The position numbers and the translations under genes were made by a program. Shown in pieces: positions 1-38,345 of a stretch of DNA of 38,345 nt; position 1 is the stretch's first letter, and each line of letters opens with the position of its first letter. Source of the DNA: Pseudomonadota bacterium (lineage in GTDB: Bacteria; Pseudomonadota; Alphaproteobacteria; Micropepsales; Micropepsaceae); the NCBI GenBank assembly GCA_018242105.1, contig JAFECP010000002.1, positions 30,396 to 68,740 of the forward strand, read 5' to 3'. The notes below the pieces were generated by a model that saw nothing but the letters and a program-made list of their open reading frames with translations, did no database searches and was not told the origin of the DNA.

Positions 1-84
1 ATCGCCGACCGCTGGATCGGCAAATTCGAACGCGGCCGTTTGCGCGCGCTCTCCGATCTCAAGAAATCGCTGGAGAAAGAATGA
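1..84 (+). CDS. C-terminal tail of a probable ArsR-family regulator (5' end outside window)
   Basis: Frame 1 is open from the first base to a TGA at 82-84 and gives 27 residues rich in charged helix formers (WIGKFERGRLRALSDLKK). That composition suits the last helix of a winged-helix ArsR/SmtB-type repressor. The assignment rests on this short tail plus context, because ArsR genes often sit directly upstream of SRPBCC/AHSA1 genes. The stop overlaps the ATG of the next gene (ATGA at 81-84), so the two are probably translationally coupled and the regulator may control the array that follows. It could also be the end of another SRPBCC gene, since those here finish with a similar Leu/Lys-rich helix. 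Confidence 0.4.
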   Translation: MADRWIGKFERGRLRALSDLKKSLEKE

Positions 85-584
85 TGCTCACCACCGAAAG
101 CACGATTTACATCATCTATATCGCCACGACGCCGGAGAAATGCTGGGCGGCGCTGACCGGCAGCGAATTCTCGAAGCAATATTTCTTCGGGCAACTCATC
201 GAAGGCGGTTGGCGCGCAGGCGGGCGCATCCGCTACCGCATGCCCGGCGGCAGCGAACACATTGAAGGCGAAATTCTCGCTTGCGAGCCGCCGCGGCTTT
301 TGCGCTTCACATGGCGCGTCGTGAGCATGCCGGCGTTCCGCCATCTGCCGGATGCGATCGTGTCGTACCGGATTGAGGAAGGGGGTGAGGGCGTGATCCG
401 CCTCACTATGCTGGAAGAACATCCAACGCCGATTGACGAGCGATTGCTCACCGGCGGCCGTTCGGGCTGGCCCGCGATCCTGAGCGGATTGAAGTCGCTT
501 CTCGAAACCGGCGCGGCGCCCAGGATCGCGCCGCCAACACCTCCCCAACCCATGATCGACTATATGAAGGAGCACGGCGCATGA
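81..584 (+). CDS. SRPBCC / AHSA1-like domain protein, copy 1
   Basis: This is a 167-residue protein of the START/Bet v1-like SRPBCC superfamily (activator of Hsp90 ATPase C-terminal type), whose fold makes a deep hydrophobic pocket. The visible pattern is an N-terminal beta strand followed by TPEKCWAAL (first helix), an aromatic segment (KQYFFG), a central run of strands with an EPPRLLRFTW turn, and a C-terminal helix containing SGWPAILSGLKSLLETG. It has a Pro-rich extension of about 25 residues after that helix, which its neighbours lack. It overlaps the upstream and downstream genes by ATGA at both ends. An alternative start is the second ATG at 84. Ligand and role are unknown; lipid or hydrophobic-molecule binding is a family-level inference. 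Confidence 0.85.
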   Translation: MMLTTESTIYIIYIATTPEKCWAALTGSEFSKQYFFGQLIEGGWRAGGRIRYRMPGGSEHIEGEILACEPPRLLRFTWRVVSMPAFRHLPDAIVSYRIEEGGEGVIRLTMLEEHPTPIDERLLTGGRSGWPAILSGLKSLLETGAAPRIAPPTPPQPMIDYMKEHGA

Positions 585-1033
585 GCGGTCCGTTCGTTTA
601 TGTCACCTACATCTACACCACGCCCCAGAAAGTGTGGGACGCGATCACCAAGCCGGAATTCGCGAAGCGATACTGGTTCAACTACAACGTCTCGGACTGG
701 AAGATGGGCTCGCGCTGGGAACACCGGAAGGGCGATGATTCCGGCACGGTGATGGTCGATGGCACGGTGCTGGAATCCGATCCACCGCACCGTTTGGTGA
801 CGACATGGACGCGGCCGGACAAATCGAAAGAACCGTCGCGCGTAACCTATGACATCGCCCAATACGGCCCCGGGCTCGTCTGCCTGACGGTCACGCACGA
901 CCAGCTTGAACGCGATCCTGCGATGGCCAACGGCATTTCCGGCGGCTGGCCGAAGGTTCTCTCCAATCTCAAATCGCTGTTGGAGACCGGGAAAACCGAA
1001 AACATCTGGCTCACACAAAATAAGGGAGGCTGA
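581..1033 (+). CDS. SRPBCC / AHSA1-like domain protein, copy 2
   Basis: This 150-residue SRPBCC protein is clearly paralogous to its neighbours. It has FVYVTYIYTTPQKVWDAIT at the N-terminus, an aromatic-rich pocket segment (KRYWFNYN), the DPPHRLVTTW turn, and a C-terminal helix with SGGWPKVLSNLKSLLETG. The start ATG overlaps the previous stop (ATGA at 581-584) and copy 3 begins three bases after this stop, so all are likely one mRNA. The most similar copy in the array appears to be copy 3. No catalytic motif is visible. The family includes ligand binders, cyclases and Hsp90 co-factors, so a function cannot be read from sequence. Confidence 0.87.
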   Translation: MSGPFVYVTYIYTTPQKVWDAITKPEFAKRYWFNYNVSDWKMGSRWEHRKGDDSGTVMVDGTVLESDPPHRLVTTWTRPDKSKEPSRVTYDIAQYGPGLVCLTVTHDQLERDPAMANGISGGWPKVLSNLKSLLETGKTENIWLTQNKGG

Positions 1034-1035
1034 TC

Positions 1036-1506
1036 ATGACAAACAGCTCGTTCATCTATGTGACCTACATCCGTGCGCCGCAGCAGAAGGTTTGGGACGC
1101 ACTCACCAGGCCCGAGCATCAGAAGATTTATTGGTTTGGCGGCCATCAAGAGAGCAGTTGGAAAAAGGGCGCGGCGTGGAAGATGTTCATGCCTCAGCAC
1201 GGGTTGACCGACAGCGGCGAAATCCTTGAAATCGATCCGCCGAACCGCGTTGTCATCAAATGGCGCAACGAATTTCGCCCGAATCTGAAAGCGGAGGGTT
1301 ATTCGCGCTGCGTGATGGATTTGGCGCAGGAAGGCGATCTCACCAAACTCACCATCTCGCACACCATCGAGAAGGAACATGCCGAGTTCATTCAGGCTGT
1401 GTCGGGAGGCTGGCCGCGCATCCTTTCGAGCCTGCAATCCTATCTCGAAACCGGCCGTGCCCATGGCGACACGCGCAACACGGCGGAGCAGGCGCACAAT
1501 GGCTGA
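1036..1506 (+). CDS. SRPBCC / AHSA1-like domain protein, copy 3
   Basis: This 156-residue SRPBCC protein is preceded by a strong ribosome-binding sequence (GGGAGG at about 1024-1029). It carries FIYVTYIRAPQQKVWDALT at the N-terminus, the pocket segment KIYWFGG, the turn DPPNRVVIKW, and the terminal helix with SGGWPRILSSLQSYLETG. It ends with a short polar tail. It is probably the product of tandem duplication with copy 2, since the N-terminal strand/helix and the GGWP...LETG helix correspond closely. The stop overlaps the next gene by 8 bases. Substrate unknown. Confidence 0.87.
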   Translation: MTNSSFIYVTYIRAPQQKVWDALTRPEHQKIYWFGGHQESSWKKGAAWKMFMPQHGLTDSGEILEIDPPNRVVIKWRNEFRPNLKAEGYSRCVMDLAQEGDLTKLTISHTIEKEHAEFIQAVSGGWPRILSSLQSYLETGRAHGDTRNTAEQAHNG

Positions 1507-1927
1507 CATCCTGCATCGCCTGCGCATACAGGCGCCATCGGAGCTTGTGTTCGCAGCGATCTCCACTGCGGAAGGTATTCGCCAGTGGTGGACGCGCGAT
1601 GCCGAGATGGACGGAAGGATCGGCGGTGTGGGGGCGTTCGGATTCTACAACCGGCGGCTACAGCCAAAGGTGAGGATTACGGCGATGACGCCGCCCGCGC
1701 GCCTGGAATGGGAAGTGGTTAATGGCGCGTGGCCGGGGAAAACCGTCGTGTTCGATCTGAAGCCGGATGCCGCCGGAACGATTCTCTTCTTCGCGCACCG
1801 TGATTTTCCCGAGGCGGATGGGGCTTATGCGAGCGCGAACACGCGCTGGGGCTTTTATCTCGTGAGCCTGAAAAATTATCTGGAGACGGGCAAGGGCGCT
1901 CCGAACCCGGACGATCTGAATTTGTAG
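1499..1927 (+). CDS. SRPBCC / AHSA1-like domain protein, copy 4
   Basis: This 142-residue protein starts at the ATG at 1499, which overlaps the end of copy 3. An open frame extends further upstream, but that part lies inside copy 3 and lacks family sequence, so the internal ATG was chosen. It has ILHRLRIQAPSELVFAAIS, then IRQWWT (the first-helix W motif typical of AHSA1 proteins), a TPPARLEWEV turn, and the closing helix with RWGFYLVSLKNYLETG. It is more divergent than copies 2 and 3 and closer to the standard AHSA1 pattern. It probably belongs to the same operon as the upstream copies and the VOC genes that follow. Confidence 0.87.
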   Translation: MADILHRLRIQAPSELVFAAISTAEGIRQWWTRDAEMDGRIGGVGAFGFYNRRLQPKVRITAMTPPARLEWEVVNGAWPGKTVVFDLKPDAAGTILFFAHRDFPEADGAYASANTRWGFYLVSLKNYLETGKGAPNPDDLNL

Positions 1928-1945
1928 GAGCCGAAGGAGGTCAGG

Positions 1946-2341
1946 ATGACAAAGTCCGTCTCGACATTTCTGATGTTCACGGGCCGTTGCGAGGAAGCAC
2001 TGAATTTCTATACCTCGCTGATCTCCAATTCGAAGATCGAGGCTATCACCAGATGGGGGCCGGGCGGTCCTGGCAAAGAAGGAACGGTGATGCGCGCGGC
2101 TTTCACCCTGAACGGTGTGGAATACATGGCGACCGACAGCCCCGCGGTGCATGCATTCAACTTCACGCCGTCCATGTCGCTTTTCGTGGAATGTGACAAC
2201 GAGGCTGAGCTGGATCGCGTCTTCGCGGCGCTCAGCGAAGGCGGGAAAGTCTTGATGCCGCCAGGCAGCTATGGCTTCAGCAGGAAATTCGGATGGTGCG
2301 ATGACCGTTTCGGCGTATCGTGGCAGTTGAATTTGAGCTGA
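1946..2341 (+). CDS. VOC-family protein, PhnB-like
   Basis: This 131-residue vicinal-oxygen-chelate fold protein is of the PhnB-like type (often misnamed 3-demethylubiquinone methyltransferase). Visible signatures are the N-terminal FLMFTGRCEEALNFYTSL (strand and helix) and the C-terminal WCDDRFGVSWQLNL, diagnostic of this subfamily. An excellent Shine-Dalgarno, AAGGAGG at 1934-1940, lies just before the ATG and suggests high translation. It is 18 bases downstream of SRPBCC copy 4. Most members have no proven reaction; metal-dependent resistance or isomerase roles are known for relatives. Confidence 0.88.
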   Translation: MTKSVSTFLMFTGRCEEALNFYTSLISNSKIEAITRWGPGGPGKEGTVMRAAFTLNGVEYMATDSPAVHAFNFTPSMSLFVECDNEAELDRVFAALSEGGKVLMPPGSYGFSRKFGWCDDRFGVSWQLNLS

Positions 2342-2349
2342 GGCGGGAC

Positions 2350-2718
2350 ATGGCGCGGATCACGGGGCTGGGTGGCATCTTTATCAGGAGCCATGATCCG
2401 AAAGCGTTGAGTGCGTGGTATCGCGACAAACTCGGGATTGCTATCGAAGATTGGGGAGGCGCGGTATTCAAACGTAGCGAACAGTCGCCGCCGCAGGCGG
2501 TGTGGAGTGCGTTCGAGGACGGTACGCAATATTTCGCGCCATCCACACGCGATGTGATGATCAATTTCGCTGTGGACGATCTGGATGCGTTTCTCAAAGA
2601 GATCGAAGCCAAGGACGTGAAGGTCATCGGCAAGATGGAAACCGATCCCAACGGCAAATTCGCCTGGGTGCTGGACCCGGACGGCACGAAACTCGAATTC
2701 TGGGAACCCAAGCGCTAA
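2350..2718 (+). CDS. VOC-family (glyoxalase-like) protein
   Basis: This 122-residue glyoxalase/bleomycin-resistance-fold protein shows ITGLGGIFIRSHDPKALSAW at the N-terminus, an AVDDLDAFLKEIEAKDVKV strand-helix in the middle, and WVLDPDGTKLEFWEP at the end, where the terminal Glu is a usual metal ligand. The ATG at 2350 is chosen because homologues begin MA(R/K)(I/V)TGLGG. A GTG 30 bases upstream (2320) is in frame but overlaps the previous gene. Its stop overlaps by four bases the stop of the convergent aldo/keto reductase gene. Substrate unknown. Confidence 0.87.
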   Translation: MARITGLGGIFIRSHDPKALSAWYRDKLGIAIEDWGGAVFKRSEQSPPQAVWSAFEDGTQYFAPSTRDVMINFAVDDLDAFLKEIEAKDVKVIGKMETDPNGKFAWVLDPDGTKLEFWEPKR

Positions 2719-3686
2719 ACGCGCAGCCCCAGATCGTCGATCGCCTTCATCTCATCTACTGTCAGCACACCCTGCCGCTCGCCTTCGAGGCATTGCGCGA
2801 GTTCGGTGCGGTTCTTCACGCCAAGAACCACGGTATCGACACCTTCCATCGACATCGCGTAGCGGTGCGCCAAGATGGCGGGATCCTGCCCCATGCGTCT
2901 GCAGAGCTCACGGAAAGGGGCTGCGCGATCGTAGTCCTTCGTCTCAGGATGGTTTTGCGAGAGGTTCCGGTCGATCTGCGCCGTCAGCGCGCCCGCCTGC
3001 ACAGCGCGTATGCCCATAACACCAACGCCATTTTCTTTCGCTTTCGCGATGATGGCGCGGGGCTGCGCAGGCTCGGCATAGCGGCGCAAGGCGCCGGCGC
3101 TGTCCATAAGATTGGTCATCGCTTGTACGATGGCCGGTTTCGGAGTGTGGGCGAGCGCGCGCATGATTGTGGCGGGCACCCCAGTACCGGTGATGGCCCA
3201 CATGCCGATCTTGCCTTGTGCCTTCAGCTTTTCCGCCGCCGGGATAAAACGGTTTGCATAGAGCGACCACGCCGTCGCGAAGCTCGCTCGCAGTTCCGGG
3301 CGCACCGCGTAGGCATAATCGTCTTCGCAGATGTTCGAGTGCAGGAAAAGAACGTCCACGCGGTTCAGCTTCATCGCAACGAGGCTGGCATCCAGCGATT
3401 GCGTGAGCTTTTCCTCCACCTCACCGGCGGCAGGCGATCCCAGAAAACATTTCGTCGTGATGCGCACATGCGCGGGCAGCTTGCCGTTGAACGTCTCCCC
3501 AACGATCGCTTCGCAATCGCCGTACATCGGCGCGGTGTCGAGCAGGTCGATACCGCCATCGAGCGCGGCATGAATGGTGGCAATGGATTCTTCACGGCTT
3601 GACGGCCCCCAGATATGACCGATGCCGCCGCCGCCAAGAGTGAGGCGGCTCACCTGGCCGAGCGGCCCAAGCGCGTTCGTTTTCAT
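2715..3686 (-). CDS. Aldo/keto reductase
   Basis: This 323-residue NAD(P)H-dependent (beta/alpha)8-barrel oxidoreductase has a complete catalytic tetrad: Asp50 and Tyr55 in DLLDTAPMYG, Lys79 in VRITTKC and His116 in DVLFLHSN. It is expected to reduce aldehydes or ketones, or oxidise sugars, in the cytoplasm. The start at 3686 (MKTNALG) lies two bases after the mutM stop, so the two genes are probably co-transcribed. An upstream in-frame ATG at 3710 lies inside mutM and was rejected. The order mutM then reductase has no obvious functional logic, though both could relate to oxidative stress. Exact substrate not inferable. Confidence 0.9.
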   Translation of the reverse strand: MKTNALGPLGQVSRLTLGGGGIGHIWGPSSREESIATIHAALDGGIDLLDTAPMYGDCEAIVGETFNGKLPAHVRITTKCFLGSPAAGEVEEKLTQSLDASLVAMKLNRVDVLFLHSNICEDDYAYAVRPELRASFATAWSLYANRFIPAAEKLKAQGKIGMWAITGTGVPATIMRALAHTPKPAIVQAMTNLMDSAGALRRYAEPAQPRAIIAKAKENGVGVMGIRAVQAGALTAQIDRNLSQNHPETKDYDRAAPFRELCRRMGQDPAILAHRYAMSMEGVDTVVLGVKNRTELAQCLEGERQGVLTVDEMKAIDDLGLRV

Positions 3687-3688
3687 GG

Positions 3689-4555
3689 CTATCTCTGACA
3701 GATGGGGCAAAAGAAGGAAGAGCGCCCGCTTTGGACGATGCGCTTGATGATACCGTCATCGGCGCGCTGGCACAGCTTCTTCTCGCGGCTATAAACGGCG
3801 AAGCGATGCTGGAAGTAGCCCAGCTCGCCATGCACCTGCTTGTGATCGCGCAGGCTTGAGCCGCCGGCTTCCACCGCCTCCAGCAACACTTCTTTTATCG
3901 CGTTCGCCAACAGCGCGATCTCGTCAGGCTTCACGCGGCTGGCGCGGCGCCTGGGAGAGATTTTCGCGCGCCAAAGCGCTTCGCACACATAGATGTTGCC
4001 TAGCCCGGCGATCAGGCGCTGGTCGAGCAAGGCGGATTTGATCGGCGCCTTTTTATCCTTGAGCGCATCTTTGAGAAACGCGACATCGAAACCCTTCGAG
4101 AGCGGTTCGACACCGACATCCTTGAACAGCTTGTGGCTTTCGATCTTGCCGGTGTCGATCAGGGTCATCAGGCCGAAGCGGCGATGATCGTTGAACGATA
4201 CGCGCGCAGGCGCATCGGTATCGAAGATCACATGGTCGTGTTTCTCCGGTTCATCGGGCGCCGGATCGTAGTGGAACTGGCCGAGCTTCCGGCTCTGGCT
4301 TTTCGCGAAAACAGTCATGCGTCCGCTCATACCCAGATGAATGACCAAGGTTTCGCCGCCATCGAGGTCGGCCATGATATATTTGGCCCGCCGCCACAGG
4401 TGCAGGACCTTGCGGCCATTAAGGCGCTTGGCAAAATCCTTTGGGAAAGGGATGCGAAGATCCTTGCGCCGCGTCTCCACATGCGTGAAACGGTGGCCCT
4501 CCAGCGCGGGTTTGAGGCCGGTCATCACGGTTTCGACTTCGGGTAACTCAGGCAT
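3689..4555 (-). CDS. mutM: Formamidopyrimidine-DNA glycosylase (Fpg/MutM)
   Basis: This 288-residue base-excision repair enzyme removes oxidised purines such as 8-oxoguanine and nicks the abasic site. The start at 4555 gives the obligatory MPELPEVE N-terminus, with Pro2 as nucleophile and Glu3 as catalytic acid. Also present are RRAKYIM (catalytic Lys), HLGMSGRM, the H2TH region with [15 protein letters not shown], and the C-terminal [14 protein letters not shown] with the beta-hairpin Arg278. The C-terminal zinc finger normally has four Cys. Here Cys262, Cys283 and Cys286 are present, but the second Cys is missing (CQRADDG has none), so zinc binding may be altered. The gene is divergent from ubiE with only 13 bases between start codons. 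Confidence 0.95.
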
Positions 4556-4568
4556 TATGCTTCCTACG

Positions 4569-5330
4569 ATGAACGCCGACACCAAATCCACTGCCAGCTT
4601 CGGCTACCGCGATGTGCCGGAGGACGAGAAGGAGGCACTCGTACGCGAGGTGTTTTCGTCGGTCGCCAGGCGCTATGACCTGATGAACGATCTGATGTCC
4701 GGCGGCGTCCACCGCATCTGGAAGGACGCCATGGTGGAATGGCTCAACCCTCAGCCGGGTTGGCGCTCGGTCGATGTGGCGGGCGGCACGGGCGATATCG
4801 CGTTCCGCATCGCGGATATGGCGCGGCTTCGCGGCGGCGAGGCGAAAGTCACCGTCTGTGACATCAATCAGGACATGCTGAACGAAGGCGTGCGCCGTGC
4901 GGAAGAGAAGGGCGAGCATTCGCTGGAATGGGTCTGCGGCAGCGCGGAGGCCCTTCCGTTTCCAGACTGTTCTTTCGACAGCTATACCATCGCTTTTGGC
5001 ATCCGGAATGTGACCCACATCGCCAAAGCCTTGAAGGAAGCTTTACGCGTGCTGAAGCCAGGAGGCCGTTTCATCTGCCTAGAGTTTTCCAAAGTCGAAG
5101 CGCCGGTGTTGGACGAGATCTACGAGCGTTTCTCGTTTTCAGTGATCCCGAAGATCGGCGAATGGGTGGCGCAGGACGCAGACTCTTATCGTTATCTCGC
5201 CGAAAGCATCCGCCGTTTCCCGCCCCAAGCAAAGTTCAAGAAGATGATCGAGAAGGCGGGGCTTTCCCAAGTTAAAGTGCGCAATCTCTCCGGCGGCATC
5301 GCGGCCATGCATTCGGCGTGGAAGATCTGA
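4569..5330 (+). CDS. ubiE: Ubiquinone/menaquinone biosynthesis C-methyltransferase UbiE
   Basis: This 253-residue SAM-dependent C-methyltransferase acts on the benzoquinol ring in ubiquinone synthesis. Signatures include [20 protein letters not shown] near the N-terminus, the SAM-binding glycine-rich loop [25 protein letters not shown], and a C-terminal [14 protein letters not shown] typical of UbiE. The ATG at 4569 (MNADTKS) is preferred; an in-frame ATG at 4557 is possible and would leave one base to the mutM start. Its stop overlaps the ubiB start (TGATG), so the two are coupled. The promoter must lie within the mutM coding region. Confidence 0.95.
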
Positions 5331-6892
5331 TGGGGGCGTGGACCGATTTTTGGCGGTTGCATCATGCGGCCCGCGTCCTTGCGCGGCACGATGCGTTGGT
5401 GCCACGCGAATATATGGACGGCTTGCCGGTGTCGCTGCGGCTTGCGCGGAAGATGTTGGGCACGCGCGAACGCAGCGATGCTGCCATACCGCCAGGCGTT
5501 CGATTGGTGCAGGCGCTGGAAAGTCTTGGCCCGGCTTACATCAAGCTTGGGCAGGTTCTTGCGACGAGGCCGGACATTATCGGCGCCGATGTCGCGCGGG
5601 CGCTGGAAACCCTGCAAGATCGCCTGCCGCCTTTCGCAACCGGCGCGGCGAAGGCTGAAATCGAAGCATCGCTGATGAAGCCTGTTTCCGAACTCTTCTC
5701 GTTTTTCGGCGAACCGGTTGCTGCGGCCTCGATCGCGCAAGTGCATATCGGCGAGACGGCGGAAGAGGCGCCGAAGAAAGTTGCGGTGAAGGTTTTGCGG
5801 CCCGGCATCGCGCAGGAATTTTCCAGGGATATTTCCGCGTTCGCTTTCGCGGCGCGGCAGGCCGAGCGGTTCTCCACCGAAGGGCGGCGTCTGCGGCTTG
5901 GGGCGATAGTGGATACGCTGGCGTTGTCTGTCGCGCTCGAACTCGATCTGCGCATGGAAGGCGCTGCAGCATCGGAGCTGGGCGAAAATACCAGGAATGA
6001 CCGCGATTTCCGCGTGCCGGCGATAGACTGGTACAGAACGGGTGGCCGCGTTCTGACCAGCGAATGGATCGATGGCACGCCGATCCGCGACCCCAGGGAA
6101 GTCGAAGCTGCAGGGCACGATCCTAAACGCATCGCGACCGCCGTTGTGCAGAGCTTCCTCACGCAAGCGCTGCGGGATGGCTTCTTCCACGCCGATCTGC
6201 ATCCGGGAAATCTGTTCGTCGACGGCGAGGGCAGGCTCGTCGCGGTCGATTTCGGCATCATGGGGCGCCTCGATCCCGCGATGCGGCGCTTTCTTGCAGA
6301 AACGCTGGCCGGCTTCCTTGCGCGCGACTACATGCGCGTTGCCGAGGTGCATTATCAGGCGGGTTTCGTGCCGCGCAGCTATCCCATCGAGACGTTCGCG
6401 CAAGCCTTGCGCGCCATTGGCGAGCCGATCTTCGGGCGCACCGCGCGCGATGTCTCGATGGCCAAGCTGCTTGCCCAGTTGTTTGACACGACTTACCGCT
6501 TCGATATGCAGGCGCAGCCGCAACTGATCCTGCTGCAAAAGACGATGGTGGTGGTGGAAGGCGTGGCACGCGCGCTCGATCCGGATTTCGACATCTGGGA
6601 ATCCTCGCGCCCCGTGGTTGAGACCTGGATGCTGGGGCAGGTTGGGCCGGAGGCGCGGCTGCGCGAGGTTGGCGATGGCGTCAACGCACTTGGGCGCCTG
6701 GCGCGGGATCTTCCACAACTCCTCCGCAATGCCGAGATCGTTTCCACGATGCTGGTCGATGGCGGCATGCGGCTGCATCCGGACACGGTGCGTCAGATTG
6801 CGGATGCGCAAGCGCTACGCACGCGGCATGTGCGCGTTGCGATCTGGATTGCCGCCGTGGCCTTAGGAGTGCTCGCCGCGGGCCTTCTGTAG
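5330..6892 (+). CDS. ubiB: UbiB-family (ABC1/ADCK) protein for ubiquinone biosynthesis
   Basis: This 520-residue atypical kinase-like ATPase is needed for ubiquinone synthesis, probably by helping extract or present lipid intermediates at the membrane. Motifs in order are the KxGQ extension (AYIKLGQVLATRPDI), the Ala-rich loop (AAASIAQVH), VAVKVLRPG, HADLHPGNLFV (catalytic loop) and VAVDFGIMG (DFG-like). One C-terminal hydrophobic helix (VAIWIAAVALGVLAAGLL) anchors it in the membrane. The ATG at 5330 overlaps the ubiE stop by one base. In many Alphaproteobacteria ubiB is followed by coaBC and dut; here those genes lie about 13 kb away on the other strand. The 3' end overlaps the convergent small gene by 30 bases. 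Confidence 0.95.
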   Translation: MGAWTDFWRLHHAARVLARHDALVPREYMDGLPVSLRLARKMLGTRERSDAAIPPGVRLVQALESLGPAYIKLGQVLATRPDIIGADVARALETLQDRLPPFATGAAKAEIEASLMKPVSELFSFFGEPVAAASIAQVHIGETAEEAPKKVAVKVLRPGIAQEFSRDISAFAFAARQAERFSTEGRRLRLGAIVDTLALSVALELDLRMEGAAASELGENTRNDRDFRVPAIDWYRTGGRVLTSEWIDGTPIRDPREVEAAGHDPKRIATAVVQSFLTQALRDGFFHADLHPGNLFVDGEGRLVAVDFGIMGRLDPAMRRFLAETLAGFLARDYMRVAEVHYQAGFVPRSYPIETFAQALRAIGEPIFGRTARDVSMAKLLAQLFDTTYRFDMQAQPQLILLQKTMVVVEGVARALDPDFDIWESSRPVVETWMLGQVGPEARLREVGDGVNALGRLARDLPQLLRNAEIVSTMLVDGGMRLHPDTVRQIADAQALRTRHVRVAIWIAAVALGVLAAGLL

Positions 6893-7291
6893 GCGCTGCT
6901 GCGCGACCTTCACATGTCCTGCATCGCAGGTTTGCGCGCCCTTCGTGCCCATCACATAGACCTTGAGATCGTAGGTATGATCCGAAATGTCGGGCAGATC
7001 CGGCACCGTCACGCGCACCGCGCCGGCGGCAACCTTCTGCTCGGTCGCAAGCACTTTGCCGTATCCGGGACTGGTGTCGCCGGGCATCGCCGAGACGGTG
7101 AGGACCACACGCACATCGCTGTCTTTTTCAGCAACCTGCAGCGGCCCGCAGGCCACGCCGATCTGGTCGCCGGGAGCGACAACCGGGACAACTTCGTCGT
7201 TCGGACCCAACGCAGTATCATCGGCGAACGCCGGCGAGCAAAATGCCGCCACGCCCATCAATGCCGCGCTTGCCAAAATCTTCGTGCGCAT
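6863..7291 (-). CDS. Small exported protein of unknown function
   Basis: This 142-residue protein has an N-terminal signal peptide: MRTKILAS, a hydrophobic core (AALMGVAAFCS), then an AFA cleavage site before DD. The mature part holds two Cys (in GVACGPL and QTCDAGH) that could form a disulfide, and a beta-rich stretch with a VRVVLTV strand. I do not recognise the family. The start at 7291 is preceded by GGAGG in the expected position; the frame continues upstream to 7360 without a signal peptide, so the internal ATG is preferred. The 3' end overlaps ubiB (opposite strand) by 30 bases. Location predicted periplasmic. Confidence 0.75.
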   Translation of the reverse strand: MRTKILASAALMGVAAFCSPAFADDTALGPNDEVVPVVAPGDQIGVACGPLQVAEKDSDVRVVLTVSAMPGDTSPGYGKVLATEQKVAAGAVRVTVPDLPDISDHTYDLKVYVMGTKGAQTCDAGHVKVAQQRLQKARGEHS

Positions 7292-7379
7292 CGGAACCGC
7301 CTCCCAACGGACAAAACCCGAAGCAGACTCCCATCGTATCAGGGTTTCCGCCCGGTCCATAGGGTTTTGGCGGGGGCAG

Positions 7380-7415
7380 GAGCCGGGCCGATTGCTATGC
7401 CGGCTCTTGTTTTTT
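7380..7415 (+). terminator. Rho-independent terminator, + strand
   Basis: A GAGCCGG stem (7380-7386) pairs with CCGGCTC (7400-7406) around a 13-base loop, and a T-rich run (TTGTTTTTT, 7407-7415) follows at once on the + strand. The minus strand has no T-run after the hairpin, so it is not the end of the MATE gene. The nearest upstream + strand gene is ubiB, whose stop is almost 490 bases earlier, beyond the small exported-protein gene. Confidence 0.65.
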
Positions 7416-7423
7416 CGTCGAAA

Positions 7424-8833
7424 TCACCGCCCCCGGCTCAGGTACCAGAACCGCCAGCACATGGCGGCGGCGGCTACCAAAAGGCCGAAAGCCAGCCCGA
7501 TCCAGATGCCCAAGCCCTTGAGATGGAAGCCGAAGGCGAAAAGCAGGCACATCGGAAAGCCGGCCAGCCAGTAACTGCCGCCTGCGATCCACATCGGCGC
7601 GCGCGCATCCTTCAGACCTCGCAGCGACAGGGCACCGGTCACCTGAATGCCGTCGACGACCTGGAACACGGCCGCCACATGCAGGAACACAACCGCCAGC
7701 GCGATCACATCCGCGTTGGACGCTTCGTCGGCGAAGTAGAGGCCTGCAATCCTGTCCGGGAATATCCATAGCAGGATGCCTGTGCAGGTCATGAACACAG
7801 CCGCCATGCCGATGGCGAGCCAGCCTGCCCGGCGCACCGCCTCACCGTCGCGCGCACCCGCCGCCAGACCGACACGCACCGTCGCCGCCATGCCGATACC
7901 CAGCGGCACCATGAACGTGATTGACGGAACGTTGAGCGCAATCTGGTGCGCTGCCACCGCGGCAGTCCCAAATGTGCCCATGATCAGTGTTGCCGAATTG
8001 AACAGCATCGCTTCGAAGATCATGGTCATGCCGATCGGCATGCCGAGCCGGAACACCTCCCACAGCTTCTCCACATGAGGACGGTGGAACCGCCGCCAGA
8101 TGCGGTACTTCCGCAGCGATGGCGTCAATTGGACCACGATGGCCATCGCCAGAAAGCTGAACGCGTAAGAGCATGCGCTCGATATGCCCGATCCCAGCAG
8201 CCCCAATTTCGGAAACCCGAAATGGCCGAAGATCAGTGCATAGTCTCCGAACGCATTGAAGAATATCGCCAGACCCATCACCCACAGCGATGCGTTTGGC
8301 TTCGACAACGCGGTCGAGAAATTGCGCAGCACCTGATAGCCCAGCGAGAAGGGCAGGCCCCAGCACAACGCGCTCACGAATATGCCGGCATTCGTCGCAA
8401 GCTCATCCGTCTGATCGAGGAACAGCAGCGTATGGCGCGTTATCAGCAGGAAGCCGACCAGTGGCACCGACAACAGCAGCACCGCCCAAAAGCCCATGCG
8501 TGTCGCAGCGCGGATGCCCGCGCGGTCGTTAGGACGTTCGCCCAGAATGTGCGCGATCATCGGCGACACGGCCGCCACCGGCCCGCAGCCGATCAACCAG
8601 GTGAAAAAGAACACCGTATTGCCAAGCGCCGCGGAGGCGAGCGCGGTCTTACCCAGGCGGCCCAGCATTACGACGTCGGTCGTCATGATCGCCATCTGCG
8701 CGAGCTGGGTGAGCACCAGCGGCCACGCGAGCTTGAGCATCTCGCGCGCTTCCAGCAACCACGCATCAAGACCATGCCCGGTGACGCGGGCACCCGCGTG
8801 GGAAAGGTCTATTTCTTCTGCAATATCAGACAT
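7424..8833 (-). CDS. MATE-family multidrug/metabolite efflux transporter
   Basis: This 469-residue polytopic membrane protein is of the MATE (NorM/MatE) family and exports organic cations or metabolites using a Na+ or H+ gradient. Hydrophobic segments occur throughout, consistent with the usual 12 helices in two six-helix repeats. Family-like segments include AWPLVLTQLAQMAIMTTDVV in the first helix and LGLPFS/GVLP-type loops, with LIMGTFGTAAVAAHQIALNV in the second half. The start at 8833 is chosen for the length and the N-terminal acidic cytosolic tail. It is separated from the next upstream gene by more than 450 bases, so it probably has its own promoter. Substrate unknown. Confidence 0.92.
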   Translation of the reverse strand: MSDIAEEIDLSHAGARVTGHGLDAWLLEAREMLKLAWPLVLTQLAQMAIMTTDVVMLGRLGKTALASAALGNTVFFFTWLIGCGPVAAVSPMIAHILGERPNDRAGIRAATRMGFWAVLLLSVPLVGFLLITRHTLLFLDQTDELATNAGIFVSALCWGLPFSLGYQVLRNFSTALSKPNASLWVMGLAIFFNAFGDYALIFGHFGFPKLGLLGSGISSACSYAFSFLAMAIVVQLTPSLRKYRIWRRFHRPHVEKLWEVFRLGMPIGMTMIFEAMLFNSATLIMGTFGTAAVAAHQIALNVPSITFMVPLGIGMAATVRVGLAAGARDGEAVRRAGWLAIGMAAVFMTCTGILLWIFPDRIAGLYFADEASNADVIALAVVFLHVAAVFQVVDGIQVTGALSLRGLKDARAPMWIAGGSYWLAGFPMCLLFAFGFHLKGLGIWIGLAFGLLVAAAAMCWRFWYLSRGR

Positions 8834-8892
8834 GTTACGGGCACTTCTTCAGTTATTGCCCGAGCGTGGCTGCGTAGGGGTGCACCAGATAC

Positions 8893-8925
8893 AAAAATCC
8901 CCTCCGGAGCCATGCTCGGGAGGGG
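8893..8925 (-). terminator. Rho-independent terminator, minus strand
   Basis: An 11-bp stem with one internal G:G mismatch and a 3-base loop spans 8899-8925 (outer arms CCCCTCC and GGAGGGG, inner arms GAGC and GCTC). On the minus strand the hairpin is followed by ATTTTTG (8892-8898), the expected U-tract. It lies upstream of the MATE gene and beyond the BVMO stop by more than 350 bases. It therefore terminates either a long BVMO 3' tail or an independent small transcript. Confidence 0.75.
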
Positions 8926-9079
8926 TGAAAACTGCGCGATCAGGATGTCCTAATGCGCGCGCTCCTCGCGAGCCGATGCGGCGCGTTCGCCGCCCGGGAA
9001 TCCGGACAGTGCGGCCGTGCAAACTTTCATGATCAATCGACTATTCATGTTTTGCCGGATTTCCCGCGCGAGAATCATA

Positions 9080-9100
9080 TTCGCAGCCCCATGCTGCGAA
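9080..9100. repeat. Perfect 8-bp inverted repeat (hairpin or operator)
   Basis: TTCGCAGC at 9080-9087 and GCTGCGAA at 9093-9100 are exact inverted repeats around a 5-base spacer. On the minus strand the hairpin lies just downstream of a putative promoter, so it could be a 5' stabilising stem-loop of a small RNA. As DNA it could be a dimeric repressor site. Confidence 0.5.
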
Positions 9101-9108
9101 GTGTGCTG

Positions 9109-9137
9109 TGGGTACGCCCGTGCCGATGGCAAGTCAA
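9109..9137 (-). promoter_or_regulatory. Possible sigma-70-type promoter
   Basis: TTGACT (minus strand, 9137-9132), a 17-base spacer, then TACCCA (9114-9109). The -35 is close to consensus and the -10 is poor. The prediction is supported mainly by its position upstream of the hairpin and terminator pair. Confidence 0.3.
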
Positions 9138-9288
9138 CGGAGTTGGTTAAAAGTCATGGCCCTGTTGCGCGGAACGCACATGCTGCAACGCAACTGTAAC
9201 GGTTCGAGGCGTGCGCTGCGGTTCGCGCCTAGCACGAAGGTTTGAACTCAACTGGAAAGCGACATCCGATTGGCGTGATCCTGGCCAC

Positions 9289-10782
9289 CTAGCTGTAACG
9301 GAATTCCGCACCGGTGAGATCGGTCAGCGGGATTTCGGTCTTCTCGCGCCAGTAGTCCTGCGTGTGCTGCCACTCGTGTTTTTCGCCGCGCCTGGGCAGC
9401 AGATGCATGCTGCGCATCATATATCCGGGATTGAAGTTCTCTTCGTCTATCCACGGCAGCAGCTTCATGTCCCTGTCTTCGGGGCGAAGCGCGACTTCGA
9501 CCTTCTTCTTGCCTGTTTTGGTCATGTGGTTGAGCAGGCGGCAGACGAAATCGGCGATGAGATCGACACGCAACGTCCAGCTCGCGCGGAAATATCCGAA
9601 AATCCAGACCATGTTCGGCACGCCGGTGAACATCATGCCGCGATAGGTGACGGTCTGAGCGTAATCCACCGGCTTGCCGTCCACCGTGAAGGCGATATCG
9701 CCGAGCACGCTGAGATTGAAGCCGGTGGCGGTGATGACGATGTCCGCCTCCAGCTCCTTGCCGGATTTCGTAAGGATGCCTTTTCCGGTGAAGCTCTCGA
9801 TCTCATCGGTCACTATGGAGGCTTTGCCGGACGCGATGCCCTGGAACAGGTCGCCCTCGGGCACGAAAGCGATGCGCTGGCGCCATGGGCGATAGCGGGG
9901 CGTGAAGTGGGTTTCGATGTCGTAATCGGGACCGAGATAGGCGCGTACGCCCGCCAGCAAGTCCTGCTTGACGGCCTCCGGCTCCTGGAAGGACCGGCGG
10001 GTGAAGTCGTCCTGATTTTTGAGAATCTGGCGGCGTGTGATCTCGTGAATCCATTCCTCCGGGATTTCGAGTTCCCGCAATTGATCGGCAAGCTCGTTGG
10101 CGTTGCGGGCGGGAATGAAATAGGTGGGTGAGCGCTGCAGCACGGTGACGTGCTTGCAATCGCCGGCGATGGCGGGAACGACCGTCGCCGTCGTGGCGCC
10201 GGAGCCGATGACGATGACGGTCTTGTTCTTGTAATCCAGATCTTCGGGCCAGGTCTGCGGATGCACGATCCGGCCTTTGAAGTTCTCCATGCCTTTCCAG
10301 CGCGGCGTGTAGCCTTCGGCGTGGCGATAGTAGCCCTGGCACATCCACAGGAAGTTGGCGGTGAAGCGCACGGGTTCGCCCGTATCGCTCCGCTCACCCT
10401 CCAGGGTCCACTGATTGTCTTTGCTGGACCACTGCGCGGTATGGATCCTGTGCCGGTAGCGGATGTGTTTCGCGAGATCGTTCTCCGCGATCACTTCGCC
10501 CATATATTTCAGGATCTCGTCGCGGCCCGCGATGGGGGCGCCCGTCCATGGCTTGAAGCGGTAGCCGAAAGTGTAAAGATCGCTGTCGGAACGGATGCCG
10601 GGATAGCGGTGCATCCACCAGGTGCCGCCGAAGCTCTCCAGACCTTCGAGCACGACGAAACTCTTGTCGGGACACTGTTTGGTCAGGTGATAAGCCGCAC
10701 CCACGCCGGAAATTCCGGCGCCGACGATGACGACATCGAAATGTTCGGTCTTTGCGGTCGCATGCGGCGCTATTTTGTCCAT
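9289..10782 (-). CDS. Flavin-dependent Baeyer-Villiger-type monooxygenase
   Basis: This protein of about 497 residues is a class B flavoprotein monooxygenase. Signatures are the FAD Rossmann motif VIVGAGISGVGAAYHL, GGTWWMHRYPGIRSDSD (the second type I BVMO fingerprint), FKGRIVHPQTWPED (the FxGxxxHxxxWP fingerprint of BVMO/FMO enzymes) and the NADPH-binding VIVIGSGATTATV. It is expected to insert oxygen next to a ketone, or oxygenate N/S atoms, using NADPH and O2 in the cytoplasm. The start at 10782 has GGGAGAG at proper spacing; an ATG at 10788 lies too close to it. It is divergent from an acyl-CoA dehydrogenase with about 170 bases between them. Substrate unknown. Confidence 0.92.
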   Translation of the reverse strand: MDKIAPHATAKTEHFDVVIVGAGISGVGAAYHLTKQCPDKSFVVLEGLESFGGTWWMHRYPGIRSDSDLYTFGYRFKPWTGAPIAGRDEILKYMGEVIAENDLAKHIRYRHRIHTAQWSSKDNQWTLEGERSDTGEPVRFTANFLWMCQGYYRHAEGYTPRWKGMENFKGRIVHPQTWPEDLDYKNKTVIVIGSGATTATVVPAIAGDCKHVTVLQRSPTYFIPARNANELADQLRELEIPEEWIHEITRRQILKNQDDFTRRSFQEPEAVKQDLLAGVRAYLGPDYDIETHFTPRYRPWRQRIAFVPEGDLFQGIASGKASIVTDEIESFTGKGILTKSGKELEADIVITATGFNLSVLGDIAFTVDGKPVDYAQTVTYRGMMFTGVPNMVWIFGYFRASWTLRVDLIADFVCRLLNHMTKTGKKKVEVALRPEDRDMKLLPWIDEENFNPGYMMRSMHLLPRRGEKHEWQHTQDYWREKTEIPLTDLTGAEFRYS

Positions 10783-10830
10783 GGCCATCTCTCCCCGGCT
10801 CTGATTATTTGTCAGTCCGATTTTGGCGGC

Positions 10831-10855
10831 GATCTTTGATGAAGATCAATCTTCC
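10831..10855. promoter_or_regulatory. Palindromic cluster between divergent genes (possible operator)
   Basis: GATCTT (10831-10836) and AAGATC (10842-10847) are inverted around TGATG. A second overlapping palindrome, AAGAT-CA-ATCTT, begins at 10842. The cluster lies between the divergent monooxygenase and acyl-CoA dehydrogenase genes, where a shared regulator would bind. No adjacent regulator gene is present, so this is a weak prediction. Confidence 0.3.
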
Positions 10856-10955
10856 TTTTCGTAGCGGAAGCAGACGCAACGGAAAGCGCAAAGCGCGATT
10901 GGCGAGGCGGTGGACCCGTGTTTAGGTTCTTCCAACAGCTATCGGAGGAAACGCC

Positions 10956-12230
10956 ATGGATTTTTCTATCCCCAAACACGTCACGGAACTTCTCGGCCAG
11001 ATCGATGAATTCATCGATCGCGAGATCATGCCGTTGCAGCATCAGGACGACAACGACCGCTTCTTCGACCATCGCCGCGAATGGGCGCGCACGGATTTCG
11101 AGCATGGCGGATTGCCGCGCAAGGAATGGGAAGCGTTGCTCGGCGAGATGCGCCGCCGCGCCGACAAGGCCGGGTTCCTGCGGCTGGCGCTGCCGGAGGA
11201 ATTCGGCGGCAAGAATATCGGCAACCTCGCCATGGCCATTATTCGCGAACATCTCGCGGCGAAGGGCTTGGGCCTGCACAACGATCTGCAGAACGAAACT
11301 TCAGTGGTCGGCAATTTCCCGCAAATTCTGATGATGCGCGACTTCGGCACGGAAGAACAGAAGAAGACGGTCCTGCCCGGCATGCTGAACGGCACGGTGC
11401 GCATCGCGTTTGGTTTGACGGAGCCCAAGCACGGCTCCGACGCGACGTGGATGGAGACGCGCGCGGTGAAGGACGGCAATGGCTGGCGCATCAACGGCGA
11501 GAAGATGTGGAATACGGGCGTGCATGTCGCCTCGCACGACATGGTTTTCTGCCGCACCTCCGGCAAGGACGGCGAGGCGCGCGGGTTGACCTGCCTGATC
11601 GTGCCGATGGATGCCGAAGGCGTGAAAATCGAAGACTATATGTGGACCTTCAACATGCCGACGGACCACGCGCGTGTCTCATTCAAGGACGTGTGGGTGC
11701 CGGATAGCGCAGTGTTCGGGCCAGTCGATAACGGCCTCGTTCTGGCGCGGCATTTTGTGCACGAAAATCGCATCCGCCAGGCGGCATCCGGGCTCGGCGC
11801 GGCGCAATATTGCATCAATGAGAGCATTGATTACGCCAACACGCGCAAGCCGTTCGGCAAGCCGCTATCGCGCAACCAGGCAATCCAATGGCCGCTGGTG
11901 GAATTGCAGACGGAAGCGGAGATGCTGCGCTGGCTTATATACCGGACCGCATGGGAAATGGACCGCATGACGGGCCCGGAGATTCAACTCTATCTCTCCG
12001 ACAAGGTCTCGATGTGCAACTACAAGGGCAACAACCTTGTCTGCAATGCCGCCGACTGGGCGATGCAGGTCCATGGCGGTTGGGGTTATTCGCGCCACAA
12101 GCAATTCGAGCACATCTATCGCCATCATCGCCGTTACAGAATCACAGAAGGCAGCGATCAGATTCAGATCCGTAACGTCGCGGGACACATGTTCGGATTC
12201 ATAGGGAAGAACCAGCGGCGAGATCACTAA
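10956..12230 (+). CDS. Acyl-CoA dehydrogenase
   Basis: This 424-residue FAD-dependent acyl-CoA dehydrogenase catalyses alpha,beta-dehydrogenation of acyl-CoA thioesters and passes electrons to ETF. Features include an N-terminal helical domain, RIAFGLTEPKHGSDATW (FAD and substrate loop), WRINGEKMWNTGV, FNMPTDHARVSFKDVWVP in the middle beta-domain, and ITEGSDQIQIRNVAGHMFG at the C-terminus, where the Glu is in the position of the catalytic base. The Shine-Dalgarno GGAGGAAA lies just before the ATG. The overall pattern resembles the long-chain/ACAD10-11-like branch rather than short-chain enzymes, but the substrate cannot be fixed. It is followed by a strong hairpin at 12262-12296. Confidence 0.93.
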   Translation: MDFSIPKHVTELLGQIDEFIDREIMPLQHQDDNDRFFDHRREWARTDFEHGGLPRKEWEALLGEMRRRADKAGFLRLALPEEFGGKNIGNLAMAIIREHLAAKGLGLHNDLQNETSVVGNFPQILMMRDFGTEEQKKTVLPGMLNGTVRIAFGLTEPKHGSDATWMETRAVKDGNGWRINGEKMWNTGVHVASHDMVFCRTSGKDGEARGLTCLIVPMDAEGVKIEDYMWTFNMPTDHARVSFKDVWVPDSAVFGPVDNGLVLARHFVHENRIRQAASGLGAAQYCINESIDYANTRKPFGKPLSRNQAIQWPLVELQTEAEMLRWLIYRTAWEMDRMTGPEIQLYLSDKVSMCNYKGNNLVCNAADWAMQVHGGWGYSRHKQFEHIYRHHRRYRITEGSDQIQIRNVAGHMFGFIGKNQRRDH

Positions 12231-12261
12231 ATTTTTCACGAAAGCTGTGCGGATTCCGGTC

Positions 12262-12296
12262 AACGGGACAGATGCGTCGCACGCATCTGTCCCGTT
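12262..12296 (+). terminator. Perfect 16-bp inverted repeat, likely transcription terminator
   Basis: AACGGGACAGATGCGT (12262-12277) and its exact reverse complement (12281-12296) flank a 3-base CGC loop. It lies 31 bases after the acyl-CoA dehydrogenase stop and is probably its terminator. The following T-run is poor (TTGCGTT), so it may act through hairpin strength, or be a 3'-end stabiliser or protein-binding palindrome. Confidence 0.6.
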
Positions 12297-12453
12297 TGCG
12301 TTCACTCTTGCGAAGAGAAATATTTTTTATCGAAAACTTCGAACTTGAAGATTGATTTGCGCAAAGCAAGCCGGTGACATGCGCCGCGCTTGGCCGGCGC
12401 CAGGAACGAGCTTCAAAATCGTTCGCGCATATTGTTCGGGTTGGGGGTTTAGA

Positions 12454-12975
12454 ATGGAAACGCAGGCGCTCGGTTTCGTATTGGAGACGTCGCCACGCCG
12501 CCAGAACCATCTCGATCATTGCGAAGAGGTGTTGCGGTCGCCATCGAACCCGCAGGCTCTATCCCTCATCGAGATGTGGGAGAATTTGAAGCCCCGCGGC
12601 GGCATGACTATCGGGCGGCATTTTCCTTCACGCAAATTCGCCGGGCTGCTTCCCAATGTCCTCCTTCTGGAGAGAATTGAATGCGCGCGCGATTTTCGCG
12701 TCCGGCTCGCCGGCTTTGGCATGCTCTGCTTTTATGGCTTCGACCCGAGCGGGCGGCGTCTGGGGGAGTTCTACCAAGGCGAAAAGCACGAAGCGCGCTG
12801 GTTCTCCCTGAATGCTGTGCTGCGTGGCCGCCCGCGTGTGACGCTATCGCGCCTGTCGCAAAGCGGCGAAACGGTCCTGCAGCGCGAAATTGTGGCGCTC
12901 CCGGTTCTTGCATCCGACGCGCTGACGCCGCTGGTTTTGGTTGCCTCGTTCTGGAGCCGCCACTGGCTCAACTAA
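12454..12975 (+). CDS. PAS_5 (PF07310-like) domain protein
   Basis: This 173-residue protein fits the alphaproteobacterial PAS_5 family: ALSLIEMWENLKPRGGMTIG, then FAGLLPNVLLLERIECARDF, RVRLAGFGMLCFYGFDPSGR, and a C-terminal half ending in LPVLASDALTPLVLVASFW. Family members are single PAS-like sensory domains without an attached output domain, so it probably binds a ligand or partner protein; its function is uncharacterised. The ATG at 12454 is chosen because the upstream open frame lacks family sequence. About 220 bases separate it from the previous gene, so it is likely transcribed alone. Confidence 0.8.
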   Translation: METQALGFVLETSPRRQNHLDHCEEVLRSPSNPQALSLIEMWENLKPRGGMTIGRHFPSRKFAGLLPNVLLLERIECARDFRVRLAGFGMLCFYGFDPSGRRLGEFYQGEKHEARWFSLNAVLRGRPRVTLSRLSQSGETVLQREIVALPVLASDALTPLVLVASFWSRHWLN

Positions 12976-13035
12976 CCGGCATTTTCTATCGCCGCCGGGT
13001 GGGCTAGCGTTCGCGCTTCATCGCGCGAGGATATT

Positions 13036-13974
13036 TTGACCAGACCATTGAACATCGCTCACCGCGGCGGCGCCGGTTTGCGGCCCGAGAACACGCTTGC
13101 TGCCTTCCGTGACGCGGTGGCGCGTGGCGCGGATGGCGCGGAACTGGACGTTCAGCTCAGCAAGGACGGGCAGGTCATCGTCTATCACGATTACCGCCTG
13201 AAACCGGAGATCACGCGGCTCAACGGCCATTGGCTGACGCGGCCTACGCCGCGCATCAAGAATCTGAAATATGCGGAGTTGGAGAGCTTCGATATCGGGC
13301 GTTGCGATCCGCATTCGTCTTACGCGCAGAGCCATCCCGGCGTTCGCGCGGAAGATGGCGAGCGCATCCCGGCTCTGGCGGATGTGGTGGCGGTCGCAAA
13401 AACGGCTCAGCAGGATTTCTGGCTGCAGGTCGAACTGAAAACTTCCTTCGCCAATCGCGAAGAAGGGCCCGATCCTATCGCGCTGGCGGAAGCGGCGGTT
13501 GCCGTGCTGCGCGAGGAGAATTATCTGCACCGCACGATCTTCGTCGGCTTCGACTGGCCTGCGCTGATCCATGCCAAGAGGCTTTCACCGCAAACCGAAT
13601 GCTGGTTCACGACGCTGGCGCAGAGTTGGTTCACGGACGGCCCCGTCCCCCCACAAGACGATCCACCCAACGAACAAGTGCTGGCTTTGATGCGCCATTG
13701 GGCGAAGACGGGGACATCGCCCTGGGCGGGCGGCTTCGATGCGGTGAAATATGACGGATCGATCCTCAAAGCGATCAAGGCGGCGGGCGGCGACGGATGG
13801 TTTCCACCTCATGGGGACATCAATCCGATGCGCGTATCCTTTGCCCGAGCGCTCGGTTTGAAGGTAGGAGCATGGACCGTGGATGAGGTCGCCGACATGA
13901 AACGGATGGTCGCGTGCGGCCTCGACGCGATCTGCACGGATCGTCCGGATTTGTTGGCGGAGCTGACGAAGTAA
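13036..13974 (+). CDS. Glycerophosphodiester phosphodiesterase
   Basis: This 312-residue GDPD-family TIM-barrel enzyme hydrolyses glycerophosphodiesters to sn-glycerol-3-phosphate and an alcohol. Catalytic features are near the N-terminus: IAHRGGAGLRPENTLAAF (HRG and ENT), GAELDVQLSKDGQVIVYHD (metal-binding Glu and Asp plus catalytic His), and later CTDRPDLL near the C-terminus. There is no signal peptide, so it is probably cytoplasmic. The start is a TTG at 13036 with GAGGA upstream; no ATG precedes the HRG motif in frame. Its product, glycerol-3-phosphate, is the substrate of the glpD product encoded 14 kb away. Confidence 0.9.
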   Translation: MTRPLNIAHRGGAGLRPENTLAAFRDAVARGADGAELDVQLSKDGQVIVYHDYRLKPEITRLNGHWLTRPTPRIKNLKYAELESFDIGRCDPHSSYAQSHPGVRAEDGERIPALADVVAVAKTAQQDFWLQVELKTSFANREEGPDPIALAEAAVAVLREENYLHRTIFVGFDWPALIHAKRLSPQTECWFTTLAQSWFTDGPVPPQDDPPNEQVLALMRHWAKTGTSPWAGGFDAVKYDGSILKAIKAAGGDGWFPPHGDINPMRVSFARALGLKVGAWTVDEVADMKRMVACGLDAICTDRPDLLAELTK

Positions 13975-14028
13975 GAAACTCCCGCGTTCGGCGCGGTATA
14001 AGGGCGAAGACCCAAACCGGAAACTGCC

Positions 14029-15117
14029 ATGTCTCAACTCTTCTCCGAATTCCACATCAAAGGCGTGGCCCTTCGCAATCGCATCGTGGTCTCGCCCATG
14101 TGCCAATACTCGGCGGTCGATGGGGTGCCGAACGAATGGCACATGGTGCATCTGGGCGCGCGGGCGATAGGCGGCGCTGCGCTTGTGATCGCCGAAGCGA
14201 CAGCGGTCTCGCCGGAAGGGCGCATTACGCCAGGCTGCACCGGCCTTTGGAATGACAAGCAGGCCGAAGCCTGGGCGCCGATCATGCGGTTCATCAAGAA
14301 GCAGGGCGCTGTGCCGGGAATCCAGATCGCTCATGCCGGTCGCAAGGCGAGCGCGAACCGGCCATGGGAAGGCGACGATCACATGAACCCGGATGATCCG
14401 CGCGCCTGGGACCCGTTGGGGCCGTCACCCATTGCATTCGGCGCCAATCTGCCGCGCGCGCCAAAGGAGATGACCAAGGACGAAATCCTCCGTGTGCAGA
14501 GCGATTTCGTGGCCGCCGCGAAACGCGCGCTGGCAATGGGCGCCGAATGGCTGGAACTGCATTTTGCACATGGCTATCTGGCGCAAAGCTTCTTCTCGCC
14601 CATCGCCAACAGGCGCACCGACGAATATGGCGGCAGCTTCGAGAACCGCGCGCGCTTTTTGATCGACACGATGAAGGCCGTGCGCGCGATCTGGCCGGAG
14701 AAATATCCGCTCACCGTCCGTTTCGGCGTCAGCGATTTCCATGCGGACGGCCAGCCGCTCGAAGAATCCATTGCGATGGTGAAGATGTTCAAGAACCACC
14801 ACCTCGATCTGATCGACATCAGTCTCGGTTTCAACACGCCGGATATTTCCGCCGTGCCGTGGGGGCCGGGCTTTCTTGCGCCGATTGCCGAGCGCATCAA
14901 GAAAGAAGCGGGCATCCTCACCGCCGTCGGCTGGCTCATCAACGATCCGCAACTGGCCGAAGACATCATCGCCAAGGGGCAGGCGAACCTCATCATGCTC
15001 GCGCACAAGGAGTTGGACGACCCGCATTTCCCCTTTCATGCCGCCAAAGCGCTGAGTGTCGAGAATCCGCAGAACGTGCTGCCGCCGCAATATGCTTTTT
15101 GGCTGAAGGGGCGATAA
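14029..15117 (+). CDS. NADH:flavin oxidoreductase, Old Yellow Enzyme (YqjM-like)
   Basis: This 362-residue FMN-dependent ene-reductase of the thermophilic-like/YqjM class has VVSPMCQYSAVDG (the Cys that tunes FMN), QIAHAGRKAS, ELHFAHGYLAQSFFSP (the H-x-x-H pair that binds the substrate carbonyl), and RRTDEYGGSFENR. It reduces activated C=C bonds of enones or nitro compounds, or serves in redox defence. Cytoplasmic. Its stop overlaps the acetyltransferase start (TAATG), which suggests one operon. Physiological substrate unknown. Confidence 0.93.
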   Translation: MSQLFSEFHIKGVALRNRIVVSPMCQYSAVDGVPNEWHMVHLGARAIGGAALVIAEATAVSPEGRITPGCTGLWNDKQAEAWAPIMRFIKKQGAVPGIQIAHAGRKASANRPWEGDDHMNPDDPRAWDPLGPSPIAFGANLPRAPKEMTKDEILRVQSDFVAAAKRALAMGAEWLELHFAHGYLAQSFFSPIANRRTDEYGGSFENRARFLIDTMKAVRAIWPEKYPLTVRFGVSDFHADGQPLEESIAMVKMFKNHHLDLIDISLGFNTPDISAVPWGPGFLAPIAERIKKEAGILTAVGWLINDPQLAEDIIAKGQANLIMLAHKELDDPHFPFHAAKALSVENPQNVLPPQYAFWLKGR

Positions 15118-15542
15118 TGCCGACGGTGCGGATGTTGCGGGCAGACGAGGACGCGCTGCTCGCCTGCGCTGTCCCCGATGTTTTCGACCACGCGGTGCGG
15201 CCCGATCTGGTGCGGGAATTCCTGTCCGATCCACGCCATCATATAGCGGTTGCGCTGGAGGGGGAGGCGATCGTTGGCTTCGTCTCGGCTGTCCACTATG
15301 TCCATCCCGACAAACCGGCGGAGCTTTGGATTAATGAAGTCGGCGTGGCATCAAGCCACCGCAAGCGCGGTCTTGCGAAGGAGATGATGCAGACCATGCT
15401 CGTGCATGGTCGGGCGCTGGGCTGCGAGGTGGCATGGGTGCTGACGGATACGGAAAACGCCGCCGCCCGCACGCTTTATGCTTCGGTGGGCGGCGAAGAA
15501 CTCTCGCAGAACACGGTACATGTTGAGTTCAAGCTGATGTGA
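15117..15542 (+). CDS. GNAT-family N-acetyltransferase
   Basis: This 141-residue GCN5-related acetyltransferase starts at the ATG at 15117, which overlaps the upstream stop by one base. It has the acetyl-CoA pyrophosphate loop in EVGVASSHRKRGLAKEMM, then AWVLTDTENAAARTLYASVGG, typical of motif B. The small size and motif spacing resemble aminoglycoside 3-N-acetyltransferase-type (AacA/RimI-like) members, but no resistance function should be assumed. Probably co-transcribed with the ene-reductase. Confidence 0.88.
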   Translation: MPTVRMLRADEDALLACAVPDVFDHAVRPDLVREFLSDPRHHIAVALEGEAIVGFVSAVHYVHPDKPAELWINEVGVASSHRKRGLAKEMMQTMLVHGRALGCEVAWVLTDTENAAARTLYASVGGEELSQNTVHVEFKLM

Positions 15543-15563
15543 CCGGCTATTGGAAGACAAACG

Positions 15564-16163
15564 TTATGCCTTCACCAATCCCTCTTCCGCCATTGCTTTG
15601 TGCACGGCCGGTCGTTGCGAAACGGCGTGAAAGAATTTGTGCAGGTTCTCCGGCAGATCGATCTTCACATGATGAGCCCATGTCGTCATCACGAAGAGAT
15701 AAGCATCCGCCACGGTGAAGGTGCCGCCTGTGAGGAATTGCTTTCCGGAGAGTTCGCCGTTCACATAGTTGAAGCGCTTTACGACTTTGTCTCTGGCATC
15801 GGATTTCACATCCTCGGATGCGTTGCCGAATAACGGCCCGAAATTCTTGTGTATTTCACCGTTGATGAAGGTGAGCCACTCCGCGACTTTGTAGCGGCCG
15901 AACCCGGCGGACGGGATCAAGCCCGTTTCGGGCTTTAAGTCCGCCAGATACTGAACGATGGCCGGACCTTCGGTCAGCATGCTGCCGTCGTCCAGTTGCA
16001 GCGCCGGCACATAGCCTTTCGGGTTGATCTTGAAGAAATCTTCGCCACTGTCGAGCTTGTGTGTTTTCAGATCGACCTTCACCAACTCCAGCGGAAGGCC
16101 TGCCTCATTGGCGACGATATGTGGCGAGAGCGAGCAGGCGCCCGGCGAGTAGTAGAGTTTCAT
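15564..16163 (-). CDS. Glutathione S-transferase (beta class)
   Basis: This 199-residue protein starts MKLYYSPGACSLSPHI with Cys10, the residue typical of bacterial beta-class GSTs. The N-terminal thioredoxin-like domain includes NPKGYVPAL (cis-Pro) and LTEGPAIVQYLAD (glutathione-binding), followed by an all-helical domain with FTVADAYLFVMTTW. It conjugates or reduces electrophiles or peroxides using glutathione. It follows the CPBP protease gene on the same strand after about 106 bases with no clear shared operon signal. Confidence 0.93.
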   Translation of the reverse strand: MKLYYSPGACSLSPHIVANEAGLPLELVKVDLKTHKLDSGEDFFKINPKGYVPALQLDDGSMLTEGPAIVQYLADLKPETGLIPSAGFGRYKVAEWLTFINGEIHKNFGPLFGNASEDVKSDARDKVVKRFNYVNGELSGKQFLTGGTFTVADAYLFVMTTWAHHVKIDLPENLHKFFHAVSQRPAVHKAMAEEGLVKA

Positions 16164-16269
16164 GGAAGTTCCTCTTCTGATGGCGAGACACTATTTGAGA
16201 GGGTAACGTGTATCTGTGCAATCCGTTCTAAGGCGGTGATCTCTCTGCAAGGGAAGGTATTTATCGGCC

Positions 16270-17004
16270 TCAGAAATGTCCGCCGGTAACAGCGTAAAGC
16301 AGCAGCCATGGTTCTATGACGATGTCGATGGTGGCGTGGGCGATGATGGTTGGCGTCAGGCTGCGGCCACTGGCGAGATAGGTGATCGCCAGCATCAGGC
16401 CGAGAACTCCGGTTGCCGCCATCGCGCCGATCAACTGCGCTATCTGAACGTGGCCGCTCAGGCCGCCCCATCCCATATGCGCCAGCCCGAACAGGATAGC
16501 GGAGAGAAGGATCTGTACCGTCCAGTGTGCGCCGCCATCGGCGGCTTGCGTCATGACGAACCCGCGAAATACCGCTTCCTCGCAAATGCCCGCCGAGATG
16601 CCGATACCGAGCGCGACAAGAATGCGAAAGAGAGACCAGTCGGTGAAGATGGGCGCGCCAGCATGCATCATTTGCATCGCCGTGAAGCCCGCGTAGAGAA
16701 CGCCAAACACGAAGCCCAGCAGCCAGCCCCATATCGAGGACGACACCTTCCAGCCGATGCTTTGCAAATTCTGACCGCGCAACTGCAGGATGAGATAGGT
16801 GGCGCCGAACAGGAGCCAGACAAGGACGATGCTATTGATCGCAGTGACGGCGACCTTGTCGTGGGGCGTCACGATTGACAGATGCGGCACGATGGCCAAC
16901 CGCGCCACGGGCAACAGAAACTCGAGGATCGCGAAGGCCACGATCATCAGCCCGATCGCCGCCCAGGGCCCGATCCGTGCCGGTTTTATCGGTTCTGCGT
17001 CCAT
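16270..17004 (-). CDS. CPBP-family intramembrane metalloprotease (Abi/CAAX-like)
   Basis: This 244-residue polytopic membrane protein is of the CPBP (Abi, CAAX-processing-like) family. The catalytic motifs are present: ICEEAVFRGFV (EExxxR), FGLAHMG (FxxxH) and IIAHATIDI (HxxxD), set among hydrophobic segments. Bacterial members cut or process membrane proteins or confer bacteriocin immunity; the substrate here is unknown. The start at 17004 has GGAGGGA in correct position. An ATG at 17016 overlaps that site and is less likely. Divergent from the TVP38-like gene. Confidence 0.88.
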   Translation of the reverse strand: MDAEPIKPARIGPWAAIGLMIVAFAILEFLLPVARLAIVPHLSIVTPHDKVAVTAINSIVLVWLLFGATYLILQLRGQNLQSIGWKVSSSIWGWLLGFVFGVLYAGFTAMQMMHAGAPIFTDWSLFRILVALGIGISAGICEEAVFRGFVMTQAADGGAHWTVQILLSAILFGLAHMGWGGLSGHVQIAQLIGAMAATGVLGLMLAITYLASGRSLTPTIIAHATIDIVIEPWLLLYAVTGGHF

Positions 17005-17113
17005 ATTTCCCTCCATTCCCCGTGCAACATGGGCCGTTCCACGTTAACAAAATCAGCAAAGCACGGCGAACGGCGTTCGGATAGGTTCGCGGCGCTATTT
17101 TGGGTTCTATTCG

Positions 17114-17779
17114 GTGACCAAGAATATCCTTCGCGGACTTGCTTTGCTGGCTATCGTGGCCGGTATCGTTCTAGGCGTGGTCTATCGCCACGACATTCAT
17201 CCGCTGACGATTCGCAACATGATCGCGGGTAACCCGTGGGCGCCCGCGATTTTCATTGGGTTGCAGATCACGGCGAGTCTGCTTTGGGTGCCGCGTACCG
17301 TGCTGGGGCTGGCCGCGGGATTGCTGTTCGGAATCGCGTGGGGGCTGGTGTGGGCAATCGTCGGCGCAACATTGGGCGCAGCCGCTGGGTTTGGCTTTGC
17401 GCGCTGGATGGGCAGCGAAGGCGTTCTCGACCATTCGCCGCGCATCGGGCGATTGATCCAGCGCGCGGAACGTGGTGGCTGGCGCGCAGTGGCGATTTTG
17501 CGCCTGATCCCCGGACCGCCGCACAGCGCCATCAACACATTGCTCGCGCTGACAGAACTGTCGTGGCGCGATTACCTGATTGGATCATTCATCGGCATGT
17601 TGCCGATCACCTTTGTCCAGGTGGAGATCGGTGCGTCGGGCAGCGCGGTATTCGCGGGCGAGAGCGGTTGGCTGATCGGTTGCGTTGCGCTTGCGCTTGG
17701 ACTGGCCGGGTCCTTCCTGCTGAAACGGGTGGGGCGCAGGGCTGGAATGGACGAGTCCGACACAGGCGCGAGCGCCTAG
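17114..17779 (+). CDS. TVP38/TMEM64 (DedA-superfamily) membrane protein
   Basis: This 221-residue integral membrane protein has a GTG start. It has an N-terminal hydrophobic helix ([19 protein letters not shown]), a re-entrant-type region [20 protein letters not shown], then [16 protein letters not shown] and [19 protein letters not shown], typical of SNARE-associated/VTT domains. Such proteins are thought to scramble phospholipids or carry lipid-linked intermediates; no substrate is known here. Its TAG stop shares the CTAG at 17776-17779 with the cysK stop from the opposite strand. Confidence 0.87.
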
Positions 17780-18738
17780 CCAATGCCCTCAAACAGCGCT
17801 GTCGAAAGATAGCGCTCCGCAAAGGAGGGAATGATCGCCACGATCGTCTTGCCTTCCATACCAGGCCGCGCGCCGACTTCCAGCGCACCGGCAATCGCCG
17901 CGCCGGATGAAATGCCGACAGGGATACCTTCTTCGCGCGCTACGCGGCGGGCCATGTCGAAGGCCGTCTCATTGCCGATGGTGATCACTTCGTCGATCAC
18001 CTTGCGATCGAGGATCGACGGCACGAAGCCGGCGCCGATGCCTTGAATGGGGTGCGGGCCGGGTTGGCCGCCGGAGAGCACCGGGGAGTCTTCAGGCTCC
18101 AACGCGATGATCTTCACGCCGGGCTTCTTCTGCTTCAGCACCTGGCCGACGCCGGTGATTGTGCCGCCGGTGCCGACGCCGGAAATGACCACATCGACCT
18201 TACCGCCGGTATCGTTCCAGATTTCTTCCGCCGTGGTGCGGCGATGGATGTCGGGGTTGGCGGGATTCTCGAATTGCTGCGGGATGACCGCGCCCGGCGT
18301 GCTGGCCACGATCTCCTGCGCTTTCGCGATGGCGCCGCGCATGCCCTTCGGAGACTCCGTCAAAACGATCTCCGCGCCGAGCAGCGCGATCATCTTGCGG
18401 CGCTCCGTCGAAACCGATTCCGGCATGACGACGATGAGCTTGTAGCCTTTGGCGGCGGCAGCGAAGGCGAGGGCGATGCCGGTGTTTCCGCTGGTGGGTT
18501 CGACAAGTGTGGATTTTCCAGGGGAAATGATTTTCTGCGCCTCCAGCGCATCTATCATCGAAACGCCGATGCGGTCTTTGACGCTGGAAATCGGATTGAA
18601 GAATTCGAGCTTGAGCAGAACGTCGGCCTTCACACCGGCTTCCTTCGTCATGCGGTGCAAACGCACCAGTGGCGTATCGCCGATCGTGTCGGTGATGGAA
18701 TTGAAGATGCGTCCGCGGCCGGGTTTGCGGTCTGCCAT
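17776..18738 (-). CDS. cysK: Cysteine synthase A (O-acetylserine sulfhydrylase)
   Basis: This 320-residue PLP enzyme makes L-cysteine from O-acetylserine and sulfide. It has [12 protein letters not shown] with the PLP-binding Lys54, [11 protein letters not shown] (substrate loop), [13 protein letters not shown] (phosphate loop) and a C-terminal [11 protein letters not shown]. The start at 18738 has AGGAG seven bases upstream; the longer upstream frame lacks family similarity. It is the last gene of an apparent coaBC-dut-rrf2-cysK operon, 13 bases behind the Rrf2 regulator. The stop sits within a CTAG shared with the convergent gene. Confidence 0.94.
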
Positions 18739-18751
18739 GTGGGTGCTCCTG

Positions 18752-19204
18752 TTAGATCGTGAAATCGGCGGTGGTGCGGCCACCGCAATCGACGCCCGCG
18801 GCGCGCGCCTGCGAGCAAAGGTCTTCGATAGATATTGCGTCAAGCTGCTTCATCACCTCGTCTTGGAGACGGGCGATCAGGGGCGTGACCACGCGGGTGC
18901 CGAGTTCGGAGCGCGGTTCTGGATTCTCAGCCTCGCCATCGTCAATGGCTTCGGCCACGCGAACAACATCGCCGATGGAGATGCGGCGCCGCTCACGGGC
19001 AAGACGATACCCGCCGCGTGGACCGCGCACGCCTTTCAGCACGCCAGCGCGGACAAGCTGCTGCATCACCTGTTCGAGATAGCGCTGCGGAACACCCTGG
19101 CGCGCGGTGATCTCCTTCGCCTGCACGGGTTCGGGCCGGGCGTTGAAAGCAATATCTATCACGGCCTCCAGGGCCAGCATGGTTTTACGGGAGAGCTTCA
19201 ACAT
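18752..19204 (-). CDS. Rrf2-family transcriptional regulator (possible cysteine regulator)
   Basis: This 150-residue winged-helix regulator begins [19 protein letters not shown], a typical Rrf2 N-terminus, and has [18 protein letters not shown] and [10 protein letters not shown] in the DNA-binding part. It lacks the three clustered Cys that bind an Fe-S cluster in IscR; only two Cys are visible, both near the C-terminus. CymR-type Rrf2 members control cysteine metabolism, and cysK follows 13 bases downstream, so a cysteine-responsive role is the leading inference. A TTG at 19216 could extend it by four residues and overlap the dut stop. Confidence 0.87.
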
Positions 19205-19212
19205 GGGTTTGC

Positions 19213-19668
19213 TCAATTCTGCTTGATGTGGATTCCTGTGGAGCCGAAGCCGTCCGCGCCGCGTTCGGTCGCGCTGAGTTCGCTGACTTCGACAAATTGT
19301 GCGTGTTCGTGACGCGCGATCACCATTTGCGCAATTTTTGCTCCGCGCTTGATGGGAAAGGGCTTGTCGCCGTGATTGATGAGAATGGCTTTGATCTCCC
19401 CGCGATAGTCGCTGTCGATCGTGCCGGGAGAATTCAAGCAGGTAATGCCATGATTGAGCGCAAGGCCGGAGCGTGGGCGCACTTGCGCCTCAAAACCGTG
19501 CGGCACGGCGAGGGCGATGCCTGTTGGTATGGCAGCACGCGCGCCGGGCTTTAATTCTGTGTCGGCGTCGATGGCGGCAAGCAGGTCGAGCCCCGCAGAA
19601 CCTTCCGTGGCGTAGGCGGGAAGCGGCAAATCTTTCGCATGGGGAAGGCGGAGAATTTCGATCTTCAC
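19213..19668 (-). CDS. dut: dUTP diphosphatase (dUTPase)
   Basis: This 151-residue homotrimeric dUTPase hydrolyses dUTP to dUMP, keeping uracil out of DNA. All five motifs can be seen: [28 protein letters not shown] (catalytic Asp), RGAKIAQMV, and the C-terminal [11 protein letters not shown] arm that closes over the nucleotide. The start is a GTG at 19668 overlapping the coaBC stop (GTGA). The coaBC-dut order is common in Alphaproteobacteria. Confidence 0.94.
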
Positions 19669-20876
19669 GCGGCTTTGCCTTTCAGGGCTTCCGCGATGCG
19701 GATCGCCAAGCGTGCGCCGACTTCGCTCTTCTTCATTTCGGGCCAATCTTCCACGCCGCTCTTGCTGACAAGGTGAATGCTGTTCTTGTCGCCACCCATG
19801 ATGCCGGTGTGCGGCGACACATTGTTGGCGACGATCCAGTCTGCGTTTTTCTTGGTGAGTTTGGATTTGGCGTTAGCGACAACATCATCTGTCTCCGCCG
19901 CGAAGCCGATCACTAGACGCGGGCGTTTGCCGCTTTTCGCGATGGTCGCGAGGATATCCGGGTTCTGTGCGAGTTTGATATCCGGCGCACTATCGCCTTC
20001 GCGCTTTTTCATCTTGTTGTTGGCGACAACTTCAGGGCGCCAATCGGCAACCGCCGCGGTGAACACGCCGACATCGGCGGGCAGGGCGCTTTCACAGGCG
20101 GCGAGCATTTCGCGCGCCGTCGTGACCTTCAACAGTTTCACATGATTTGGCGCGATCAGTTCGACCGGGCCGGATACAAGCGTCGTATCAGCGCCCGCTT
20201 TTGCGAGCGCATCGGCGATTGCATAGCCCTGCTTGCCGGACGAACGGTTGGCGATGAAGCGCACCGGATCGAGCGGCTCCTGCGTGGGGCCGGCAGTGAC
20301 CAGCGCTTTAACGCCGGCCAAAGGGCCGGACATACCCTGCATTAACGCGGCCTCCACCGCGTCAGCGATCTCATTGGGCTCCGCCATCCGGCCTGGGCCG
20401 AATTCGCCACACGCCATCTCGCCGTCGTTCGGGCCAACGAACAGAACGCCATCGCTTTTGAGCGTCGCGAGGTTGCGTTGTGTGGATGGCGCATCCCACA
20501 TGCGCACATTCATAGCCGGCGCCATCAGCACACGCTTGTCGGTGGCAAGGAGGGTGGTGGAAGCGAGATCGTTGGCGAGCCCGCTCGCCATCTTCGCCAT
20601 CAAATCGGCTGTCGCCGGTGCAACCACGACAAGATCGGCGCTGCGCGACAGTTCGATATGGCCCATCTCGGATTCGCCGGTGAGGCTGAACAGATCCTGG
20701 AAAACTTTTTCGCCGGTCAATGACGCAACGGAAAGCGGGGTGACGAAGTGTTCGCCTGCTTTTGTGAGCACTGCGCGCGCCGAGATTCCGCGCTCGCGAA
20801 GGCGCCGGATAAGCTCAAGGCTCTTGTAGGCCGCGATGCCGCCGCCGATGATGAGAAGAACGCCATTGCCACGCAT
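19665..20876 (-). CDS. coaBC: Bifunctional phosphopantothenoylcysteine synthetase/decarboxylase
   Basis: This 403-residue (Dfp) enzyme makes 4'-phosphopantetheine in CoA synthesis. The N-terminal FMN decarboxylase half shows [26 protein letters not shown] (catalytic His), [10 protein letters not shown], and a Cys in [16 protein letters not shown]. The C-terminal synthetase half shows [20 protein letters not shown] and [20 protein letters not shown]. CoaB joins cysteine to phosphopantothenate, so a cysteine-supplying gene (cysK) in the same operon is functionally sensible. The first gene of the operon; its promoter would lie between 20877 and 20972. Confidence 0.95.
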
Positions 20877-20972
20877 GATCCAACCCTTTGCCGGGAAAAT
20901 CCCGCGATGAAGGGGAGTTTATAACGAATAACGAGTGCGAAGTGTAGTTCTTTGCGCCAGGGAGCTAATGTC

Positions 20973-22850
20973 ATGAATATACAGGTGAAATCTGAACTTC
21001 CACCATTTAAGCCGCTGCCGCAGAAGGCTCCGGACATCGAAGTCCAGCGAAAGCCCGACGGCACGGTGTATATCCGCTCGAACCACAAACTGGGTCAGAT
21101 GCCACGTTCCATCGCGCATCTGTTCGAGGAAAAGGCGGCGCAGCACCCGGATCGCAACTTCATTGGTCAGCGCCAGATGTTGCCGGACGGCAAAACCGGC
21201 GACTGGAAATACATCACCTATGGCGATGCCAATGCGCGTGCGAACGCAGTCGCGCAGGCATTGCTCAATCGCGGCCTCGGCCCCGACAAGCCCTTGATGG
21301 TGCTGTCCGGCAATTCCATTCCGCATGCCATCATGATGCTCGGCGCGATGAAGGCGCGCGTGCCGATTGCGCCGGTGAGCGTCGCTTATTCCCTGATGAG
21401 CGGCGATCACTCCAAGCTGAAGCATGTCTTCGAGATCACAAAGCCGAAGATGATCTTCGCGGAGCAGGGGCCAATGTATGCTCGTGCTTTGGCGGCGCTG
21501 CCGCTGGACGGTGTGGATGTCGTGACCGTCACGCCGATTCCGGATCGCCAAACCACAGCCTATGATGATCTGACCAAAACGAATGTGTCGAACGATGTTG
21601 CCGCATCGGTCGATAAGGTGAACCACGACACAGTAGCGAAATATCTCTTCACCTCCGGCTCCACTGGCATGCCCAAGGGTGTGATCCAGACGCATGGCAT
21701 GATGTGCGCGACGATTGCGGCCAGTGAAGGCTTGCGCGTCGAAGATCCCGACCCGAATGAGATTCCGCAGAGTCTCGAATGGATGCCGTGGAACCATATC
21801 TCCGCCGGCAATATCGGCTTCAACGGCAACATCAATGCCGGCGGTACGGTGCATTTGGATATGGGGAAGCCGATCCCCGGCATGTTCGACGAGACGATCC
21901 GCAATTTGCGCGAAATCTCGCCTCTGGTGTTCGGCTCCGCGCCGATTGCGTTCGGTTGGCTGGCCGATGCGATGGAGCGCGATCCGGAGTTACGCGACAA
22001 TTTCTTCAAGAAGATGCGTTACGTCGGCTACGGCGGGGCAACATTGAGCCAGGACATCTATGAGCGCATCCAATCGCTGTCGATCGCGTCCACCGGCATG
22101 CGCATTCCGCTCACCACCATGTATGGCGCAACGGAAACGCAGGGTGTGACCGTAGTGCACTGGCTTACCGAACGGGTAGGCCTCATCGGCCTGCCGCTGC
22201 CGGGCATTACGCTGAAGCTGGTGCCGAACGGCCAGAAATACGAAGTGCGTGTGAAAGGCCCGACAGTGACGCCAGGCTATCACAACCGTCCCGATCTCAC
22301 GGCCAAAGTGTTCGACGAAGAGGGTTATTACAGCCTTGGCGATGCCGCTAAGTTCCTGGACGAGAACGATCCCGCGCAAGGCCTCGTCTTCGATGGCCGC
22401 GTGACGGAGGACTTCAAGCTCGATAGCGGCACATGGGTTTCGGTCGGCACGCTGCGCGCGCAGGCGGTCGGCGCCGCGTCGCCGTTGATTCAGGACTGTA
22501 TCGTGTGCGGACAGGACAAGCCGTTCGTCGGCATCCTTGCGTGGCCGATCATTTCGGTGGCGAAAGAGATCGCCGGAGATGCGTCGCTGTCCGGCCCGGA
22601 CGCCATCGTTGCGGCGCCGAAGGTGCGCGAATTCGTGCAGAAGCATTTCGCAGCGCATAATAAAGATTGCGGCGGGTCTTCGGGCCGGATCAAGCGCGTG
22701 ATCCTGATGACCGAGCCGCCTTCGGTCGATGGGCATGAGATCACCGACAAGGGCTATGTGAACCAGCGCGCGACGATGGATCGCCGCGCCGATCTGGTCG
22801 CCAAGCTTTACCAGAACCCGCCACCGCCCGAGGCGATCGAAATCCCGTGA
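20973..22850 (+). CDS. Acyl-CoA synthetase, feruloyl-CoA-synthase-like
   Basis: This 625-residue adenylate-forming enzyme activates a carboxylic acid with ATP and joins it to CoA. Core motifs are LFTSGSTGMPKGVIQTHG (A3), TTMYGATETQG (A5), SLGDAAK (A7) and EITDKGYVNQRA, carrying the C-terminal catalytic Lys region. The last motif, the run from LPLPGITLKLVPNG to GPTVTPGYHNRPDL, and VTEDFKLDSGTWVSVGTLRA are features I associate with feruloyl-CoA synthase rather than fatty-acid ligases. Aromatic acids such as ferulate or caffeate are therefore plausible substrates, unproven here. The start at 20973 has GGGAG upstream. The next gene overlaps by GTGA. Confidence 0.85.
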   Translation: MNIQVKSELPPFKPLPQKAPDIEVQRKPDGTVYIRSNHKLGQMPRSIAHLFEEKAAQHPDRNFIGQRQMLPDGKTGDWKYITYGDANARANAVAQALLNRGLGPDKPLMVLSGNSIPHAIMMLGAMKARVPIAPVSVAYSLMSGDHSKLKHVFEITKPKMIFAEQGPMYARALAALPLDGVDVVTVTPIPDRQTTAYDDLTKTNVSNDVAASVDKVNHDTVAKYLFTSGSTGMPKGVIQTHGMMCATIAASEGLRVEDPDPNEIPQSLEWMPWNHISAGNIGFNGNINAGGTVHLDMGKPIPGMFDETIRNLREISPLVFGSAPIAFGWLADAMERDPELRDNFFKKMRYVGYGGATLSQDIYERIQSLSIASTGMRIPLTTMYGATETQGVTVVHWLTERVGLIGLPLPGITLKLVPNGQKYEVRVKGPTVTPGYHNRPDLTAKVFDEEGYYSLGDAAKFLDENDPAQGLVFDGRVTEDFKLDSGTWVSVGTLRAQAVGAASPLIQDCIVCGQDKPFVGILAWPIISVAKEIAGDASLSGPDAIVAAPKVREFVQKHFAAHNKDCGGSSGRIKRVILMTEPPSVDGHEITDKGYVNQRATMDRRADLVAKLYQNPPPPEAIEIP

Positions 22851-23386
22851 GCATCGTGCCGCACGAGATTGTCGATTTCTGGGTGGAGGTCGTAGGCGAG
22901 AAGCGATGGTACATCGCCGAACCTGCGCTCGACGATCTCATCCGCAAGAATTACGAAAGCCTGTGGTACGAGGCGCGCGCGGGAACGCTATCAACCTGGA
23001 TGGATACCGCCGAAGGGGCTTTGGCGCTTCTGATCGTGCTCGATCAGTTTCCGCGCAACATGTTTCGCGGAAAGGCCGACGCGTTCGCCAGCGATGCGCA
23101 GGCCCGTAGCGTGGCCGATCGTGCCGTCGCGCAAGGTCTCGACCTGCAGATCGAGCCGCCATTGCGGCAGTTCTTTTATCTGCCGTTTGAGCATTCGGAG
23201 ACCTTGGCCGATCAGGACCGGTCCGTGGCCCTGTTTGGCGGGCGGTTGGGCAAGGATCACTACACATATCCCTACGCACTCTCGCATCGCGCCGAAATTG
23301 CACGCTTTGGACGTTTTCCCAGCCGTAACAAGGCGCTGGGCCGGACTTCTACGGCGGAAGAACAGGATTACCTGTCGCGCAAGTGA
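22847..23386 (+). CDS. DUF924-family protein
   Basis: This 179-residue conserved cytoplasmic protein (DUF924, PF06041-like) is mostly helical with a TPR-like look. The family mark is ALLIVLDQFPRNMFRGKADA, preceded by IVDFWVEVVGEKRWY. The Asp/Gln-rich pocket has no assigned reaction. It starts with a GTG overlapping the CoA ligase stop (GTGA), so translation is coupled and the two are in one operon. Function unknown. Confidence 0.85.
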   Translation: MSIVPHEIVDFWVEVVGEKRWYIAEPALDDLIRKNYESLWYEARAGTLSTWMDTAEGALALLIVLDQFPRNMFRGKADAFASDAQARSVADRAVAQGLDLQIEPPLRQFFYLPFEHSETLADQDRSVALFGGRLGKDHYTYPYALSHRAEIARFGRFPSRNKALGRTSTAEEQDYLSRK

Positions 23387-23433
23387 ATGCCGCCTTAAGG
23401 CATTGCTTACCTTGGCCTGTCTAAGCTGGCGTC

Positions 23434-23640
23434 ATGAGAACGGGCGATCTTTGCCAATTGGCCGCCGAACTTGCATCCGAGCATGGATCGGATGCGGTGG
23501 ATTACGCGCGCCGCGCCGTCGTGACTCTGGAATGCGAAGGCGAGGGTGAGCGCGCGCAGTTCTGGTTCGCGCTCTCGATTCTGCTTGACGATATCGTCGC
23601 CCAGCGGGTTGATCCCGATCGCCCGGTCATTATTCACTGA
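23434..23640 (+). CDS. Small conserved-looking 68-residue protein of unknown function
   Basis: The predicted protein is acidic and helical: DLCQLAAELASEHGSDAVDY, then ARRAVVTLECEGEGERAQFW, and FALSILLDDI, ending in VDPDRPVIIH. The regular Ala/Leu spacing and WFALS-LLDDI segment look like a genuine small folded protein rather than a chance frame. It sits 47 bases after DUF924 on the same strand. I do not recognise the family. It has two Cys (LCQ and LEC). Confidence 0.6.
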   Translation: MRTGDLCQLAAELASEHGSDAVDYARRAVVTLECEGEGERAQFWFALSILLDDIVAQRVDPDRPVIIH

Positions 23641-23716
23641 TTTTGCGCTGTTTTTCCATGTCTTGCGCGGCGGCGGCTGGCCTGCGCAAACTTGCTGATC
23701 TTTTTACGGACAGCAG

Positions 23717-24655
23717 ATGCCTCTCGATCCCGTTCTGAAAGCCTTTCTCGATCAGGTTGCTTCCATGGGTGGCCCAAAGACATGGGAGATGCACCCCAGT
23801 GAGGCACGCGAAGCATTTGCAGGGCTTATGCAGCTCGCTGGGCCGAAAGACATCCCCATCGGCAGGGTCGCTAATGTCATCATTCCCACCGCGAATGGAG
23901 AAATCACTGCGCGCAGCTATGCTGCGGTGGCGTCGGGAGGCGAACCGATGCCGACCCTCGTATTCTTCCATGGCGGCGGCTGGGTGATCGGCAGTGTCGA
24001 TACGCATGATGGATTGTGCCGCATGATCGCGAACGGTTCAGCATGCCGTGTGATCTCTGTGGATTACTGTCTGTCGCCTGAGAGCAAATTTCCCGGCCCT
24101 GTCGATGAGGCCGTTGCCGCTGTTGAATGGATCGAAAAGAACGCCGCGCAACTTGGCGTGGACGCGAACCGGCTTGCAGTTGGCGGCGACTCCGCGGGCG
24201 GTGCGCTCGCGGCAGTGGTAACGCAGGCCGCGAAAGCGAAAGGCGGTCCCAAGCTGGCCTTCCAGCTTCTATTCTTCCCAGTGACCCAGATCGGCAATGA
24301 GACCGCTTCGCTGCGCGAATATGCGGAAGGCTATTTCCTGGAACGCAAAACGCTGGACTGGTTCTACGCGAACTATCTGCCAGCCGGCGCTGACAGGAAA
24401 GATCCGCGCATCTCGCCGCTCGCGGCGGCTGATGTATCGGGCTTACCGCCCGCCTATGTTATGCTTGCAGGGTTCGATCCACTGCATGATGAAGGTCTGC
24501 AATATGCCGAAAGGCTGCGCGCGGCCGGTGTGCCTGTGACCGTCGCAGATTATTCCGATATGGTGCATGACTTCATCTATCTGCAAGCAGTTTTACCGCA
24601 GGCAGCCGATGCGTTGAACTCTGCCGCGAAGGCGCTGAAAACCGCGCTCAGCTAG
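23717..24655 (+). CDS. Alpha/beta hydrolase, HSL/acetyl-esterase family
   Basis: This 312-residue esterase/lipase of the hormone-sensitive-lipase-like (family IV) group has the oxyanion-hole motif FFHGGGWVIGS and the nucleophile GGDSAGGALAA. The acid is in AGFDPLHDEG and the catalytic His in DMVHDFIYL. Such enzymes cleave short- to medium-chain esters. Cytoplasmic, with no signal peptide. It overlaps the convergent AGPS-like gene by 8 bases at the 3' ends. It may form an operon with the CoA ligase group upstream. Confidence 0.92.
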   Translation: MPLDPVLKAFLDQVASMGGPKTWEMHPSEAREAFAGLMQLAGPKDIPIGRVANVIIPTANGEITARSYAAVASGGEPMPTLVFFHGGGWVIGSVDTHDGLCRMIANGSACRVISVDYCLSPESKFPGPVDEAVAAVEWIEKNAAQLGVDANRLAVGGDSAGGALAAVVTQAAKAKGGPKLAFQLLFFPVTQIGNETASLREYAEGYFLERKTLDWFYANYLPAGADRKDPRISPLAAADVSGLPPAYVMLAGFDPLHDEGLQYAERLRAAGVPVTVADYSDMVHDFIYLQAVLPQAADALNSAAKALKTALS

Positions 24656-26321
24656 GGATAAGCTTGCCCGGATTGAGAATGCCTTTCGGATCAAGTGCCG
24701 TCTTGATCGCGCGCAGCACATCTACACCAAGTGCGCCTTTTTCCTGAACGATCCAGGGCAGATGATCCTCGCCCACGCCATGGTGATGGCTGATGGTGCC
24801 GCCATGCGCGACAATAGCATCGGTTGCTGCTCGCTTGATCGCCAGCCATTGCGCAACGTCGCCGTCCAGCGCGCGTGGGAAGATGTAAGTGAAATAGAGA
24901 CTCGCGCCATTTGGGTAAGAATGGCTGATATGACAAGCGACAATGCCGCGCGCGCCGGGACGCGGGGCAGTTTCACGGATCGTGTTTTCCAATGCGCTTT
25001 TTACGGCGGCATAGAGTGCATCGATTTTCGACCAGCTTGTCGCGGTTTCCAGTGTATCCACGCCAAGGCCGCGATCCATCATCGGTTCGCGCAAATAGGG
25101 GCCGTGAAAGCGGCCTTGATGCCAGCGCTTGCCGGCGCTGTCGCCGATCGCCATCGCGCCGAACTGTTTGGCGATTTCGCTGAAGCGTTTGCGCGAGCGT
25201 TCGACCGTAGCCGCATCACCTTCAAACCCGGCTATCATCGCGACGGCCGTGTCGCCGAATTTGCGGTAGTGCAATATAGCGTCTGCAATACGGCTACCGA
25301 AGCTCTTTCGCTTTCCGGCAGCGCCATAGGCTCGGTAAAAGCGAGTCTCTTCCGCATCGGATAGGCGCAGCATCGCGGCGGGCACGCCTTCCTGTACCGC
25401 TTTGCGGATCGCGGCAGCGCCATTGGCGAAATCGTGGAAGAGGAAGCCGGTATAGACGCTCGCTTCGGGGGCGGGTTGAACATGCACCGTCGCTTCGGTG
25501 ATCACGCCGAACGCGCCTTCCGAGCCGAGTATCAGATCGGTCAGGCGTGGACCGGCGGATGAGGCCGGGAAATCTTCCGTAACGAGCAAGCCGCGCGGCG
25601 TGGCAAGCTTGGCGGATACCAGCCAGTCGTTCGCCCGGCCATAGCGGCTGGATTGCTGCCCCGCACCACGATGCGCGATCCAGCCGCCGAGCGTGGAGAA
25701 TTCGAAGCTTTGCGGATAATGGCCGAGCACCACGTTTTGCGCGCGCAATGCCTTGTCGAGTGTGGGGCCATAAATGCCCGCTTCTGCGGTTGCCGTTTCG
25801 GACTTGCCGTCGATGCCGATCAGGCGATCCGTGCCGGACATATCCAGCGAGACGGCGGCTTTGAAATCCTCCGCCGTGCCCGTGACGCTGCCCACCACGC
25901 TTGTGCCGCCACCGAAGGGGACGATGGCGATTCCGTTGTCCGAGGCGAAGGACAGGACTGACAGAACCTCTTCCGTGCCGCGCGGATAGAGGACAGCGTC
26001 CGGCGCGGTTGAAAGATTGCCGGCGCGCAGATGCAGAAGATCGTGATAGGAGCGGCCGCGTGCGTGGAAAGCGCGCTCGAAATGATCGTCGCGCACGCGA
26101 TCTTCGCCGAGTATTTGCGCGAAATGCGCGCGTTCAGACGGACTGAGTCGTGATGGGGCAAGCGCGATGTCGTCGAGAGGGCGCGCCGGTGTGGCCAGAA
26201 GGCTGGGCATGCCAAGCTCATCGGCCAGCCAGGACCATGCCGCCTCGTTGGCGGCGACATCATCCTTGTGGGCGGTCCAGCCCCAGCCGTTCCAGCTAAT
26301 CTTTTTGCGATCGATGCTCAT
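24648..26321 (-). CDS. FAD-linked oxidase, alkyl-DHAP synthase (AGPS)-like
   Basis: This 557-residue flavoprotein belongs to the FAD_binding_4 / AGPS group. The N-terminus has KISWNGWGWTAHKDD, matching the WNGWG signature of alkyldihydroxyacetonephosphate synthase. PFGGGTSVVGSV binds FAD. The C-terminal part has CHISHSYPNGASLYFTYIF (Tyr in the active-site region) and GTISHHHGVGEDHLPWI (the HHHGVG motif of AGPS). In eukaryotes AGPS swaps the acyl chain of acyl-DHAP for a fatty alcohol to make the ether-lipid precursor. Whether this protein does so is unknown. It is third in the glpD-dgk-AGPS operon, 17 bases behind the kinase gene. Confidence 0.87.
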   Translation of the reverse strand: MSIDRKKISWNGWGWTAHKDDVAANEAAWSWLADELGMPSLLATPARPLDDIALAPSRLSPSERAHFAQILGEDRVRDDHFERAFHARGRSYHDLLHLRAGNLSTAPDAVLYPRGTEEVLSVLSFASDNGIAIVPFGGGTSVVGSVTGTAEDFKAAVSLDMSGTDRLIGIDGKSETATAEAGIYGPTLDKALRAQNVVLGHYPQSFEFSTLGGWIAHRGAGQQSSRYGRANDWLVSAKLATPRGLLVTEDFPASSAGPRLTDLILGSEGAFGVITEATVHVQPAPEASVYTGFLFHDFANGAAAIRKAVQEGVPAAMLRLSDAEETRFYRAYGAAGKRKSFGSRIADAILHYRKFGDTAVAMIAGFEGDAATVERSRKRFSEIAKQFGAMAIGDSAGKRWHQGRFHGPYLREPMMDRGLGVDTLETATSWSKIDALYAAVKSALENTIRETAPRPGARGIVACHISHSYPNGASLYFTYIFPRALDGDVAQWLAIKRAATDAIVAHGGTISHHHGVGEDHLPWIVQEKGALGVDVLRAIKTALDPKGILNPGKLIPS

Positions 26322-26338
26322 GGGGCCACGCTAGCAGA

Positions 26339-27277
26339 TCAGCATCGTAAATTGAGCGCGCGGGGCAGGATTTCCAATGTTGCTGGTAAACGGCCTGCGC
26401 TTTCACCGTCCACCTCCACAAGAACGGGATGTCCGCCCGTCTCGGCTACCGGCACGGCAACCACGCGAGCGCCACGCAAGGCCCGCACCGCAGGGTTGTT
26501 CAAGTGCTCGCCCGTATAGATAAGCTTCATGTTCGCCGCCGCGCGGCTTTTGGGGCTGCCACCCATCACGATGACGTCAAAAACACCGTCGTCGGGCCGT
26601 GCGTTGGGCGCGACCTTCATGCCGCCGCCGAAATAAAGACCGTTGGCGACAGCGACGGTAGATATGCTCGTGATCTCATCGAACGCTCCATCCACCCGGA
26701 TGCGCACGGCACGCTCGCGATAGCGCAGCAAGCCGAACAAGCTGTGGAACGCAAATGCGAACTGCCCGCCGAACAGCTTGGCGATGCGGGCGCGGTTCAC
26801 CGAATCCACAATCAACCCCGACATGCCGAAAGATGCGATGTTGATGAAGTAGCGCACCACCGGCTCGCCCTTGCGCGACAGGCAAGAGACCCGGCCGACG
26901 TCGATCATGCGCGTCTTTGCGTTTTTCAACCTCGCGATGGCGGCACTGTGACCTGGCGCGATTCCGAAGGTCTTGCGGAAATCGCCCCCGGTGCCGCTGG
27001 TCACGAAGGCGAACACGGCGTCGGGCGAGATCGGACCGCTTTCGACAAAAAAGCCGTTGACCGCTTCGTTTATCGTGCCGTCGCCTCCGACCGCAACGAT
27101 TTCGGAACAGCCTTCAAGCAAGGCTTCGCGCACCCGCGCCGTTGCTTCGCCGCGCCGCCGTGTCATGACAACGGACATGTTCGGATAGGCGTCGCGCAAG
27201 GCCCGCTCGATAGCTGGCCATTCGCGCCGCGTGCGTCCGCCGCCGGATCGCGGGTTGACGACAACGAAAGCGCTCAT
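26339..27277 (-). CDS. Diacylglycerol-kinase-family lipid kinase (YegS/BmrU-like)
   Basis: This 312-residue DAGK_cat-family kinase has FVVVNPRSGGG (N-terminal nucleotide loop), IVAVGGDGTINEAVNGFF (the GGDGT catalytic loop), SGTGGDFRKTF, a beta-rich C-terminal domain with VANGLYFGGGMKVAP, and VEVDGESAG near the end. It probably phosphorylates diacylglycerol or a related lipid alcohol with ATP at the membrane. It overlaps the glpD stop by ATGA, so the genes are co-translated. Neighbouring glpD and AGPS-like genes suggest a lipid with a glycerol-derived backbone as substrate. Confidence 0.92.
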   Translation of the reverse strand: MSAFVVVNPRSGGGRTRREWPAIERALRDAYPNMSVVMTRRRGEATARVREALLEGCSEIVAVGGDGTINEAVNGFFVESGPISPDAVFAFVTSGTGGDFRKTFGIAPGHSAAIARLKNAKTRMIDVGRVSCLSRKGEPVVRYFINIASFGMSGLIVDSVNRARIAKLFGGQFAFAFHSLFGLLRYRERAVRIRVDGAFDEITSISTVAVANGLYFGGGMKVAPNARPDDGVFDVIVMGGSPKSRAAANMKLIYTGEHLNNPAVRALRGARVVAVPVAETGGHPVLVEVDGESAGRLPATLEILPRALNLRC

Positions 27278-28905
27278 TGAGGAGCCGTGGTGAGTTGGAA
27301 ATTGCGCTGCACCTTTGTGAGTTCGCTTTTCTTTCGCGCGTCATCCCAGCCGAGTTCGGAGGCCATGAGTTCCGCAACGCGTGCGAGCCTGGCATCGCCC
27401 GGATTGCCGAGCTGGCCGATGCCCGTGCGCCGCATGACGACGTCGTCGAGGGTGAGCGCGGCTTCTTCCCGGACGGCGAACAGGACTTGCGCGCCAATGT
27501 CGCCGGATTCGGACAGCGCTTCGCGCAGATCCGGCCGGCCGCCGCCGATGGCAAGAACCTCGCGCGAGCGTGTGCCATATAACCGCGCCAGATGATCGAT
27601 ATTTGGCACCGGATCGTGTTCGGCTTCCATCTGCTTCTTGAAGACGGCGAAACGCGGGATATTGCCGCTTGGCATAGGCGATGTCTGCGTGGAACAGGGT
27701 TTGGTTTTGACGCCGAGCTTTTCGACAAGCGTATCGACGGCCTTCTGTGCAAGGTCGCGCGATGTCGTCCATTTGCCGCCGATGGCCGAGAACAGGCCGT
27801 TCAGGCCATCGTCTTTCGAATGATCGACGAGTTCGGCGCGGCGGCTGGCGTCATAGGTATCGCCTGAGCCATCATCCACAAGCGGTCGCAAGCCTGCGTA
27901 CCAGTGTTGCACTTTCGCGCGCGACAGTTGCGCGGAGGGCAAGTTGGCATTGATGAAGGCGAGGAAATCATCAATGTCGGATTCCGTCACGCCCACATCG
28001 TCCGGCTTGCTGCGGAACGCTGTGTCCGTCGTGCCGAGCAGCGAATGGCCGCGCCATGGCAGCACGAAGAAGTGCCCACCGCCTGCCGCGACTGTAAGCG
28101 CGTCCTGCTTTGTCATCGATGGAACAAGCAGATGAATGCCTTTGGCGCGCAAAAGCTTATGCGTCGCCGGCTTGCCCAGCGCCTGTGCAAGGAAGATGTC
28201 GGCCCAAGGGCCGGCTGCGAGCAATGTCGTCTTCGCGCGGATGTCGAAATTGGCATCACCGGGAAGGTCGTGCGCCTTGGCGCCTTCGACCGCGCCATTA
28301 CGGATCAGGAGTCCATCCGCGGCGACATGGTTCGCCGCGGCCCCGCCATGCGCGACAGCGTCGAGGATGCACTCGAACGCCAGCCGCTCTGGCGCGTACA
28401 TTTGTGCATCGTAGTATAGGAAGGCACCTTCAAGGCCCGGTCCCGCGAGAGACGGTTCGCGAGCCGTCGCATCTTTTGCATTCAAAAAGGAATGGCCTGG
28501 CAGGCGCTGATCCGGGTCGTCCAGCCAACTGCGGTCGTAAGACAGCAGATCGTAAAGCGTGAGGCCTGCGGTAAGCGTCGTGCGGCCTTTGAAACCGGCA
28601 CTGTGGAGTGGAATGAGGAAGGGCAGCGGCTGCACCAGATGCGGCGCGGTGCGCTGCCAGATGCGCCGTTCGCGCAGGGACTCGCGCACCAGTCCAAGTT
28701 CGAAATTGCGCAGATAGCGCAACCCGCCATGGATGAGCTTGGAATTGTGGGCGCTGGTGGCATGAGCGAAATCGTTCTTTTCGATCAGCGCGACTTTGAG
28801 CCCGCGCAGGCTGGCATCGCGCGCCACGCAAGCGCCTGTGATCCCGCCGCCGATGACCAGCAGGTCGAAAACCTCGTTGGAAAGGGAGTTCAAATCTCGG
28901 CGCAT
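27274..28905 (-). CDS. glpD: FAD-dependent glycerol-3-phosphate dehydrogenase
   Basis: This 543-residue flavoprotein oxidises sn-glycerol-3-phosphate to DHAP at the membrane, passing electrons to quinone. The FAD motif is LLVIGGGITGACVARDASLR and the family mark HNSKLIHGGLRYLRNFE follows. The central LLRAKGIHLLVPS and HSLLGTTDTAF are typical of GlpD, and a C-terminal domain of about 120 residues is present. The gene leads an operon with a lipid-kinase gene (4-base overlap) and an AGPS-like gene; no glpF or glpK is seen nearby. That setting suggests its DHAP product may feed lipid synthesis rather than glycerol catabolism. It is divergent from the hydrolase pair with 69 bases between starts. 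Confidence 0.93.
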   Translation of the reverse strand: MRRDLNSLSNEVFDLLVIGGGITGACVARDASLRGLKVALIEKNDFAHATSAHNSKLIHGGLRYLRNFELGLVRESLRERRIWQRTAPHLVQPLPFLIPLHSAGFKGRTTLTAGLTLYDLLSYDRSWLDDPDQRLPGHSFLNAKDATAREPSLAGPGLEGAFLYYDAQMYAPERLAFECILDAVAHGGAAANHVAADGLLIRNGAVEGAKAHDLPGDANFDIRAKTTLLAAGPWADIFLAQALGKPATHKLLRAKGIHLLVPSMTKQDALTVAAGGGHFFVLPWRGHSLLGTTDTAFRSKPDDVGVTESDIDDFLAFINANLPSAQLSRAKVQHWYAGLRPLVDDGSGDTYDASRRAELVDHSKDDGLNGLFSAIGGKWTTSRDLAQKAVDTLVEKLGVKTKPCSTQTSPMPSGNIPRFAVFKKQMEAEHDPVPNIDHLARLYGTRSREVLAIGGGRPDLREALSESGDIGAQVLFAVREEAALTLDDVVMRRTGIGQLGNPGDARLARVAELMASELGWDDARKKSELTKVQRNFQLTTAPQ

Positions 28906-28935
28906 TTGGGCTTGGTGGACGGCACGGAAGCTCTG

Positions 28936-28947
28936 CTAGGCTTGCCT
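28936..28947. promoter_or_regulatory. Short inverted repeat in glpD/hydrolase divergent region
   Basis: TAGGC-TT-GCCTA is a 12-base perfect inverted repeat in the 69-base gap between the glpD start (28905) and the hydrolase start (28975). Its position fits an operator affecting both directions, but the repeat is short and could be chance. Confidence 0.25.
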
Positions 28948-28974
28948 ACAGACAACAAAACTGGGGGGCGGGCA

Positions 28975-29880
28975 ATGCCGCAGGTCAAAGCCAACGGAAT
29001 CAATATCGAATATGAAAGCTTCGGGCGGGCGAGCGATCCGGCGCTTCTGTTGATCATGGGCTTTTCCGCCCAAATGACGATGTGGCCAACGGCGCTGTGC
29101 AAAGGGTTGGCGGCCAAGGGCTTCCGGGTGATCCGCTTCGATAATCGCGACATTGGACTATCCAGCCACCTTTCCCAGTTCGGCGCACCCAATATTGGCG
29201 AGGCGATGATGAAGGCGATGAGTGGACAGCCGGTCGATGCGCCCTATCTGCTGGACGACATGGCAAAAGACACCGTCGGCCTGCTCGACGCGCTGGGAAT
29301 CCAGCACGCGCACATTGTGGGTGCGTCCATGGGCGGCATGATCGCGCAGATCGTGGCCGCAAAATATCCCGAGCACACCATCAGCTTGACCTCGATCATG
29401 TCCACCACCGGCCGCCGCGATCTTCCGCAGGCCAAGCCGGAGGCGATGGCAGCCTTGACCACGCCGCCCGCCAGCGACAGCCGCGAAGACCGCATTGCGC
29501 AGGGCATGAAAACCTGGCGCGTGATTGGCAGTCCGCGCTTCGCGGCAACGGACGAAGAACTGCGTGCGACTGTGGTAGCCGCGGTTGACCGTTCGCCCTA
29601 TGATCCTGCTGGTATCGGCCGCCAGCTTCTTGCGATCATGGCCTCGCCGCCGCGCAATGACATCCTGAAGAATGTGAGAGCGCCCGCACAGGTAATCCAT
29701 GGCGAAGCCGACCCGCTGGTGCCAATGGAAGGCGGCAAGGACACCGCAGGCTCCATTCCCGGTGCGAAGCTACACCTGGTCCCCGGCATGGCGCATGACT
29801 TCACAAACGCGTTGGTGCCGGTCTATCTCAGATTGATCGGCGACTTTGTGCAGGGCGTCGAGAAGGTGAAAGCCGCATGA
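28975..29880 (+). CDS. Alpha/beta hydrolase, tandem copy 1
   Basis: This 301-residue cytoplasmic alpha/beta-hydrolase-fold protein has a nucleophile elbow GASMGGMIAQ (Ser), an acid in HGEADPLVP, and His in PGMAHDF. The N-terminal LLLIMGFSAQMTMWP provides the oxyanion region, and FRVIRFDNRDIGLSS follows. It closely resembles the following gene, so a duplication is likely. The ATG at 28975 is preceded by a G-rich ribosome-binding stretch (GGGGGG); an upstream extension lies in the glpD start region. Ester or lactone substrate unknown. Confidence 0.9.
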   Translation: MPQVKANGINIEYESFGRASDPALLLIMGFSAQMTMWPTALCKGLAAKGFRVIRFDNRDIGLSSHLSQFGAPNIGEAMMKAMSGQPVDAPYLLDDMAKDTVGLLDALGIQHAHIVGASMGGMIAQIVAAKYPEHTISLTSIMSTTGRRDLPQAKPEAMAALTTPPASDSREDRIAQGMKTWRVIGSPRFAATDEELRATVVAAVDRSPYDPAGIGRQLLAIMASPPRNDILKNVRAPAQVIHGEADPLVPMEGGKDTAGSIPGAKLHLVPGMAHDFTNALVPVYLRLIGDFVQGVEKVKAA

Positions 29881-30773
29881 AAATCCGCGCGAACGGCATT
29901 GAGATCGAATATGACGAGGCAGGCCCGAAAGATGGCACGCCGCTGCTGATGATCCAGGGCTTCGGCTCGCAGATGACGAGCTGGCCCATTGAGTTCTTCA
30001 ACATGCTGGCCGGTTCCGGGTTGCGTGTGATCCGTTTCGACAATCGCGATGTCGGGCTCACGCAGAAATGGGATGGGGTTTTCCCGAAAACCGAGAACAT
30101 CATCGAGGCGCTGAAAGCCGGCCGCAGACCGGATGTTCCCTATACTTTGGCGGATATGGCGGGCGATGCCGCGGGGCTTTTGGAAGAGCTGGGCATTGAG
30201 AGCGCTCATATCGCGGGCGCCAGTATGGGCGGGATGATCGCGCAGCTTGTAGCGCTCGATCATCCCAAGAAGGCGCGCTCGCTGATTTCCATCTTTTCCA
30301 CGACCTCAGACCCTTCACTGCCGCGCTCTGCCCCGGAAGCGCAGGCAGCGCTGATGGCGCGGCCGGAGAACAACGAACGATCCACCGTCATCGCCCATTC
30401 ATTGAAAGGGCGGCGGGCCTATGCCTCGACCAAATGGCCGTTCGACGAGAAGCGGTTGGCCGAACTGATCGGGCAGTCCTACGACCGGTCGTTCTATCCG
30501 GAAGGAACGTTGCGCCAGTGGTCGGCGATCATGGCCAGCCCGCCGCGGACGGAGCGGCTGAAATCGCTCCAGGCGCCATCGCTGGTTTTGCACGGCTCAT
30601 CGGACACGCTCATCCCGCCTGCCGCTGGACGGCATACGGCGCAATGCATCCCTGACGCCGAGCATCATGAGATCGAAGGTTGGGGGCACGACCTCCCGTT
30701 GGAAGTTATCCCGATCCTGCAGGATCTCATTGTGCCTTTCATCCGGCGTGTGGAAGCGGGTAGGGCGAAATAG
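29877..30773 (+). CDS. Alpha/beta hydrolase, tandem copy 2
   Basis: This 298-residue paralogue of the upstream gene shares LLMIQGFGSQMTSWP, LRVIRFDNRDVGLTQKWDG, the GASMGGMIAQL nucleophile elbow, LVLHGSSDTLIPP and IEGWGHDLP (catalytic His). The start overlaps the previous stop by ATGA. The two copies differ in the cap region, so substrate choice may differ. It is followed by a hairpin terminator at 30790-30817 and converges on rpmG. Confidence 0.9.
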   Translation: MKIRANGIEIEYDEAGPKDGTPLLMIQGFGSQMTSWPIEFFNMLAGSGLRVIRFDNRDVGLTQKWDGVFPKTENIIEALKAGRRPDVPYTLADMAGDAAGLLEELGIESAHIAGASMGGMIAQLVALDHPKKARSLISIFSTTSDPSLPRSAPEAQAALMARPENNERSTVIAHSLKGRRAYASTKWPFDEKRLAELIGQSYDRSFYPEGTLRQWSAIMASPPRTERLKSLQAPSLVLHGSSDTLIPPAAGRHTAQCIPDAEHHEIEGWGHDLPLEVIPILQDLIVPFIRRVEAGRAK

Positions 30774-30789
30774 GCCGCGTGAAATGGAA

Positions 30790-30817
30790 ACCCCGCCGCG
30801 GCAAAGCCGGGCGGGGT
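30790..30817. terminator. Hairpin between convergent genes, likely bidirectional terminator
   Basis: ACCCCGCC (30790-30797) pairs with GGCGGGGT (30810-30817); an inner CGGC/GCCG stem with one bulged G closes an AAA loop. It lies between the hydrolase stop (30773) and the rpmG stop (30842). On the minus strand TTTCCATTT follows, a modest U-tract for rpmG; on the + strand AATTTC follows. Confidence 0.65.
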
Positions 30818-30841
30818 CCGAATTTCGCGACGAAAGACAGA

Positions 30842-31009
30842 TTACTTGATCTTGCCTTCGTTGAATTCGACATGTTTGCGCAGGACCGGGTCGTATTTCT
30901 TGATCTTGAACTTCTCGGTCATGGTGCGCGTGTTCTTCTTCGTGACGTAAAAGAAGCCGCTGCCGCCCGAGCTGTTGAGGCGGATTTTTGCGGTGGTTGG
31001 CTTCGCCAT
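30842..31009 (-). CDS. rpmG: 50S ribosomal protein L33 (cysteine-free type)
   Basis: This 55-residue protein starts [20 protein letters not shown], continues with [20 protein letters not shown] and ends [10 protein letters not shown], a clear L33 match. It has no Cys, so it is the zinc-independent (C-minus) form. It sits in the large ribosomal subunit. Its promoter is predictable at 31105-31133. In many Alphaproteobacteria it lies close to topA-rnr-NUDIX; here a DUF2336 gene on the other strand separates them. Confidence 0.95.
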
Positions 31010-31104
31010 AACGAGTGTCCTTGAATCTGATGCGCCGAAGGGCCGGTAACCTAGCCATCGGCAGCCTCAAGTCAAGGCCTGCGGTGCGTCGATCAAGCCT
31101 TTGT

Positions 31105-31133
31105 ATTATAAAAAGAATCCCCCTCTTTCCCAA
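31105..31133 (-). promoter_or_regulatory. Sigma-70-type promoter for rpmG
   Basis: On the minus strand TTGGGA (31133-31128), a 17-base spacer, then a consensus TATAAT (31110-31105). It would start transcription near 31098 and give rpmG a leader of about 90 bases. The match is one of the best promoter-like sequences in the window. Confidence 0.6.
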
Positions 31134-31249
31134 CCCGCCAACCGGATAGGCCCGCACAATAGATGCAACTTGAAGTATTGCGCGTGGAATTTCTTAAATC
31201 GCGCGGACTATGAAAACCTCCGGGAAATTCAGCGTATGGGCGGCCAGCC

Positions 31250-32338
31250 TTGGGAGCTTCTTCCAATTTTGCACTGCTGAAGGACTTCGCCGAGGAGATC
31301 TCCAGCGACAAACGCCGGGAATTGCTACGGCAAGCGACAGACGTGTTCCTCGCCGAAGGCCGTGCCATGTCGCCCGCGGACATGGCAGCGCTCGATGAGG
31401 TCGTGCAGAGTGTCGCATCCGACCTTTCCACGGAAGTTCGCGCCGAGCTATCGCGCAAGATTTCGGCGGCGCCTATTCCCTTCACGCGAACGGCGCGCAA
31501 GCTGGCGATGGACGACATCGAGATTGCGCGGCCGGTTCTCGAACATTCCCGGGCGCTCACCCAGAACGACTTGCTCGATGTGATCGCGCATAAATCGTCC
31601 GACCACATGATGGCGGTGACGCGCCGTGACGATATCGGCGAGACGGTGTCGAGCGCACTGGTCGAACGCGGCGAGGACAGGGTCGTCGTTTCGCTGCTGG
31701 AAAATCCCACAGCCCGGATCAGCGAGGCGACTTACGAACGTGTGGCTGAGCGCGCGGAAACCAGCACCACGTTGCAGGCGCCGCTAGTGCGCCGCGAAAA
31801 CGTGCCGCTACATCTTCTGAGCGATATTTATCTGAAGGTGGAAGCGAACCTGCGCCGGGAGATACTGAGCAGGTATCAGGGCGTTCTGCCATCCGAGCTT
31901 GAGGCTGCATTCGAGCGCAGCCGAAACCGTGTTTCTAAGGCTTATGGCGCATTGCCTGACGATTTTGACGCAGCCCGCCGAGAAGTTGAAGGAATGGCGC
32001 AGCACGGCACATTGTTGCCGCCGGCGCTCATTTCCCTGTTGCGGCAGGGGCCGGCGAAACGCACGGCGTTCATATTTGCTTTCGCCAGGCTCACCGACAT
32101 CAACTATGAACTGGTGGACCGGCTTGTTGTTGACGCCGATCTGGATGCCCTGGCGATGCTCTGCCGGGCCGCCGGTTTCGACCGCGCTCTGTTCGTGACA
32201 TTGGCGATGCTCATCATCGGCAAGGATGCGCCCATGGGGCGCGTGAAGGAATTCGGCGAGGTTTATAACGGTGTGCCACTCGGAGCTGCGCAGCGCGCCA
32301 TTCGTTTCTGGAAAGTTCGCGCGAAGCTATCGGCCTAG
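31250..32338 (+). CDS. DUF2336-family protein
   Basis: This 362-residue largely helical protein of the DUF2336 family, common in Alphaproteobacteria, shows features such as LLKDFAEEISSDKRRELLRQ, TDVFLAEGRAM, DDIEIARPVLEHSRALTQND and IAHKSSDHMMAVTRR, resembling HEAT-like repeats. Function unknown. No ATG is available: the frame is closed upstream by a stop at 31211-31213, and the first usable codon is the TTG at 31250, with a weak ribosome-binding site. ATGs at 31210 and 31236 lie in other frames. Its TAG stop overlaps the NUDIX stop (CTAG at 32335-32338). Confidence 0.8.
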   Translation: MGASSNFALLKDFAEEISSDKRRELLRQATDVFLAEGRAMSPADMAALDEVVQSVASDLSTEVRAELSRKISAAPIPFTRTARKLAMDDIEIARPVLEHSRALTQNDLLDVIAHKSSDHMMAVTRRDDIGETVSSALVERGEDRVVVSLLENPTARISEATYERVAERAETSTTLQAPLVRRENVPLHLLSDIYLKVEANLRREILSRYQGVLPSELEAAFERSRNRVSKAYGALPDDFDAARREVEGMAQHGTLLPPALISLLRQGPAKRTAFIFAFARLTDINYELVDRLVVDADLDALAMLCRAAGFDRALFVTLAMLIIGKDAPMGRVKEFGEVYNGVPLGAAQRAIRFWKVRAKLSA

Positions 32339-33048
32339 ATAAAATCCACTTGCGATTTTCCGCGCTGAAAACGGAAAAATGGCACTGGACGGCTCGCATC
32401 CGTGCCGTCCGCGAGGCGGGCTTCCACTTCATCCAGCACCACGCGGGTGATGGACGGCAGGTCGAGCGCGCGCGCTTCGGCCAAGGTCAGCCAGCAGGGT
32501 GTCAGAAGCTCGTCGTTCTCGCGTGCGTCCAGCGTATGCGCGATGGCATCGGCGTCCGCCATGAAGAAACGTGCGTCGAAACGGCGGGTGCGATTGGGCG
32601 GCGTGATGGCGCGGGCTATAAATTCCAGTACATCCAGACGCGGCGCGATGCCGTGTTCGAAAAACTTTCGCCACGCTGGCGCGCGGGTGCGCGGAAGTTT
32701 GTCCGTGCGTTCGCCGATGAGGATTCCTGCTTCCTCGAAGGTTTCGCGGATGGCCGCCAGAGCGAAGCCCCGCGCGCGGCTGGCATTGGCGCTTTTGGTC
32801 AGGCGGTCGGCGACGTGCGCGCGTAGATCGCCGCCGAGGAGAATGCGCTGGTCGCCGGGGTCGACGCGGCCCCCGGGGAACACATATTTGTTCGCCATGA
32901 ATGCCATGTTGCCATGGCGCTGACCCATCAGCACACGCGGGCCATCCCTTTCGCGGCGCACCAGCACCAGCGTTGCCGCGTCCTTCGGACGGAGACGATT
33001 GGGAGTGACGACTTCGTCCTTATCGAACGGCGCGGGCTTGGTGACCAT
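32335..33048 (-). CDS. NUDIX hydrolase with extended Nudix box
   Basis: This 237-residue NUDIX pyrophosphohydrolase has YVFPGGRVDPGDQ, then about 30 inserted residues, then AAIRETFEEAGIL (the REUxEExGU metal-binding core). Insertion inside the box resembles the NUDT19/RP2-type branch, which acts on CoA derivatives or similar, but substrate cannot be stated. It is the third gene in the topA-rnr-NUDIX operon, 8 bases after the rnr stop. The 3' end overlaps the convergent DUF2336 stop. Confidence 0.88.
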   Translation of the reverse strand: MVTKPAPFDKDEVVTPNRLRPKDAATLVLVRRERDGPRVLMGQRHGNMAFMANKYVFPGGRVDPGDQRILLGGDLRAHVADRLTKSANASRARGFALAAIRETFEEAGILIGERTDKLPRTRAPAWRKFFEHGIAPRLDVLEFIARAITPPNRTRRFDARFFMADADAIAHTLDARENDELLTPCWLTLAEARALDLPSITRVVLDEVEARLADGTDASRPVPFFRFQRGKSQVDFI

Positions 33049-33056
33049 GAACTCTG

Positions 33057-35276
33057 TTAGCGGTGTTTGCGCGTCTTCCGCAAGTTGAACCTCGGCTTGT
33101 TGCCGGAAGACCGCTTGGGCGCTGCGTTAGCTTCGGCGATTTCGAATCGCAGCCCTCCTGTCAGCGGGGCAGCCTCCATCAACCGCACGGTGAGATTGTC
33201 GCCCATCTTGTAGGTGGTGCCGCTGCGCTCCCCGATCAGCGCGTGTTTGCGTTCGTCGTGGCGGAAATATTCGAATCCCAGTGAGCGTGCCGGGATCAAC
33301 CCTTCTGCGCCGCTGTCAGGGATACGGACGAAGAGGCCGAAGCGCGTGACACCGGTGACGCGCGCGGTAAAGGTTGCGCCTATGCGATCTTCCATATAGG
33401 CCGCAACATAACGATCGGTACTGTCGCGTTCCGCCGCCATGGCGCGGCGCTCGGTGACCGAGATGTGGTCGGAGATTTCGCCCAGCCGGTTCATTTCCTT
33501 GTCGCCCAATCCGCTATCGCCCAGCCGTAGTCCACGGATCAGCGCGCGATGCACGATGAGGTCTGCATAACGGCGGATCGGCGAGGTGAAATGTGCGTAG
33601 TGGGACAGGTGCAGGCCGAAATGGCCTTTGTTTTCCGGAGAATAGATTGCCTGCATCTGGGTACGCAGCACGATGTCATTCATCACCTCAGTGTTCGGGC
33701 CGTCCTTGGCTTGCGCCAGCACCCGGTTGAACACACCGGGCTTGATCACCTGACCTTTGGCGAAATTCATGCCGATGGTGCGCAGGTAGTCGGAGAAGGA
33801 GAACAGCTTCTCTTTCGAAGGCGCTTCATGGATTCGGTAGATCAGTGGTGTTCGTGCCTTTTCCAGGCTCTCGGCGGCGCAGACATTGGCCATGATCATC
33901 ATCTCTTCGATGAGACGCATGGATTCCAGCCGTTCGCGATAGGCGATGGATTCGATCTTTCCGTCCACGCCGATCTTGATGCGCCGTTCGGGCAGGTCGA
34001 GGTTAAGTGGATCACGCTTGTCGCGCGCCTGTGCCAGCGCCAGATAAGCATTCCACAGCGGTTTGAGAACGTTCTGCGCAAGCGGCGAAGAGACCTTGCC
34101 GTCGAATGCGTCCTGCGCTTGCCGATAGGTGAGGCTCGCGGCGGAGCGCATGATGGCGCGCAGAAATTCGTGGCGCTTCTTGTTGCCATGCTGATCGAAG
34201 ATCATGCGCACGGCAAGGCAGGGGCGGTCTTCGTTCTCCATCAGCGAGCACAGGCCGGCGGAGAGCCGTTCCGGCAACATGGGCACGACGCGATCCGGGA
34301 AATAAACTGAATTACCGCGCTTGAATGCCTCGCGATCCAGTGCTGAGCCGGGCGTCACATAATGCGCCACGTCGGCAATGGCAACGATGACGACATGGCC
34401 GCCCTTATTGCCGGGATCTTCGTCCGGCCCCGCCCACACGGCGTCGTCATGATCGCGCGCGTCTTCCGGGTCGATAGTGATGAGCGGAAATTTCCGCAGA
34501 TCCGTACGGCCGCCGGGATCGGCAGGCTTGGCGCGTTCGGCTTCGTCGAGCACTTCCCTGGGAAATTCGGTTGGTATGCCATGCGCATGGATAGCGATGA
34601 GGCTGATGGATTTGGGATCGTCCATATTGCCGAGGCGCTCAATCACCTTGGCGCGCAGGATGCCGGTGGCGCGGCCCGTCAGCGGCTCGCACAGCACAAG
34701 CTCGTTCGGCTTTGCGCCGCCGCGATCGCGCGGATCGATGATGAATTCGTTGCGGGTCTTGCGATCGACCGGCACGACGCGGCCGCCGCGCTCGCCCTCG
34801 CGATAGACGCCCAGCACTTTGTGGGCGCTGGCGCCAAGGCGTTTGATGATCTTCGCTTCATAGCCGTCGCGGGTTTCCGAGAGGCGCGCGAGGATTCGTT
34901 CTCCCGCACCCATCACGCCGCCACGGTCGTCGTCGCGGCCGGGCAACACGATGATCTTTGGTGGTTGTGCGCCGCTTTCCCAGCGTTGCGGCCGGGCGAG
35001 CAATTCGCCATCGGCATCCTGTCCGGTGATTTCGAGAACGGCGATATCCGGCAATGTGCCGGGCTTTTCAAATGTACGGTGAGGGCCGCGCTTCAGCGCG
35101 CCCTCGGATTCGAGTTCTTTCAATATCTTCTTCAAATGGATGCGCGCATTGCCCTTCACGCCCAGGACGTGGGCAATATCGCGTTTGGTGGATTGAGGAT
35201 TCTCTGCGAGGGCTTCGAGGACGCGCGCTTTATCGAGCGGAATTTCGGAACGGCCGGAATGCTTTTTCTTCTTCAA
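33057..35276 (-). CDS. rnr: Ribonuclease R
   Basis: This 739-residue 3'-to-5' exoribonuclease degrades structured RNA and takes part in rRNA/tmRNA quality control. An N-terminal helix-turn-helix (KARVLEALAENPQSTKRDIA) precedes cold-shock domains. The RNB catalytic centre is FPLITIDPEDARDHDDAVW, and HYAHFTSPIRRYADLIVHRA follows. A C-terminal S1 domain (ARVTGVTRFGLFVRI) leads to a Lys/Arg-rich tail. The start appears to be a TTG at 35276, one base after the topA stop; no ATG fits the N-terminus. Translation is presumably coupled to topA. Confidence 0.94.
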   Translation of the reverse strand: MKKKKHSGRSEIPLDKARVLEALAENPQSTKRDIAHVLGVKGNARIHLKKILKELESEGALKRGPHRTFEKPGTLPDIAVLEITGQDADGELLARPQRWESGAQPPKIIVLPGRDDDRGGVMGAGERILARLSETRDGYEAKIIKRLGASAHKVLGVYREGERGGRVVPVDRKTRNEFIIDPRDRGGAKPNELVLCEPLTGRATGILRAKVIERLGNMDDPKSISLIAIHAHGIPTEFPREVLDEAERAKPADPGGRTDLRKFPLITIDPEDARDHDDAVWAGPDEDPGNKGGHVVIVAIADVAHYVTPGSALDREAFKRGNSVYFPDRVVPMLPERLSAGLCSLMENEDRPCLAVRMIFDQHGNKKRHEFLRAIMRSAASLTYRQAQDAFDGKVSSPLAQNVLKPLWNAYLALAQARDKRDPLNLDLPERRIKIGVDGKIESIAYRERLESMRLIEEMMIMANVCAAESLEKARTPLIYRIHEAPSKEKLFSFSDYLRTIGMNFAKGQVIKPGVFNRVLAQAKDGPNTEVMNDIVLRTQMQAIYSPENKGHFGLHLSHYAHFTSPIRRYADLIVHRALIRGLRLGDSGLGDKEMNRLGEISDHISVTERRAMAAERDSTDRYVAAYMEDRIGATFTARVTGVTRFGLFVRIPDSGAEGLIPARSLGFEYFRHDERKHALIGERSGTTYKMGDNLTVRLMEAAPLTGGLRFEIAEANAAPKRSSGNKPRFNLRKTRKHR

Positions 35277-35277
35277 T

Positions 35278-37935
35278 TCAGCCTTCGACTTCTTCCGGTT
35301 CGGGCTTCTTCGATGCCGCCTTCTTGGTCTTCGGCTTTGCTTTGGCTTTCGCAGACTTGGCCTTCGCCTCGGCAGCCGGCTTTTCGGTCTTCGCCTTCTT
35401 TGGCGTTGCAGCTTTCTTCGGTGCTTTCTTCTTCTTTTTGCCGCCGCCCTTGGCTTCGCGTTCTGCGATCAGCGCTTGCGCCTGTTCCAACGTAACACTG
35501 TTCGGATCTTGATCCTTCGGGATGGTGGCATTGGTCAAGCCATCGGTGACGTAGGGCCCGTAACGGCCTTTCATCACCTTGATCACGCTTTCGCCATCAG
35601 TGGCTTTGCCTAGTTCTTTCAGCGCTTCCGGCGCGCCGCGCGGGCGGGCCTTCGCCTTCTTTTCTGCGAGAAGCGCGACGGCGCGGTTGATGCCGAGCGT
35701 GAACACCTCTTCCGGGTTATCGAGCGAAGCATAAGCACCGTTGTGGGCAACGTAAGGCCCAAAGCGGCCGAAATTGGTTGTGATCGGCTCACCATCTTCC
35801 GGATGCCTGCCGATTTCGCGCGGCAGCGACAGAAGCTTCAGCGCAAGTTCGAGATTGACGTCTGTAAGCTCCGTACCCTTGGGAATACCGGCGCGCTTGA
35901 TGTCATCGCCCGAGCCGCGCTGGATGTAAGGCCCGAAGCGGCCGCTCTTCAACTCGATGTCTTCGCCAGTTTCCGGATCGTGGCCCAGTACGCGCGGCTG
36001 CGCTGCTGCAGCCTCTGCCGCGCTTTGGCCAAGACGGCGCGTGTAGCGGCATTCCGGATAGTTCGAGCAACCCACGAAAGCGCCAAAGCGGCCCAGCTTC
36101 AGGCTGAGATCGCCCGTGCCGCAGGTGGGGCATTTGTGCGGATCGCTGCCATCGGCATTGGGCGGAAAGATGTGTTTACCCATCACCTCGTTCAGATGGT
36201 CGATCACATGAGTGATGCGCAGATCTTTCGTCTCACCGATAGCGGCGGAGAAGTCGCGCCAGAAATCGGAGAGCAGCTTCTTCCAATCCATCTCGCCGGC
36301 GGAAACTTCGTCCAGCTTCTCTTCAAGATCGGCTGTGAAGCCATATTCGACGTAGCGGCCAAAATAATTCATCAGGAAGGTGGTGACGATGCGCCCTTTG
36401 TCGTCCGGATAGAAGCGATTGCGATCCAGCTTCACATAACCGCGATCACGCAGCGTGGAAAGGATGGACGCATAGGTGGAAGGCCGCCCGATGCCCAGTT
36501 CTTCCAGTTTGCGCACGAGGCTCGCTTCGGAATAGCGCGGTGGCGGCTCGGTGAAATGCTGTTCCGGCTTCACCTGTTCGATGCCGGCTTTTTCGCCAAC
36601 AGTAACCTTCGGCAGGCGCGCACCGTCTTCTTCTGTCTCGTCATCCTTGCCTTCCTGATAGACAGTCAGGAAGCCATCGAATAGCGTGACTGAACCGGTG
36701 GCGCGCAGTGTGATCTGCCTGTCGGAGGAGGTGACATCCACCGTGGTGCGTTCCAGTTCGGCGCTTTCCATCTGGCTGGCGATGGCGCGCTTCCAGATTA
36801 AATCATAGAGCTTCTTCTGGTCGTCATCGAGCGCGCTGGCAATCTTCTCCGGCGTGCGCTCGAAGCTGGTGGGACGAATGGCTTCATGCGCTTCCTGCGC
36901 GTTCTTGGCCTTCGAGGTATAGACGCGTGGCGTGGATGGTACGTATTTGGCGCCGTATTTGCCGCCAATCACCGTGCGCGCTTCAGAAATGCCTTCTGGC
37001 GCCATGGTGATGCCATCCGTACGCATATAGGTGATAAGACCGACCGTCTCGCCGCCGATGTCCACACCTTCATAGAGGCCTTGCGCGATGCGCATGGTGT
37101 GCTTGGCGTTGAAGCCAAGCTTGCGCGAAGCTTCCATCTGCAGCGACGAGGTGATGAACGGCGGCGACGGGTTGCGTTTGACCGGTTTGCTCTCCACTGA
37201 ACCAATGGAGAATTTCTGCACATTGATCAGATCGACAGCGCGCTTGGCGTCGGCTTCGTTGTTGATGCCGAGCTTTTCAACCTTCTTGCCATCCAGATGC
37301 GTCAGGTGGGCGCTGAAGCTGCCGCCGGGCGCACGGACGTCCGCGTCGATGGACCAGTATTCGACTGGATTGAACGCTTCGATTTCCTGCTCGCGCTCGA
37401 CGACAAGGCGCAGTGCCACCGATTGTACGCGGCCGGCCGAGCGGGAACCTGGCAATTTTCGCCAGAGAACCGGCGAGAGGGTGAAGCCCACCAGATAATC
37501 CAGCGCGCGGCGGGCGAGATAAGCATCCACCAGTTCGGCGTTGATCTCGCGTGGACGCTGGATGGCTTCCAGCACTGCGGATTTGGTGATGGCGTTGAAC
37601 GCCACCCGTTCGACCTTGGTGTCCTTGCCCAGAGCCTTCTTTTGCTTGAGCACTTCCAGAACATGCCAGGAGATGGCTTCGCCCTCGCGGTCCGGGTCGG
37701 TGGCGAGGATCAGCTTGTCGGCGCCTTTAACGGCATCGACGATGTCTTTGATGCGCTTCTGGGCCTTGGCATCGACTTCCCAACTCATGGCAAAGTTGTC
37801 GTCCGGCTTCACAGATCCGTCCTTGGGGGGCAGGTCACGGATGTGGCCGAAGCTCGCCAGCACCTTGTAGCCAGAGCCAAGGTACTTGTTGATCGACTTG
37901 ACCTTACCGGGGGACTCAACAACCAGGACGTTCAT
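35278..37935 (-). CDS. topA: DNA topoisomerase I
   Basis: This 885-residue type IA topoisomerase relaxes negative supercoils. It starts MNVLVVESPGKVKSINKYLG (TOPRIM Glu), with TDPDREGEAISWHVLEVL (DxD-type acidic pair), and the catalytic Tyr303 in GLITYMRTDG. One tetracysteine finger (CPTCGTGDLSL, then CSNYPEC) is followed by three Topo_C repeats (GRFGPYIQ, GRFGPYVAH, GRYGPYVTD) and a Lys/Ala-rich tail. The start at 37935 gives the canonical N-terminus; a frame extension to 37977 lacks it. The operon continues with rnr and NUDIX. Confidence 0.96.
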   Translation of the reverse strand: MNVLVVESPGKVKSINKYLGSGYKVLASFGHIRDLPPKDGSVKPDDNFAMSWEVDAKAQKRIKDIVDAVKGADKLILATDPDREGEAISWHVLEVLKQKKALGKDTKVERVAFNAITKSAVLEAIQRPREINAELVDAYLARRALDYLVGFTLSPVLWRKLPGSRSAGRVQSVALRLVVEREQEIEAFNPVEYWSIDADVRAPGGSFSAHLTHLDGKKVEKLGINNEADAKRAVDLINVQKFSIGSVESKPVKRNPSPPFITSSLQMEASRKLGFNAKHTMRIAQGLYEGVDIGGETVGLITYMRTDGITMAPEGISEARTVIGGKYGAKYVPSTPRVYTSKAKNAQEAHEAIRPTSFERTPEKIASALDDDQKKLYDLIWKRAIASQMESAELERTTVDVTSSDRQITLRATGSVTLFDGFLTVYQEGKDDETEEDGARLPKVTVGEKAGIEQVKPEQHFTEPPPRYSEASLVRKLEELGIGRPSTYASILSTLRDRGYVKLDRNRFYPDDKGRIVTTFLMNYFGRYVEYGFTADLEEKLDEVSAGEMDWKKLLSDFWRDFSAAIGETKDLRITHVIDHLNEVMGKHIFPPNADGSDPHKCPTCGTGDLSLKLGRFGAFVGCSNYPECRYTRRLGQSAAEAAAAQPRVLGHDPETGEDIELKSGRFGPYIQRGSGDDIKRAGIPKGTELTDVNLELALKLLSLPREIGRHPEDGEPITTNFGRFGPYVAHNGAYASLDNPEEVFTLGINRAVALLAEKKAKARPRGAPEALKELGKATDGESVIKVMKGRYGPYVTDGLTNATIPKDQDPNSVTLEQAQALIAEREAKGGGKKKKKAPKKAATPKKAKTEKPAAEAKAKSAKAKAKPKTKKAASKKPEPEEVEG

Positions 37936-38325
37936 AGGGTGGGGACGCTTCCTCAGGCCGTGCGCAGACAACCGCACTGTGGTTACACATATATTAATAG
38001 CGTGTGCGCGATGGGGCCGGACACTGGCCGCAGGGAAGCGAAGGTGTCAACCGGGCTTCGCCAGTAAAATTCAACTCTTAAGGTATAAGTTTCAAAAAAA
38101 ACGGCGATTTATAAACTTACAGTTGTCCTTTTTGTTTCCGAGCAGGAAAGCTGGCAACGCCATTGGCCATTGAATCGGGCCGTCCTTGCAGAGACGACAC
38201 GCCAAGCTGCTGGGCAAGCTTTGTAGATGGGCCAAACGGCACCAAATTCAAGCCGAACCGTACGATATTCCTGCTAACTAATTGATTATATTAAAATAAA
38301 TGGCGAAAACTAGGGAGATGGAGGA
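37936..38325. other. AT-rich intergenic region between topA and a partial gene
   Basis: This 390-base stretch contains no supported gene. Near 37990-38000 ATATTAATAG gives a TATA-like box suitable for topA on the minus strand. From about 38060 to the end the sequence is clearly richer in A and T than the coding DNA, with A-runs (38094-38102) and TTGATTATATTAAAATAAAT at 38283-38302, suitable for a + strand promoter. A GAATC (GANTC, CcrM-type) site occurs near 38173. Confidence 0.55.
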
Positions 38326-38345
38326 ATGGCTTTGATGGACATAAA
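38326..38345 (+). CDS. Start of an unidentified gene (truncated by window end)
   Basis: ATG at 38326 follows an excellent ribosome-binding site (GGGAGATGGAGGA at 38313-38325). Only MALMDI and part of the next codon are visible, so the product cannot be named. The AT-rich upstream region is promoter-like. An alternative start is the ATG at 38335. Confidence 0.6.

What the first reader, a model, noticed from the sequence alone, without database searches (positions are those of the whole stretch)
24648..28905. glpD - lipid kinase - AGPS-like operon: candidate glycerol-phosphate/ether-lipid module
Seen: three minus-strand genes in tight series (ATGA overlap, then 17 bases) encode glycerol-3-phosphate dehydrogenase, a DAGK-family kinase and a flavoprotein with the AGPS signatures WNGWG, PFGGGTSVVG and HHHGVG. 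Known: AGPS makes alkyl-DHAP in ether-lipid synthesis. I recall a similar grouping (glpD1, AGPS-like, DAG kinase) in mycobacteria near Rv2249c-Rv2252, which suggests a module conserved across phyla. Inference: DHAP from GlpD could feed an ether or otherwise modified glycerolipid, with the kinase phosphorylating a lipid intermediate. No acyl-DHAP acyltransferase is encoded in the window, so the chemistry may differ from the eukaryotic route.
Basis: partly seen in the sequence, partly recalled or inferred. Interest (0 to 1): 0.65.

Follow-up and report, generated by a model that had tools for sequence, protein, structure and literature searches.

The report
Bacterial kinase–GlpD–AGPS ether-lipid operon
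Three neighbouring bacterial genes encode a lipid kinase, a glycerol-phosphate dehydrogenase and a close relative of the enzyme that makes ether lipids in animals; they recur together across many phyla, probably to take ether-type glycerol lipids apart rather than to build them, a route not described in bacteria in the papers I could search.

Summary
The third protein is a true AGPS homologue, not a glycolate or D-lactate oxidase: best PDB matches are Dictyostelium and guinea-pig AGPS (351 and 266 bits, against 109 for D-lactate dehydrogenase); the model matches mammalian AGPS at Z 43 over the whole length; the three catalytic residues (R319, R411, Y476) are conserved throughout 80 relatives. 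AGPS has GlpD within 2.5 kb in 56 of 80 loci from about ten phyla, in four arrangements, with several GlpD lineages and either a lipid kinase or an FGGY kinase. In an even sample of 144 Alphaproteobacteria, 7 of 8 genomes with this AGPS type have glpD about 1 kb upstream. No FAR, GNPAT-like or ElbD partner was found. GlpD works in the oxidative direction, and in several alphaproteobacterial families conserved esterases and lipases flank the trio. I favour a salvage/catabolic order: kinase, GlpD, then AGPS cleaving the sn-1 ether to DHAP plus alcohol. Co-assembly is shown; direction and substrate are inferred.

The parts
27274..28905 (-). GlpD: FAD-dependent glycerol-3-phosphate dehydrogenase, first gene of the operon, the only GlpD found in this genome
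   Evidence: Pfam DAO/DAO_C; model matches E. coli GlpD-DHAP complex 2r4e at Z 42.8; residues aligned to E. coli H50, R54, Y55, H233, R317, R332, K354 kept; single DAO_C match in the genome
26339..27277 (-). YegS/Rv2252/BmrU-family lipid kinase (DAGK_cat + YegS_C), start overlaps the GlpD stop (ATGA)
   Evidence: TIGR00147 133.6 bits, above its cut-off of 118.65; DgkB 2qv7 79 bits; junction
24648..26321 (-). AGPS (alkyl-DHAP synthase) homologue with intact catalytic set R319, R411, Y476 and H512-H514
28906..28974 (.). 69-base divergent intergenic region between glpD and the first flanking hydrolase; likely shared promoter region (inference)
   Evidence: start positions
28975..29880 (+). alpha/beta hydrolase 1 (esterase-like), divergent from glpD; ORF begins upstream at 28492 but homology begins here
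   Evidence: Abhydrolase_1 73 bits; conserved in this position in other Alphaproteobacteria
29877..30773 (+). alpha/beta hydrolase 2 (esterase-like)
   Evidence: Abhydrolase_1 83 bits
23717..24655 (+). LipP1-type hormone-sensitive lipase family hydrolase, convergent with AGPS (8-base overlap)
   Evidence: NF058653 365 bits, above cut-off 350; conserved flank
20952..22850 (+). acyl-CoA synthetase (PRK12582 type), wider flank; membership in the pathway uncertain
   Evidence: 942 bits, cut-off 777; present near the trio in several other Alphaproteobacteria

Best explanation
A three-enzyme module for ether-type (possibly also acyl) glycerolipids, most likely running in the salvage/catabolic direction. 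Proposed order: flanking esterases deacylate the glycerolipid to a 1-O-alkylglycerol; the kinase phosphorylates the free sn-3 hydroxyl; GlpD oxidises carbon 2 to give 1-O-alkyl-DHAP and passes electrons to quinone; AGPS forms its flavin-DHAP adduct, expels the alcohol and hydrates the adduct, releasing DHAP plus a long-chain alcohol. Shown here: the three families, an intact AGPS catalytic set, conserved linkage of AGPS with GlpD and a kinase by several separate assemblies, conserved hydrolase flanks in Alphaproteobacteria, and no FAR/GNPAT/ElbD-type partner found in this genome. Inferred: the direction, the alkylglycerol substrate, GlpD acting on an alkylated substrate, and water as acceptor in the AGPS step. 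GlpD is also the only GlpD found here and the genome has a GlpK, so it probably serves ordinary glycerol use as well.
For: AGPS identity and intact catalytic residues (residues from PMC3509576). Linkage in 56 of 80 loci and in 7 of 8 genomes of an even class sample. Linked GlpDs come from several clades and kinases from two unrelated families, so the kinase + GlpD + AGPS combination was put together more than once. Partners are a kinase and a GlpD (oxidising, quinone-linked: PMC11962113), not FAR/GNPAT/reductase as in the M. xanthus AGPS operon (PMC9131029). No strong FAR in this genome; PlsC-type acyltransferases only in frames of 244-301 aa; FAR C-terminal domain over cut-off in 3 of 26 AGPS genomes. 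Esterases and a lipase flank the trio in several alphaproteobacterial families at about 52% AGPS identity. E. coli, which makes no ether lipids (general knowledge), has an AGPS-type protein with an FGGY kinase related to those beside AGPS-GlpD, in a cluster with transporters.
Against: AGPS is characterised only in the synthetic direction and I found no paper showing net ether cleavage by it. The M. tuberculosis kinase of this family is reported to act on diacylglycerol (PMC3229680). GlpD keeps the canonical active-site residues, so nothing in the sequence proves a larger substrate. Hydrolase flanks are confined to Alphaproteobacteria and belong to common families. A bacterial fatty alcohol source other than FAR1-type enzymes would have been missed.
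Confidence: 0.5

Rival explanations
1. Biosynthesis: AGPS makes alkyl-DHAP from acyl-DHAP and a fatty alcohol, GlpD supplies DHAP or helps balance DHAP and G3P, and the kinase phosphorylates alkyl(acyl)glycerol for membrane ether lipids.
For: AGPS is known as a synthase; the M. xanthus homologue contributes, though to a minor degree, to ether lipids (PMC9131029). Catalytic residues match those of the eukaryotic synthases. Nannocystis and Desulfobacterota, some of which belong to groups with ether lipids, carry the module.
Against: No FAR1-type, GNPAT-like or ElbD-type partner found in this genome and none in the operon; DHAP needs no dedicated GlpD; GlpD oxidises while the pathway needs a reduction of alkyl-DHAP; Actinobacteria and E. 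coli with AGPS-type genes are not known ether-lipid makers (general knowledge).
Confidence: 0.22
2. Turnover or remodelling of ordinary acylglycerols: the kinase makes (lyso)phosphatidic acid from mono- or diacylglycerol, GlpD recycles G3P, and AGPS exchanges or removes the acyl group of acyl-DHAP, with no ether involved.
For: Kinase family members act on diacylglycerol (PMC3229680); lipases and an acyl-CoA synthetase flank the trio; AGPS takes acyl-DHAP as first substrate (PMC3509576).
Against: Plain esterases would do the same job, so the specialised AGPS flavin chemistry would be unnecessary; no known acyl-DHAP route in these bacteria.
Confidence: 0.15
3. The AGPS-like protein has left AGPS chemistry altogether and is an ordinary FAD dehydrogenase or oxidase; the linkage with GlpD reflects general glycerol-phosphate metabolism.
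For: GlpD is the genome's only GlpD and GlpK is encoded elsewhere (L093), so general glycerol use must run through this GlpD.
Against: The AGPS catalytic residues are conserved in all relatives that cover them, the model matches AGPS better than D-lactate dehydrogenase and over its N-terminal part too, and GlpD linkage occurs in several arrangements with different GlpD lineages.
Confidence: 0.08

Closest known systems
Alkylglycerone-phosphate (alkyl-DHAP) synthase, AGPS/ADPS, EC 2.5.1.26 (Dictyostelium 2uuu, guinea pig 4bby)
   Same: Sequence (351 and 266 bits), whole-length fold (Z 39.6-43), catalytic Arg/Arg/Tyr and His motif
   Different: No peroxisomal partner enzymes; encoded with a kinase and GlpD; direction of reaction unknown
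M. xanthus AGPS operon MXAN_1676-1674 (PMC9131029)
   Same: Bacterial AGPS in a three-gene operon
   Different: There the partners are a FAR/GNPAT-like protein and an NAD-dependent protein; here a lipid kinase and GlpD
Mycobacterial glpD1 - AGPS-like - DAG kinase grouping (Rv2249c-Rv2252)
   Different: Gene order and GlpD lineage differ; not fetched from Mycobacterium itself; M. tuberculosis also has a separate agpS, Rv3107c (PMC4928086)
E. coli ygcU-ygcE cluster
   Same: AGPS catalytic set plus a kinase plus a putative dehydrogenase
   Different: YgcU is only 28% identical to the window AGPS; FGGY kinase and SDR in place of DAGK and GlpD; function unknown
Alkylglycerol monooxygenase (AGMO)
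   Same: Would achieve a similar outcome, breaking the glycerol ether bond
   Different: Unrelated enzyme using oxygen and tetrahydrobiopterin; described as the only known enzyme for alkylglycerol breakdown (PMC7911779)

Membership tests
AGPS / alkyl-DHAP synthase | Sequence closer to AGPS than to glycolate, D-lactate or other FAD-oxidase_C enzymes | tested here: met
   351 and 266 bits to AGPS against 109 to D-lactate dehydrogenase; tree support 99-100 against the genome's GlcD paralogues
AGPS / alkyl-DHAP synthase | Catalytic Arg, Arg, Tyr (Dictyostelium R352, R447, Y508) and His motif | tested here: met
   R319, R411, Y476, H512-H514 (residues from PMC3509576)
AGPS / alkyl-DHAP synthase | AGPS fold over the whole chain including the N-terminal part | tested here: met
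   Z 43.0, 541 residues aligned, model 1-555
AGPS / alkyl-DHAP synthase | Exchange of acyl for alkyl on acyl-DHAP | not testable with these tools
   needs enzyme assay
GlpD (aerobic G3P dehydrogenase) | DAO and DAO_C domains and conserved active-site residues | tested here: met
   NCBIfam equivalog cut-offs for GlpD not reached (295 of 360 bits)
YegS/Rv2252/BmrU lipid kinase (TIGR00147) | Score above the family cut-off | tested here: met
   133.6 bits against 118.65; substrate not testable
Eukaryote-like or Elb ether-lipid biosynthesis pathway | FAR1-type fatty acyl-CoA reductase in the genome | tested here: not met
   best NAD_binding_4 match 30 bits, typical of general SDR relatives; genome 93.7% complete
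Eukaryote-like or Elb ether-lipid biosynthesis pathway | GNPAT-like or ElbD-type acyltransferase | tested here: inconclusive
   three PlsC-type matches in frames of 244-301 aa, none ElbD-sized; substrate cannot be told
Mycobacterial Rv2249c-Rv2252 type grouping | glpD, AGPS-like and DAGK genes linked | tested here: met
   Linked in the window and in Nocardia, Nocardioides and Brevibacterium; the Mycobacterium locus itself was not fetched

The most novel reading that the evidence does not exclude
A widespread bacterial pathway, found in about ten phyla, that breaks glycerol-ether bonds without a monooxygenase: phosphorylate the alkylglycerol, oxidise it with a GlpD, then use AGPS in the cleaving direction to give DHAP and an alcohol; the lipid-kinase and FGGY-kinase versions would handle lipid and soluble ethers.
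Probability: 0.4. Interest if true: 0.85.

Novelty: new variant of a known kind. Interest (0 to 1): 0.6.

Why it matters
AGMO is described as the only known enzyme for alkylglycerol breakdown (PMC7911779), yet alkyl glycerol lipids are widespread. A conserved kinase-GlpD-AGPS operon would give bacteria a route to salvage or consume them, and would mean that AGPS genes cannot be read as proof of ether-lipid synthesis, as is done when metagenomes are screened for ether-lipid producers (PMC11868695). It also offers a testable function for the E. coli ygcU/ygcE cluster.

Tried and rejected
Glycolate/D-lactate oxidase identity for the AGPS protein: rejected. One dedicated AGPS-linked GlpD subfamily: not supported; linked GlpDs fall into several clades and holding the unlinked ones together is disfavoured, p-AU 0.02, quick tree with long branches. 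Active-site-near changes in the DAGK-type GlpD clade (E. coli Y358 to S, L355 to W, I255 to H, V256 to F) were noted, but pocket size could not be judged because no coordinates are given out. Whether the five AGPS-like alphaproteobacterial genes without adjacent GlpD are anabolic: the neighbours checked gave no FAR or acyltransferase; unresolved. Papers holding bacterial AGPS, operon and glycerol-3-phosphate dehydrogenase together: none found. The E. coli GlpD structure paper (PMC2265192) is not held. Two papers on Rv2252 found only citations or a summary.

Full report
Observation. The three minus-strand ORFs are at the stated coordinates and tightly packed: GlpD 27274-28905, kinase 26339-27277 (ATGA overlap with the GlpD stop), AGPS 24648-26321 (17-base gap). 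Pfam and NCBIfam give DAO/DAO_C, DAGK_cat/YegS_C (TIGR00147 above cut-off) and FAD_binding_4/FAD-oxidase_C. The nearest relative found is a Rhizomicrobium metagenome-assembled genome (AGPS 88% identical), so the window is alphaproteobacterial.

AGPS identity. Best PDB matches are Dictyostelium ADPS (351 bits) and guinea-pig AGPS (266 bits); D-lactate dehydrogenase follows at 109 bits. A review names R352, R447 and Y508 of the Dictyostelium enzyme as important for catalysis (PMC3509576). I fixed the residue offset (+3) from the alignment; these then fall on window R319, R411 and Y476. The two Arg are present in all 80 relatives and the Tyr in all 79 that cover it, while the genome's own GlcD-type paralogues differ. 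An AlphaFold model (pLDDT 89) matches mammalian AGPS at Z 43.0 over residues 1-555; D-lactate dehydrogenase matches at 35.4 and only from residue 59. Trees separate all AGPS homologues, eukaryotic ones included, from the GlcD paralogues with support 99-100. I call it an AGPS family member by sequence, fold and residues; activity is untested.

Co-occurrence. Of 80 loci fetched by AGPS similarity, 56 have a GlpD within 2.5 kb and 41 have both GlpD and a DAGK. Layouts: GlpD-DAGK-AGPS in 25, AGPS-GlpD in 15, divergent GlpD with AGPS-DAGK in 9 (Nocardia, Nocardioides), GlpD-AGPS-DAGK in Brevibacterium. They cover Alphaproteobacteria, Lysobacterales, Nannocystaceae, Hydrogenedentes, Actinobacteria, Acidobacteria, Sericytochromatia, Deltaproteobacteria/Desulfobacterota, Chloroflexi, Clostridiales and Neomarinimicrobiota by record title. 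To avoid selection by the query I also searched an even sample of 144 alphaproteobacterial genomes for AGPS and for GlpD: 8 genomes hold this AGPS type (785 bits or more) and in 7 of them glpD lies about 1 kb upstream on the same strand, leaving room for the kinase; the exception, G068, has its GlpDs elsewhere, the nearer about 54 kb away. In 19 of 26 AGPS genomes only one GlpD was found; in the Actinobacteria and Nannocystis genomes checked, the AGPS-linked GlpD is one of two.

Separate assembly. AGPS-linked GlpDs do not form one clade. The DAGK-type set, the actinobacterial set and most of the FGGY-type/other set are each one side of a branch with support 100, with unlinked GlpDs between them (quick tree, several long branches). 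The kinase also differs: in 7 loci from several phyla an FGGY kinase adjoins AGPS or GlpD or lies nearby; the four scanned in NCBIfam score best to XylB but below its cut-off, and far below the GlpK cut-offs. Joining AGPS to a GlpD and a kinase more than once, from different parts, is the strongest argument that they act on one pathway.

Direction. Inference starts here. Ether-lipid synthesis through AGPS needs an acyl-DHAP acyltransferase, a fatty alcohol source and a reductase; the M. xanthus AGPS operon has a FAR/GNPAT-like protein and an NAD-dependent protein (PMC9131029). Here the partners are a kinase and a quinone-linked dehydrogenase. The genome shows no strong FAR domain (best 30 bits) and only stand-alone PlsC-type acyltransferases; the FAR C-terminal domain passes its cut-off in 3 of 26 AGPS genomes. 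In the window the trio lies between two esterase-like hydrolases, the first starting 69 bases away on the divergent side, and a LipP1-type lipase on the convergent side, with an acyl-CoA synthetase beyond. Much of this wider set recurs in other alphaproteobacterial families where AGPS is only about 52% identical (L130-L132). Kinase, then oxidation of carbon 2, then AGPS acting on alkyl-DHAP would give DHAP and an alcohol. The AGPS mechanism goes through a flavin-DHAP adduct (PMC3509576), so water in place of a fatty alcohol is chemically plausible, but I found no paper that shows it.

E. coli parallel. YgcU of E. coli K-12 carries the full AGPS catalytic set, and YgcE is closer to the FGGY kinases beside AGPS-GlpD (240 bits) than to this genome's GlpK (77 bits). 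They sit with a putative dehydrogenase, two putative transporters and putative flavoproteins; the divergent ygcW/yqcE promoter is a predicted CRP target (PMC3105977; PMC1794230). As E. coli makes no ether lipids (general knowledge), AGPS-type enzymes appear to occur outside ether-lipid synthesis.

Limits. GlpD is the only one found in this genome and a GlpK is encoded elsewhere (GlpK named by its sequence, not scored against a family), so it probably also oxidises ordinary G3P. The M. tuberculosis kinase of this family is reported to act on diacylglycerol (PMC3229680). The flank evidence is confined to Alphaproteobacteria. The genome is 93.7% complete. No lipid or enzyme data exist here. Searches of the open-access library found no description of this operon, but most subscription papers are not held.

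Verdict.

Noticed in passing
L134 (E. coli K-12 NC_000913.3, 2885000-2912000), locus 9197-18375: The uncharacterised ygcP-ygcE cluster holds an AGPS-type protein (YgcU) with all AGPS catalytic residues and an FGGY kinase (YgcE) related to kinases beside AGPS-GlpD in other phyla.
   Followed up: partly
window 27274-28905 (GlpD): The DAGK-linked GlpD clade carries fixed substitutions near the active site (E. coli Y358 to S, L355 to W, I255 to H, V256 to F) while keeping the catalytic residues; FGGY-linked GlpDs mostly have Y358 to F.
   Followed up: partly
L124-L128: A second AGPS-like family in Alphaproteobacteria (435-463 bits) keeps the catalytic residues but has no adjacent GlpD or kinase and forms its own clade with a Polyangia protein.
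   Followed up: partly
L037, L039, L041, L048: In a Hydrogenedentes clade the AGPS gene directly follows genes that look like hisF, hisI, trpE and trpG instead of glpD.
   Followed up: no
window 31250-32338 and L093 272-1423: A protein weakly like NCBIfam SpbR (115 bits, cut-off 400) lies beyond the hydrolases; what looks by eye like a relative of it lies beside glpK elsewhere in the genome.
   Followed up: no
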